The notes under the pieces are model-generated. The model saw only the letters and a program-made list of their open reading frames with translations, ran no database searches and was not told the DNA's origin. From contig OZ029914.1 of NCBI GenBank assembly GCA_964023275.1, positions 9,679,561-9,743,560 of the forward strand: a stretch of DNA of 64,000 nt, read 5' to 3'. Source of the stretch: Norana najaformis. Taxonomy: Eukaryota; Annelida; Clitellata; Crassiclitellata; Hormogastridae. Shown here one piece after another: positions 1-64,000 of the stretch. A program made the position numbers and the translations under genes. Numbering within the stretch: the stretch's first letter is position 1; each line of letters begins with the position of its first letter.

Positions 1-1839
1 AAGCGATGACTGAATTTACTAATTGCAATAATACATGAGTCAATACATAAAACGATACAGGAATCTTTACCAGTAGGTGATCGTCCGACGTTTGATCACT
101 CGGAATTTTGAAATTTCATCATCTAAGTGTTGCAGACCACAATGAGTTTTGCTTTTTTTCTGCGTGTCATACACTACAATTTATTGCCTAGACTCTCCTA
201 GAGAGTTTTACTCAGAAGCCTCATTAAAGCCGCCTGTAAATGTAAATGCCCAGGATTTTCTATAGCAACAATATTAAAACTGCAGAAACAACAAATTAAA
301 ACAATTACATATTTGCCTATTTATTACAAAACGGCCAGAAACAATGATTAGGCGTATTATATCAAATGAAGTATTCCTAAATAGGCTTATGTCGATTCAG
401 ATGTGCAATAAGTGATTTCTTGCTCGAAAATGTGTTAAGCATTCACCCGCAATAGGCCAAATCTCGATTTCAATGGCTGTTCTGGGTCAAACATTCATTG
501 TTGGAACATATATTTGCTTCTGGCAATCTTTTCTGCTGCCATTCGATGACAGATATTTTGCATATTGAGCTCAATAAACCAATAAATGAATTTCGCAATG
601 TCATTCTTCTGAAAAAGTTTTCGTTTTAACCATGTAGTAATGTTGAAATACCCCTGAGAAGAAATCTGGGTAACTTTGGGAGCCTGATAATTTTGACCCT
701 GCAAACTCTAGATCACATGCATCTCACTTGAACTGCAGTGCTTCTGTGAGATACTGATTGATCCAGAGACCCAGTTTGAGTACGTCTGCATGGATTGCAT
801 GTATCACGAATTTTAAATTATCGTTTATCTTTTGCTTTAAATCAAAAGATTGAATTGCCCTAGGTCAAAATCTTTTAACTTTTATCTTATTTTCAAATCT
901 GGATCTGAAAATTCGCATATGTGATTTTCTTCTGCACATGCTATCGAGTTATCAAGGCATAAATAGCTGTCAACCACTGCAAGAATTTATTATATTACTT
1001 AAGTACAAATCAGGTAAGCTAAAGTGGTTGAAAGTACAAACAAACGCCTTCGTTCGCCCAATTACATGAAACACTTTATACGAGACAAACATAAGCATGC
1101 CAATTAAGACATGTTGTGTTTGGTATCGAAGAGGTTAGGTGAATGGGTCATAAAAGGGTAGCCAACGTTAGATTTACAAATAGGCTTGCTGTGTTTGCTG
1201 ACATTTGCAGGTCAGGCATGAGACATTTAGCGGCGAAATTTATGGTTTTATTTCACATGTCGTTGCCTACTGTCAGTGAGTAAATATTTTATTCACAGGA
1301 AAAAAGAAATGTGATCGGTATTCGAGCCCAGCAACAAGCCCGATCGAAAAATGGCATATACGAGCAAGACTATTATATTGGTTTTACTCTAAGAAGCAGC
1401 ACCCGAGAACTACAGTATTTCTTAATAATTGCTACGACTGATAATTGTTGAGGCAATTGAAGTTGATTTCTCATCTCCCATATCCATTAACTACAAATTC
1501 TATGTCTGTTTACTTAATATTTACTTTTATTGATGCGTAAATTACACTGTTGAGTGCTGTCCTCTTAAGAGGTTGTATTATTTCTGTGGCCCTTAGCACC
1601 AAGGCTATAGAACTAAATTAGACGTCACACGCACTGCCCCAATTTATGCAGTCGACGACATAGATGTGGAAGGAACACAGGCTTGACCGTTTGTATGCGG
1701 CGTCCCCCAACATGCAGACTGTATAACCTAACAGGCAGACACTTAACGCACGATTGCTTATGATCGTCTAATGATCCTGACTCATTAGACATTGGCATTG
1801 TCTAAATATAAAAAATTAATAATACAAGTAAGTAGAGAC
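1..1839. other. No recognisable gene
   Basis: AT-rich sequence. I see no convincing coding exon, RNA gene or transposon end here. The only ORF of note (495-704, minus) has no recognisable motif and is probably spurious. Confidence 0.5.
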
Positions 1840-2739
1840 ACAGCGCAAGTTATCGAAAATTCAAAAACCGTTGGAGAAGCCGGGATGAGATGTGTCAACT
1901 TTAGACCTGAATAACATCAAATAATTGGTAGAAAGAACTGAATTGGGCAGAGAATTCCAAAACTTTGGACCAGCCACTGAGAAGGCCGAAAGCCCAACAA
2001 TATTCGGGTAGTGGGAATAGTAAGTCACAGTTTCCATTGATCGAGTGCAATGTCTACTAGTGTTAAGAGTGAGTATGCAACGTAGATAGGTCAGCTGATT
2101 TAAATTTAGTACTTTGTGAACTGCAAGACAGATTTGAAATGAATGTTTTTGCTCAATGGGCAGCCAGTGCAATGAATGTAATATTGGAATGTAATATTAA
2201 GATGCTGATATTTAGGAGTCTTTGTTATTGCTCTGGCAAGAGAATTTTCAACGAATTGTAGTTTGTGCAAATCTCCGTTAGTGATACCAAAATGAAGTGA
2301 GTTACAGTATTCAAGTCTGCGGTTGATTAAGACAGGCAAAAGAGATTTGATTCTACGAATATCCCATATATGAAGGTGAGCTCATCTATATGCGGCCGGA
2401 ACACAGTTTAAAATGACACGGTGGAATCCAACACCACGCCCAAACGGCGTGAGCATTCATTGCGGTTAATAAGTAAGCCACACAACTAAACAGACGTAAG
2501 GCAGTCAAATTTACGTAGTTGCTGTCTTGTGTCTTGCAAAAGAAATTCGGTTTGAGAAAGATTCAGAAGTTTGTTACTAGTCATCCAAGACCGAGCATCG
2601 TCAAAACAGAAACAAGTAGTTGGAGTGCAGGATTAGACGCGGAACCTTTAAACGAAATGAAGAGTTGGGTATCATCAGCATGAACAGGAGAGTCAAGTGA
2701 AGCTATCAGTGAGTTGTGAACCGAGTGCAGTGGTATATA
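1840..2739 (-). pseudogene. LINE reverse transcriptase remnant (antisense)
   Basis: Decayed non-LTR retrotransposon. Read on the minus strand, about 2690-2620 gives the catalytic-type motif HADDTQLF. About 2340-2230 gives the thumb segment (RRLEYCNSLHFGI, then LHKLQFVENSLARAITKTPKY). About 2172-1861 gives the usual C-terminus (HWLPI, later FSVAGPKFWNSLP). Several frameshifts separate the blocks, so no intact protein is possible. The reading LYTT near 2735 borders the left end of element 1, and the upstream part of the same RT may resume beyond 5172, which would make element 1 an insertion into this LINE. The clade is CR1/L2/jockey-like by general pattern and is not resolved. Confidence 0.85.
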
Positions 2740-2790
2740 ACACTGGATCACAACGAAAGCAATTCATGTGCCTTATATTGATTCAAATGT

Positions 2791-2846
2791 GCTGATTCCA
2801 AATATGAAGTCAGAATCTGCCCAGCAAGTCTAGATTTTAAGTTATG
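2791..2846 (+). repeat. Inner inverted-repeat arm, element 1 left
   Basis: Starts GCTGATTCCAAATATGAAGT and pairs with the complement of 5001-5056. I count 11 mismatches in 56 bp with no gap. Confidence 0.85.
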
Positions 2847-3023
2847 ACGTAAGGACTCATTTTCGGTTATGTCTGTACATTCTGTTGTATGTGTCTCCAC
2901 GATTGCTGCCAGTGATACGTGCATGCCTGCAAGTGTCGCCTGAAATATTCCTAACAGCAAGCCTGCAGCAGCCGCTAGACATGATTGGGCATGTCAGCGA
3001 GCTGACGTCAGCATCAGTACCAG

Positions 3024-3030
3024 TATATAA
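3024..3030 (+). promoter_or_regulatory. TATA box of element 1
   Basis: TATATAA lies 73 bp upstream of the first ATG of the transposase-like ORF. TGACGTCAGCA (CRE-like) lies about 20 bp further upstream. Element 2 has a comparable layout with AAGTCAGCA upstream of its own TATA box, so this is probably the element's own promoter. Confidence 0.55.
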
Positions 3031-3102
3031 GGCGAGATTGCGTAGAACGAAGGTGAAGTTTTCTTATATAGCTGTAGCTAGTGTGTGAGATTTAATTTTG
3101 AA

Positions 3103-4778
3103 ATGAATAGGCGAGGCTGTGTTAACCATCCAGACAATTTTTGCTATGTTTGTGGTAAATATACTCTTGTGACCAGCGCAAGAAGTTAACTAAGAGAGTG
3201 ATGATTGATTACAAGTATTATTTTGGATGTCAAATCGGAGACCAGGTTAAAAGTTGGGCACCTCATGTCTGCTGCACCATGTGCTACTCTGGGCTTACAC
3301 AGTGGTTGAATGGCAAAAGGAATTCAATGCCGTTTGCTGTGCCTATGGTGTGGCGCGAGCCAAGAAATCATCATGCAGACTGTTATTTCTGCATTACTAA
3401 AGTTGCTGGATTTTCGAAGAAAAATAAGTCTAAAATCGTTTATCCTGATTGCGAGTCCGCTCTAAAGCCAGTGTCGCATGATGAAGAGAATCCAGTACCA
3501 TTTCCGCCTGCTGCGGGTGCTGATGAAACGGACAGTTCTGGTGGTAATACAGAAGATGACGTTACTGTTTATGGATCCAGTGATCAAGATTTGGAAGAGG
3601 GTAGGCCGCATTTGATAAGGCAAGGTGAGTTAGATGATCTGGTGAGGGACCTATCTTTGTCAAAGGAGAAATCTGAACTGTTAGCCTCCAGACTAGGGGA
3701 GTGGAACTTGCTTCAAAAAGGTACCACAACATCACACTTTCGTTATCGTCACAAACAGTTAGCTACATATTACAAACTGGAAAATGATATCTGTTTCTGT
3801 ACTGACGTGAACGGTCTCATGCTGAATTTAGGTTGCGAATACGTTCCTGATCAGTGGAGACTGTTCATAGATTCCAGCTTTCAAGCGAGCTTGAAAGCTG
3901 TGTTGGTGCACAATGGTAACGAAAAGCCGTCTGTTCCTATAGCCCACGCTGTAGGCCTCAAAGAGACATATGATTCAATGAAACTCATTTTGAAAGTGAT
4001 CAACTACTCAGACCACAAATGCAACATCTGTGCGGACCTCAAAGTGGTAGCACTTATTCTAGGCCTACAGCTGGGGTACACAAAACATATGTGCTTTTTG
4101 TGCTTGTGGAACAGTCGTGATGACAGCAACCATTACAAAGTGAAACTGTGGCCTCCTAGATCTGAGCACATTGTTGGTCGGCACAACGTGCAACACGAAC
4201 CATTGGTTGATCCATTGAAAGTGTACTTACCACCACTTCACATTAAACTGGGCGTCATGAGGAATTTCGTAGTGGCAATGGATCGTACTGGACAAGGCTT
4301 CCAGTATCTGAGAGATAAATTTGGAGCCGTCAAAACTGATGCTAAGCTGAAGGCTGGAATTTTTATTGGGCCAGAAATCCGCGAACTAATGCGTGATACT
4401 GTATTTAGAACCAAGCTCAACCCACTGGAATTTGCCGCTTGGGATGCATGTACGTTGGTGGTGCAAAACCTCCTTGGGAATCACCGAGCTGAGAACTATG
4501 CTAAACTCGTTAGCAACATGCTAACAGCATATAAGCCACTCGGCTGCCGGATGTCACTAAAAATACATTTCTTACATTCCCATCTGGATTTTTTTCCACC
4601 AAACTTGGGTGATGTAAGCGATGAGCATGGAGAGAGATTCTATCAAGACATCTCCACCTTTGAAGCAAGATATCAGGGCCACTGCAATTCCAACATGATG
4701 GGCGATTACTGGTGGTTTCTGCAGCGGGCAACAGCGGCCACTCACAAACGCAAGAGCAAGTGTCTAAAGCACTTTTGA
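3103..4778 (+). pseudogene. DDE-type transposase-like protein, element 1 (one frameshift)
   Basis: About 558 residues if read through a single lost base at 3184-3185. The first frame (3103-3183) gives MNRRGCVNHPDNFCYVCGKY, and the frame resumes at 3186 with LTKRVMIDYKYYFGC and runs open to the stop at 4778. Numbering from the ATG at 3198: a Cys/His cluster at 20-64 (WAPHVCCTMC, HHADCYFC); an acidic linker at about 91-160; then an RNase H-like block with D225 (RLFIDSS), D280 (ICADLK), C299 and C302 (CFLCLW), H457/H460/H462 (HFLHSHL) and E476/E479 (DEHGER). D225-D280 is 55 residues and D280-C299 is 19 residues, both identical in element 2. What is seen is the motif conservation and the flanking inverted repeats; the catalytic role is inferred. 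I recall this family as multi-copy 'uncharacterized' proteins in other invertebrates but cannot check that here. Confidence 0.78.
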
Positions 4779-5000
4779 ACTCGTATAGAGTTAAAGCTAG
4801 AGACAAAATTTCGAAATGTATGCTTTCATCTGAGTAACATACATATATTCATATTACATTTTAAAACATATTTTAATTTCAAGTTATAAAAGAATAACAT
4901 TTTGTTTCTTGTTATGAATACTCTGAGTTTGCATAATTACACAGTTATAAGGAAATACTAGTTCTGTAAAGAGTTTGCATAATTATTAGCATGTATGCCG

Positions 5001-5056
5001 CATATCTTAAGATCCTGACGTGCTACACAAAATCTGACTTCAGATTTGGAATCAGC
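5001..5056 (-). repeat. Inner inverted-repeat arm, element 1 right
   Basis: The reverse complement starts GCTGATTCCAAATCTGAAGT and aligns without gaps to 2791-2846. It lies about 220 bp downstream of the transposase stop codon. Confidence 0.85.
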
Positions 5057-5171
5057 AGATTCGATTTAGTGTAGTACACATAACATATGCCTAGTAGCAG
5101 GCGCACTGGTGTGTAATGTCTCAACCGATGGCGCACCAAAACCAAGCCGCAATCAGGTCAATATCCAGTGT

Positions 5172-5270
5172 CCTTTTATAGATCGTTTAATAATTTTGGG
5201 CTCCTTACAGCGAGATTCTTCGACCAAGTTTTGTACAATAGGCCTATGGTTTAGATGACCAGTCGTAAGG
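5172..5270 (-). other. Possible continuation of the interrupted LINE
   Basis: Read on the minus strand, about 5215-5180 gives SPKLLNDLY, which resembles the SVLGPxLFxLYT block expected just upstream of the LYTT segment on the other side of element 1. The match is short and should be treated as suggestive. Confidence 0.3.
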
Positions 5271-5273
5271 ATG

Positions 5274-5350
5274 CAGAATGATCTCGCTTGTGCTCTCACT
5301 AAAATTCCCAAACATCATCACGTCATTTATGTACTAAAATCACTTCACTT
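5274..5350 (+). pseudogene. LINE fragment (family A)
   Basis: Encodes LACALTKIPKHHHVIYVLKS, closely matching the thumb region of the LINE at 7743-8190 (LARAVTKSPKYHRITSVLKS). It stops where a SINE begins. Confidence 0.65.
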
Positions 5351-5351
5351 T

Positions 5352-5465
5352 CTTAACCATGATCGGGTCAGATCCTTCACCATCGCTGCCCATTTGAATG
5401 AGTGCCACACCATGCACTTAAGGTCCCGTGAATCGACCGCGCTAGCCCGAGATTAAAATCTCTTT
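5352..5465 (-). mobile_element. SINE-1 body fragment
   Basis: The complement reads GAGATTTTAATCTCGGGCTAGC and runs to a 3' module containing GGGCAGCGATGGTGAAGGAT. The same order occurs at 23270-23480, 30999-31105 and 59500-59610. The tRNA-like head is missing from this copy. Confidence 0.65.
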
Positions 5466-5504
5466 AAAAATCTACTATCGGAACGGAAAAGTATACTGTT
5501 CTAA

Positions 5505-6810
5505 AGGAAAAAGAGCGGGAATACTGGGATAGACTGATCGTCTCCGACTCAAAGGACAGCTGGATGGAGCTTTGACATAATTTGTCAGCTATCATTGATC
5601 GCAGACAAAGTTCACGGAGACCGTCGTGTTGTGAAGAAGAGTATACCTGCGCCACTTGATGAAGAAGGTCTCCGATGTTCGCCGTGATACAGAGGGTTCA
5701 GCTCTACACAAGAACTGGATGACCGAATTCTTCTTCGATCGCTTTGAAAGGGATACCGACGTTGGATTCAAATCGCTTCCACTGTCTTCGATGCCAAAGG
5801 CATTCACACTGGACCCTATTGTGACCTTCCCACTTAAAGATTTTGCTGATGGGTTGCTGCCGTTTGTGGTTTGACTCTGCAACGTCCCACTGGGTCAGAA
5901 GCGTGCAGTCAATCGATAATTAATTAACAACATGGCATGGACCCTGATAACATCAGCAGTTACCGCCTATCTCTAACCTAACCTTCATGTCAAAGGTTAT
6001 TAAGTAAGTTTTGGTGAAGCAAAGGCACAAGTCGTTCGTGCAACCTCATGCCCAAGCTACATTCAAGCTTCAGAAAAGGTTATTCCATTGAGACGGTTGT
6101 GTTGCGGCTCATCTCGTATTATCTGTGACGCCATCGACTCCAGATACTCGACGATGCTTGCTCTGTTGTGCTTGAGTGCAGGGTTTGACGCAGCGAATCG
6201 TATCATCCTCCTTACTCGACTTAGAACAACGTATGCAATGGCTAATAAACTTACAGAGTGTCTCATCTCCTTTCTGGTTCAGCAAATTATGATGATAGCT
6301 TATCGATCAAAAAACCCGTTTTTGGCACCAGCTCTATTTTGATGTTCCGCAAGGCTATCTGCTGGTGCCTCTTGTGTGCATATCGTAGATGACCGATATG
6401 AGCAGCTCATCATCAATCTTCTGTAACTCGGGTTCTTCGATATGTTGTACGTCCAGCTGTACACAACATGCCATCCATCTGACGCACTCGCTTGGGCCTC
6501 TAAAGCATAGAATATTGTTGTTGGTGTGCAGTCATGGATGTCATCAAATGGGCTTAAGCTGAATTCGACAAAAGTGCAGTACATATGGCTTGGCACACGA
6601 CGATCGAGATCAAAGATGGCAAGGAGACGATAGCGGCCGAGTTCCAAGGATGGGTACCACAACGTGTCGTCTGCGAACCCGGCGTTCTTTTCGACGAGGA
6701 CTTAGCTATGGCGGATCGCATTAACTCTTTAGCTATCACCTGTCTGGAATAAACTCCCGCTAGAATTACGACAATTATCTGACCTATCACATGAACTCAT
6801 CAACAAGTCT
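5505..6810 (+). pseudogene. LINE reverse transcriptase, nearly whole length, broken (family A)
   Basis: Successive RT blocks can be read in several frames: EYWDRLIVSDSKDSW and SAIIDRRQSS (5519-5615); a finger block ending TLDPIVTFPLKDFADGLLPF (to 5870); DPDNISSYR and FRKGYSIETVVLRL (5940-6110); DAIDSRYSTMLALLCLSAGF (6130-6190); VQLYTTCHPSDALAWASK and SSNGLKLNSTKVQYIWLGTR (6440-6605); and a WNxLP-like C-terminus at 6750-6800. The order matches a non-LTR RT. Frameshifts and stops leave it inactive. It is the longest copy of the family whose 3' ends recur at 7743, 10139, 14424, 20250 and 23695. Confidence 0.85.
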
Positions 6811-7439
6811 CCTTTTGCATCACTTAAACAATAAAAACTATAACACGTCTCCTTTTGTACTCGAACCCTTTGTGCTCTGCATGTGCTAGGCCTATGCTAT
6901 AGGCTTATTCGTTTTAACATCTTTGTAGTCCAAATAGGGCCTGCTTACACATTTAGCTGTCGTGTTCGGTTTTCTGTTTACAAAAGCATGGTTCGGTGGT
7001 CTCAGTGAAAACCACACGTCATACATCGACTTCGTAAAACTATAGCAGACAGTATGACAGGTAGTCAAAAGGAAGTTTTGAATAGAGTTTATACAGAGCC
7101 CACAAGTCGTGCGGTTTGATTTATACTTCAATATGTGTTTGAAAACATGTTGACTTGCTCGATGCAAATACACAGCGGCCTTCTCAGAAGAGGTTCGAAT
7201 CTGAAAATATCACGATGTTAACTTATTTATTTTTATTTATTTATTGCGGTGCTCAAGCTGCTAGAACCAGTTAGTCCCTTCGTCAGCATCGGTGCCAAGT
7301 CAAGCATTTAGATTGGATAAGGTACGTTTCCTGGATTTTTCAATGCCTCACACTGTTTCAAGAATAAAATTATAATGTTTAGGAAGCATTTAATATGGTT
7401 TCCAAAATAGAATTTTCTACCCCTTTCCCATACGTTTGT
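6811..7439. other. No recognisable gene
   Basis: Short T-rich run at 7226-7245 (TTTA-type). No coding similarity seen. Confidence 0.5.
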
Positions 7440-7662
7440 ACGCTTCAGCTCAATTTGACCCATCAGGTCTTTAATGGTAAATAACATCAAGAAATATATA
7501 AATAAGACCTAAAACGAGCTGTTTGCTTCCAGCGTGTGAGCATGAGTCTCTGGGACTAAAATTCCCGAGCACCATAGTTGCTCTTGAGCCTCGTCTTTTC
7601 ATGTGTGCCTATTATCTTTTCACCAGGAGATGCAGCTTTTTACTCAAAAGGACGTTACTATG
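7440..7662 (+). repeat. Interspersed repeat R1, copy 1
   Basis: Shares an ordered series of blocks with 59835-60095, including TTTAATGG(T/C)AAATA, GCAAGAAATATA-like text, CTCTTGAGCCTCG and CACCAGGAGATGCAGCTTTT. It ends a little upstream of a family A LINE. Type unknown. Confidence 0.6.
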
Positions 7663-7742
7663 GGGCCGCAAGGAGGTTGCCTAAACTGGAATACTTGGGG
7701 GCCTCAAGGCGAATTCACTTGTCCTGAATGTAGACAAAACCC

Positions 7743-8412
7743 AGACAAAAAACGCCTGCAAGCAATCCAGAAAGATCTCGCTCGTGCTGTCACCAAATCT
7801 CCCAAATACCATCGCATCACTTCCGTTCTCAAATCACTTCACTGGCTTAAAATATTTGAACGAATAGAGTACAAAGTCCTTTCACTTATCCACAACACAC
7901 TTCGTTCCTCCCAACCATCCTTCTTTGCCAGTTATTTACAATCCAACCACTCCGTTAACCCGCTCCTCTTCTGCCCTAACATTTCTCCACCCTCCCCTCA
8001 CCTCATCCTTAAAATTTGGAAATCGCTCCATAGCCATAGCTGCTCCAACCCTCTGGAACACACTCCCACCAGAATTGCAACAATGTTCACATCCATCATA
8101 AGAACTCACCATCACTTCACCCATTGCAATCTCTCCGCAGGTCTTCCACTCAAAACTGAAAACACTCCTGTTTGGCAGATCTTATTCTGATTCCTCTTCT
8201 TCCCTTATCTTTCTTGCAGATCCGATACCAAACACCACCCACCTTAGCCGTCTGACTGTCTACCTGCCTGACTCTTGGATCTTGACCTGAAACCGAACTC
8301 ACATTGCCTATCGATTTTGTTTAGACTGAGCGCCTGTGAATAAGTTGGTTCCCACGACTCAGCTTTCGTTGGGCGCTGTAGAAATCTCGAGATTACGATT
8401 ACGAATTTGAAT
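7743..8412 (+). pseudogene. LINE 3' end (family A)
   Basis: The ORF portion 7743-8190 encodes KRLQAIQKDLARAVTKSPKY, then VLKSLHWLKIFERIEYKVLS, and ends after ENTPVWQILF. This is the RT C-terminal region of a non-LTR element. A 3' UTR follows (CTGACTCTTGGATCTTGACC and TCGATTTTGTTT blocks) and a tail of ATTACGATTACGA. The same UTR and tail are found at 10139, 14424 (minus), 20250 (minus) and 23695, which defines the family by its TTACGA tail. Confidence 0.85.
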
Positions 8413-8440
8413 ATGAACTTAATTCTTTGTGGGTCAGAAT

Positions 8441-8462
8441 ATAACCCTAACCCTAACCCAAA
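8441..8462 (+). repeat. Short telomere-like (CCCTAA)n tract
   Basis: Three tandem CCCTAA-type units followed by degenerate variants up to about 8485. Too short to be an active telomere; probably an interstitial or incidental tract. Confidence 0.5.
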
Positions 8463-8539
8463 ACCCTGACCGTTACCCTAATCCATTCCGCTGTCGATTT
8501 TTCACGTCCTCTCCAACCACATGCAGAAACGCCTATCGA

Positions 8540-8582
8540 TAATAATAATTAATAATAATAATTAATAATAATAATTAATAAT

Positions 8583-8652
<70 letters not shown>
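8540..8652 (+). repeat. (AAT)n microsatellite
   Basis: About 110 bp of AAT repeats, the first third interrupted as AATAATAATT. A second trinucleotide tract, (ATC/ATT)n, follows at 8751-8835. The ORF spanning both (poly-Asp, poly-Leu) is an artefact of the repeats. Confidence 0.9.
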
Positions 8653-8653
<1 letters not shown>

Positions 8654-8894
8654 TCTCACATGGATTTATTCGCAAATTTTGTAACTTAGAGTTCAATCCT
8701 CCATGTATCGAAGAATCGATGATGTAACGTTCACGAAAAAATAGGAAACAATTATTATTATTATCATTTTCATCGTCATAATCGTCATCATCATCATCAT
8801 CATCGTCATCATCATCATTATTACTATTATCATTACTAAACTCGTATTTATAACGCTTAAAAAGTGTCAACGGCGTGTACTCTGATACCATCAT

Positions 8895-10138
8895 ATTACT
8901 CAGAAAAACATCGGCATTCGCATCGGAGTCTTTCGCGGCAATACAACGCCCAAAAAGGCCATTCTCATATTGATTCTTTCCATGGCAGTGGGAATGCTGG
9001 GAATGTGTCCCTTCGAGCTGTCAGGAGTTTCCAGTTGAGCATAACCATTATCGTTCAATTCTGGCATTGAGCAAGAATGGCAGACAGGAGATCGTGGGTG
9101 GCCACAGCTGATGCCAAACAGGCCAAAGAAAATCCTTTATTATTATTGTTATTACTACTAAAAAGTTTTTGTTGTTTGTTGCAGACTATTGTGTGTGAAG
9201 TTGTGCATGCGTCAATATTTAACTAGTACCATATCGTCAAATGATTGCAGTGCGTGATGGGAAGCATACTGCAAACACAGATTTGAACATGGCATTTAGA
9301 TTACTAGACTACTACTATTTAATCATTGTCCAATGTTAAGTGACATCGCGTAGTGGCGCCAAAAGGACATAGCCGGCTATAAAAACTAGTAGGCTTCAAA
9401 TGGCCGCAGTAAAAACTTTCAAGAATATGCATAGTGCCGGGTTTACAATGATTTTGAGGCCACGGTCCTCTTTCCCATTATACCAATGCTAAACGCCCAA
9501 CAGTGTCTAGTTGGCCATTGACTAAATATTGTCTGTTTAATATTGCCCAACGACGACGAATAGGACTCCAATAAGGACCTATTTCATAACATTAAGTGAC
9601 ATTAACCATGAGAGGCATAAGTGGCTAGTGGTTTGGTAAGACGCAATGTAAATATTCCGATACATAGTTGCATGAGTGCATGCTAGTTGGACGCTCGAAA
9701 ATGTGAAACATCTCGTTGGATTAACTTATTCCATCTTACCTTATCTCAAAATCTATCATCTTATCTCGTCATCTATTTCCTCTTCATCTTGAACAGCAAA
9801 ATAAGAAGCGAATAAGCGACGAAGAAGTAATGAAAGCAACTAGAAAACAAGTATGAAAGCAAGAAATTAAAGCAGACGAGAAACAAATAAAGAAATGAGA
9901 AACGAAGAAATGCAGATATGAGAATCGGAGATAAACGAAGATACCCATAGGCTAAACGAAAAAATGCGGAAAGGAGAGAGTAAGATTACTCCCTAACCTA
10001 CGAAATCCTTAGCATCAATTATTGCAATGAGGAATATGTTCTAACTTCACTTCCAATCAGCATAGAACTGAAATTCGAACTGTAGTTAGAATCGACAGTA
10101 CATTTCAAACGTAAGCCTATATGGAAATCTACTCCTCT
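8895..10138. other. No recognisable gene
   Basis: Mixed-composition sequence with A-rich stretches at 9790-9990. I find no coding similarity or transposon termini. Confidence 0.5.
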
Positions 10139-10362
10139 TCCGAAGATCCTATCCTGATTCCTCTTCTTGCCCTAGTCAAACACCACCCACTGTAGCCGTC
10201 TGATTTTCTTCCAGCGTGACTCTTGGATCTTGATCTGGAACCGAACCCTTCTTGCCTATCGATTTTGTTTTAGCTGTGCGCCTGTGAATAAGCTGGTTTC
10301 CGCGACTTAGCTTTTGTTGCGAGCTGCAGAAATCCCGAATTTACGATTATGATTACTCACGT
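10139..10362 (+). mobile_element. LINE family A 3' UTR copy
   Basis: Begins GAAGATCCTATCCTGATTCC and contains GACTCTTGGATCTTGA and GCCTATCGATTTTGTTTT. It ends in a TTACGATTATGATTAC tail. Same layout as 7743-8412, but 5' truncated so that only the UTR remains. Confidence 0.8.
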
Positions 10363-10720
10363 TGCTAGACAAGCTCGCAAAAGTCTTCTTTCTTCAGCGC
10401 AAAAGTCACCCAAAGGAAGTCAGAAGCTGTTCCTTCTGCTCTGCTCTGCTTAGAATTATTCTCTCTAGATAGACAGTCAAGTGTAACTGCGCTTAGGCGA
10501 CTCCCATTCTTGTTATATAGGGAGGTCACGCTTCGCCGAGTCTAGTATACAACTCGATGTGATGGACGTCAGACTCGCCATTGCATCAGTGCTATTGCTT
10601 AGTCTCTCTTATACTTCGTGGCCTCTAAATCTTCTGGCTCTTACTTGTAACTCTGTCGCATGACTGAAATCCAAACAGATTGGAATGTGGAGAGACAGAA
10701 TAGTCAACTTGGAATCTGCT

Positions 10721-11105
10721 TCCTTCCTTCCTTCCTTCCTTCATTTCTTCTTTCCTTCCTTCCTTCCTTCATTTCTGCTTTCCCTCCTTCCTTCCTACCT
10801 TCATTCATTCTTTCTTTCTTTCCGTTCTTTCTTTTCTTTCTTTCTTGTTTCCTTCCTTTATTTCTTCCTTCATTTTTCCTTCACTTCATCCTTCATTCCT
10901 GCCTTTCTTCCTTCCTTCCTTCCTTCTTTCATTCCTGCATTCCTGCCGTGTTTCTTTTCTTCATTCATTCCTACCAGCCTGTCCGTCTGTCTGTGCATCT
11001 GCATTTCAATCAGTCTGTATTTGTCTGTGTCTGTCTGTATGCCTGTCTGTCTGTCCCTCTGTTCGTGTTTCTGTCAGTCCGTCCGTTTGTCTGTCTCAGT
11101 CTGAG
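10721..11105 (+). repeat. (CTTC)n and (TGTC)n low-complexity tract
   Basis: 10721-10950 is a pyrimidine-rich CTTC/TTTC array, and 10976-11105 is a TGTC array. Overlapping Phe/Ser/Leu-rich ORFs in all plus frames come from the repeats and are not genes. Confidence 0.9.
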
Positions 11106-11287
11106 ACTTCTGATACCAGGGGTGAAAAGTGAAGGGGTTTGGTATTTACCCATTCAGGGTAGCACTAATGGATTTCGAGGAGCTACACATAACGAAGGTG
11201 ATGATGCCCCCCGAAGCTACGCACAGGTCGACAATGACATCAATATCGTCCCATTCAGGGTATGACTTGGAGGAAGAGGTAATATAG

Positions 11288-11575
11288 CCTCCCTGCATCC
11301 CTCCCTGTATTCCTCCTTCCCTCCCTCTCTGCCTCCCTTCTTCCCTGCCTTCCTGCCTGCCTTCTTCTCTGCCTCCCTCTCTGACTGCCTTCTTCCCTGC
11401 CTTCCTGCCTGCCTTCTTCTCTGCCTGCCTTCTTCTCTGCCTCGCTCTCTGCCTGCCTTCTTCCCTGCCTTCCTGCCTGCTTTCTTCTCTGCGTCCCTCT
11501 CTGCCTCCCTTCTTTCCTGCCTGCCTGTCTGCCTGCCTGCCTCTCTTCCTCCTTCCCCGCCTTCTTTCCTCCCAT
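11288..11575 (+). repeat. Minisatellite, about 52-bp unit
   Basis: The phrase TTCTTCCCTGCCTTCCTGCC recurs at about 11339, 11391 and 11459, giving unit lengths of 52 bp, 68 bp (52 plus an extra 16) and 52 bp. It is flanked by looser CTGC and TCTC repeats up to 11845. The antisense Arg/Glu/Gly-rich ORFs are repeat artefacts. Confidence 0.8.
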
Positions 11576-11845
11576 TGCTCTACCTTTGTCTCTTTCACTG
11601 CCTGTATCTCTATCTGCATCTTTGTCTCTAACGCAGTTTGTGTCTACGTCTCTGTCTCTTTCATTGTCTGTACCTGTCCTTGTCACTGTCTGTGTCTCTG
11701 TCTCCATGCCAGTCCCTGTCTCTGCGTGCAAATCTGCCCCTGCGTCTATCTCTGCCTATATCTCAGCAACCATGTCTGTATCTGTGTCTGTATCTGCATC
11801 TGTCACTATGTCCATCTTTGCGTCTATAGACCTCTGTCTGTATGT
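11576..11845 (+). repeat. (TGTCTC)-rich low-complexity tract
   Basis: Degenerate TGTCTC/TCTGCATC repeats continuing from the minisatellite upstream. Confidence 0.75.
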
Positions 11846-12170
11846 CAGGCCCTCACCTCTGGAAATAAGCCGTGGTTGTTTACTGCAGAGCAGAGAGGGA
11901 CAGGGGAGGGTTAGGGTTAAGGGGCGTTGTTTACGCGGTGTCTATTTGACTGCAGGTAGATAAGGCCCAGTTACTCGATCGAAACCGTTTGCTAAGCAGA
12001 ACCTATCCTGGGCTAAGGTTTCACTGTTCGCAACCCTGTTGTGTCGCTGACTCAACACATGTTATGGTGAACCAACAACACTGGTCTGCAAGTTCAGAGT
12101 CTAAATAATTAGCCCATTTGCTGAAAATATGAGTCAAGAGCTTATGAGCAGACAGAGGCTACGACTCTAT
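11846..12170. other. No recognisable gene
   Basis: Unique-looking sequence between repeat tracts, with one TTAGGGTTA at about 11910. No other features seen. Confidence 0.4.
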
Positions 12171-12171
12171 C

Positions 12172-12450
12172 ACCCACTGACTCACTCACTGACTCACTGA
12201 CTCACTCACTCACTCACACTCACTCACTCACTCGCTCACTCATCCACCCGCCCACCCACTCATTCTCACACTCCCGCTCACTCGCTACTCATTCACTCAC
12301 TCGCTCAGACTCACCCACTCACTCGCTAATGATCTCATTAATTCATTTGCTCATTCAGTCATAAATTCATTTGCTCATTCATTCACACTTTCATTCATTC
12401 AATCATTTGCTCATTCACTTACTTGTTTACTCGCTCACTTGCTCGCCCGT
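12172..12450 (+). repeat. (CTCA)n tract
   Basis: CTCACTCA repeats degrading to TTCATTCA-type repeats toward 12420. Confidence 0.85.
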
Positions 12451-12874
12451 ATAGACCGCAGTGCCCATTTTTCTCAGAACTTGTACAATGGTCCCTTGCC
12501 GTCTTTTCTAATCATGTAGTTTGTCTTCGTCTTTATAACCAGCCACAGTACAATGTTATTATTGAACAACAGACTGGCACAGTTTGAACAAACAGTCGAA
12601 CACTTCGTGCACAGTTGCATCAATACACAACCATTTGGAAGCCTACGATTACTGAACTCTCCGACATTGTTATTCTAGTCCTCTTCACACCTTTTGGTCT
12701 TCTAACACGTACTGCAGTTGAAGATACTAAAGGTCGGGTTATTTGGCCTAGGGCTTCATGCTCCCTCTGTTCCATTGTCCTTTTAAGTCCTCCTCCGTCC
12801 ATCTCTCCATCTCGGTACCTCCCTCTCTCATGCCCTCTCTCCCTCTTTCTCGCTAGCCAGTAATCTTCCAACAC

Positions 12875-13135
12875 CAGCATCTTCTCTTGTTTGTCCCTCG
12901 CATGCGAACTGCTACCGCCCAGTCCAGAAGCTTTGCGTATGTCGGTCCCACCTGCTGGAACCGTCTCTCTCGAGATCTGCGACTTCAGCTCCTCTCTCTT
13001 CCCCTCTCAGGGTTTCGAAGGCGCCTGAAGACTGTACTGTTTAACAGTGATTTTACTTGTTCGGGTCGGGAGCACCTATGGTGAGTTTATTCTCTAAGAG
13101 GCGCTTTATAAATCTTAAATTACCATTACAATTAC
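12875..13135 (+). pseudogene. LINE C-terminus (family B)
   Basis: Encodes LFVPRMRTATAQSRSFAYVG and then a WNRL...LKTVLFNSDF C-terminus with a stop near 13084. A short UTR (AGAGGCGCTTTATAAAT) and an ATTACA-type tail follow. It matches 58330-58875 almost line for line and 18446-18665 more distantly. All three copies are on the plus strand and 5' truncated, as expected for target-primed insertion. Confidence 0.85.
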
Positions 13136-13204
13136 AATCATCGTGGTCGTTACTAATTCGAATTTGGGGGTCTGTTACTTCTGACCTTGCTTGAGATCTT
13201 TGCC

Positions 13205-13460
13205 GGGGTCTCCTTTTTTCCCTAAACCTCCCTCTTCCCTCTCTCCCTATCCTTCCCTTCCTCCGCTCTCCCTTTCTGTCTGTCTGTGTATGTCTGTCCG
13301 TATGTCTGTCTGTCTATCTTCCTTTCAAGCCTTCACTCCCTCTGTTTCCCTTCCTCCCTCTCTGTCTTTCTCGTTGAAACATTGTATCTGTGTCTCTGTC
13401 TGTCTGTTCGTCCGTCCGTCCGTCCGTCTGTCTGTCCGTCTGTCTGTCTCTCTTTCTCTA
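13205..13460 (+). repeat. Pyrimidine-rich and (CGTC/TGTC)n tract
   Basis: CTCCCT-type sequence followed by TGTC/CGTC arrays. Ser/Cys/Leu-rich ORFs here are artefacts. Confidence 0.85.
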
Positions 13461-13619
13461 TCTCTAACCACAGAGGTCCATTGTTATCTCCGCTAGACAT
13501 AAATGAATGGTGTTGACAATAAGCTTGGGACCTGGATTAACCGAGAGTTCAAGCACACGATTATAAGACCTAAGTTTTCAACCATAGTGCAATTTATAGA
13601 TGAAGGGAGAATTTCATTA

Positions 13620-13990
13620 AACTCATCTTAATCATGTTACCTTACCGTAACTTACCTTGCATTACCTAACCTCACCCTATCATATCTTTTATTCGCTTAC
13701 TCTGTCATCCCTAAATTACCTAACCAACTATTTTCTTACTTTACATTACCTAACCTCATCTTAACTTAATCTAGCCTACTTTAAGTTACCTTAACTAAAT
13801 ATTTTCTTACCTTACCCTACATTACCTTCATTGCTGTAACTTACCTTATCTTACCGTATGTTACCTTACCATATTTTACATTAACTTCCCTACCTTACTT
13901 TAAATTACCTTACCATATATTATGCCTACATGATCTCCTTTCCCTTTAACTGGCCTTGTCTTGCCGTGTCTTGTCTCACCCCATCTAACC
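13620..13990 (+). repeat. Degenerate TTACCTTA-type repeat
   Basis: Irregular repeats of TTACC, CTTAC and CTAACC over about 370 bp; probably an old satellite. Confidence 0.6.
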
Positions 13991-14389
13991 CCATTTAACC
14001 TACTCCTCATAGTTATGCCAGATAGAGAGACAGGGCCTACGTGAATATCAGCATGCCATGGCAAATTCTCCAGGGTGGGTCACATGTGGACGTGCTATTT
14101 AGTAAACCCCACCCTTGGCTGGTATTTGGACAAAACTATGGCTTTGCTGCTCTATATCATTCGTCCACGTACACATGACCTTTAACCCTTGCTCTAGTTT
14201 GCCCCTTCGTGACCTATTTCCACCTAAACCACCTGCACCGAACAAGCTATTGCAACTTCAGACACGGACCGGTATTCAGCATGCATTTATTATTAACACA
14301 TTGTATGCATGCATACTATTATTAATATTTGCATGATGCAAATTTTTTTATTATGCATCTATTACACGAGCAAGTTCAGTAAATCTGAA

Positions 14390-14718
14390 TCTGAGGCACG
14401 AAGCAGTTGTGAGTGAAGGACTTGCTCGTAATCGTAATCGTAAGATCGAGATTTCTACAGCGGCCAAAGAAAGCTAAGTCGTTCGCTAAGGCGGTCAGTC
14501 AAAACTAAATCGATATGCAAGAAGGGTTCGGTTTCAGGTCAAGATCCAGGAGTCAGGCAGGCAGACAGTCAGACAGCTGTGGTGAATGGTGTTTGGAATT
14601 GAACTGTAAAGTGAGGTAAGGGGAAGAGAAAGAATCCCAACATAGGAACCGTCTCAGGGAGGAGGCTCGAAACCGTACTGTCCGCGTTACAAGCCAAGCA
14701 CTCTAATCATTCGGCTTT
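14390..14718 (-). mobile_element. SINE-2 split by a LINE tail
   Basis: The tRNA-like head lies at 14640-14718 on the minus strand (GATTAGAGTGCTTGGCTTGT, then a B-box-like GGTTTCGAGCC). The 3' part (GCAGTTGTGAGTGAAGGACT) lies at 14408-14424. In the intact copy at 24636-24756 these two parts are adjacent. Here they are separated by a minus-strand family A LINE 3' end at 14424-14637. Confidence 0.7.
14424..14637 (-). mobile_element. LINE family A 3' UTR nested in SINE-2
   Basis: Begins with the complement of the TTACGA tail (CGTAATCGTAATCGTAA). It continues through the family A UTR blocks in reverse, including the complement of the TCGATTTTG block near 14507. Confidence 0.8.
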
Positions 14719-14769
14719 GTGTTTGTGTATGTTTTGGGCATGCATTTATGTACGCACATATCTAAATAC

Positions 14770-15110
14770 ATTTGATCCTCACCTACGTACGTATGTGCAA
14801 ACATACATGTACATAGGCCCACATGCATTCATAAGTACATGCACAGGCTCTGAGAGGCATCGTGCTTTATTATTATACGTTGATAACATGCATGCGTTGA
14901 TATATAGGCCTACATACATGCATACATACATACATACAATGCATGGAGCCCATGGAGATAGACAGACAGACAGGCAGGTAGACAGAGAGACAGAAACAGA
15001 GACACAGCCACAGACACAGAGCGATGCGTGCTGTAAAAAGAAGAGGAGGAGGAGGAGGAGGAGGAGGAGGAGGAGAAAGAAGAGGAGAAGGAGAAGGAGG
15101 AGGAAGAATG
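14770..15110 (+). repeat. (TACA)n, (GACA)n and (GGA)n microsatellites
   Basis: TACATACA at about 14790-14945, GACAGACAG at 14957-15015 and (GGA)n at 15037-15105. ORFs overlapping these on both strands are artefacts. Confidence 0.85.
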
Positions 15111-15124
15111 TATAATAGACAATA

Positions 15125-15535
15125 TGTAGTGGAGCATTGCATAATGAAATCTGAGGAGTCGTGCGTTTACTGGACCCGTGAGTCCTCTCCCAACCCAGAA
15201 GCCGTTGCGGTGACGGCCCGGACCGGTTCTTATCGCCTCGTTTAAGCGATTGTTAGGTATACATGCGAATAATTGGCATTGAACAAATACCTTGCGTCGA
15301 TAGGCGGGCGACAGAGACATGGCCGATAAGAGCAGAACCTTTTGAATGTTTCCGTTGACTCGTCACGGTAATTAGAACTTATCACTATCAGTGACCATGC
15401 TCAGGCGTGAGTAAGTAAGTGAGTTAGTAAAACAGTCATCTAGACATTAATATAGCGCCCTTTTACGTGCCTCACAAAAGCCCTGATCAAGATCATCAAG
15501 CTCCTGGCTATCTCCAGCTCTATCTCTATTTCCGT
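15125..15535. other. No recognisable gene
   Basis: No coding similarity or repeats recognised apart from a short GTAAGTAAGT stretch at 15410. Confidence 0.4.
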
Positions 15536-15890
15536 CTCTGTATGTCTGTCTTATCTTGTATGTCTGGCTGTCTGTCTGTCTTATCTAGTCTGTCTGTCTT
15601 ATCTTGTATGTCTGGCTGTCTGTCTTATCTTGTCTGTCTGGCTGTCTGTTTTATCTTGTCTGTCTGTCTGTCTGTCTTATCTTGTCTGTCTGGCTGTCTG
15701 TCTGTCTTATCTTGTCTGTCTGGCTGTCTGTTTTATCTTGTCTATCTGTCTAATCTTGTATGTCTGGCTGTCTGTCTGTCTTATCTTGTATGTCTGGCTG
15801 TCTGTCTGTCTTATCTAGTCTGTCTGTCTGTCTTATCTTGTATGTCTGGCTGTCTGTCTTATCTTGTCTGTCTGTCTGTGTCTCTCTCTT
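15536..15890 (+). repeat. Minisatellite, units built on TGTCTGTCTTATCTTG
   Basis: About ten imperfect units combining TGTCTGTCTTATCTTG with TATGTCTGGC or TGTCTGTC spacers, roughly 28-40 bp each. The open frames are repeat artefacts. Confidence 0.85.
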
Positions 15891-16118
15891 GTTACACTGT
15901 TGGGGCTATCTTTCACAACCTGACCTGACTATGGATTGGTTATGGTACGTCATCCGTTGATGTTTTATGCATCAGACTCCGGCGCTACAAAAGTTGCTAA
16001 TGAATAATAATAAACCTCTCTGTCCCAGTCTCGGTCTTTCCATGTGCATTTCTCTGCGTCTGTTTCTGTATCACTCCCGTGGGATACCTGCAAGAGGTTC
16101 TCGATTGATGCTATATAT

Positions 16119-17670
16119 TAGAGGCCGACCGAAAGTGAATTTCTGGTTTCGGCCGAAACCAGACCGAAAGTTAAAAATTACTTTCGGCCGGAACCGAAAC
16201 CGAAAGCTATAAACTTACATAGTTCGTGTATGTCCGTGTAGACCATATCGTGACCTTTCTAAGCATGCATAACATTGATGTTTTTCACTGACGCGACTCT
16301 AAATGACACCCTTTGAAAAACGGTCAAAGTTGTTTGGATTTCCGCATCTTTTTGACTGAGTCCTAATCAAAACTCTCAATTATATCGATAAACAAATAAT
16401 TTTAAGTTTCGTTTTGTTATTTTGTTGTAAAGATATAATATAGCCTAAATTTGATGAAAACGGATTTTGCATGATATAGTCGAAATTAGCCGTTTTCTGC
16501 TTATTGCTCGTAAATTAACGTTGCCGACAAGCGCCTAGTTTTGGGATGGCGGGTCATATATAACAAATCCTCCACCCACTCCTATATAACGCATATAACA
16601 AAACCGGAAATCACCTCTACCCCAGAGCGTTATATAACATGTGAACGGCCTATACTTCGTTTAATTTACTACATGTCAATATAAATATTATCACCAAGTT
16701 AATTTGAGTACGTATGAAAGTATTACCAGACTCACTCAGTTTAGTAATTGTTGAAGTTTGTTGGAGTTTAGGATGGAGAGAGGGGACAGCTAGTGCAGAA
16801 ACATCAACTGATATCAACGTCTGGACGTGCCAACGAAGTAGGGGTACGACGCCTGATTAATTGGTTTGTTCAGACAGAGAGATGGGACTGATAACTGGTA
16901 GTGAGTCAACCGGCCCACCCGGAAAGCGATTGCACAACCAGTTGCAATAGAGTCAGGAAACCAGACGGGTACAGATACAGGGAGAGATACGCAGAAAGAT
17001 CACGCTGAGTAAAGAGTCCGCTTAGACGCGAGAGAAGTCAGTCGAGAGTTAGGCGTCATAGAACACAGTCGCATAGCTCTGAGGGGTTCCACTCTCGGAG
17101 GTACTGCGCGGTTGAAATGTAGGCTCTTATAAAGTCTAGCGTCTTCTGGCGCTATAGCAATCGTTATGGGTAGAATTACATTTTAAGGTTCGTCGTAGGC
17201 CAACGTCATCATTGCCCGCTCCGTAGAGTAACTCTGATTGAACTAGAGAATCATACTCGCGTTGTCAGACATTGAAGAATGACAATAAACTATGAAGAAA
17301 ACTGAACAATGCGCTCTGGACGTGAAACCAATTTAGTAACTGGGACTGCATCAGAAACATTTATACTATGATATTATCCGATTCTCCGCATCAACACGTG
17401 GAAACGTCGTGTATAGATTAATCATTGAAGCGAACGCTCAGAACATACACAGGCCGCTACTACCGCTAGTTACAAATACTAGCTACAACAGCAGACGGAC
17501 CACCTGTGAGCGTAACAATAGACTTTCGGTTGGCGACCGAAAGCCAAGATCAATTTCGGCCGAAACCGAAAGTTAGCTTTTCTCTTTCGGCCGAAACCGA
17601 AACTATGCCGAAAGTCGCCATATGGACACTTTCGGCGCCGAAACCGAAACCGAATTTCGGTCGGCCTCTA
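16119..17670. mobile_element. Non-autonomous hAT-type DNA transposon
   Basis: Ends in perfect 16-bp inverted repeats TAGAGGCCGACCGAAA (16119-16134 and the complement of 17655-17670). It is flanked by an exact 8-bp direct repeat, CTATATAT (16111-16118 and 17671-17678). An 8-bp target duplication with short inverted repeats is the hAT signature. Subterminal regions on both sides carry several copies of TTTCGGCCGAAACCGAAA-type motifs, possible transposase-binding sites. The 1.55-kb interior has no transposase ORF, so it must have depended on a transposase supplied elsewhere. Confidence 0.9.
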
Positions 17671-17671
17671 C

Positions 17672-17722
17672 TATATATAGCATATATATATATAGAACAA
17701 TATATATATATATATATATATT
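17672..17722 (+). repeat. (TA)n tract
   Basis: TATATA-rich run including the right-hand hAT target duplication. Confidence 0.8.
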
Positions 17723-17984
17723 TCCGATATCGTTACACTTTGGGAAAACCAAAATATCGCAAGTTTGCATGCACTCATTGAAGCAATGTAGGGTCGACGT
17801 CAATGGCCCTGGCATCCAGAAGATGCCAGTAAACTATGGTTAATGCAACTATCCTCTTTAGACACTTCTAAAACGCTTTCAACGGATGTTCTATAGGCAC
17901 TGAACAATGCAATGTTCCATATAGGCACTTTTAAAACGCTCTCGACCGGCGCTTTTCATTCATCGACTGCTTTGAAACGCCAGT

Positions 17985-18300
17985 GGAACTCCGCCACTGC
18001 GTTGTTTGGGGCCAGTGCCAGTCCCAAGCCTGGATAAAGGAGGAGGGCGACGGCAACGGCCTTTGATGCCATAAGCTGTTGTTAAACTGAGGAACTACTA
18101 TTAAACGCCAGTGTAGGTGGTATGAGCCGAAAAACTACAGTGAAAACTGTAGACAGTTTTTTCCAATCGACGTCAGCGGCCTATATATCATAAGATGGCG
18201 TTACACATTGGAAATTAACTAACTAAAAACGGTGTAACTCCGCCGCTGCCTTTGTTTGGGTGGTGCCAGTCCGAAGCCTGGATGAAGAGGAGGGCGTCAC
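17985..18300 (+). repeat. Partial duplication around an AGTCC.AAGCCTGGAT block
   Basis: The block running from AACTCCGCC through CCAGTCC(C/G)AAGCCTGGAT to GAGGAGGGCG occurs at about 17988-18058 and again at about 18234-18297. Probably a tandem or transposon-derived duplication; type unknown. Confidence 0.55.
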
Positions 18301-18445
18301 TAATCATCTTCGTTACGCATACAAAAAGAAACACAAAACAGTGTGATATACAATTTACCTTTAAAGCTCACCTATTTCCTCGAAGCTCTCATGCTTGGAG
18401 TGCCCATTAATATTTTGTTCTGTGACAGGCGATATTTAAATTAGC

Positions 18446-18665
18446 AAATACAATACAATTTGCTCTGCCTATGTTGGACCTAATAGCTGGAATCGCCTTT
18501 CCCGAGAGCTGCGGCTTGAGTTCCTCAGTCTGTCCCTTCCGCAGTTTTGCAATCGCCTGAAGTCTGTATTATTTGACAGTGGTCTCACTGGTTCGGTCGT
18601 GAGCGCCTCTGATGAGTCTATTCTTGAAATGGCGCTTTATAAATGTCAGATTACAATTACAGTTA
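18446..18665 (+). pseudogene. LINE C-terminus (family B), diverged
   Basis: Translates as SAYVGPNSWNRLSRELRLEF, then LKSVLFDSG. A UTR follows with ATGGCGCTTTATAAAT and an ATTACAATTACAG tail. Older than the copies at 12875 and 58330. Confidence 0.75.
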
Positions 18666-18875
18666 GTTGATATACAGCGTTCTTTCATTCGACTCCTTCG
18701 GTCAAAGGCACCGTAGCCCTGCTATCTTCATTTGCTGTTAATATTGCAAGGGCCTTTTAGAGATTCAGAGAAGCCCTGGAAACTGCCAAAACGAGGCCCC
18801 AATCTCGACGCATGCGCATCATACGCCTACTAGATCGCAGCTGTGAATTATAATGCAAAACGAGAAGTAAATGTT

Positions 18876-19110
18876 AATTATTAATAATGAAATAATTTAA
18901 AAGAATTCGAACAATTTATTGCTAGCTGCCGAATCAGAAATAGAAAATCTTTGGTTCGAATAAGAACATTTCTTTTTTATTATAAAGTAGACTAAAACAG
19001 TAATAATAAAATAAATTAAAAGAATTCGAACGATTTATTGCTAGCTGCCGAATCATAAATAGAAAATCTTTGCTTCGAATAAGAACATTTTTATTTTAAA
19101 GTAGACGAAG
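18876..19110 (+). repeat. Tandem duplication, 119-bp period
   Basis: AGAATTCGAAC(A/G)ATTTATTGC begins at 18902 and again at 19021, with the surrounding 110 or so bases matching closely. Confidence 0.85.
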
Positions 19111-20020
19111 TCAGTATGTAGAGATGAAGCCCCTTACCATGTGAGGCCCGGGCCAAATGACCCTACTGCCCCTCTCTTGTAGGCCCTGAATATTGCCGCT
19201 ATCGACATACCATACTGTCTTTGTCTTCTAAAAAAAATTATATTTCTGCCAAAGGAGTAATCAAAATGTCATCATTGTTTTCTTGACCTCGCTATGGTAT
19301 ACGGACATCTACTTAAAGAGAGCTGCGTTGACACTTGTGTAGCTTTGAATGTGAGCAAAAGGCGCAACATAACTAAAGATTGTTGTGTTTTCATACATCT
19401 AGCGTCAACGTCTATGCCAATCCATAAAGAAGAACTATTCAACTCGAGAAACGAACATGTACAGTTCTTTGGAGGTGGGTTAGAAGAGGTACCATTCAAA
19501 CGGGCAGCGGTGGCGAAGGGTCTCGCCCAAGCAGGGACGAGGCCATACGGACGCTATAGAAAACCATGAAATTTTACATTTACATTTTATCGGCAGCGAG
19601 TTAGGAAGGAATAAAGGGATGTCGCGGCCCGATGTGAATTGTTCCTTCACATAAATGCAAGCATCGAACCGTCCCGAATAATAAAATCGGTCTCGTATAG
19701 CTTGTAACCATAGATTTAAATGACTGTGCATTTCTGGGCCTCTTAAATTTGCAGTCAAAATAAGGGCCACTTGTGCATGCTAGTGTAGGTTATGTGGAAA
19801 AACACGTCCAGACGAGATATCAACCTACTCTTGTCGGCTCTGACTCATTCTTCTCAGGTGCACATGTTTGGGTTGCCCTGGCTGCCCTGGTCTGCAAAAC
19901 TAGAAGTAAGTAAGTAGTGCACATTTGTTAACATGCCATTTGTCCATTGACTGAGCGAGGAATCTATTGGTGAGAAATAAAAGTTCGAGAGAAATTTTAC
20001 TCAAATCAAATTTAAACTAT
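19111..20020. other. No clear gene; SINE-1 3' module at 19487-19530
   Basis: An ORF at 19294-19569 (plus) has no recognised domain, and part of it (VPFKRAAVAKGLAQ) is simply a translation of the SINE-1 3' module (ATTCAAACGGGCAGCGGTGG). The rest holds nothing I can name. Confidence 0.45.
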
Positions 20021-20100
20021 CATCATCCAGTCCAACCCAGCACAATCCAATCTAATCCAACCCAATCCAGTCATTCCAATCCATTCCCTCCAATCCATTC
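20021..20100 (+). repeat. (CCAAT)-type repeat
   Basis: Degenerate CCAATCCAAT/CCAGTCC repeats. Confidence 0.7.
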
Positions 20101-20249
20101 ATATGTATATGCTGAAAACGATATCGCACTACATGAGACTGAACAAATGCTTACTTACTCACTTAAGGTCTCAGTAGTTAATAGCTGTCCAACTGCGAAT
20201 TAAAAGAACAGTCCACAATGAAAACGAAGACAATACAGTGAGTATTCTA

Positions 20250-20640
20250 TCGTAATCGTAATCGTAAACTCGAGATTTCTACAGCCCCAACGAAGGCTAA
20301 GTCGCTTGAACGAGATTATTCACAGGCGCTCAGTCAAAACACAATCGTTAGGCAGAAGGGCTAGACACGGTTCCAGATCAAGATCCAAGAGGCAGGCAGG
20401 CAGTCAGATGGCTGGTGTTTGGAATTGGAAGGAGAAGACAGATCAGGGGAAGAAGAGGAATCAGGATATGATCTATGGAAGAGGAGTGCTTATAGTCGTG
20501 AGTGAAAGACCTGCGCAGAGATTACAAGGGGTGAAGTGTTGGTGAGTTCGTATGATGGGTCAAGTAATTGTTGTAATTCTGGCTGGACTATGGAACATTG
20601 CGGCCAAGAGATTGTTATCTGCCAGACAAGACATAACGGT
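20250..20640 (-). mobile_element. LINE family A 3' end
   Basis: On the minus strand it runs from a decayed RT C-terminus (about 20620-20480, matching the 23760-23880 text) through the family A UTR. It ends at the CGTAATCGTAATCG complement of the TTACGA tail near 20253. Confidence 0.8.
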
Positions 20641-20797
20641 CAATAAATTATGCATCCTTTATTAATAGGTTTTACCAAAAAACGGTGAACATGCGACAAT
20701 ATTATTCCGAGGCAGAAGCTCTTCAGTCAGCCACTGAAGCGTAACACGAAAATAACAGTAGTTCAAAGTCCGGGTTACTTTACCTCGCTGCACTCTT

Positions 20798-20865
20798 AAG
20801 TACTCTTAAGTACTCTTAAGTACTCCTAAGTGCTCTTAAGTGCTCTAAAGCACTCTTAAGTACTA
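20798..20865 (+). repeat. TCTTAAGTAC tandem repeat, 10-bp unit
   Basis: About seven imperfect copies of a 10-bp unit containing the palindrome CTTAAG. Confidence 0.85.
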
Positions 20866-21835
20866 GTAAGAATTCTGGATTAGTCTGACAAACCCAGGGG
20901 CCGTATGCATGAAGCAGAAGTAAGCTATTCACCGAATAGCGCCTACTCGCCGAATAACTGTTCACCGAGTAGCCGCCGACGATAAACGGTATGCATGACG
21001 CAGGAGTAGAGAGCCGAATAGCTACTCGCTGCATCCAGTGAGCGACGGAATATTTCTCACGCAGGGTTCGCTTCTTTTAGCCTGTTTTGGCTGCTGGCGC
21101 ATGCGCGTTGCTATCTAAAGAGGACACTAAGCTTCTTTTCTAGGAGGAGTGTTTACATTATTGTCGCGTGTTACTGTTTAGAAATATTAGCTAGAATGGA
21201 GTGCGAGAAAATGGCAGCGCAAGCCAAGTGTCATAGACAAATAGGTGCGGTGCACGTTGGAGGGAATAGCACAAGAGACGGACGCTATATAGTCCAAGTT
21301 GCAGGGTGCACTGACAGCACGGGGCAAGAAGGAGGCGTGTAAACTAATATTATCTCCATCCCTATGCAGGTTTACTGCTTGTAGTTAGTGTGTTATATGT
21401 TGATATTAGTAATAAAAGTTTTACTCTTTCGTATCTTTTAACATAAATAATGCTTATGTGGTATTTCAAGTCAGGCTAATGCCCATATCAACATTCTTCC
21501 TCATCGCAAAGGGCTGTCGTAGTTGGTTATGGTTTTTTAATGCAATTTACTTTGGTTAGATTGCAATCTTTGCCATGCACTCGTGAATGTGTGCATACCC
21601 AAAGCCCACCACATGGAGATTTTCACAAGAAGGTCTCCACAGCTTATCCGCTTTCAGCTTTCATAAATGTCTTTCAGATTTCCAGTATAATTTGGAATTA
21701 TTCGTAACCCTGGTCAATGCTATTACCCTTATCCAAAGACTAAGGAAGAAGTACAGATAGACCAATCACAGCGACAAAGACAGGGAGACGAATGAAATAC
21801 ACCCAAACAGAGAAACACAGTGCAACAAATGAGAA
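20866..21835. other. No gene recognised; possible transposon end at 20896
   Basis: GGGGCCGTATGCATGAAGCA at 20896 resembles PIF/Harbinger termini (GGGGCCGTATTCAT-type), and a related motif (ACGGTATGCATGACGCA) follows about 90 bp later in the same orientation. I could not find an opposing inverted end or a target duplication, so no element is called. Confidence 0.3.
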
Positions 21836-22260
21836 ACTTGTAATTGTAATCGTAACAATTTATACAGCATCGTCAGTAGCAAGCTACTTCAAGGGTGTTT
21901 TATAATGTCAAATGTTTGCACGAAAAAGAGTCCAACAATAAATGATAAAAGGACGATGTATAAAAATCAAAATCAAATGCTGATACTAGAGTTAGACAGT
22001 AAACAGAAAATCTTAACTGTGAGTAAATAGGATCTCAAAAGTCTCTTAAAAACAAAAACATTCTCGGCTTCTAGGATGGCTACAGGAAGACTATTCCAGG
22101 CACAGAAACAGAGGGAAGTGAGACAAAGCAACAGAGACTAGTGTATGAGACACAAGAAGGACGTCCACAACGAATAAGTCTCTGGCAGCTGACAAGCCTG
22201 CGAATGGCGTAATGCTACGGTGATACCTAATTGTAGGCCTTCTAGTTACTGGGCAGCTAT
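21836..22260 (-). pseudogene. LINE C-terminus (third family)
   Basis: On the minus strand reads CAWNSLPVAILEAENVFVFK and then RLLRSYLL, the usual C-terminus of non-LTR reverse transcriptases. The tail at about 21840 is ATTACAAG-like. UTR text differs from families A and B. Confidence 0.65.
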
Positions 22261-23269
22261 CGTCCAGCACCTAACTGCTTTGACCTGCAGCCTAAGCCAC
22301 ATTTGATTCTTTCTGCCATCGAATTTCTGTTGCAATAAGTAGGCATTGTTCATGGACATGTCCAATAAATGATGTACAATCTTCTTATACCACTTCGAAG
22401 ACTTTCTGAGTGGGATGTAGTAAGCTGATCAGAGCGATCAACTGCGCTCACGTAGTTCTTTTAGTCCACTACAGTCTTGTTTCCTAATCTGTTCAGGAAT
22501 ACTCACCCTTCCTATTCATTCTTGGCCCCAAAGCCTACTTATTTATGAAGCCAGCCGTCGGATAGCACCTACCCGTCAAAAGAATTATAACATGAACTCC
22601 GGTTTATGCATGGCTTCCCATATAGTAAGTGACAAGATATCTCGTCCTCGGCGCCTGAAAACCTGGAAAATAGGATCCGATATTTCGTTCTCGGCAGGTA
22701 ATGTGTAATATGGCACCATTTCACACGTCTATACATAACACACGTCTATACATAGACCAACATAGAGCTACGCCTGCCAATACTCCAAAGCGAAAACGAA
22801 GATTTTGTTGCTCATAAGCTGAAGTTTGAGTAAATTGTTGTCAAAAGATTAGTCAAAACGACAAACAGTCGGAAAAGAGGCGTTATATAACGATTTCAAC
22901 AGCGATTTTACTCATTAGGCTTATAAGCTCGTAAAAACCACGGGTCATGAAAATATTTGAGCTCTTCTTTGACGTCTCTGATAATTATGACAGTGTTGCT
23001 GATTATGACGGTGAAATAACTTATGGAGATGGGGCACAGATAGTTTTTAAAATGTTGTTAAATTCCACATGGTAATAGGTTGTAGCTCAAGTGCCTACCA
23101 GGGTTGGCACCCTATGGGCCCAATGGATTTGGCTATATGGGAAGAAAAAGATCATCGTAATCGATATTAATCATAATTTCGACAATTTCTTAAGCATTAC
23201 GCAAAAGCGAAACCCGTAAACTGACGCCCATCATGGCATTTGTTAATTGTACACGATTTTCTCTAGCGA
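22261..23269. other. No recognisable gene
   Basis: No coding similarity, RNA gene or repeat recognised. Confidence 0.45.
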
Positions 23270-23480
23270 ACGCATGCCTCGACCCTGCTCATTTTTCACC
23301 ACCGCTGCCCGTTTGAATTGGTTCTATGGCAGTTAACGTCCCCATGTGTGGACCGTGCTACCAAGAGATTCAAATCTATGAAATGAGCCAGGGTCGGTAT
23401 GCGAACTGGCATCCTCACGCTCAGAAGTGTCTTGACGTACGCCTAGCATTTAACCAATGAAGCTAACCCGGTAATGGTGA
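23270..23480 (-). mobile_element. SINE-1, tRNA-derived, nearly full length
   Basis: The minus strand shows an A-box-like GTTAGCTTCATTGGTTAAAT, then a B-box-like AGTTCGCATACC. A body containing GGTAGCACGGTCC follows, and then the shared 3' module ATTCAAACGGGCAGCGGTGG. This is the most complete copy in the window and defines the family. Confidence 0.75.
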
Positions 23481-23694
23481 GCGTACGTTACTTGTCGCTT
23501 GACAGTTTCAAATTAACTGCGAAGGCAAGTGTGCCTATAGTTGGCTACTTTTAATTAAAGAATTGGAGTAAGAAGTCGATTTTACTTTTTTGAACCCTAT
23601 TTCAAAATTTTTTAGATTTTCTGCGAGTTAGTAATCTTTACGCCTTTAGGATATTGCAATGCTATTCTTGCAGACCTATCAAACTATCTAGCAC

Positions 23695-24112
23695 TTCTCA
23701 CCCTCCCGTCACCTCATCCGTAAATTTCGGATTCATTTATAGCCATAGCTGTCCAACCTGTCTGGAATAAACTCCGGCCACAATTACGACAATTATCGGA
23801 CCCATCATACGAACTCAACAACATTTCTCCGTTTATAATTTCAGAATAGGTCTTTCACTGGAAACTGAAAAGACTCCTCTTGCAGAACTCCTATCCTGAT
23901 TCTATACCTGTTTCCATTATCTATCTTGCTGCTCCAATTCTAAACGTCTTACAGTCTGCCTACCTGACTCTTGAATCTTGGCCTGGAACCGAACCCTTCC
24001 TGCGTATCGATTTTGTTTTGACGGAGTGTTTGTGAAGAAGCTGATTCCCGCGACTTAGTTTTCATTGGGCGCTGTAGAATTCTTGAGCTCTCGATCACAA
24101 TACAATTACGAT
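23695..24112 (+). mobile_element. LINE family A 3' end
   Basis: RT C-terminal remnant (text matching LAIxxxTCLEQT and the TTATCGGACCCATCATACGA block), then the family A UTR with CTGACTCTTGAATCTTGGCC and TCGATTTTGTTTTGAC. The tail is TACAATTACGATCG. Confidence 0.8.
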
Positions 24113-24350
24113 CGTAGACATCAACTAGAGTCTGCCCAAAATGTGCCACCCGAATCGTGACAAACCTGCCAAATTCTCGCACGTTTCGGGCGAGAAACAC
24201 TTCTTGTCCCATGCTGCCGTACTGCGGTCCAGTGGTCCATTTTTGCGGAATAGTCTCTTGCGTGGAATTTAAAAAGCGCTATAAAATGTGCAGAAACATA
24301 CAATCATTATATTAAATCACGATAAACGCCTTATTATGATATTTTAGTAA

Positions 24351-24560
24351 TAGTCTTGCGGTTAGCATACTGAGCTGCTATTCGACAGGTTGGGGTTCAA
24401 ATCGTTGCCATCGCAGAATTTCTTGTTTCGAAATTTCGGCTCCACGTGCATACCCAAGTCAACTCAGCTATAAGGAATACAATGTCAGTGGGACGATCAG
24501 CCGTCTTGAGAGAGGACTGGCCACCCGCATTCATATGCAGAGGATAAGAAAATGAAGTTT
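24351..24560 (+). mobile_element. tRNA-derived SINE-3
   Basis: The head has GCGGTTAGCATACTGAGCTG (A-box region) and GGGGTTCAAATC (B-box). The body includes CCCAAGTCAACTCAGCTATA. A third tRNA-derived family, distinct from SINE-1 and SINE-2. Confidence 0.6.
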
Positions 24561-24635
24561 CTAACAGTTCATGTTATTATTAATTCTGCATTTAATAAGC
24601 GTCACTATTTAATGACTAAGCACAAATCGATGACG

Positions 24636-24756
24636 CTGAGCAATTGTGAGTGAAGGACTTGCTCAAGGTCCCTACACAGCAACCGTCCGAGGGAAGGCTC
24701 GAACCTGTATTGCGCGTAACAAGCCAAGCGCTCTAACCAATTGCCTGCCGTGTCCC
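24636..24756 (-). mobile_element. tRNA-derived SINE-2
   Basis: The minus strand reads GGCAATTGGTTAGAGCGCTT (A-box region), then CAGGTTCGAGCC (B-box), then a 3' part with GTCCTTCACTCACAATTG. This is the uninterrupted counterpart of the split copy at 14390-14718. Confidence 0.7.
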
Positions 24757-25751
24757 ACTATCCATGGTTGCCTCAGGTTTAGCTTAAGCAACTGCTTCTT
24801 TTAATATTTAATATACTCCATTGATTCGCAAGATAATCACTGACCTTCAACACGATGTCAGTCAATTCGCTAGATGGCACATTCCTCATAAGCTGCGTGC
24901 CGCGTTACAATCTTCAGTTGACAATCTCCATCTGGCGAATGTTATGGAACTAGAACGGATTAGCTCATGACCCGTCATGAGTGGTTTGCATTCATTACCA
25001 TTAAAAATTACTAAATTCTTTATTTTTAATAAAGTTGAATTTATTTAAACTTAACTTCAGTATTGTTCTGCTGTGTCTATTTGCAAATTTAAATTTCATA
25101 AATTTTTGTCTTTTTCAAGTTGCTTTGTAAAATTTCATTGAGCTTAACTTTAATTTTACTACTATTTTACAGGTACTCCAGTTTGCGACAGCCAGCTAGT
25201 TTGTTTGTCAGAATTGGTGCCATGTGAGGCATCAATTTGACGGGGTAAATTTGAATTAGAAAAAGGACTCATATTCGATTTTACCACGTTCCCTTAGACT
25301 GATCTGCTGGATTTCTACCGCTTACATTTCGCTTTCACTTAGCATTCAGCCGAAATTGCCTATTATACTCTTTAGCGCAATAGAAGTTAAGGTATTAAAC
25401 AAGATTTATATCGTTTTTAAACAATTTGACTCACCAAAAGTCGGACAAATGCCTGCGAGAACTGGACAAGACAAAAATGTAAATCAATCATTCATTCAGT
25501 GCATTTATACAGCGCCTCCATGGGATAAATATATGCCATACATAGCTAGATCACTCCGATGATTCTGGACAAGATTTTAATAATTCTCATAAGTGAAAAC
25601 AATAAGGCATTTGCATATAAGTTCTCATCAAGATTTTAGAGAAATTAACAACAGTTTAATTAGGCCATATATACTTCATTATCAATCTACTGATAAAACA
25701 AACATAAAATGACTTTGATTGCAAGTTAAGATATTATTATATTTTGATTAA
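24757..25751. other. No recognisable gene
   Basis: AT-rich sequence downstream of the NHL exon. An ORF at 25356-25562 has no recognised motif. Confidence 0.45.
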
Positions 25752-26681
25752 TTATCTAAACTCAAAAATCAAAATTCGTCCTCCATTGTCCTCCTCTCTG
25801 TCAGCCACAAACAGTCGGTTATTTGTCTGATCCAGAAGAATCCTCCGCGGAAATTGCAATCCGTGTTTTTCTACTGAGAGAATTTCTCTCTTAAATTCCA
25901 AATTAGAATCCAATAACAAAACTCGACTGTTTTCTCCATCGACGACCAACACGAATCCATTTCCATCGACGGCCAAATATACTGGTTTAGTCATTTGTCC
26001 GTTGGTCGATCCAGGTTTTCCACCGAATGACTTCTTAAGTTTTCCATCTGCGTCCACTGTACACACTCTGTGCAGATCATCACCATAAAAGCCAAGACTG
26101 ACCAGGAAATGACCACTGGTCAGTTTTATAGCATGCAATGGATGAAGAATATCTGGGTATGATCCAACTGGCCAACGAAAACCTATGTCTGATGATAGAT
26201 TCATTTCGCGGATCAATTGTCCATCCGACGAATATTCATTCAATTTATTTTTATCAAAAACAGTTAATATGACATTAGATTCATCTGTAACAGACAGACC
26301 ATATCCATAATCGTCTCCTGTTGACCATTTCTTTATTAATTTTCCATTTGGATCAACTCTCAAGATTTCACTCGACCGACCATAAGATGCCTTTAAATCG
26401 AAGATGTAGAGACATTTATTTCTGTTGCAGGATCCTATGTCATATGGATTAATTAATTCCTTCAAATTCCATCGACGACTAAAACTGAATTTCATAGAAT
26501 CGAAAACTTCAACTTCTGAACTCCCTAGAGTCAAAACAAACAATTCTTTCTCTAAGATCGGTTTTTCTTATGTGCGTTCTGTCTAAGATCGTCAATCCAC
26601 GGATCGATTTATTTTTCACTTCAGCAGCTTTTGTTCTGATCGTCTGAACTAAAACTGGGTCCAAGTTGAAACGAAGTTTAC
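25752..26681 (-). CDS. NHL-repeat terminal exon
   Basis: A large 3' exon ending at a TAA (25752-25754). The acceptor is CTATTTTCAG immediately before GTAAACTTCG at 26681, and it opens in phase 1. From 26543 down it encodes about 263 residues with repeated NHL/beta-propeller strands, for example RVDPNGKLIKKW, TVDADGKLKKSFG and PVYLAVDGNGFVLVVDGENS. Such propellers bind RNA or protein, often at the C-terminus of TRIM-type proteins. The first part (26681-26560, KLRFNLDPVLVQTIRTKAAE, then IRGLTILDRT) is out of frame with the rest because of a roughly 31-nt disturbance near 26551-26591. The phase matches the CARD and coiled-coil exons upstream, so it may be the last exon of that locus. The frame break could be mutation or assembly error. 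Confidence 0.75.
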
Positions 26682-27429
26682 CTGAAAATAGGAACAAATT
26701 TATTACTTTTCTATAAATATCATATCAGTCTTTCATCTTTAAGATATCACTTCTCAAAAAACTTCAAGAGGCGACGACGACTACTATGATGATATCTGGG
26801 GATCAGACACAAATTCTGGCAGAAGACGAGACATAGGCCTAAACATTGAGAGACACCTAGAGCGACCGAAAGACACAACAACCGATACAGATATAGAGAC
26901 AGGCAGAAAGACATAAAGAACCCCTAAGTCCGTCAAATGCATTGCCAAGGTCGTCGAATCACTGCGAAGTATGGAACGCCGATTCCTTGAAAATGTATCG
27001 TCGCTTATAACTGATAAAAACTGATTATATAAGATAAAACCATAAGTTTTCTTTACTCTTGATTATAGAAAAATTTTGCAATTATTTAATCTTCAAATTC
27101 CATATTTCTGCTACAACGCTGACTTGGATTATTCGAACCGACGATAAAAAATGATTAGTTTTTAAGGACCGCTGCAGTTGAAAAAGCCTTCAATCTAATG
27201 ATCGGCGCCCAATAGCCGTTGCGTGAAAACTAAAGTCATCATCACTAAAGTCATAATCAATAAATAATATATATCACTGTAATCTTGTGAAAATACGCTT
27301 TTCTGTTATTATTTTAAACCGTTATGGGTTATTAAAATCATAAAGCCTTTGATTTCTCTCGTTTTGGTACGGTATGTGGATTACCGCGGACACATATAAA
27401 CACATTCAGACAATGCTGCACCAATCTGT
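26682..27429. other. Intron-like sequence with a remnant of the locus duplication
   Basis: Contains TCTAATGATCGGCGCCCAAT at about 27194-27213. The same motif recurs at 36640, 42672 and 44014 in introns of the coiled-coil array, showing that this stretch shares ancestry with those units. Confidence 0.5.
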
Positions 27430-27434
27430 GTATG

Positions 27435-27657
27435 TATGGCGTTATTCTTATAACGCCTGGATAATGACAATACTACTTTATTATACTACCTTGATCTACG
27501 CTACGTACAGGCTACTCAATGCTACTAGCTACTAAGTGTTCCGGTAGCGTTTATCGTGCGGGCGTCCGTATTAGAATGCCATGTCCAGGGCAGTGTTCGT
27601 GCCGCGTGGCGTTGTGGTAGGGGCGTGGCCTAACGGCTGGCCAATCATATCCTTACA
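27435..27657 (-). repeat. 3' LTR of the gypsy element
   Basis: On the minus strand starts TGTAAGGATATGATTGGCC and ends AACGCCATA. 223 bp; about 96% identical to the 5' LTR. Confidence 0.92.
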
Positions 27658-27668
27658 TCTCCCTTCAT
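27658..27668 (-). promoter_or_regulatory. Polypurine tract
   Basis: AATGAAGGGAGA directly precedes the 3' LTR on the minus strand, the place where plus-strand DNA synthesis is primed. Confidence 0.6.
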
Positions 27669-27759
27669 TAAAAACTTCGGACCGTCTCCCTTCGCTACTA
27701 AAAATAATCAAGCGTCAACAAACTAGACTAAAGGACATCTAAGTTTCTAGTCGTCTGCT

Positions 27760-28660
27760 TTGACAGTCTTAGTTCCGGTATTTTTTTTATGGTTGGGTCC
27801 TTCGTTAAGTGGCGGAGTAGGTGGGTTCGCCGCTAGTGCTGGTGACCGGGTGGAGGTTTCGTCGTCCTCGCTGTCCGTTCGAATCAGAATAGGCGGTTCG
27901 CCGCTGAAAGCGTACATGCTTGGATGTCCGCCGACGCGTAGTACCATCGACGCGCATTCTGACCGTTTGACCGACAGGCAGGGTGGTATGCTGCTTAGTG
28001 CGGCAGTCGTAGTAAAAGACCTGACTTTCCTTTGATGTGGTCAGCGCTGATTGAGCTGAGGCTGAATTGGGTGTTGCCAAGAGTGGTGCCTTTGTTGGCA
28101 ACTGAGTCCGCGTGCGTCGGCCGAAGATGAGCTGCGCGGGGCTCTGCCATGGACGGTGACGGTGTCGGTTGTGTGGGAGCCGGAGTTATCTTCCCTCTGC
28201 CCGTCTCTAGCTGTTTGAGTCTCGGAGGTTTGGCATTCGTTTTCGCCCCCTGAGCTTCGGCTGAGGAGGGGTTTGACAACAGGGGAACAGCTGTCGGTCG
28301 GTTGTTTCGGGTCTGTGGTTGAAATTTGGCACCAACGTCGCACTTTGTTGCTCCATCGCTTATCGCTGTCGTTCTGCACCCAGTATCTTGTCTGTAGCGC
28401 CCCGGGGGATAACACGGTGGTCTTTGAATGCAGGGTCTCCGCTGCTGAGTTTAACTGCGAACTCCGGTTACGGTCGTAAAACTACCGTTATTTCCGCTTT
28501 TGAATGAGGCGATCCCGTTGCTATTAGCTCCTGATATTCACTATCGGCTTCTGCAGCGGTTCGACTGGCATTGATCATTCGTTCCGGAATGAGCCTGTTT
28601 ATACACTCGAGCTGCTGATCCCTTATCGACGCATCTGGTAACTCGTTTTCAGCGATGTTT
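27760..28660 (-). pseudogene. Pol remnants (linker and integrase tail)
   Basis: About 28660-28420 on the minus strand includes SEYQELIATG and AFKDHRVIPRGA, like the segment between RNase H and integrase in gypsy pol. About 28040-27900 gives YYDCRTKQHTTLPVGQTVRM, typical of the integrase C-terminal region. The intervening 28400-28040 is Pro/Thr-rich in several frames. The RT and integrase catalytic cores are absent. Confidence 0.65.
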
Positions 28661-28704
28661 TGAGAGCTGTTTTGAGAGACGGCCTATATTCTCATCGACC
28701 GCTC

Positions 28705-29860
28705 TCACGAGATCCAGGTCCCGGCATGGCCTAGTATGGCCTGCCCATGCTTCTCTTCAACGTAAAAGTCTGCAGCATATTCTTGCGCGTTGCGTAAGTG
28801 TCTCAGCGTTAACGTTATCATACCTCTCGTCTGTAGCTCCTTCCGGTCGAACATTCGCAGTCTTGCCTCTGCCGGACGTATTTCATGGCTTCGACCGAGG
28901 GCACTGACGACTGATGCAGGAATTACGTTGTCTGTCGCGCCGCAGTCAAGTAGGAATCGGATCGTCTGTTCGTCGATTTGCATGTGCGTATGCCAGCGAT
29001 CAATGTTCGGGGTCCCGAGCGTCAGCAATTCCTCTTCACGGTCCAGTACGCATACTTCCGGTCTCGGGTTGGTCGCTTGTCGCCAAAGACAGCTCGCAGC
29101 AAAGTGGTTTTGCTTCCCGCATTGTCTGCAGGTTTGCCCATAAGCGGGGCACGATTCTCGTCTTGCGTCATGCGTCCGGCCACAGTACTTAGATTTTCGG
29201 CCAACCTGGGTATTATCTAAACCATAGGCTGGTTTGTTTTGCTGTCGCGAGCGGGGCCGTCTGTTGTTGCTGCGAGCCGGCTGCGTCCGTGAGAGCGCGT
29301 CGACGTGCTGGTCAAAGTCTGTCCTGGCTCTGAGCTGGCTTCCTGCTGCCTCACAGGATCTGCACACGTCGATTGCCCTTTCGAGCGTTAACTCGCGAAT
29401 TTGCAGGAGTTTTCGTCGCGTCGAGTCATCTTGAATGCCCATGAGAATGCGATCCCGAACCATGGAATCTTCGACTCCTCCAAATTGACACGTTTTAGCC
29501 ATCCTGCGGATGTCGCCCAAGAAAAGGTCAAAACGCTCACCTTTCTCTTGGTTGCGTTTGTAGAAAAGATAGCGTTCGTATGTTACGTTGACTGATCCTA
29601 TATAGAATTCTTGTAGCGCCGCCACTACTCTGTCGACGTCTCGTCGTTGGGCTTTTCTGGTAGCTGTAGACTTCTGAAGGCGTCGTATGCCTCTCCGCCG
29701 AGGCAGGTGAGGAAGATGGCTGCCCTCTTTTCTGAACTGGCGTCTGTCGGATCCGCTGCCAGCTCATAAGTTTGCCACTGTTCCTTGAATCTCTGCCATT
29801 GTCGGCAACGTTGCTTCCTGTTACGCGTAACGGATCGGGTAGTCTCAAGTTCGTATTCAT
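28705..29860 (-). pseudogene. Gypsy gag-protease, frameshifted
   Basis: The minus-strand start is MNTNLRLPDPLRVTGSNVAD at 29860. The frame then shifts near 29800 (continuing QRFKEQWQTYELAADPTDAS and AAIFLTCLGGEAYDAF) and again near 29640, after which 28705-29625 is open. That part holds the gag capsid tail (ERYLFYKRNQEKGERFDLFL), two Cys/His knuckles (YCGRTHDARRESC and CRQCGKQNHFAASC) and an aspartic protease active site in FLLDCGATDNVIP (Asp-Cys-Gly-Ala rather than the more usual Asp-Ser/Thr-Gly-Ala). The two frameshifts preclude a normal gag protein. Confidence 0.88.
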
Positions 29861-29947
29861 TTCCAGTTTTTTCAGAGTGCGACCTCTCGAAGCTTATCTA
29901 TTCGAGTTTGTCGACCTAGCTGTATGGAGCGAGTGTGTTCAGATCAA

Positions 29948-29961
29948 CACTTCTGACACCA
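29948..29961 (-). promoter_or_regulatory. Primer binding site
   Basis: TGGTGTCAGAAGTG directly follows the 5' LTR. TGG complements a tRNA 3' CCA. The tRNA species is not determined here. Confidence 0.6.
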
Positions 29962-30184
29962 TATGGCGTTAGTCTTATAATGCCTGGATAATGACAATAC
30001 TGCTTTATTATACTACCATGATCTACGCTACGTACAGGCTACTCAATGCTACTAGCTACTAAGTGTTCCGGTAGTGTTTATCGTCCGGGCGTCCGTTTTA
30101 GAATGCCATGTCCAGGGCAGTGTCCGTGCCGCGTGGCGTTGCGGTAGGGGCGTGGCCTAACGGCTGGCCAATCATATCCTTACA
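29962..30184 (-). repeat. 5' LTR of the gypsy element
   Basis: Same length and ends as the 3' LTR. Followed on the minus strand by the primer-binding-site-like TGGTGTCAG. Confidence 0.92.
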
Positions 30185-30215
30185 GTATGTGATGGCCGGG
30201 ATATGGCAGCCTCAT

Positions 30216-30703
30216 TGTCACGGCCAAGATCAACAGTCAGCATGAAGGCGACTACAACATACGCCTGAGGTCGCCATTATAACATCGGAAAACAGACTAG
30301 GTCTTCCGATGAGCCTATCTGGGGATAGAGGCGTGAATCCCTCACAGACTCCAACAGCTATAGCGAGGGGCACGTGTAGGGGATAGACAATGCAGCTTTA
30401 TGGTCATGAATAGACACCACGTATACATTGGACGATACGAGGGAAGGGGACCATGTTCGGCGGACTTGGTTAAAAGGAGAATGCACTCAGGCGGGGAGGG
30501 AAGATTAAGATTCGAACACAGTGAAGTAGAGATCGGACGGAACACAGCAGTGAACGCCAGCTAAGAAGAACTCTTTAGATCGAACGCTAACTTTCTTTCC
30601 GCTATAGTTTTATTAATTAATATATTCTTTATTAAAATATCTCTTCGTATTGAGCGGACCCAGCACGTCTTGTTCGTGCTAGACTAGAGTCGAGAACGTG
30701 ACA
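30216..30703. repeat. Solo LTR
   Basis: 488 bp beginning TGTCACGGCC and ending AACGTGACA, so the ends are TGTCAC...GTGACA. It is flanked by an exact 5-bp direct repeat CTCAT (30211-30215 and 30704-30708). No internal retroviral-type genes lie next to it and its sequence differs from the gypsy LTRs, so it is the recombination remnant of a different LTR element. Confidence 0.82.
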
Positions 30704-30772
30704 CTCATCCCAAAGCCTAATATGCAAACTTGTAGACTTTACATCATAAAATATGACGTAATTATCAAATAA

Positions 30773-31018
30773 AATGTAGAACCTCAAATAGCAAAAAAAA
30801 TCGAATTTGATGGTAAATACAGAACCTCTATTGACCGTTATAATTTAAAGACTTCAATAGCTACCGATTGCTACCACAATCATGGTTTTATAACCTGTAA
30901 AAGCATTGAAAAGGACGTCTTAACAGTAAAAAAATTACTTATTGAGGATTATAATTCATCTAGCGCTTCTGGACAAGCTGTTTCTTTATACCCTTGCCTG
31001 GTGAGCCACTGTGGTTAA
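30773..31018 (+). pseudogene. Unidentified ORF fragment
   Basis: An 81-codon open frame with no ATG and protein-like composition: it reads KIEFDGKYRTSIDRYNLKTS, then IATDCYHNHGFITCKSIEKD, then LLIEDYNSSSASGQAVSLYP. The last few codons run into SINE-1, so the fragment was cut by that insertion or by a deletion. I do not recognise the family. It could be a piece of a transposon or an old exon; chance cannot be excluded at this length. Confidence 0.35.
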
Positions 31019-31105
31019 AACGTGTGTGAAGCGCCTCTGTGCGTGAGGATGCCGGTTCGCATACCGATAGTGGCTATATTTCAAAGATTTTAATCTCGGG
31101 CTAGC
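30999..31105 (+). mobile_element. SINE-1, 5' half
   Basis: GTGAGCCACTGTGGTTAAAA (A-box region), then ATGCCGGTTCGCATACC (B-box), then ATTTTAATCTCGGGCTAGCA. It is truncated where an RTE-like LINE begins. Confidence 0.7.
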
Positions 31106-32165
31106 ACGGTATCACGTGGGCGGTCCTGGACTCATATGGTGTAGACAACAAGCTAACATGCTTACTGAAGGAAATTAACAGCAATGCTAAAGCCGCGGTC
31201 CGGGTGTGCGGTGTTACTGGAAACTGGTTTGCCACTAATAGAGGCACAAGACAAGGTGACCCAGTTTCACCAAATGTCTTCATCACACACCTCGAAAGAA
31301 TACTGGACAAGGTAAAAGAAACTGATGCTGGAGTACTGGTCAGTGGAATGAGAATCATGGACCTCTGCTTTGCTGATGACATTGATTTGATTGATGAAGA
31401 CAAACAGCGATTGGAGTACACACTGCAAATGTTGAGCGACGAAGGAAGAAGATATGGCCTTACCATGAACCTGGACAAAACAAAGACAATGGTATTTGGC
31501 AAAAAGAACCTAACAAGAAAAATAACTCTAGATGGATTCCAGCTGGAAAATATTGAGAAGTTTACATACCTTGGATGCAATACGACATACGACCTAGACA
31601 ACAGGAAGGAGGTCCTCATTAGAATTGCAAAAGCAGCAGCATCATTAAAAGCCATGGTTAAGGTATGGAAAAGCAAAGCCATAAAGCTGGAAACAAAACT
31701 GAGCGTCCTGGGCACATGTATCTTCAGCAGCATGTTATACGGGTGCGAAGCTTGGGTGATCACTAAAGATCTTAAAAGAAGAATATTGGCCTTTGAAAGA
31801 AAGTGTTTCAGGAAGATTCTGAAAATATCATGGATACAAAAAGTAAGCAATGAAGAACTGTACAGACGGATACATCATAAAGAAAACTTAATGCAAAAAC
31901 TAATTCGAAGGAAATTAGGACTATTTGGCCATATATGCAGAATGAACAATGATAGGAAAATCAAAACACTATTGTTTGGAATGATGGATGGGAGTAACAG
32001 AAGAGGACGACCGCACAGGGAATGGGCGGACGACATAACTGAATGGTGTGGAACAACGCTTCAAGAGCTGAGCCATGCCGCACTGAACAGACAACAGTGG
32101 AAGAACATGGTGAAAATGGCATCGGACACCTACGGGCGCTGAGCCCACGGTTCATGATGATGATA
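31105..32165 (+). pseudogene. RTE-like LINE, 5' truncated
   Basis: Open from about 31112 (VLDSYGVDNKLTCLLKEINS) through RT motifs TRQGDPVSPNVF and LCFADDIDLID (catalytic Asp pair near 31372), the thumb (NLDKTKTMVFG, FTYLGCNTTYD) and the typical C-terminus (LGLFGHICRMNNDR, RRGRPHREWADDI, SDTYGR) to the stop at 32140-32142. A short UTR and a (GAT)n tail follow, interrupted by element 2. The first ATG at 31204 is internal to the domain, so the 5' part (endonuclease and fingers) is missing. The surviving frame has no stop or shift, making this one of the youngest LINE copies in the window. Confidence 0.88.
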
Positions 32166-32293
32166 ACACTGGCCAACAGAAAAATTTTTTTTTCTTGTTG
32201 CCTTCGGTTTTAGACCTGTTCTTGTGGTAATTTTGGGCGCTGATTCAGAAAATGTCATTGGATTGAGTGCATCAGGTCTAGTTTCTGAGATAT
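32166..32293 (+). repeat. Left terminal inverted repeat, element 2
   Basis: Starts ACACTGGCCAACA, includes a T-run absent from the other arm, then TTGTTGCCT, TTAGACCTGTT and GCTGATTC, and ends GAGATAT. Confidence 0.85.
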
Positions 32294-32607
32294 CGTCGAT
32301 TTTGTAAAGAAAACCCAGCCCACTCTTTAAACGATGTCTTTGGCAAAACTAAAATGTCATAATAAGCTTTATTTATGGCTAATTATAATTCTTGCTGATT
32401 CATATAATGCCTACATCCTTATAATGTAAAATCAGCATATCTTGCCGCGTGCTGAGATATTGCTGATTCAACGAAATAACTATTCCGTAGCCTACAGCTT
32501 ACTCAGCACTAAATTCATGGCCTCATTTAGAATTTATTTGTGCTTATACAGCGTTTCATGGTTTCGAACTATGTAAATAGATTATGCTGAAGTCAGCATT
32601 TATAGCC

Positions 32608-32615
32608 TATATAAA
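32608..32615 (+). promoter_or_regulatory. TATA box of element 2
   Basis: TATATAAA 164 bp upstream of the transposase ATG, preceded by GAAGTCAGCA as in element 1. Confidence 0.55.
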
Positions 32616-32771
32616 CCGCCTCCTGAAAGCTAGAGCAGCCGCAGTCGTCTTAGGGCATATTAAGAGTTCGTCGCAAGAACAATCTGTGAATGTGAGCATT
32701 AAATAACTACATGTTCTTACTATTTTTTAGGTTAGTCATTTAATTCCTCAGATGCGAACATCCTTAAGGTT

Positions 32772-34479
32772 ATGGCTACTTCCAGACGGAGCTGCATTAA
32801 CCATCCAGACATATTCTGCTACATTTGTGGGGAATACACACTAAAAGCAACCAGGAAACCGATTTCTGAGTTTGTAAAAAGAGCATATGTAGGTTATTTT
32901 GGTGTCAAACTTGGAGATCAAGATAAGCAATGGGCTCCTCATACAGTATGCAAAACTTGTATTGAACAATTGCGCCACTGGACAATTGGAAAGAGAAGCT
33001 GCCTGAAATTTGGTGTACCGATGGTTTGGAGGGAACAGATAAACCACTTGGACGACTGTTACTTTTGTATGGTTAATATCATAGGCATCAATCGAAATAA
33101 TCGTCACAAGTTGTCTTACCCTGATATACCTTCAGCCAGGAGACCTGTTCCGCATTCGGATATTGTACCAGTTCCACCTTTTCGCGAACTACCTCAGCTC
33201 TCAGACGATGACACTTGCATGTCCAATATCGGACAAGATGACGAAAGTGAAGAAAGTGGGGGCAGTGACAGTGATTTCCAATCAACTTCACACAGTGAAC
33301 GTTTTGACGAAAAAGAGTTGAGTGATCTGATCAGGGACTTAAATCTTTCCAAAGAGTCCTCTGAATTGCTTGCGTCCAGAGTAAAGGAAAAGAATGCACT
33401 TCAGCCTGGAACGAAAATTACAATTTATAGAAACAGAGAAAAGGATTTGCTGCCATTCGCCGACCGAAGACAACAACCTAGTATTCTGTAATGACATCAG
33501 CAACTTATTGAAGAAAATTGGTCTGTCGGATTACAGCCCAGATGAGTGGCGTCTTTTTATCGACAGCTGTTCAAAACGTAGTCTGAAATGTGTGCTTTTA
33601 AATAACGGCAACAAATTTGGTTCTATTCCAATCGGTCACTCCACCAGGATGAAAGAAGAGTACAATGCCATCTCTTTAGTACTGGAAAAGATAAAATACA
33701 AAGAACATCAATGGGTAATTTGTGTAGACTTGAAGATGGTAAATTTCCTCCGTGGTCAACAAAGTGGCTACACAAAGTATCCCTGCTTTTTGTGTCTTTG
33801 GGACAGTAGAGCCAAGCATGAACATTGGACAAGAAAAGATTGGCCTTCGAGGAAAGACATGGTGGTTGGAGCTCAAAATGTAATCAAGGAATCTTTGGTG
33901 GCACGAGATAGGATCATACTGCCACCACTACATATAAAGCTAGGCCTGATGAAAGAATTTGTCAGGGCTTTGAATAAAGAAGGTTCATGCTTCGAATACA
34001 TAGTACACAAGTTACCAGGAATTACAATGGAAAAATTGAAGGCTGGAATCTTCGATGGTCCACAGATCAGGCAACTTATGAATGACCCACTTTTCATACC
34101 ATCAATGAATGAAATCGAATCTTGTGCCTGGTCTTCCTTTGTTCTTGTAACTAAAAATTTTCTTGGCAACAAGAAGGCAGACAATTATGCACAACTAGTA
34201 GAGGATATGCTTCTTCATTTCAACAAGCTTGGCTGCAACATGAGCATTAAAGTCCATTATCTCCACAGTCACTTAGATCGCTTTCCAGAGAATCTTGGTG
34301 ACTTCAGCGAAGAGCAAGGTGAAAGATTTCACGAAGACATCAAAACAATGGAAAATCGATATCAAGGAAGATGGGATGCACACATGATGGCAGACTATTG
34401 CTGGAATATTATGCGCGATTGTTCCGGCAGATGCCACACTCGGAAATCGTACAAAAGGAGCTTCTTCGGTGTCGAATGA
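32772..34479 (+). pseudogene. DDE-type transposase-like protein, element 2 (one frameshift)
   Basis: About 568 residues if read through a one-base shift near 33455-33468. The first frame (32772-33491) holds the N-terminal Cys/His cluster (CINHPDIFCYICG, WAPHTVCKTC, HLDDCYFC). The second (open through 33394-34479) resumes at EDNNLVFCNDISNL. Numbering from the ATG at 33394: D57 (RLFIDSC), D112 (ICVDLK), C131/C134 (CFLCLW), H288/H291/H293 (HYLHSHL), E307/E310 (EEQGER). D57-D112 and D112-C131 spacings (55 and 19) equal those in element 1. The two proteins look roughly half identical by eye and so belong to different subfamilies. Function is inferred from these motifs and the flanking inverted repeats. 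Confidence 0.8.
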
Positions 34480-34591
34480 CTTGAAATTTTTATAACAAAC
34501 TTGTTCTGTTTGGTATCATATAAGTACAGTTTCAGGTACTACCATTTTCTTTTAAGTATTTGTATTATTATGTTTATTTAGTGTATCACAT

Positions 34592-34597
34592 AATAAA
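34592..34597 (+). terminator. Poly(A) signal of element 2
   Basis: AATAAA 113 bp after the transposase stop and before the right inverted repeat. Confidence 0.5.
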
Positions 34598-34678
34598 TTG
34601 AGCACTACATAATTATAGCTATAGCCTTATGTTTTATGGGCGAGCAGAGGCAAGGACTGGTATATGGCATAATGTTCT

Positions 34679-34796
34679 ATATCTCGAAAACTAGACCTGC
34701 TGGGAGAAAACTGGTGCCTTTTCTGGAATCAGCAGGTCAAATATACCCAGAAACAGTTCTAACATTTGAGGCAACAAATTATGTGTTGGCCAGTGT
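34679..34796 (-). repeat. Right terminal inverted repeat, element 2
   Basis: The complement starts ACACTGGCCAACACATAATT, then TTGTTGCCT, TTAGAACTGTT, GCTGATTCC and CAGGTCTAGTTT, and ends GAGATAT. Confidence 0.85.
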
Positions 34797-35464
34797 GATG
34801 ATAGCACGGTTCGTACACGGGGATCTTAAATGACAAGATCAAATGTGAAATGTGATAGCATACAAAAACAGATGACGAAGAAATACAAAAAAATACGCAA
34901 CAGATAAGATTTTGAGTGTTGGAGCTCCGTTTTTAGGTGGCGATACTGCTCTTTTAAGTTGCGGATCTCATTGTTCCAGTGGTCGATCTCAAGTCAGAGG
35001 TGCCGGATCTCAGAATAAAGGGGAAGGGGGTGATTCGGCTAAATTTTACCAGTGAAATGCTCGCCAAACTCTAAGAATATAATTTCCACACTGCCAAACT
35101 GCATTCTTATCAACGTTTGCTCAAAGAAAAGCCTCTCATTCATAGGCTCAAGCGAAGTAAAAGGGATCTGCTTTGGTGCTCTTCAACACGCGAAAATGAA
35201 ACATTCAGCATTTTTTGTGACTAGACTAGTATTGACACCTACATTGTGCTGTCAACTGTATAGTTTGTAGCCTCGGAGTTATTTTTGACGACAAATTGTC
35301 CTCATGTCACATCTTTCAATTTTTTCGGATTTCCCTTAAGGTTCTCTGCCGACTCTGTGACGTTCAGCTGCAGTCAGATGTAAAAGCCGGAGCCCAACAA
35401 AATCTCGAATCATTTTGATTAAAACTTTTTGATTAAATTAAATTACGTAACTTAAATATTCTAC

Positions 35465-35575
35465 CTGAAAATTCTTTCTGCAGTTCTTGTATTTGATTCA
35501 CGAGACGATGCTTCTCTTCTGTCCAAATTTTCCTCTCTTGCTTCAGTTTCTCTTTGAGTTCTGATATCGTGCCAT
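35465..35575 (-). CDS. Coiled-coil exon, 111 bp (copy d)
   Basis: Acceptor TTATGTTGTAG before ATGGCACG and donor TTTTCAG/GTAGAATATT; phase 1 in and out. Encodes DGTISELKEKLKQERKIWTE, then EKHRLVNQIQELQKEFSG, a heptad-rich helix. One of four 111-bp copies (also 39292, 42501, 44727). Confidence 0.7.
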
Positions 35576-35974
35576 CTACAACATAAAATCGATCTTAAAC
35601 ATTTTGTTTATATGGAACAAATATAATATTCAGTGAATATCAGAATTCAGAATTTAACGCTTCCTAACGGTAAGAAGCCAACTATAAACAAAGCATTTTG
35701 TAATTTAAAGCAGAATAAAAAATAACATTTATTTCTTAGAAATAGCCACAAAGATCGTGAAAAAAGCAGGTACCACGTAAAACAGTATATTTATTTAAGG
35801 CTTAGCTAATGACATGCATAGGACTAATGGTACAAGAACTAATGGTACAAGAACTTCAGAACGAATTTTCAGGTAACATATTTAAGTTACGTGGGCCCTA
35901 TTTAATTTAATCAAAGCATAATAGTTTCATGGAAACAAATAATTGAAAAAGAGGGAAGCACTGTTGCTGCTGCT

Positions 35975-36055
35975 GATGATGATGGTAGTAGTAGTAGTTG
36001 TTGTTGTTGTTGATGTTGTAGTAGTAGTGATAGTAGTTTTGATAATAATGATAAA
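35975..36055 (+). repeat. (GTA/GTT)n microsatellite
   Basis: Trinucleotide repeat at the position matching the GAT/GGT repeat in the duplicate unit at 39697-39795. Confidence 0.8.
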
Positions 36056-36239
36056 CCATCATTAGCCTCGATCGGTGTGCGAACCAGTATCCACGAGCGC
36101 AGAGGAGCATTTGACTCGCGGTTTATACTATGTAGCAAACCAGACAAGTAGTGCTAAAAGGAATATTAGAGAAATTTTAAGAAATTTTATAAGAACCCCT
36201 TTTAATCAATGATACACACCACTTCAGGATTCTTACATA

Positions 36240-36730
36240 AAAACGTGAAACAAAAGGCGACGAAGACGACGACGAAAATTAAAAACAAACGCAGACTGAA
36301 GCAGAAAATGACGTAAACAAACATACACACGAACAGAGAAACTGAGATAGAAAATAACTAGACAGACATAAGCACAGCAGGTGTTCAAGAACTTCCAACT
36401 ATCATTTATAGCACGTCGTTACATTTACAATGCATTTCTACACTATGAAAATTATTTAGAAATAATACTGGTTTTAATAAGACATAGAAATTGTGCATAA
36501 TGATTTAGATAAATAAATTATATCACTTGTGCATTTACTTTATGGAAGGAAAACATTTGTAGAATCCTTAGTATGGAGCACTGTAAATATTCATTATAAT
36601 TATTGAAAGCGACATTTTGCAATAAGCTTAAATGTGAATCTAATGATCGGCGCCCCATAGTTGCATTTACAGCAGACATCCTCACGTGCTTCACCGTTTT
36701 TTCTAAATAAAGCAAGATGCTGTAATCAAT
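36240..36730. repeat. Locus duplication unit, intron segment copy I
   Basis: Matches 43600-44105 over almost 500 bp: ACGTCGTTACATTT, ATAATGATTTAGATAAATAAAT, CGGCGCCCCATAGTTGCATT and AAATAAAGCAAGATGCTGTA in order. Small ORFs in both copies are not conserved as proteins. Confidence 0.8.
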
Positions 36731-36732
36731 TA

Positions 36733-36890
36733 TTTTGACGATTATTTTGACGATTATTTTTGACGATTATTTTTGACGATTATCTTTGACGATTATTTTT
36801 GACGATTATTTTTGACGATTATTTTTGACGATTATTCATACGATTAATTTTACAATTATTTTGACGATTACTTTGACGATTATTTTTGCC
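36733..36890 (+). repeat. TTTTTGACGATTA tandem repeat, about 15-bp unit
   Basis: About ten imperfect copies of a unit reading GACGATTATTTTT, present only in this copy of the duplicated intron. Confidence 0.85.
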
Positions 36891-37787
36891 ATCTACAAGA
36901 TAAAATCGATCTTAAAAATTTTGTTTTCACCAAGCCAATATCCCATTTAGTGGATATCAGAATGCAAAAATTAACGCTCAATAACGATAGGAAATCCTCT
37001 GAAGACGAAGCACTTAGTAATTCATTGTAGATAAACATAAATTAACTGACATATACCGTGTAAATGGCTACAAATGGCGTTGCCTTTCGTGGCATTCAAG
37101 TTTGTTCTGCATGATCTGGACGAGATGTAACCGTACCAGATGATTTTTTATATTCTCCGGACATTTTTTAAAATCAGGAAGAATCAGGTCTATACCTGGG
37201 GGCCTAAAATAATAATATTAAAATGTGTGCGAATTGTGCATTTGCAAAACCTTTTGCATGATCGCCAGCCATTGCCATTTTCCTGTACATGAATCCTGAA
37301 TAAAAAAAAACTAAATTCACTAGCACCGTGATCACTGTAGGTTGTCAGACCTAGCGCCATATGGAGACGAAGTTTTCCGAAGTTGTCATTTAAAATAAGC
37401 CATTTTGCTTTACAGTAATGAACATTTACTTTTGATCCCAGTGATAAGTTGTCTCGATTTATAAACAAAACTCCTTACAGGAGCATGCTCGAAGAAAAAA
37501 GGTATTTCTAGAAACTTGATCTAAAATGTTATTTAGGCAACCTCTATCCGTTAGCAGATTCTAATGCTTCTCATGACTTGCCTCCATCAGCTTTCTTATC
37601 CTACTTAATTCCTTTAGAACTTTTCCTCCACTCTGTTTTCGTAGATCTTTGCTTTTCTTCTGCCACTGCTCAAGTTGCCTAGAAAGAGCATCAACACGTC
37701 TTCTTGACTCGTCTAGTTCGGTAGCTGTCGTCTTGAACGTTTCATCGAGATGGCGCTGGTTGTTTCTAAGCTATCATAATTCTTCGG
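36891..37787 (-). pseudogene. Duplicated intron and decayed terminal coiled-coil exon
   Basis: Matches 44838-45570: the TCTACAA.ATAAAA.C(A)GATCTTAAA start, the GATCCCAGTGAT block and then the terminal exon sequence at 37562-37787. The exon copy has indels and stops, for example around 37610-37650, and is cut at about 37787 by a LINE endonuclease fragment. The functional counterpart is 45344-45711. Confidence 0.75.
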
Positions 37788-38430
37788 TCGGCTCAGGACG
37801 TGTTGGACCTGACACTAGCTGCTTCGAACCAAAGACGTCAAGTATACTTGACGTCTTTGGTTCGAAGCAACTGTATACAGTGGTAAGATGGTCGCAGATG
37901 CTGGTGGACCTCTTGTTTCCAGGGCAGTAGAAATCTCCGCAGATGATGAGACGATCGCTGCCAGTCACAGAGGTAATTGCTGCAAGAAGGTTGCTGAATT
38001 TATGGTAGAAGTCGTTAAGGTTCGAATCTGGCCATTGGTAGATGTCGATGAAGAGGAATGGGAAGATGCTAGTGACAATGCGAACACCTTGGAAGTGGAA
38101 CTGCTTGTTGTCATCGTTTTCTGAAGCGGATGAGTTCTGACGGGGAGCGTCTCACGGTGGTTGATCACCAGACAGCTGCCGCTGCCAGTTTATCCAGAGG
38201 CAGAACAGTGGACATGTCTGGTCATGCACCCTGGCGTAGCCATGTCGTATTTGATGGCGTTTGGATCTTCACCAGAAATGCAAGTCTCACAGACACCCAA
38301 CACCTCTAACTAGTTTGACGATACCAGGTCGAAAATGATTGCAGCTTTGTCGACGGAGCTGAGAAGGACACAAAAAGTCATGGTGTTCTGCGACTTCACC
38401 TCAACCACAAGTCATGCTACTGTATGACAT
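37788..38430 (-). pseudogene. LINE endonuclease fragment containing a perfect palindrome
   Basis: Minus-strand translation in shifting frames gives the start of an APE-type endonuclease (AAIIFDLVSSN; LGVCETCISGEDPNAIKYDM at about 38300-38240). It continues NHRETLPVRTHPLQ (38160), IYQWPDSNLNDFYHKFSNLL and SDRLIICGDFYCPGNKR (about 38060-37900), then QLVSGPTRPEP (about 37825-37790). This order is that of a LINE endonuclease up to its PTR motif. A 48-bp palindrome at 37821-37868 interrupts it. No downstream RT follows. Confidence 0.8.
37821..37868. repeat. Perfect 48-bp palindrome
   Basis: Two 24-bp arms with no spacer. The left arm starts GCTTCGAACCAAAGACGTCA and the centre is AAGTATACTT. Every position pairs. 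Confidence 0.95.
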
Positions 38431-39291
38431 CCAGTTGCGCCAAATACACTCGACCTGCTTCAGTGGTTAAATTGCTCAAAATGAAATCGTGGATCTCCAA
38501 ATTTTTGCACTTCTGAAACCTAAGCCTATCTGGCGAATTTATTACCAACGCGTGCTATTCGCTATTCGGATAAAACAAATATTGAATGAAACATGAGCCA
38601 AAACGTTGATTATTGTAATCAACAACAGATTCACCTAAAACCATCAAATAACACGTTACATAAGACTAGACTAGATCAAATGTCAACTGTGATAGCAAAA
38701 CAGGAACAGATAACAAAAAAGTACAAAAAGTACCCAAAGATAAGATTTTGGGTATTTGATCTCCGCTTTTAGGTGACGGTAGGCCTACTTCTCTTTTAGG
38801 TGGCGGAACTCATTATTCCGGTGGTGGATCTCAAGTTAGAGGTGCCGGATCTGGGATCGGGAGCGGAGGGGAATCCGGCTGAATTTAATCAGTGAGCTGC
38901 TTGCCTAATTCTTTGGGTCTTATTTTCACAATGCCAAGCTGCATTCTTATCAACATTTTCTGAATTAATAGCCTCTCACTTAGGCTCAAGCGAAGTAAAA
39001 GGGTTTGCTTTGAAACTCTTCAACACATGAAGACTCTTCAGCACTTTTTGGCTTGACTTGATGGGCACCTGTATTGTGCCGTCTACTTTAGTTTGCAACC
39101 TCGGAATTATTTTTCACGAGAAGTTGTCATCATGGCACATCTCTCAATTTGTTCAGACTTTTCTTAATACTGTGTCGACTCTGTGATGTCCAGCTGCAGT
39201 CATATCACAAAACAGTTGCCAATCAACATTTCTAAAATAGTTTGATTAAAACAGTTTAATTGAATTAAATTACGTAACGTAAATTATCTAC

Positions 39292-39402
39292 CTGATAATT
39301 CTTTCTGTAGTGCTTGCATTTGATTCATGAGATGCTCCTTCTCTTCTGCCCATACTTTCGCTTCTTGCTCCAGTTTCTCTTTATGTTCTGAAACCATTCC
39401 AT
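39292..39402 (-). pseudogene. Coiled-coil exon, 111 bp (copy c), acceptor lost
   Basis: Open frame reading DGMVSEHKEKLEQEAKVWAE, then EKEHLMNQMQALQKELSG, with a good donor (TTATCAG/GTAGATAAT). The base pair just before the exon is TG, not AG (GTTTATG before ATGGAATG), because the TTGTAG present in sister copies is missing. It is therefore probably not spliced in. Confidence 0.65.
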
Positions 39403-39696
39403 CATAAACAATTTGGTTATGTGAAATATACCATTCAGCCGATATTAAAATGCAGAAATTAACGCTTGTTAACGACAATAAACCATCTAAAAATGAAGCA
39501 TTTTGTGGTTTGTAATAGATTAATATCCGATAACTAATTTATATCTTCGAAATAGCTACAAAGTTCGTGAGAAAAAAAACAGGTACTACGTGAAAACAGA
39601 ACTTTTATTTAAGGTTAAGCTAATGACATGCATAAGTTAAATCAGCTTAATGATCTCGTGGAAACAAATAATTGAAAAAGAAGAGACACTGTTGTT

Positions 39697-39701
39697 GACG
39701 A

Positions 39702-39735
<34 letters not shown>

Positions 39736-39795
39736 GGTGGTCGTCGTCGTAGTAGTAGTAGTAATGGTAGTAGTAGTCGTAATAGTAGCAGTAGT
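39697..39795 (+). repeat. (GAT/GGT/GTC/GTA)n microsatellite
   Basis: Compound trinucleotide repeat. The poly-Val/Met and poly-His ORFs across it are artefacts. Confidence 0.9.
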
Positions 39796-39944
39796 ATACT
39801 TTAAAAAAATAGGTCGTCATTTTCTTCTGTTCCTTTGTATTTATATTGTCCAAAATGATTGAGATAGATATTGCTCAAATGTTTTGTGTGTACTAAGATC
39901 AGCCTCTTCAATTTTTAGCTCAGTCATTGCATATGAGTGTTTAC

Positions 39945-40082
39945 CTCTTTTCAATTCTTTATCAAGATCGGATTTGCGTTCTTCACACTTCTTCTGCTCT
40001 GAAAGTAATTCCTGTTTTTCCTCTTTTTCCTTCTCCAATTCTAACTGTTTCTGCCATAAACGTTTCTTTAACATTTCGTTCT
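39945..40082 (-). CDS. Coiled-coil exon, 138 bp
   Basis: Acceptor CTTTTTCAG before AGAACGAAATG and donor AAAAGAG/GTAAACACT; phase 1 in and out. Encodes ENEMLKKRLWQKQLELEKEK, then EEKQELLSEQKKCEERKSDL, then DKELKRG, a strongly charged heptad-like helix. Confidence 0.75.
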
Positions 40083-40304
40083 CTGAAAAAGGAAAAAATT
40101 AATTTGTAGCTTAAAATTGCGACACTTCTGCCCTTTTTGCTGCTCATAATGACATCATAATGTTCTACGGATAAGGGTGACTTGACATCAGGTATGGTGA
40201 TGACCGATAATAGACTACTTAACATTCGAAATCTAAATTTCTACAACTGGGCACTCCACAGCGACTTAAGTAGTTTGAATGGATTAAATCTTTAAACCCG
40301 GGCG

Positions 40305-40910
40305 ACTCACTTGTCAAATTGGTTGATGTTGCTAGCAACTTAGACGTTGTTTATAATTCTACTATGTCTCTCACCAACTATGTAAATGGTATTTGTAAGT
40401 CGTCATACATGTATATTCATGACATGTGCAGAATTAGACATTATGTCACCATGCCTTCAGTGATACCTCTGGCAAAAATATCTGTTGCCTTGCTTACTGT
40501 AACTAGCTTTTAACTGGTATCACAAGATCAGATTTGCAGAAACTCCAGAGAGTTCAGAACTTCGTCTAGAGCTATAATTCGCAAGTCAAAATATGAGCGC
40601 ATAACCTCTGAACTATAATGTCTGCACTTGCTTCCTGTTCGGCAAGGGAGCTGTTTCAAATTGGGGCTCATAGTTTATAAAACATTGAACAGTGGCCAAC
40701 CACAATACATAAAATCAGTTCTCGCTCCCAAACGTATCGTTATTCAACTAGTCAACTGATTGCCTATCTCTAGTGATACCTGAGACTAGAACTGTTGCTT
40801 GTAAACGGGATTTTCGGTTGCTAGACAAAGATTTTGGGACACTAAGATGAGTGTGTCTGCTAGAGCAGAAAAGGCGCTATGAAAAGTGTGCAGTATGACG
40901 ATTGTGGGTT
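40305..40910 (+). pseudogene. LINE thumb and C-terminus remnant
   Basis: Reads SYMYIHDMCRIRHYVTMPSV around 40400-40460. It continues through a frameshifted SDLQKLQRVQNF (40530) and LLPVRQGSCFKLGLIVYKTL (40628-40687) to GFSVA and FWDT near 40840. The order matches the end of a non-LTR RT. It lies in the opposite orientation to the surrounding exons, within an intron. Confidence 0.7.
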
Positions 40911-41860
40911 AACTTTTTATGCTCCGCTTAGCGCTTGTAGGTTAGAGGCCTGTTTGAGAGTGAACGCAACACGTGAAAGAGATAGTGCGCAATTAATCCA
41001 AAAAGGAATCATGAAAGTGTTCTCCAGGCTACATGAGTAAGAGAACGAGAAAGTCGGTTAGTTCAAGGTAGAAGCCTCAACCGAGGGAATGCAGGTCACT
41101 GGAAACTATCAGGCCAATGAGCCGTATGCAACCGGATGAATGCTAGAGAAGAAAGAGGATCGAAATCAATGATGAAGAAATTATAATAATTTTTTTGTTA
41201 AAGTAAAGTTGGACAGCTGGTGTAAAATGCTGTGTTATCATACAGTCGATAAAGTATGTGTGTTTATGGTGTATTTTAACACGAGTGTAGTAAATATATT
41301 TGTGTAATGTTTGGGACATTTCCTTTGTTCGTTATAAGATAAGCTATAGTTATTCTTACGAACACTGCAGTAAGACTAAGGCATTGCCATAACGTATCCA
41401 TAGGTTCATTTCTCTATGGCAACAGCATTTAGTTGACCAGACTCTTTTATCAGAGAATTCATATGGCTAGATTCTTCACTACAGCTGCCAGTTTCAGCAA
41501 TGCTAGTTTAGATCCTGCATCACGGGCTATGTTAGTTCGAGACAGAAATCTCTAATATAATGTCAAGAAAGGAGTGGACACTAATTGCTTCTTCAATATA
41601 TATGCGCTGGAAGTAAGACTTTTATTAAAGCAAATTTAAACAGGCCACACACTGTGCGAAATAATGCTTTTGGAGATAGTAACATCAAATTTCTGATTTC
41701 TTATCTGTAGTTAAATTAGCTTTTTTTCGTATTTTAAAAGACAGCGAGTTTATTTTCCAATTCAGGACCACCCTTCATTATTGCTGGACCTTCAGGTCGG
41801 TAATCATAATTCTGTGTTATGGTAACTTTAGAATAATACTAAAAATAAATCATTTCTTGC

Positions 41861-42157
41861 CTTCAGATAAAGTCATTTTCGTGAGGATATGCTGATAGAT
41901 GTAAGTGTTTTCTTTCTGCAGTGCTTGTAGTACAACGGTAAAAGCTCTGTTGTGCATACAGGTGAATAAATCGTGAAGAAGAGCTCGACAGCGATCTTGC
42001 GGCGTTGAGGTTTCTGCTTTTATTTTTCTCCATTGTGCGATGGTGATTATTTCATCTTGCAGCAAAAAGTCGCTCAATCGATCTGGGTCAACATTGGCTA
42101 TAAATATTGCTTGTGTGTTGTAAATACGACTCTTTATTTCATCATTGGTCAAGGGCT
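41861..42157 (-). CDS. CARD exon C
   Basis: Acceptor ACGTTTTAG before AGCCCTTGACC; phase 1. Encodes about 99 residues: DEIKSRIYNTQAIFIANVDP, then DRLSDFLLQDEIITIAQWRK, then a helix with CRALLHDLF and AFTVVLQALQKENTYIYQHI. This is the six-helix CARD pattern (LLxxxIIT, RALLxxL, F..vLQAL). CARDs assemble with other CARDs in apoptosis and innate-immune complexes. The exon ends at SEG followed by GCAAGA, a possible GC-type donor; if unspliced, translation stops five codons later at 41850. The phase matches its neighbours. Confidence 0.8.
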
Positions 42158-42500
42158 CTAAAACGTAATTGTAAGCTTAAGATTATCGTATTTTAAATAT
42201 CAGACTATCGATTATTTAACTAAATCGGCATTGGTCATCAGTCGCCTGGATATCTTTTACTCGCCTCTTACCGTTATCACAAAGTCAAATATGCAGAAAC
42301 TTCAGAGTTCAGAACTCTTTGGCTTGAGCCATAATTGATTCGTCATAACATTATCACAATAACGGATTTCCTTAAGATTCTCTCCCCACTCTGTGACGTT
42401 CAGCTGCAGTCAGATCTAAAAGCCGGAGCCCAACAAAATCTCGAAAACATTACGATTAAAACTTTTTGATTAAATTAAATACGTGACATAAATTATCTAC

Positions 42501-42611
42501 CTGAAAATTCTTTCTGGAGTTCTTGCATTTGATTGACGAGCTGCTCCTTCTCTTCTGCCCATACTTTCCTCTCTTGCTCCAATTTCTCTTTGAGTTCTGA
42601 CACCGTGCTAT
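42501..42611 (-). CDS. Coiled-coil exon, 111 bp (copy b)
   Basis: Acceptor TTATGTTCTAG before ATAGCACG and donor TTTTCAG/GTAGATAAT; phase 1 in and out. Encodes DSTVSELKEKLEQERKVWAE, then EKEQLVNQMQELQKEFSG. Confidence 0.75.
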
Positions 42612-42970
42612 CTAGAACATAAAATCTATATTAATAGTTACTGGCCTAGTTTTTAGAGTTATTTAAATTTATCTGCTAATCGGCGCCAAATAGTCGTATA
42701 CACAAGAGACGTCATATTTCAATTTGAAAATCTATAGATAAACGCAATACCATAATCCTATGAAATTTGAATCTACTCTTTGGTTTAGTGTAACACTGAT
42801 TGACGGTAGTATTCTGTTCTAAGGTTAACTTTACTGTCTAAAACAAAGACAAAATTAAATTTTGCCTTGAAAATTACAAATTTGAAAAGTTAGTAACTAG
42901 TTCAATTCAACTTTGAAAGATTATAGTTTATCTCGGCTACTGCATGAGATTACAGATAAAACCTTTATAC

Positions 42971-43111
42971 CAAATAATCTTCGCTGGTCTTGAAATTGAT
43001 TGATAAGCTGATTTTTCGCTCTTCTTTCGTCTTCGAGTTGATTGGTAAATTCTTCCTTCTCCTTTTTCTCTTGCTCAAGGTTTTGCTCAATAACCTGCAT
43101 TTTTTCTCTAC
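42971..43111 (-). CDS. Coiled-coil exon, 141 bp
   Basis: Acceptor GCTGGTACAG before GTAGAGAAAA and donor TTATTTG/GTATAAAGG; phase 1 in and out. Encodes GREKMQVIEQNLEQEKKEKE, then EFTNQLEDERRAKNQLINQF, then QDQRRLFG. Confidence 0.75.
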
Positions 43112-43599
43112 CTGTACCAGCACAATGCAGAACATTTTCATTTACACAAATTATTTGACACTGAAAGATAGTTTGTGGATACGAAAGGTGCTCTATTCGT
43201 TTGAAAACTCTATATTTGAAGTCGAAAGTGAAATAGTTTTTGGGAAGTTGTACAGATATTTATGATTCTGTTCGTTTCACTTATTTTGCAAAGCATAGAA
43301 GTATGTATGTCTGTGCTGAATTTGGATCTGTTATCAATATTAACGTTATTCAAAAAATTAACTATTATTTCGACAAAATTAATGTGTATTACATTTCTCA
43401 AAATTCCTTACTTACTATATAAAATTTGGAATATTTAGAAAGAAAAACTTTCTAAACATGACTAAGGAATCTAATGTAAATGAGACGCCGATAATTGTTA
43501 CGAGAATGACGAGTGAAAAAGGCGCCGAAAACAAAAACGACATGTTTAGTTTATCATATATCCTTCGAAAACTACAAATATTTTCCACAACCAGAAAAG

Positions 43600-44105
43600 T
43601 TCATATGTGTACGGTTTTTGAAACAAAAAAGACAAGGACGACGTTGAAAATTAGAATCAAACTCAGATTGAGGCAAGAAATGACGTAGACAAACACAGAC
43701 ACGAACAGAGAAACCGAAATAGACAATAACAAGAGTGACATAAGCAGACGCAAGGCGGGTGTTCAAGGACTTCTGGCTTCAATATAGGACGTCGTTACAT
43801 TTCAAAATGCATTTCAACACTATGGAAATTATTTACAAATAATACTAATTTTAATAAGACATAGAAATTGTTTATAATGATTTAGATAAATAAATTTTAC
43901 CACTTATGCGATGACTTTTATGGAAGAAAAATGTTTGTAGAATATATATAGCAAGGAGCACTGTAAATATTCATTATTGAATGCCACATCTTGCAGGGAG
44001 CTTAAATGTGAATCTAATGACCGGCGCCCCATAGTTGCATTTACAGCAGACGTCATCGTCACGTACTTGACAGTTCTAAATAAAGCAAGATGCTGTAATC
44101 TTTCG
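43600..44105. repeat. Locus duplication unit, intron segment copy II
   Basis: Counterpart of 36240-36730. ORFs at 43458-43688 and 43904-44171 fall in this duplicated intron and are not supported as genes. Confidence 0.8.
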
Positions 44106-44428
44106 AAACTGCGTTTCCAGCTGGAACTACTACTGAAAGCAAACACGTCTACCAAGGGAATAATGGTATAATAATTTCAGAGATTTCTACTTTCAGAGGG
44201 TTGCTCTGTTCTTTTGTAGTTTTTCATCTGGAATGCCACCGACTGAATACATGCATAGGGATTCTAAGCCAAGGGCATTTCTAAATTGTGTGAAATAAGA
44301 TGTAACCAGGGTAAAATCTTAGCCTGCACAAACTCATATGATTTTATTGTATTTACTTGACCAAAAGTAACGGTTTGGAAGCAAATTGTTAAAAAACATT
44401 AACCATAAGTAGTCTATGAGTTTATAAC

Positions 44429-44536
44429 CTGCATCAATTATTCTATTGTATTCTTGCGCCTGTTCCTTTAGACGATCATTCTCTGTTCTCTGTAACTTCA
44501 ATTCCTGTTCGAGATTGAAACATTTCTTACTGCTAC
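44429..44536 (-). CDS. Coiled-coil exon, 108 bp
   Basis: Acceptor TGTTTTCAG before GTAGCAGTAAG and donor GATGCAG/GTTATAAAC; phase 1 in and out. Encodes GSSKKCFNLEQELKLQRTEN, then DRLKEQAQEYNRIIDAG. Confidence 0.7.
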
Positions 44537-44726
44537 CTGAAAACAGCAAAATCCATTAGGATTTCATTTTAGTTTACTGATTATACTTTCCGTTGAAAAA
44601 AGATAATCTAGAATTCTAGAATTCGTCATAGCAGGTAACGATAGTTAAAACAATTTAAATCAATGTTTTGCGTTTTACCATGTAATTAAAACATTTAAAT
44701 TAAATTACGTAATGTAAATTTTTTAC

Positions 44727-44837
44727 CTGATAATTCGTTCTGTAGTTCTTGTATTTTATTCCTGACACGCTCCTTCTCTTCGGCCCATACTTTCCTCTCT
44801 TGTTCCAGTATCTTTTCGAGTTCTGAAACGGTGCCAT
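44727..44837 (-). CDS. Coiled-coil exon, 111 bp (copy a)
   Basis: Acceptor TTATGTTGTAG before ATGGCACC and donor TTATCAG/GTAAAAAAT; phase 1 in and out. Encodes DGTVSELEKILEQERKVWAE, then EKERVRNKIQELQNELSG. Confidence 0.75.
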
Positions 44838-45343
44838 CTACAACATAAAACAGATCTTAAACATTTTGTTTTCATGAAGCAAATATCCCATTAAGTAGAT
44901 ATCAGAATGCAGAAATTAACGCTCATTAACGATTAGAAATCCTCTAAAGACGAAGCACTTCATTCTTAAATCTGGATGAATCATGTCTACCTGGGGACCA
45001 AAACTAATAATATTAAAATGTATGTGAATTGGGCATTTTCTAAAAACTTTTGCACGATCGCCAGCCACTGCCTTTTTCTGTACATGAATCTTCAATAACA
45101 AAACCTAAATTTACTAGCTCCGTTACCACTGTAGGTTGTCAGATTGAGACGAAGAGTTCCAAAGTTGTCATTTTAAAGAAGCCATTTTGCTTTACAATAA
45201 TCAACATTTACTTTAGATCCCAGTGATCAGTTGTCTTTAGTTATAAATAAAACTCCTTACAGGAGCATGCTCGAAGAAAAAAAGGTATTCATAGAAACTT
45301 TATCTAAAATGTTATTTAGGTAACCTCTATCCGTTAGCAGAGT

Positions 45344-45711
45344 CTAATGCTTCTCATGACTTGCTTCCATCAACTTTCTTATCCAACTTAATTTCTTCAG
45401 AACTTTACCTCTCTCTTTTCGTAGATCGTTGCTTTCTTTCTGCCACTGCTCAAGCTGCATAGCTAGAGCATCAACACGTCTTCTTGACTCGTCCAGTTCG
45501 GTAGTTGTCGTCTTGAGCGTTTCATCGAGATGGCGTTTGTTGATTCTATGCCATCCTAATTCCTCGTTTAACATGCTGATCTGCGCCTTAAGTTGCCCTT
45601 CTAATTGAGATGCGAAGTTCTCCGTAGATTCCTTTACGCTTCCCAAGATCTCGCGCAAATCTTCAAATTCGATCAGCTTTCTGTTCAAACCTTTCCTTTG
45701 CTGAATAAAAC
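45344..45711 (-). CDS. Terminal coiled-coil exon of the CARD-CARD gene
   Basis: Acceptor GTTTTTAAG before GTTTTATTCAG at 45711; phase 1, joining the exon at 46403 as LVQ-GFIQQRKGLNRKL. Encodes about 121 residues, mostly coiled coil (REILGSVKESTENFASQLEG, LDETLKTTTTELDESRRRVD, LAMQLEQWQKESNDLRKERG), ending KLMEASHEKH and a TAG stop at 45344-45346. A decayed copy lies at 37562-37787. Coiled coils next to CARDs typically mediate oligomerisation. Downstream coiled-coil exons would need this exon to be skipped. Confidence 0.8.
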
Positions 45712-46309
45712 CTTAAAAACATATTATACTGTTTGAAAGAACAAAGTTAGCTGTAAAATAACATGGTCTCTATTATAAATTGTTTTATTCGCGCGGATAG
45801 CCTCTGCACGATTCGAGCAGTTAATGATAAGATGACACATTTAAGTACTGGTAATTAGAACCTGATCCAGAAAGGCGAACGAATAAGACTTATCAACAAG
45901 GAATTAATTTTACATCATTATGTATAGCCAGTTACAATTACTTTTCGTTACAAGACTTCATCCTATTCTTAATATGGCTTTTGTTATATGTGCAAACGCA
46001 AACCAATATATTTTAGGTAGGTGGCACAAGGAAATGACAACTATTTCTAATTCGAGTGCTTTAAAATACAGGTTGTGTTTTTATTTTCTTAGTTTAGAAG
46101 AAGTAGAACATTCCCTTAAGCTTGCCTTGAGGCAGCTATGAGTACGAAGTGTTAGCGACTTCAGTTTTCTTGGGCTTATCATATAGGGCTTATAGGCAGC
46201 CCTCTCCCTTGCCGCGTGATCTATTCACTGACAGCGCATAGTCAATGTACTCATTATAGCTGAATTCTCTAGGGGGGCGCAAGCGCAGCAGAAATCTGGA
46301 ATCAAATGT

Positions 46310-46381
46310 TTGCCCCAGCGTAGATTTGAATCCCCGACCTCTCGGTTGACAGTCCAGCAGGCAAACCACTAGACTATCTTA
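46310..46381 (-). mobile_element. tRNA-like sequence (SINE or tRNA pseudogene)
   Basis: The minus strand reads ATAGTCTAGTGGTTTGCCTG (A-box), then CGGGGATTCAAATC (B-box), like a tRNA half with acceptor ends that do not pair well. It lies in the intron next to the exon at 46403. More likely a SINE head than a working tRNA gene. Confidence 0.5.
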
Positions 46382-46402
46382 TTTAGCTGTTGAAAAATAT
46401 AC

Positions 46403-46556
46403 CTTGTACAAGCTTGTGATAAAATATGTCCATATTTGCATCTGATGGAAGAGCGGTTCTCTGGCGCAATGCAGCTACTTTCAACGAAAGTTCGGTCTGA
46501 AGTTCATCTGGAAGTTTGATGAACGTTGTTTGCATAACTCTAAATGATTTTCTTTC
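46403..46556 (-). CDS. Internal exon of the CARD-CARD gene
   Basis: Acceptor ATATATTTCAG before GAAAGAAAATC and donor GTACAAG/GTATATTT; phase 0 in, phase 1 out. This fits the upstream exon (ending in phase 0) and the downstream one (starting in phase 1). Encodes ERKSFRVMQTTFIKLPDELQ, then TELSLKVAALRQRTALPSDA, then NMDIFYHKLVQ. No known domain recognised; predicted helical. Confidence 0.7.
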
Positions 46557-47504
46557 CTGAAATATATTATTTGTGTCCTGTTAGTTTACAAGTTGCAGTT
46601 TTTGTTGGCTTGTCGAAGTTGCTTTTGTGCATAAATAGTATAAAATTTATTGTGAGGTTTATATAGCTGGTTTGCTCTTTCCTCCACAATTCCAATTTAA
46701 TATTCTACTGTCTCTTTTTGTCTGATCGCTACGTAACCAGTCTTCTTTTTGTGATCTTCTTGGCCCACCCGCCTCGGCCGTCTTTCATTGTTCTCTCTCA
46801 ACTCATCTGATAAACCCACGCCTAGAACTTTCACTGCACATGATCACGCTTTTGCGGGGGTCGGTCCATCAATGCGAAGAAATCAAATATCAACTATTCC
46901 TGCTCACGTAGCTGTTGGCACAATGTTATAGCCCGCTGCCTCAAGATTCAACTAATTCTGCATAGGCTCTCATGTCTGATGTTAAGGAGTGCAGGTAAGT
47001 AGTTTGTTCCAACGAGGCGTAGACTTGAGGTGCTATGCAAACATATGTCTTCCTTATATGAGTTTATGGTTCGCACCCTCTATCGTTGGAGTTATGAGTT
47101 AAATAAGAAAATGTTTCTGTGTTGAAGGCTTTGTTTGGATGTCTGTTATATTTAATGAGGGCAGTAGTTGCTTTTAACGGTTAGACCTATTTAATACTAA
47201 CAGATGAACTCTGAGAAAAGTGCTCAATTTTTCCAATTGTAGTTGTGAGTTTGTAGTTATTAGTGGACAGGTTTCATAACAAGGTGCTTAATAAATTTGC
47301 AAATAGATCTACAGTACTACCAATGCCTGAATATTATTGTGTCCAAGAATCTTGATGGCATGTTTAAAATATTGTTACTGGAATACACTAAATGGATATA
47401 TTTGTAATCCTACCTTAACTAATGTTTATGCTGTAAAATTCAGAGCTTAATGTCTCTATGTTGTAATGACAGACGTAATATAAGTATTTGTAGAAACGCA
47501 TTAC
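46557..47504. other. Intron
   Basis: AT-rich, no exon or repeat recognised beyond a GGCCCACC stretch. Confidence 0.4.
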
Positions 47505-47698
47505 CACATAAAGTGATTGGATTTTAATCCTTTTGGAAGTGGTTTGAATGTTTTTGTTCTGAAGATGATGCAAAATATGATTTGAGTCGTCGTGACACTT
47601 CGGAATACTTGGGGGATGTGTTCCCTTTTCGAAATGTTTGCCCTGCAAAGTCGATTGAACTGCTGTTGAACTGGATGCTGTCGATTCAATCTTTGAAT
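47505..47698 (-). CDS. Linker exon of the CARD-CARD gene
   Basis: Acceptor TTTTTTTATACAG before ATTCAAAG and donor TTTATGTG/GTAATGCG; 194 bp, phase 1 in and phase 0 out. Encodes a polar, Ser/Thr/His/Lys-rich, probably disordered segment (SKIESTASSSTAVQSTLQGK, HPPSIPKCHDDSNHILHHLQ). The call rests on splice sites and phase agreement more than on homology. Confidence 0.6.
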
Positions 47699-49513
47699 CT
47701 GTATAAAAAAATTTTTACTTCTTCTTGATAAATTGGCCTAGACTAAATACCAATTTAAAATAATACAGTTGATCGTTGGATTAGTACAACAACGATTCTT
47801 CAGTTTAAATGAAAGTAATTTGTATTATTAATAATTTGAAATTGCATTCACCAATTGCTATTTCAACAAAAACATTCTCCATCTAATAACCAAGTAATTG
47901 ATTCAGTTTGCTTTCTATATCGAGCAATTCGTAGGTTATTATCAGAAGTATTTATTGATCATATTACGTCTCGTCAAATATTTCATTCATTTTTAAGAAA
48001 GACTTTAATGATTCTGCCTGATGAAATCTTCAACGAGTCGGAAAAATTTGAAAGCTACTTTAATATTACATTGAATTAGGCAGAAAGTTATGAATAGTTT
48101 GGTGAAAGCTACGTATTTCCATCGGAAGTAGCAAAATAGTTGCCACTATTTAGGTGTAATTTGTACATCTATGTGCAAAAAGTTCAAAAGAGTGTTAGTT
48201 AAATCTTACCTAAGATTTCGATGTTTGGCTTAAATTAATAACTTTTTACATGGCAAATTAGACATATCGCCTGAATTTTTACACAATACCGTTTGAGGGT
48301 CTATTTTGGATAGATGTACAATAATTCACAAAAGTATTTCAAACCTATTTATAGGTTTATGTAACAGCCTTATTTGTCAATTTCTTGCATATTAATTTTT
48401 CCGACTTTATGAAGGTTCTATCAGACATGGTCACTAATATGTTGAACTTTTTGCCACAATAATAATTTCTAAGATAATTACAAAGACGGCAATTACTGAA
48501 ACTTTCTTGAATTTCGAAATGTCTGTGAATTTTGCTTCTTTTTGCTGTAATATTTTTTCATTGCAAAAAAGCCACAAACTTCATAAGAACCCATGTTTGC
48601 CATCTTAAATAAATTGAGCTATTTATCTATTTCTACAGTCTTGATCATAATATTATTCGTGAATAATTTGTTACTTTATTGTTCTTGTCTGTATTTTAGC
48701 TGTGAGTTGACCAAAAAATAAGCAAATACAATTGCGTGACTCATGTCAAACTTCAGGTTTTGATCACAGTCTATTATAAAAGGATGATAACTGCTGCTCA
48801 GCTTATTTCAAGATGCTGGCAATTGTCAGAGGTTTGAAAAATAATTGTGAACAGAGGCTTATATGTCAAGGATATGAATTTTATCCATAAATTGTAAGGC
48901 ATGATCTTTATCATTCAGCAAATATTTTATACAGCAAATATTACACTAAGCTATGAAAAATTCCTATTTATGCCAACAAACAGCAAGCTCTGGTGTAAAA
49001 TTAAAGTTGCTAGGTCTATATTTGCTTGTGATCATTTTCATTTTGATGTGATCCTGGTTGTAATAGTTTCGTAACGTAGTAAAAACTGGTGTCACTAAAG
49101 AATTGTGTGCTTTAAAATGTACACTGGATGCGAAACTAAAAACATATAAAAACATTTATAATTAAGCAAAAGAGTTGCAGGAAATATTAAAATATATATT
49201 GCTTATATATTCTAAACAATAGGCTTGCTTAAAAGGTAATAGATGTTTCTATTGGGCCTAAGGTTTCAGCAATGTTATTGTAGAAATATAGGTAACGGAT
49301 GTCAAATTGATTTCAAATTAAGCTGTGCCTGCCATCCAATCCTTCATCGCGTCTCGAAAAAGGTGATCACCATCACGAAAGTTATTGTCATTAGACGCTT
49401 AAAATACACTTTAAATTTACCGAATGAAATGACTCGAAATGAACGTTAAGCTTATCACAAGCTGCACACTAGTGTAGTCTAATAAAAGTGGATGACGTCT
49501 GTTATATACTTAC
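47699..49513. other. Intron
   Basis: AT-rich, no exon or mobile element recognised. Small ORFs at 47855 and 48964 lack motifs. Confidence 0.4.
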
Positions 49514-49801
49514 AATCTTTTCCAGTTAAAATGGAAACTACATGCTCCTGGCTTGAATTTTCTAGGGCTTCCTTAAATTTGTCGAAATTGGCCACACTGA
49601 ATTTACTGATAAGGGCTAACAGTGTCTCGCTTTTCTCATGTTTTGTTGGCTTTGCATTTATAGTCGCCATTTCTCTTTCTGTTAGTAAACGAGCTTCATA
49701 GAGGCGATCCAACAAATGGCCGCCGTCAACGTCAAGATTATCAACCACTGTCGTGTAGTTTCTTTGGATCATAAGCGAATGTCTAGTATCCAGGTATTCA
49801 T
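49514..49801 (-). CDS. CARD exon B
   Basis: Acceptor CTTTCTTCTTGTAG before ATGAATACC and donor GAAAAGATT/GTAAGTATA; 288 bp, phase 1 in and out. Encodes a clear CARD: HSLMIQRNYTTVVDNLDVDG, then HLLDRLYEARLLTEREMATI, then KSETLLALISKFSVANFDKF and KEALENSSQEHVVSILTG. All the usual hydrophobic positions (LLDxLxxxxLLT, LLxLI, F..F..AL) are present. It would recruit CARD partners such as signalling adaptors or caspases. Confidence 0.9.
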
Positions 49802-50518
49802 CTACAAGAAGAAAGCAGTACAAGTAAACTTCTTTGTAACTAAGTTTTCACATTTTTAAAAAGAAAAACAATGATTAATAAACAGATGCAAATGGATTGA
49901 TTTACTGCCTGCCCAATAACAACTGCAACCGACATCGTCAAATCGTTTCTACCGTCTGGTTTATCGAAAGAGCGATTAGATCAAATACAACGACGACCAT
50001 TATTATGAGCTGTATAGGACTGTAACGGTTGCTAGAGCTGGTATTATGACGTCATGTCATATATGTCATAATAAAATGTTTATCGGCGAGATCAGCTACG
50101 GCCGTTGGTAGCTACACAGTCTTAATAATGGTTTTCACACGAATCATAACAATATGAAATTTTACTTCTACTTGCTTCCAAAGGTAAGACCGCTATGTAA
50201 ATATTCCAGTTTAAGACGTATGTGGAATTCAAGATAAGGAATGAGTATGTAATATATGTGGTAATTTAATTAATGTGTGGGTATTTTACGATCAATGCAG
50301 TAGGTCTATATTGATGTCGTCCACGCTATCTTGCTCTGTCGCTTTAAGCACTGGTTTGGTGTACTGTGTCTGGCCTAAACTATTTTTAGTTATATCTTAA
50401 GGCTGCCTTAAACCGAAGCAATCCGCCGACCCGATCCGACTGAAGAAATCAGGTCGAGTCGGATAGAATTGCATGTTTTATGATCAAAATTAACTTTTTG
50501 TAATCATTTTACTGGTAC

Positions 50519-50785
50519 CTTCGTGTATCAAGATTTCTGCTATATGTTTTTGGTTTGTGTTGCTAAGAGCTGTTAAAAAGCACTCATATGCTCGCGAATC
50601 TTTCAAGATCAATGTGTTGACTAGCTGTTCACTGGCTCTGACCGGAGTCGATAACAGTTGTTGAATATCATCCCTTTCTCTTGCAGTTAATACTTCACTT
50701 TGAAACAGCTCTGCTACAATATCTCCAGTACGGATCAATCCATTAGAAATATGGCAGTACTTTGATCGAAGCTTCTTCGCAAATT
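50519..50785 (-). CDS. CARD exon A
   Basis: Acceptor TTCTGTTACCTAG before AATTTGCG and donor ACACGAAG/GTACCAGT; 267 bp, phase 1 in and out. Encodes AKKLRSKYCHISNGLIRTGD, then IVAELFQSEVLTARERDDIQ, then LVNTLILKDSRAYECFLTAL and SNTNQKHIAEILIHEG. This is a second CARD with the same helix spacing as exon B. A further exon with the start codon must lie upstream (beyond 50785); I could not identify it. Confidence 0.88.
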
Positions 50786-51835
50786 CTAGGTAACAGAAAA
50801 TAGTCGAAATAAAATTCCTAAATATTATTTTATTGAACCTTCCATCCGTCATTTTAATTGATTTAGTGGTTTAGACTGCCTATTTTAATTATAAGTCAGA
50901 AGTTAAATTATTTACGCTTATTCAGTAAAAGGTTTTGGATACCGAGGCCCCAACCTGGACTTCACTGAGGAAATTCGGACAAGATGCAAAATCAATAACC
51001 CTATCTGGATAGAAAAAAATTTGTCAGTGGTTTACTCTTTTTAATTTCCTCTTAGCAACCTCAAGTCGTTTATGTACAAATTATCATTTAAACTGAAAAT
51101 TTAAACAAATCATTTCAAAAGGCTAGGGCTCTCACCTTCAGAGTTTGCAATTAAAGGGTCAGCTACCAAGTGTGATTGTGAAAATTTCATGTCGGAGGCT
51201 ATGGATTAACACCCAAATCACCTTTTAAAAAATTTTCGATAAAAATTTGTACTCGAAAGGACTCGAAATTGTGGTCGACCGTGTTGCGGAGCGTAAGATA
51301 GGCCTACTCTTCTGATCCCAGGTTGGAAAATTTGGGGCGTTTGCTCCCCATCACCCTTAAGCCTGCGCGTCTTTGTAATTTGACTCCCCAAATTTCGACT
51401 CCTGCCAAAAGTTTGGAAGTCCAACATTGATTCTGTAGGTTTTAGTAAAGCGTTGGTAGTCTGTTTAATCCTCCTGAGTGAATAAATTGCCACGACAAAG
51501 TGCAATTACCGTAGACCACAAGTTTTAGTTAAACATAAATTGCGACTATATGGTGCAAACGTTGGTAAAATTGCACACTCAGACTAGAGGTAATTGGACA
51601 AAATATATTAGAATATTTTTCTTTTAAAGGATGATTATAATGAAATAGTTTTACGTAAATTTTATAAAGAATAAGGAACTCTATTATCAGATGTCATTAT
51701 TACTGATGTAGTAGAAAGAATTCGTTAGTCTTACGCAGTTGTGTTTCCCTGTTTTCCTTCAGAAAGAACCTCAACCCCCACAGTGGCAGAAGCGGAAGCA
51801 TCATTCACTGATCTGAAATACATAATGTAGATAGA
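50786..51835. other. Upstream intron or flank; no start exon found
   Basis: Searched on the minus strand for a first exon. A possible 76-bp open segment at about 51737-51812 has an acceptor and donor but the wrong phase to join CARD exon A, so it is not called. Confidence 0.35.
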
Positions 51836-51839
51836 GTTC

Positions 51840-52515
51840 TTATAATAACAGTAGAAGTAACTAAAGTTGGCTAAATCAGAAGAGAGGCTGTATGCATCGA
51901 CAGAAACAACAGGCAGTTAAACTTGTGCAAACTTCAAGTATAAAATCATGAAAGGTATTGTAAAAGAACACAAATAGGCCAACTATGTGCATATTGTTAT
52001 GAATACTAGGATTTATAGCTTAGAAAGAAAGAAATTTTATATGTTTTCTCTTAACAAAATTAGGCCTACCCTTTAAAAGCAAGTTTGCAATAAAGCAAAA
52101 GAATAAAAACAAAAAAATGTTTTATGACCCTGTGAAATACACTAGTAGGAAATCATAAGGTAATATAGGCCTAATAAAAACGAACATGTAGCCTTAAACC
52201 CATTGTTTAAAACTTTCACAGAGGTGAGTTTATTAATGATGAAGCCACAGTCCCATAAGTCACAAGGCCTCGCATAAGCTAATGAAAAAATATGAATGTA
52301 CTGTATATCTGATAAAACTAACACATTTTTAATTTGGATAAAGATGTTCGTGTTGCAGTTTTTCAGACAGCAACTGTTTTCAGAAAAAAATAGTTAGGCT
52401 ACATTTTTGCCGTTGTTTTTAAGGTAACTTTCTAAAACGTTCTATCATTTAGAATAAACTGCAACAGTTTGATACTAGTAAATTTTGAGCAAATCTTTGG
52501 TAAAATGTAAGGTAT
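51840..52515. repeat. Segmental duplication, copy 1
   Basis: Matches 54760-55440: GCATCGA(C)AG-AACA(A)CAGGCAGTTAAAC, CCCATTGTTTAAAACTTTCA, AATTTGGATAAAGATGTTCG and TAACTTTCTAAAAC blocks in order with moderate divergence. No shared ORF is conserved. Confidence 0.8.
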
Positions 52516-52529
52516 CCTTGGTATCCAGG

Positions 52530-53555
52530 ACGGTAATAAGGCCCACCACGTTAAACTTCACTTTTTTATGATTCGAATTGCTAGATGTCGCTAGACGTGA
52601 CCTGCCTTGACCTGTGAACTAGTTTAGTTGCGCATGCGTATTGATTATCGCTGATATTTTTGAATTCAGGTAAGATTCTTGTCAGTGTTTTTTTGAAATT
52701 ATCTGATTTCCATGTGTATTAATATCTTAATTATTCCTTACTCGGCGTACAGCAAGCAATTTGTAACAATGATATTTGTAAATGCCGAAGTTTGGCCAAG
52801 ACTATATAGGCTGAAAAACGAGAATGCTTTTTAGAATTGCCCGAATTTTCACTGATATGCTTATGGCCTTGTAGTCAGGATAACAAGGCCCATCTTGATG
52901 TAGGTAATTAGGGCCTTGTTACCCACAACAGTGGTACTATTGCTAAACATTTAACTGTACCTGATTAAATGGAATTTCTTTCTCTGTTTCTAACTAGTTT
53001 AGAAAATGATGATTATATTTGCTTGTGAACAGATACAAAATGGGTAAGAAGAGCCAAGGCATCAGAGGAAAATGGAACCTCGAAACAATGGTCAAGGCTA
53101 TAGATGCAGTTAAAGGTGGTGTGTCACAGAGAAATGCTGAAGCTACATTTAAGATTCATTGGCGTGGCATTTGGACACCATTTACTCATCTACTGGATTC
53201 AAAATTTCTGACGATCGTCATTATTATTTTCATTATTTCCTGCGGTACATCACCTCTTTAGATGGGCAATATTAGGCCTTAGAATGGAAATAATTGCTGA
53301 ACCATTTTAAAAATCGGATAACCAGTTTTTCGTTAAAAAATTCTGCACAAATTATGTGATGAAAAACGTTTTTCAACAGTGACTCTCGTCGTCATCATAT
53401 CATCATCATCGTTAAACGCAATAGAACATAAATACAACAACAGATTCGTTGAATAATGAGCAGGGCCAAGGCCACACGATCACTATAGAAAAGGGCGCAC
53501 ATTTACATTTATTTTCGACAGTGCCCTAAGCAGGCCTTATTAACACCTTTCGATG
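52530..53555 (+). mobile_element. Candidate pogo-like element remnant
   Basis: Starts near GGTAATAAGGCCCACCACG (52531) and ends near the complement GGTGTTAATAAGGCCTGC (about 53533-53550). Two further copies of the AACAAGGCCC motif face each other at 52880-52930. Between them is a helix-turn-helix N-terminus (53037-53160). It sits between the two halves of the 51.8/54.8-kb duplication. Boundaries are tentative and no TA target duplication was confirmed. Confidence 0.4.
53037..53160 (+). pseudogene. HTH (pipsqueak-type) N-terminus of a pogo/jerky-like transposase
   Basis: The ATG at 53040 begins MGKKSQGIRGKWNLETMVKA, followed by IDAVKGGVSQRNAEATFKI, the pattern of the psq DNA-binding helix-turn-helix in Tigger/pogo and jerky-like proteins. 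The expected continuation (IPRTTL) is lost after ATFKI and no transposase core follows. A truncated relic. Confidence 0.6.
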
Positions 53556-53559
53556 TCTT

Positions 53560-54755
53560 AATTGCACTAGATATGGTACGTAAGGATCATATTCGCACAG
53601 CCATTAATCCGTACTACGAAAATGAAAACGTAGCAACTATCATAGAGTTGATCTAAGTCAGTTGTTGTAGAATATTACACTGAGCAGTCAGCCTGGCCAC
53701 CAAAGAAGTTATAGGTTTCGGAATGAGGGCTTGGAAGCAGTAAAGAAGTAGGAACAGCTGGTGTCCCATTTGTAATAGGTTTGTCATCCTAGATGGGGAG
53801 TCTTATAAGATACGACCTAACCAGAAACCCATACTTAACAGCAGCTCTGCAACAAACAGGTCTAGACTAGGCTTAGAATATGTATCCCTTACGAGCCTAG
53901 AGATGTAGTGAAATGAAAAACAGGCAAAAGATGATCTAACGCGTAAGCGATAATATAAAGAAGAGCTAGACTCCCTAAGCACAGAAAGGCACAATAGTTA
54001 CCGGAAGGATGCCAGAGTTGGATACGGAATGATAAGATTATAAAAGCGTCTGTGAGATGCGGATTTGTGCTCTGTTACTCAGTCTTAGCGGGGCAGTATA
54101 GACAAGATAGTCGACGGAGTCGGTCAGACAATCGTTTTGGGTAGAAAAGACTAAAAGTTCGTCGAGGCTTATCTAGGAAGGATTTGCAGAACATTCGCGT
54201 GCGAATGACATCCATAGACATATGAAATAAAGCTATTGTACAGAACTTACTTTAAGACCAGCATTGAACTAGTCTTTAAAACTACCGATGTCACCAAACC
54301 TCATTCAGATCTTAACCCTTACTCCACCATACCCTCCTGTACTCTACAGACTCTACTGCGTGCGATTGTCTGATAGGCCTATTTTATATTTGAGGTGCCG
54401 AAGATTGAGATGAAAACAGACTTTAGAGGAGCGCAAATAGACTGTAAATGTAAATGTAATGTAAATGTAAATCTCCAAAATATCTCATCGCTAAACAAAC
54501 GCCGCTTCAGAGAGACCAGCTTAACAAACGGCGCTAGGCCCTATATCAAAACAAGTCCTCAAGAGCCAGGTTGTTTGGTCAGTTTCGGTTCCAAGTCAGA
54601 ATACGGAGGGTTGAGCCAGAGAGAAAACATGGTGCTATGGTAGAAGTCGGTGGTCATGTGGGCAAACGGACGAGTAATCGCAATGGCAGCTGAGTAAAGA
54701 GGGAAGAGTCGCATAACGTGAAACTAGGACTACTGTATATTGTAGTATACAATAC
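53560..54755. other. No gene recognised
   Basis: Contains an AAATGT-type short repeat at 54445-54475 with flanking text resembling 58020-58140 (possible shared LINE tail). Nothing else recognised. Confidence 0.4.
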
Positions 54756-54759
54756 TTAT

Positions 54760-55440
54760 AGTGACAGTCCAAGTAACTAAGTAACTAAGTAAATATATGC
54801 ATCGAAAGGAACAGCAGGCAGTTAAACTGTTCAAGTTGTATAAACTTCAAGAATGAAATCATAAAATGAATTGTAGAAAAAGCGCAAATACTACGTACAT
54901 GCTGTTATAAAAACTAGGATTAGGCCTATAGTTTAGACAGGAAGAAATTTCACTAAATGTTTTCTTTATAAAATCAGTCCTACTCTTCAAAAAGCAAACT
55001 TACAATAAAGAAAAAGAATAAAGACAAAAATGTTTTATGGAAAAACACGGGAAAAATACACTGGAAAAAACCTGGAAAATACACTCGGAAAGATAATGTA
55101 GACCTAGTGAAAGCGAAGATGTAGTCGTAACCCCATTGTTTAAAACTTCCACAGAAGTGAGGTAATTAAAAATTATGAAACAGTAGGTTTGTAAGTCACA
55201 GGGCCCCGTATAACCGACGAAAAATTTGAAATACGATTCATGCATATCTGATAAAACTGTAGACATGTTCAATTTGGATAAAGACGTTCGTGTTGCAGTT
55301 TCTCTAGACAGGAACTGTTTTCGGGAAAATAGATACGCTCCATTTTTGCCGTTTTGAGTAACTTTCTAAAACTTTCGACTAGTTGGAATAAGTTGCAACA
55401 GTATATAAATGGTAAATTTTGAGCAAGTATTTGGCAAAAA
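54760..55440. repeat. Segmental duplication, copy 2
   Basis: Counterpart of 51840-52515. The antisense ORF at 55000-55272 is not conserved in the other copy. Confidence 0.8.
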
Positions 55441-55862
55441 TTAACATTAACATTTATTAAATATTCCAATCTGGCCGACATTTGCATAGCACAGTCCCAA
55501 TATAATAAAAATACTTGAAACAGATAAAATATCGAATTTCGATGAAATAAGTTTCCGAAGTTTTGAATATCTTGAAAATTCTGCCTAAAAACAAGGGGCA
55601 TCCCAAATGTCGTCGTATGAGTTTTTGTCAGTGAAAATCCGTCAAAGCTTGTGGCTAATATGTCAGAGAACACGGAACAAAAAATGCACATGTTTAATGT
55701 AGAAGCTCAATGTCAATCGAGTAACTGTTAGTTTACAGATCATTCTAATGTACATATGTATATGTATATTCTGCGGATTTCATTGCCATCATAGGGGCGT
55801 AAGCGACTGGACTCTTATTATTCACTTCCTGTCATATTTGAATTCTGGTCTCAGTTTCTCTT

Positions 55863-57160
55863 TTGGATCAGTTTGATGAGATTTCTGCATTTCAAGCCCT
55901 CAATCACGACATATTAAATCGTTGCCTTTCCATCTCAATTGTTATACACCTATATCTGACAAGACGCTTGCATGATTTCGCTCTCTTTTGCATGAAGGTA
56001 CCTAGAGTATTGCTTTTGGGCCCACTCGATTCCCGATGGGCTGCTACTTTGTGTCGGCCGCAGGACTGTGTTCATCGTCCATTACTGTACATCTTGTACA
56101 CTGGTGATATAACAACTGCCCTGGCTGTCTGGGGCGTTCTGAACCAGCTCTTTGATGATTATAACAAGACCTATGTGTACTGCCTGGCTGTAGATAATCT
56201 TAATGAAGCGGTACTCACTGCATGGCCCATGTATTATACCAATATAAGCGAGCTATGATGACGCTTGAGACTTGGATGTCGTACAACAATCTGTTGCCCC
56301 ATGTATCAACACTTCCCACACTTTGTCCTCTCTATAACCGTACACAATCTTGTGATCGTTTTTGACCAGACATTCGCCTTCTTTTCATCATCGTCGTCAT
56401 CATCATCATCATCATCATCATCTATGGCTTGCCCATTTGTGCAGCATTGCAGTTTCCACAACACGCTGCCAGCCGTATTCATGGAAAGCTCTTCGTGGAA
56501 ATGTTTCCTCCAGCCACTAGACAGGAACACATGAGGTAGTTGTTCGGTCGGTCTGACATGATCTAATAGGCCTTTGCAGCATGTCACCCTGCCGGATTTA
56601 ACCATCTGAGTTGTCTCCCATAGTTCTCTTCATCTCCCGAGGTCATCCGCAAGGCAATGGAGGCCAGGCTTTTGGATGATAGCATGTACTCCCATGTCAC
56701 GCCTCCGTTATCAGGTGTCTGCTGCACTTTTCATAGTGTGACAACACCACTCGCCGCCCTATTGCCATATTTAGCAAGTGGAGCCTCCGGACTCGAGGCC
56801 ACTCCACCATCCGCCAACCGTGGACACGCTGGGCTGCAGATGACAGATTATCATTTTTGAGCTCGTAAATCAGCAATAAGGTTGACGGCTATAATACCGG
56901 TCTATGAGGACCACCTGCCCTCCTTTTCGGGCGCTTGACCAACTTGACCGCGTGCTGAGTGCAGCTGTTAGGGTTGTTGGCCGCAGTTCAAAATTCGATT
57001 ATGTCTCACATAATAGTCACACTATATGCGGAATGTGACGATGCCATTTGGGAATTCGCTTATCCATTTCGTTGTCCAGTTCAAGGTAAGGTTGGCAGCA
57101 GAGATCTTCGTTCTACAAGCCGAGTGGAAGTTGTGGCTTTTGCATGCATTTAGACAATGC
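55863..57160 (+). pseudogene. LINE reverse transcriptase remnant
   Basis: 55863-56258 translates as a damaged RT palm: FQALNHDILNRCLS, then RPQDCVHRPLLYILYTGDIT (normally GVPQGSVLGPLLYILYT) and NQLFDDYNKTYVYC (normally a FADDTQxY motif). Thumb text follows at about 56940-56990 (LDQLDRVLSAAVRVVGRSSK), and a C-terminal piece at 57090-57145 (KVGSRDLRSTSRVEV). The catalytic motif is altered and stops intervene. Confidence 0.75.
56388..56424 (+). repeat. (CAT)n microsatellite
   Basis: About twelve CAT/CGT units inside the decayed LINE. The poly-Ser and poly-Asp ORFs come from this repeat. Confidence 0.85.
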
Positions 57161-58325
57161 AACGTTGAGCTTTTGCAGTGGTTGGGCCATCTATCTGGGG
57201 ATTTATTTTTGGATGTTGTGTGCCTTCGGACACCATTTCTTCATGTAATGAATTCAAAATTTCTGAGAAACTCCTTTTTTGTTATCTGCGTGAATGGTTT
57301 TACAAAAATTCGTTTAGAATCCCTGAGATATCGATGACATAGTCATGGGAGTCTCCAACCTAAATATTGGGATGACACGTTCCTCGTCTTATAGGGATCG
57401 ACTCACGTATCTGTATGATCAGAATACTTACTTACCTTAACGTAAATGCACAAAAGTGACTTTTTATTTGCAATATGCTTTATTCACCTACCTGTAAACA
57501 AATTTCGTTGGCGAAGTTACTCTGGGTCAGCAATTAGCTCATAAGCCTATTGTCAAAAGGGCATAGAGCTCTTAGATTAATCTCGATCTTTGGTACGAGT
57601 GAAGTTTTGATGAGTGCTACCGATAAAGTCACCATACACAGAAGACTACGGGCCGGCAATTATTCCGAGCATGCTCAGAGTTTCCTCGTAGAGTTCTCGT
57701 GGAACAAGAGCGTGTAGAGCCGGCAGAGTGAGCAGAGGACACAACAAATTCTTGTTACAAAGTAGATCCATATGTTTGTTCACAGACACAAATTGCAGTG
57801 ATTGTCATGCTAAACTCTAATGTAGACTTAAACAGTGAAATAAATGCGCTGTTTTAAACTGAACGAGCACGTGCTATTAGCTAGAAATTGTGCATAATCG
57901 CTTTAAATGGGCAGCATTAGGCCACCGACTGAAGTTACTTAATGAACTATTTTAAAACCAGATAATCAGTTTCTCTTTTAAAATGTCATTTATATACAAA
58001 TACTGTGATGACGCCGCAACTCCTGCAACAATGTAGTGTAATGTAAATGTCCAAAATGTCTTAGGGCCACGCTTAAGCTGTGTCAAAAAGACCAGATTAT
58101 TCTCTATAGCGCTTAGTCAAATCATGTCGACAAGAACCAAGTTGTACAGTATTGCGTTACTGCGCAGCATCGTCCCAGTACAGAAAATGCGTATTAATGA
58201 AAAATACTTTGTACTGTCAGCATCAAACAACGCAAGACATAATGTTATTTGATTTGTTCATGCTATTAAGTTCTCATCAAACATCTGGACTCGGATACAT
58301 ACATACTCATTTGCACCAGGGTTGA
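57161..58325. other. No recognisable gene
   Basis: No coding similarity seen. Confidence 0.4.
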
Positions 58326-58329
58326 CTTT

Positions 58330-58875
58330 GGGAACGCCATCTTAACCGGCCTATCGCTTGCCAACACTGCTAAGCTACAATCTGTGCTCAACTCTGCTGC
58401 TCGTCTCATAGGGGGCATTCCAAAGTATGGCCACATCTCGTCTTATATTCGTGACACTCTTCACTGGCTCCCCGTCCAGCAGCGTGTCCACTTTAAGATC
58501 CTCTCCCTCATGCGCAATTGTGTTCTTGGCTCTGCTCCCCTTTACCTCATTCACTTCTGCACTTTGGTCTCCTCGTTGCCGGGCCGTAGCAACTTTCGCT
58601 CGGCCACCCAAGATCTCCTGTTTGTCCCTCGCATGCGTACCGCTGCTGCCCAGTCCAGAAGCTTTGCCTACGTTGGTCCCATTTGCTGGAATCGTCTCCC
58701 TCGAGAATTGCGACTTGAGCTCCTTTCTCTCCCCCTCTCAGTGTTCCGCAGGCGCCTGAAGACTGTACTGTTCAACAGTGATTTTACTTTTTCGGGTCGG
58801 AAGCACCTCTGTTGAGTTTATCCTCTAAGAGGCGCTTTAAAAATCTCAAATTACAATTTCAATTACAAATTACAA
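58330..58875 (+). pseudogene. LINE C-terminus (family B), longest copy
   Basis: An open frame from about 58330 to the stop near 58815 reads GNAILTGLSLANTAKLQSVL, NSAARLIGGIPKYGHISSYI, DTLHWLPVQQRVHFKILSLM and QSRSFAYVGPICWNRLPREL, ending LKTVLFNSDFTFSGRKHLC. UTR and ATTACAATTTCAATTACA tail follow. The frame is uninterrupted, so this copy is young, but it is 5' truncated and has no catalytic domain. Confidence 0.88.
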
Positions 58876-58929
58876 GAAAAACACTATTCTTCACAGCGTA
58901 GAGCTGTGGAAAGTTATCAAGTCCAGTAG

Positions 58930-59190
58930 TAGATGTTAAAAGCGGGTTTGCATTAACCTAATGTTTCTCGCCCTTTTCCTTTAGTCAACAGAAGCCGTCA
59001 CCCCACCCTCCATCGCGCGCCCTAACAACAGTTCGGGCCCGTTAGGGTTGACACCATCTTGAATCCGTTGTCCACTCACGTTTTAATTCATCTGGTGTGT
59101 TTCGCCCTTTTCATATAGGCAGCCGAATCCGTCACCGCCTCCACCGCGCTCCTTATCCACTGTTCGGGATCACTAGGGTTGGGCTTTAGT
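58930..59190 (+). repeat. Tandem duplication, about 127-bp period
   Basis: TTTCTCGCCCTTTTCCTTTA...CAGTTCGGGCCCGTTAGGGTTG is followed by TGTTTCGCCCTTTTCATATA...CTGTTCGGGATCACTAGGGTTG with matching spacing. Confidence 0.7.
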
Positions 59191-59499
59191 TGCTCTTTGA
59201 GCATGTTAGACAAGCGTTTATCTGTTGTCTCACTTTGCCAGCCATATCAGTATGCCGTTTCGCCCTATCAGGGCTTATCAGGATACCTGTCAGGTATCGA
59301 CGGCCTCTCCATCGACTGGGAGTCTTCTGGTCTGACCTGTGTAGGGTTGATATAACTCTGGAGATAAACTCAACAGTAGGGAACACGGTATCCACTACGT
59401 AAGATCCATTCTGTCGGTTTCTTCACGCGCTTGTTGCATCGTATGCGGCCTGGCGCTCTCTCAATTCTCCGTGGCTTTCATGGTTCTTTCTGTGCTCTT

Positions 59500-59610
59500 T
59501 TCCATGATCGGGTGAGATCCTTCACCACTGCTGCCCGTTTGAATAAGTGCCACGCCATTTAAGGTCCCGTGTATGGACCGTGCAAGCCCGAGATAAAAAT
59601 CTCTTAAATT
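59500..59610 (-). mobile_element. SINE-1 body fragment
   Basis: The complement reads ATTTTTATCTCGGGCTTGCA, then the 3' module ATTCAAACGGGCAGCAGTGG and GAAGGATCTCACCCGATCAT. No tRNA-like head. Confidence 0.7.
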
Positions 59611-59834
59611 TTGGATACAAACGTGAAAGTGACACGGTGAATATTGTAATCGACCAGGGTAAGCATATAACTGTTACAATCAAAGTTATCTTCGTTATCA
59701 CAGAAAAAAACTAATTTGCCACACAGGATAGGCCTATAATATGGCATGAATAAGACTATAAATTGTTAGGCTGCATTTCGGATGGACATCAAATTGAAAT
59801 TTTCACCACCTACCCATAAGCTGGTACACTTCTG

Positions 59835-60095
59835 TTCATTTTGCCCACCACGGTGTTTAATGGCAAATAGCAGCAAGAAATATAGAAATGAGGCCTTAAA
59901 GGAGCTTTTGACTTCCAGTGTGTAAGCATAGGTCTAAAATAACCGAGGCTAATATTTTTGTTTGCACTTCTATGGATATTCAACTACAAAAGCAGGCACC
60001 ACAGTTCCTCTTGAGCCTCGCCTTTTCATTGGGCCTATTATTATTTCACCAGGAGATGCAGCTTTTTACTCAAGGCAAGTTTTTATGCTATATTG
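59835..60095 (+). repeat. Interspersed repeat R1, copy 2
   Basis: Ordered blocks shared with 7440-7662. Here it is followed by a compound trinucleotide/hexanucleotide tract. Confidence 0.6.
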
Positions 60096-60218
60096 CTGTA
60101 GCTGTTGCTGCTGCTGCTACTGTTACTGCTACAGTTACTGTTACTGTTATTGCTATTGTTATTGCTATTGTTATTGCTACTATTATTGCTATTGATGTTG
60201 TTATTGTTATTGAATTTC
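60092..60218 (+). repeat. Compound (GCT/ACT/ATT)-type repeat
   Basis: GTTGCTGCTG, then TTACTGCTAC and TTATTGCTATTG repeats. Ala/Val/Thr- and Cys/Tyr-rich ORFs here are artefacts. Confidence 0.85.
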
Positions 60219-60219
60219 A

Positions 60220-61876
60220 GTATTAGGAAAGAGCATGCATAGTATGGAAGACGCATGAAAAATTTTGTGTGGATTATTGCAGATAAGTGAAAAATAAGTT
60301 AAGCGCCTAATTGCATGTCTACCAATAGGAAGAACCTATGTCATCGAACCCTGCACAATCTGGACGGCGGAGTAATACAGAGATGGACCCACATCAATTA
60401 TGTCAATCATTTTCTCTTCACGAATTTGCCACTAATCTCGTTGGACACCTCTGGGGACAGTAAGAAATAACCTAAATGCTGCATAGTGCATACCATCACC
60501 ACTGAGTATATATACCACATACCCTATAGATCTGTGATCATTTCAGTGGTCAATAAACTGATTATCAACAGTATAGCTCTTTCACAAGCACTCCTATAGA
60601 TCAATCAGATAGTAACTGTAACACAGGCAAACATGACCCGGCTATAATCATACATTTAAAACACATTGTCCACGAGGCTTACATAATTATATGGGAAATC
60701 CTAATGTAAAGTGTATGCATGATCAACATGCACATACACAGCGCCGACGACATGACTAAATAGCTGAGGGACACGGGAACTTTAAGGTGGCCAAGCACAG
60801 GTGTCACGGTTTCGTGGTTAATGGCAAGTTATGCCTTGTTTATATACATATCAAGGAGTTTTGTGCAGTGTCGGTACATTTAAAACTCGAGGCAGATCTT
60901 GGTATTTTCATTTTAGCATTAGGCTATTTATTATTGATATAAAACTGAAATGTTTATAAAGAAAAACCAAGTAACTGTCAGTTCAGTTAAAAGTCTAGCA
61001 GTCAAGACCGTCTATAATAGAACCCTGGTCGATGGCCGTTCCCTTCCCCCAGATCCCCAAACAACGAGCGAGACTCACAGTTCCGAAGACGGGAAAAGCG
61101 AGGTTCCGTTGTAAAGAGATGACGCCGGACGGAAGAGACGACCTGAACAGCGCCCTCTGTCGGCGCCGTTCACCAAGTGCTTGGTTCCGTGTTCATTTGG
61201 GCTTTAGCCCCGTTGGAGGCGGTGGCGAGGAGTTTTGGAAAAGACTTTTCGTCCAACCGGTAGGCGTCGTCCTTGCGGTGAACGCCAGAGGGCGCTCCAA
61301 CCACAGTTGAGACGAACGACTTTCAGACCCGCAGCGACCTCCAGGGCGAATTCGACCGGCCACGACTGTTAACTGGCAGCGTCGTTTCGACTTCCGTTCG
61401 ACCTGACACGTCTGTTGACCGTCAGCGTCCTTTAGGCGTTCATTCGACCGACCTGCCACGAACTCTCCTTTCTTTGAAAGCGTTGTCTCCTTTTATTCTT
61501 GTCTAGACGAAGACGACGACGACGTTGTGCCCTTTCACCCTTGACCATACCTTTTTTGGACCCCACGGCCACCGATGACCATCGATCAAAATATATTTAT
61601 TAACACGTCCTCGAGAGTCCAGTCATCTAAATATACGCCTATACTAATATATACAGATACAAATGTAACGTCTTAATTCCCTTAACTCTAACTAAAGGGC
61701 AATTCGTGACAACAGGGCAGTGGTTGCTCCAAGATTTAACTTCGAGGAAGCGTGAAACCAAAGGCGCCTATAGACAAGGTACGATAAGAGGCCTTATGTG
61801 CCACAGGAACATCAAAACCTGCACATATTTCGGCACTTTATGCAACTTCAGTTTAATATATATTTATAATATGTGT
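60220..61876. other. No gene recognised; short inverted repeat at 61154
   Basis: GCGCCCTCTG (about 61155) and its complement CAGAGGGCGC (about 61288) are a 10-bp inverted repeat. A roughly 45-bp near-duplicate (CGACCGGCCACGACTGTTAA / CGACCTGACACGTCTGTTGA) sits at about 61355-61440. ORFs at 61032 and 61193 lack recognised motifs. Confidence 0.4.
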
Positions 61877-62379
61877 AACAAAAGGAATCCTCCTCTCAAC
61901 ACCAAGGTGACCGCTAAACGCTACTAACAGTCTGTCAAACCTCTACATCTGTACAAACTTGAGCGGCGTCGGAAAATTTTGACCTGACTGAAACGTTCTC
62001 GGTATCAGCATACCCGGCTGAACGTGAAAGACCGGACGACGACTGGAAGCAACCACCAGCTCCGGAAACGTACCCCTCGAACTGAAGTCGTAATTAACTG
62101 CCCGACACGGATGAATGCTTGACTCACCAACTGAACAGAACGGCCGACACGGTTGACTGCGTGGCTTCCACCCACCAAACGAACGGCATACGACCGAAGA
62201 ACTGCCCGGCACCATCCCTGAAACCGACTCCGACCCGGCGGAAGGATGCCTCGCACGACCATCCGGCTCCTGCGAGTACACGTCTGGTTGAACAACGCCC
62301 CTCTGTTGCTCCTTCCTCGGCTGACCGTCGTGACGACCCTCTGTCGAACGAATCCGCTCCCGACCACCGTCATACGGAT

Positions 62380-62860
62380 GAATCTCCCGCGGACGAATCA
62401 CACCCAGCTGAATCTCACACGGATGAATCTCTCTCGGACGAATTTGCTTCGGACGAGCCTCACTCGGACGAATCTTTCTCGGACGAATTTGCTTCGGACG
62501 AATTTTCTTCGGACGAATTTTCTTCGGACGAGCCCCCATCTGTTGCATGCTGGGAAGCGATTAGGCTCCCGGACGAATCTCTCTCGGACGAATTTTCTTC
62601 GGAAGAGCGTCACTCGGACGAATCTTTCTCGGACGAATTTTCTTCGGACGAGTTTCTCGGACGAATTTCCTTCGGACAAGTTTCTCTCGGACGAATTTCC
62701 TTCGGACAAGTTTCTCTCGGACGAATTTCCTTCGGACGAGTTTCTCTCGGACGAATTTCCTTCGGACGAGCCCCCATCTGTTGCATGCTGGAAAGCGATC
62801 CCGGACGGATTTGCTTCGGACGAGCCCCCATCTGTTGCATGCTGGAAAGCGATTAGGCTC
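62380..62860 (+). repeat. Minisatellite based on TCGGACGAATTT
   Basis: Dozens of TCGGACGAAT units in about 15-bp steps, interrupted three times by GAGCCCCCATCTGTTGCATG-type text (about 62530, 62769, 62824). The overlapping long ORFs on both strands (Ser/Asp/Glu-rich on plus, Arg/Lys/Pro-rich on minus) follow from the repeat being free of stops and are not supported as genes. Confidence 0.85.
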
Positions 62861-63146
62861 GTAGAGGTATAGGCCCCACCAGCAGACAACGTTCGTTGGT
62901 TTAAAACTCTGTATTCTCGAATTCAAAACGGCAATAACAACTTCCATGCAACGAACTTTCTCCAAAACGACAATCTCTCTCACCGCAATCTCTCTGAGCC
63001 AACAACAACCCTGAGCAATCTTCTCACTCACGCTTTTATACCTTCTCGTCTCCCGAGGAGATGACCACTCCTCTCAACACTCCCTCAAACACTCCTTCAA
63101 CCACTCCTCTCAACACCAGTGCCTGCGCACGTGTTCCTAACCGAAT

Positions 63147-63210
63147 GTTACATGGGCACGTGTCACCTTCTGACCTCACTCAACCTGCCTTCCGCACGTG
63201 CCCCTGTAAC
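63147..63210. repeat. Hairpin-forming inverted repeat
   Basis: GTTACATGGGCACGTG pairs with CACGTGCCCCTGTAAC (one mismatch) across a 32-nt loop, ending one base before the right-hand 19-bp repeat. Confidence 0.85.
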
Positions 63211-63230
63211 AATATATTTATAATATGTGT

Positions 63231-64000
63231 GGATATATGCATAACCCAATTATGTAGGCCTACAGTGGCGTCTATATACCCAAGGCAAATGACGCCACGG
63301 TATCCCTTAAGTTTAGGCGAAAACATGATAGTGAGACAATGAATATGTAGCAAAATTTATACAGAAATTGATTTTCTCAAAACTCGTGTTCTTTATTGGA
63401 TAGCACCGGCAAGCCAGAATTTTCGGAGTGGCACGATCGCCCACAACGATGAGGTCTTCGTCGACCGCTTAGCCAGAGACTGATAATGAACCTTGTGGCG
63501 CCAGTGATAACTGGACGCAGCGCGCTCTAACATCATCCGAGGGTGTATTAGTCGGTGAGCGTCACCGTGTGCTATGCGCGCTTTTATTCGACTGTCATTC
63601 TTCAACCTCAATGCATGCAACCATCACACAGCCATCGACGAGATTCAGACTGTTTGGTTCTACGACGGTCTACCAATAAATGCAGAGGATTATTCGCCTT
63701 TCAAACATCCTTCACATGCGGATGAACTTTTCATTCTGATCGAACTATGAATTCATTTAGGCTGAAAAGAAGTGCCTTTGAGAGGTACTAACAGGCGCTA
63801 TATAGATGTCCGGATAATTAGTTCCGATATTCATTAATATAAAAGAACACAACCGGTATTTCATAGTATCGGTAGACTCAACGGTGTCGAACACTGCCAC
63901 AGCAGATAGATACGACAGTAGGAAGCATGTTTCTTTTAAATTTACGGTACTTGGGTAAATGGAAATTTTGAGACCGCTTCCCATTTGACGCCGGCGATGT
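63231..64000. other. No recognisable gene
   Basis: No coding similarity, RNA gene or mobile element seen. Confidence 0.45.

Follow-up and report, generated by a model that had tools for sequence, protein, structure and literature searches.

A probable Chapaev3-group DNA transposon and a diverged second copy in the annelid Norana najaformis

Structure of the element at 32166-34796

We analysed a stretch of 64,000 nucleotides of the Norana najaformis genome, hereafter the window, in which a 2.63-kb element bounded by inverted repeats carries a single, frame-broken transposase gene. The element, copy 1, comprises the following features, listed with those that adjoin it.

31204-32142, plus strand: reverse transcriptase ORF (RVT_1, E 6.5e-13) of the non-LTR retrotransposon whose 3' repeat tail hosts copy 1
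32159-32165, no strand: GATGATA left of copy 1, a 7-bp duplication or the tail of a GAT repeat that reads A-TAA before CAC, as the Chapaev3 rule has it
32166-34796, plus strand: copy 1, probable Chapaev3-type DNA transposon (32167-34795 if CAC/GTG are the true ends)
32166-32304, plus strand: left terminal inverted repeat, first 13 bp exact and the remainder diverged (aligned span 1-139)
32608-32615, plus strand: TATA box-like TATATAAA upstream of the gene, read from the sequence
32772-33491, plus strand: transposase gene part 1, with an N-terminal Cys/His-rich region (CxxC..CxxC..HxxxCxxC) and the start of the core
33394-34479, plus strand: transposase gene part 2, out of frame with part 1, with the predicted RAG1-like DDE core and C(2)C, LH and H(4)H motifs
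34592-34597, plus strand: AATAAA, polyadenylation signal-like site, read from the sequence
34668-34796, minus strand: right terminal inverted repeat (aligned span 1-129)
34797-34803, no strand: GATGATA right of copy 1, reading TGA-T after GTG by the Chapaev3 rule, one mismatch against TAA

The terminal 13 bp, ACACTGGCCAACA, occur exactly at 32166-32178 (plus) and 34784-34796 (minus) and nowhere else in the 64-kb window without a mismatch; two further sites carry them with two mismatches, where 1.26 matches at up to two mismatches are expected by chance. Aligned from the ends inward, the inverted repeats share 94 identities over 141 columns and score 88, the best of 1000 shuffles reaching 35. 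Both the exact 13-bp termini and the roughly 120 bp of alignable inverted repeat given in a preliminary description of this DNA were thereby confirmed, as was its GATGATA on both flanks, which directly abuts the symmetric ends ACACTGG...CCAGTGT. The left flank, however, is a GATGATGATA repeat at the 3' terminus of a non-LTR retrotransposon with a tail of GAT/ATG repeats, and the GATGATA match is for this reason weaker evidence for a 7-bp duplication; because the flanks sit in a repeat, it fits a 7-bp duplication but also a shorter one within the repeat. Dispersed related repeats of about 71-89% pairwise identity begin just downstream of copy 1 (34832-45566).

The gene is formed by two overlapping ORFs in different frames, which match residues 1-229 and 231-567 of an intact relative of 567 codons, P0001, at 93.9% and 96.5% identity, respectively. 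With P0001 as reference, a single frameshift falls between 33458 and 33463, in agreement with the earlier reading of an ORF of about 568 codons with one frameshift. Relative to P0001, one extra codon occurs right behind the first catalytic Asp-Ser; the gene of copy 2, a second element in the window described below, likewise has one extra residue just past the first catalytic Asp. Copy 1 also deviates at columns that are invariant across alignment A1 (88 of the best 120 copy 1 relatives, length 520-600), such as Gln394 and Gln520. Judged from these sequence lesions, namely the frameshift, the extra codon after Asp-Ser and the changes at columns invariant among 88 relatives, copy 1 is very probably inactive. 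The TATA box and poly(A) signal proposed earlier stand as sequence motifs.

A second, more diverged element in the window

A tblastn search of the window with P0001 returned a second gene in two pieces, 3106-3168 and 3177-4757, with 48% identity in the main piece. It lies within a related, more diverged element, copy 2, with the following features.

2741-5113, plus strand: copy 2, with CAC/GTG ends and flanks A-TAA and TAA-T
2766-2846, plus strand: left inverted-repeat arm of 81 nt, with 75% complementarity to its right-hand counterpart
3103-4778, plus strand: transposase gene, 48% identical to P0001, its frame broken once, between 3168 and 3177
5001-5081, minus strand: right inverted-repeat arm

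The inverted repeats of copy 2 reach a score of 82, compared with at most 41 in shuffles. A scan of its possible boundaries gave two exact duplications of at least 3 bp, only one of which comes with CAC...GTG ends; it places the element at 2741-5113, a length of 2,373 bp provided that the ends are correct, bordered by TAA on both sides, preceded by A and succeeded by T. Random placement in the window yields such a configuration once in 200,000, for ranges that were chosen after viewing copy 2, and the right-hand motif GTGTAAT alone 225 times in 200,000. Read inward, the right end is CACACC versus CACTGG on the left, with CAC/GTG kept and three of the six terminal bases matching; the outer 25-30 bp pair poorly, and the inverted repeat aligns only from about positions 27-33 inward. 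Because of this CACACC end and the poor outer pairing, the right boundary rests on the fit to CAC/GTG and TAA itself.

Both left ends read ATAA followed by CACTGG, and a subterminal sequence around GCTGATTC...GTCTAG is common to both. The copy 1 right end aligned with the copy 2 left end scores 44, a value that no shuffle in 1000 attains; the three remaining cross comparisons are weak, as 5 to 9 shuffles in 1000 do equally well. The motif ATWACACTG occurs at four sites in the window, all on the plus strand, two of them at the left termini of copy 1 and copy 2, and this search of the window established no small non-autonomous copy. Gene copies without the flanking repeats had been named in the preliminary description as evidence that would count against a transposon; the sole other copy available, copy 2, is bracketed by inverted repeats.

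A transposase family conserved in animals

With copy 1 as the query, 3130 of 3588 candidates were relatives at E up to 1e-3; copy 2 gave 2274 relatives among the 7994 candidates scored, scoring in that search being confined to the candidates with most words in common. The best-scoring 120 of the 3130 and the best-scoring 120 of the 2274 were fetched, and 201 of these 240 are 500-610 aa long, near full length. Named hosts among the relatives listed are beetles, moths, a psyllid, the leech Helobdella robusta and the lizard Rhineura floridana, the relative in the last showing 68% identity across 89% of the query. Most listed relatives are called just hypothetical, uncharacterized or unnamed at their source. 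The bracovirus protein Cc8L18.2 may belong to this family. Four scans for relatives in viral or prokaryote contigs confirmed none, with 1, 28, 32 and 6 stretches matching patterns.

Conservation is concentrated at motif positions. Among the 240 fetched relatives, in P0001 numbering, the catalytic Asp columns are D264 (239/240) and D318 (240/240), the C(2)C columns C337 (239/240) and C340 (240/240), the LH columns L385 (238/240) and H386 (240/240), and the H(4)H columns H494 (238/240) and H499 (240/240). Two neighbouring glutamates are conserved among relatives with a letter there, E513 (235/238) and E516 (237/238), of which E513 is probably the catalytic residue. The N-terminus of these relatives carries the conserved pattern CxxC..CxxC..HxxxCxxC. 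Alignment A3, which was hand-picked, holds 78 of the 120 copy 2 relatives, 10 of the 120 copy 1 relatives and the window's own copy 2 frame.

None of the 240 relatives listed has a precomputed Pfam domain, and in Pfam and NCBIfam scans no transposase with a score shown had a match that exceeded a curated cut-off. Pfam matches to copy 1 were weak: zf-AD (E 0.0055, 17.4 bits where the cut-off is 28), DZR_2 (0.011) and, weaker, FYVE and zf-RING_UBOX in ORF 1, and ZapG-like (0.11) in ORF 2. The copy 2 ORF had no Pfam match at E up to 0.01, and an NCBIfam scan of P0001 and P0121 gave no match. Across the 88 proteins aligned in A1, matches at E up to 1 came from 33 families, 25 of which were shown. 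zf-AD matches 55 of the 88 members (best 1.7e-4), reaching 16.5 bits versus 28 in P0001; the remaining families shown match 1-10 members each, for example FYVE (best 0.0015), RT_RNaseH (one member, 0.055) and DDE_Tnp_1_4 (one member, 0.14). The locus is mainly of value for annotation, as it marks an abundant animal transposase family without a Pfam domain in the listed relatives and with a core predicted to be RAG1/Transib-like.

Assignment to the Chapaev3 group

We consider 32166-34796 to be a decayed copy of a cut-and-paste DNA transposon of the Chapaev3 group (CMC supergroup), with a probability of roughly 0.8 and with membership judged by described features. In the excerpts of PMC4079192 on which we draw, Chapaev elements have CAC/GTG termini, duplications of generally 3-4 bp and characteristic C(2)C, LH and H(4)H motifs; Chapaev3 duplicates TWA between A and T, and its member Garfield_BM is 2,289 bp long and encodes 556 aa. 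Copy 1 carries DDE residues together with all three motifs and has 5'-CAC...GTG-3' on its terminal inverted repeats (CACTGG...CCAGTG), and its 2.63 kb and the 567 aa of P0001 lie near the approximately 2.3 kb and 556 aa of that account. By description, the elements resemble Garfield, Merrow and Conan, at about 2.3-2.6 kb with transposases of 556-567 aa. In the same excerpts Garfield and Merrow have two exons and most other Chapaev3 elements seemingly one; unlike Garfield and Merrow, the elements here have a single ORF. Hosts in distant animal groups are a further likeness, and the host range is compatible with the horizontal spread reported there for Chapaev3.

Excerpts of three further accounts bear on this placement. 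The CMCT clade is described with 2C and 3H, 5'-CA..TG-3' ends and 2-5 bp duplications (PMC12730594); copy 1 has such ends, and the count of 2C and 3H is also that of its motif set. Chapaev, Chapaev3 and the RAG1 line are described as having a complex zinc finger, Chapa, at the N-terminus (PMC4411706), and the CxxC..CxxC..HxxxCxxC pattern would be compatible with it. CNEST, a Cryptococcus CMC superfamily whose clade includes animal transposases described as unclassified, is similar by description in its CMC-type DDE transposase but, unlike copies 1 and 2, measures 7.2 kb, has CACGG ends and duplicates TA (PMC12810828).

Copy 2 fits the Chapaev3 description, including an exact TWA duplication between A and T (A-TAA/TAA-T), and copy 1 fits in all respects except an ambiguous duplication: A-TAA/TGA-T has one mismatch and competes with the exact 7-bp reading in the GAT repeat, which the flanks fit better than TWA (TAA left, TGA right). 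The preliminary description had proposed a cut-and-paste transposon with an unclassified transposase, the candidate for an undescribed system. The first part was supported by the termini, the inverted repeats, the predicted RAG1/Transib-type fold and the second bracketed copy. The second was not supported, since the predicted fold, motifs, CAC/GTG termini, sizes and the copy 2 TWA duplication fit Chapaev3 as known from those excerpts.

The exact GATGATA directly outside symmetric ACACTGG...CCAGTGT ends could instead point to a separate lineage of the CMC/RAG1 clade, distinct from Chapaev3, with ACACTGG ends and inserted at GATGATA with an unusual duplication of 7 bp (or 8 bp). We regard this as unlikely, as GATGATA can recur in a GAT repeat without duplication, copy 2 has CAC/GTG ends with a 3-bp TAA and no longer exact duplication in the boundary range scanned, and the left ends of both copies match the Chapaev3 prediction. 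Because the excerpts of PMC12730594 report 2-5 bp for the CMCT clade, a 7-bp duplication would be new. That a RAG1-fold lineage duplicates 7-8 bp of target, beyond this range, is a still more doubtful proposition; if true, it would mean a different spacing of the two strand-transfer sites.

Relationship to RAG1, Transib and other transposases

A comparison of the protein with transposase folds, suggested in the preliminary description, gave RAG1 (5zdz), the enzyme that cuts antibody genes, and HzTransib (6pqx) as the best matches of the predicted fold. These matches extend over about 350-375 residues, leave the N-terminus uncovered and score 17.4-20.2 in the best rows, the structurally aligned sequences being 9-14% identical. 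Three entries of HzTransib in other states reach only 11-13, near the P element. Sequence-only searches of the PDB found no RAG1 or Transib chains: two gave 0 matches, and a third gave an RNA polymerase I subunit and HypK (E 0.11 and 2.1), mostly over the acidic part. The relation to RAG1/Transib is therefore one of predicted fold and motifs. A viral fold library gave no match at E up to 0.001.

The best fold matches, ends starting with CAC and a C(2)C and H(4)H arrangement like that of the Transib/RAG1 core would also suit a Transib or RAG-like (ProtoRAG) element proper, a reading that we find quite improbable. Transibs typically make 5-bp duplications, according to excerpts of PMC4411706; within the boundary ranges scanned, neither copy combines CAC/GTG ends with an exact duplication of 5 bp, and copy 2 differs from Transib in its 3-bp duplication. 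Besides the transposase parts, copy 1 has no second sense ORF of at least 80 aa, and a RAG2-like gene is therefore not expected. The absence of RAG1 and Transib chains from the sequence searches likewise speaks against this reading, and the copy 1 family differs from Transib in its additional N-terminal Cys/His-rich region.

P elements and hAT transposons make 8-bp duplications, and P elements have an N-terminal THAP domain. A relationship to either is very improbable here: the RNase H core does have a large insert, and an 8-bp TGATGATA reading is possible if the ends were cut asymmetrically, but P element (11.4, 11.9) and Hermes (9.2, 9.5) score well under the best RAG1/Transib rows, the C(2)C, LH and H(4)H motifs are those of the CMC clade, and the three Pfam matches of P0001 at E up to 1 do not include THAP, BED or hAT. 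Scarcely credible is a domesticated host gene lying by chance between repeats, for although most fetched relatives are near full length, the two copies in one 64-kb window are each frame-broken and each flanked by inverted repeats, and the thousands of scored relatives include, among those listed by name, several insects, a leech and a lizard.

Proposed mechanism of Chapaev3 transposition

As a Chapaev3 element, copy 1 would have encoded, in its single gene, a transposase of about 567 aa. Its N-terminal Cys/His-rich region is likely to bind zinc as well as the terminal inverted repeats, and the catalytic core is predicted to be a RAG1/Transib-like RNase H fold with D264, D318 and probably E513 in P0001 numbering. 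C337/C340 and H494/H499 may form a zinc-binding insert, as their motif suggests. By analogy with RAG1 and HzTransib, a transposase dimer would pair both CAC-beginning ends and nick beside each CAC; the second strand would then be cut, probably via hairpins on the flanking DNA, as RAG1 and Transib suggest. The excised element would be joined to a staggered cut with duplication of a short target, for which the TAA between A and T observed at copy 2 is a candidate. Intact relatives offer a means of testing whether DNA cleavage by Chapaev3 resembles that by RAG1.

Other features of the window

ARAGORN found 0 tRNA genes in the window, and a scan for sigma-70 promoters and terminators, a model unfit for a eukaryote, returned about the shuffle level. 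On the minus strand, an ORF with NHL repeats (25752-26543; Pfam NHL, E 3.5e-6) is possibly a host gene fragment. A short LTR element, also on the minus strand (27435-30184), has 223-bp direct repeats at 27435-27657 and 29962-30184 that are 96% identical, is flanked by GTATG on both sides and contains a gag/aspartyl-protease ORF (28705-29625) as its only ORF of at least 180 aa. At 62375-62770, two plus-strand ORFs and one minus-strand ORF, of 201-245 aa, overlap a tandem array of 15/30/45-bp units (CGGACGAAT...).
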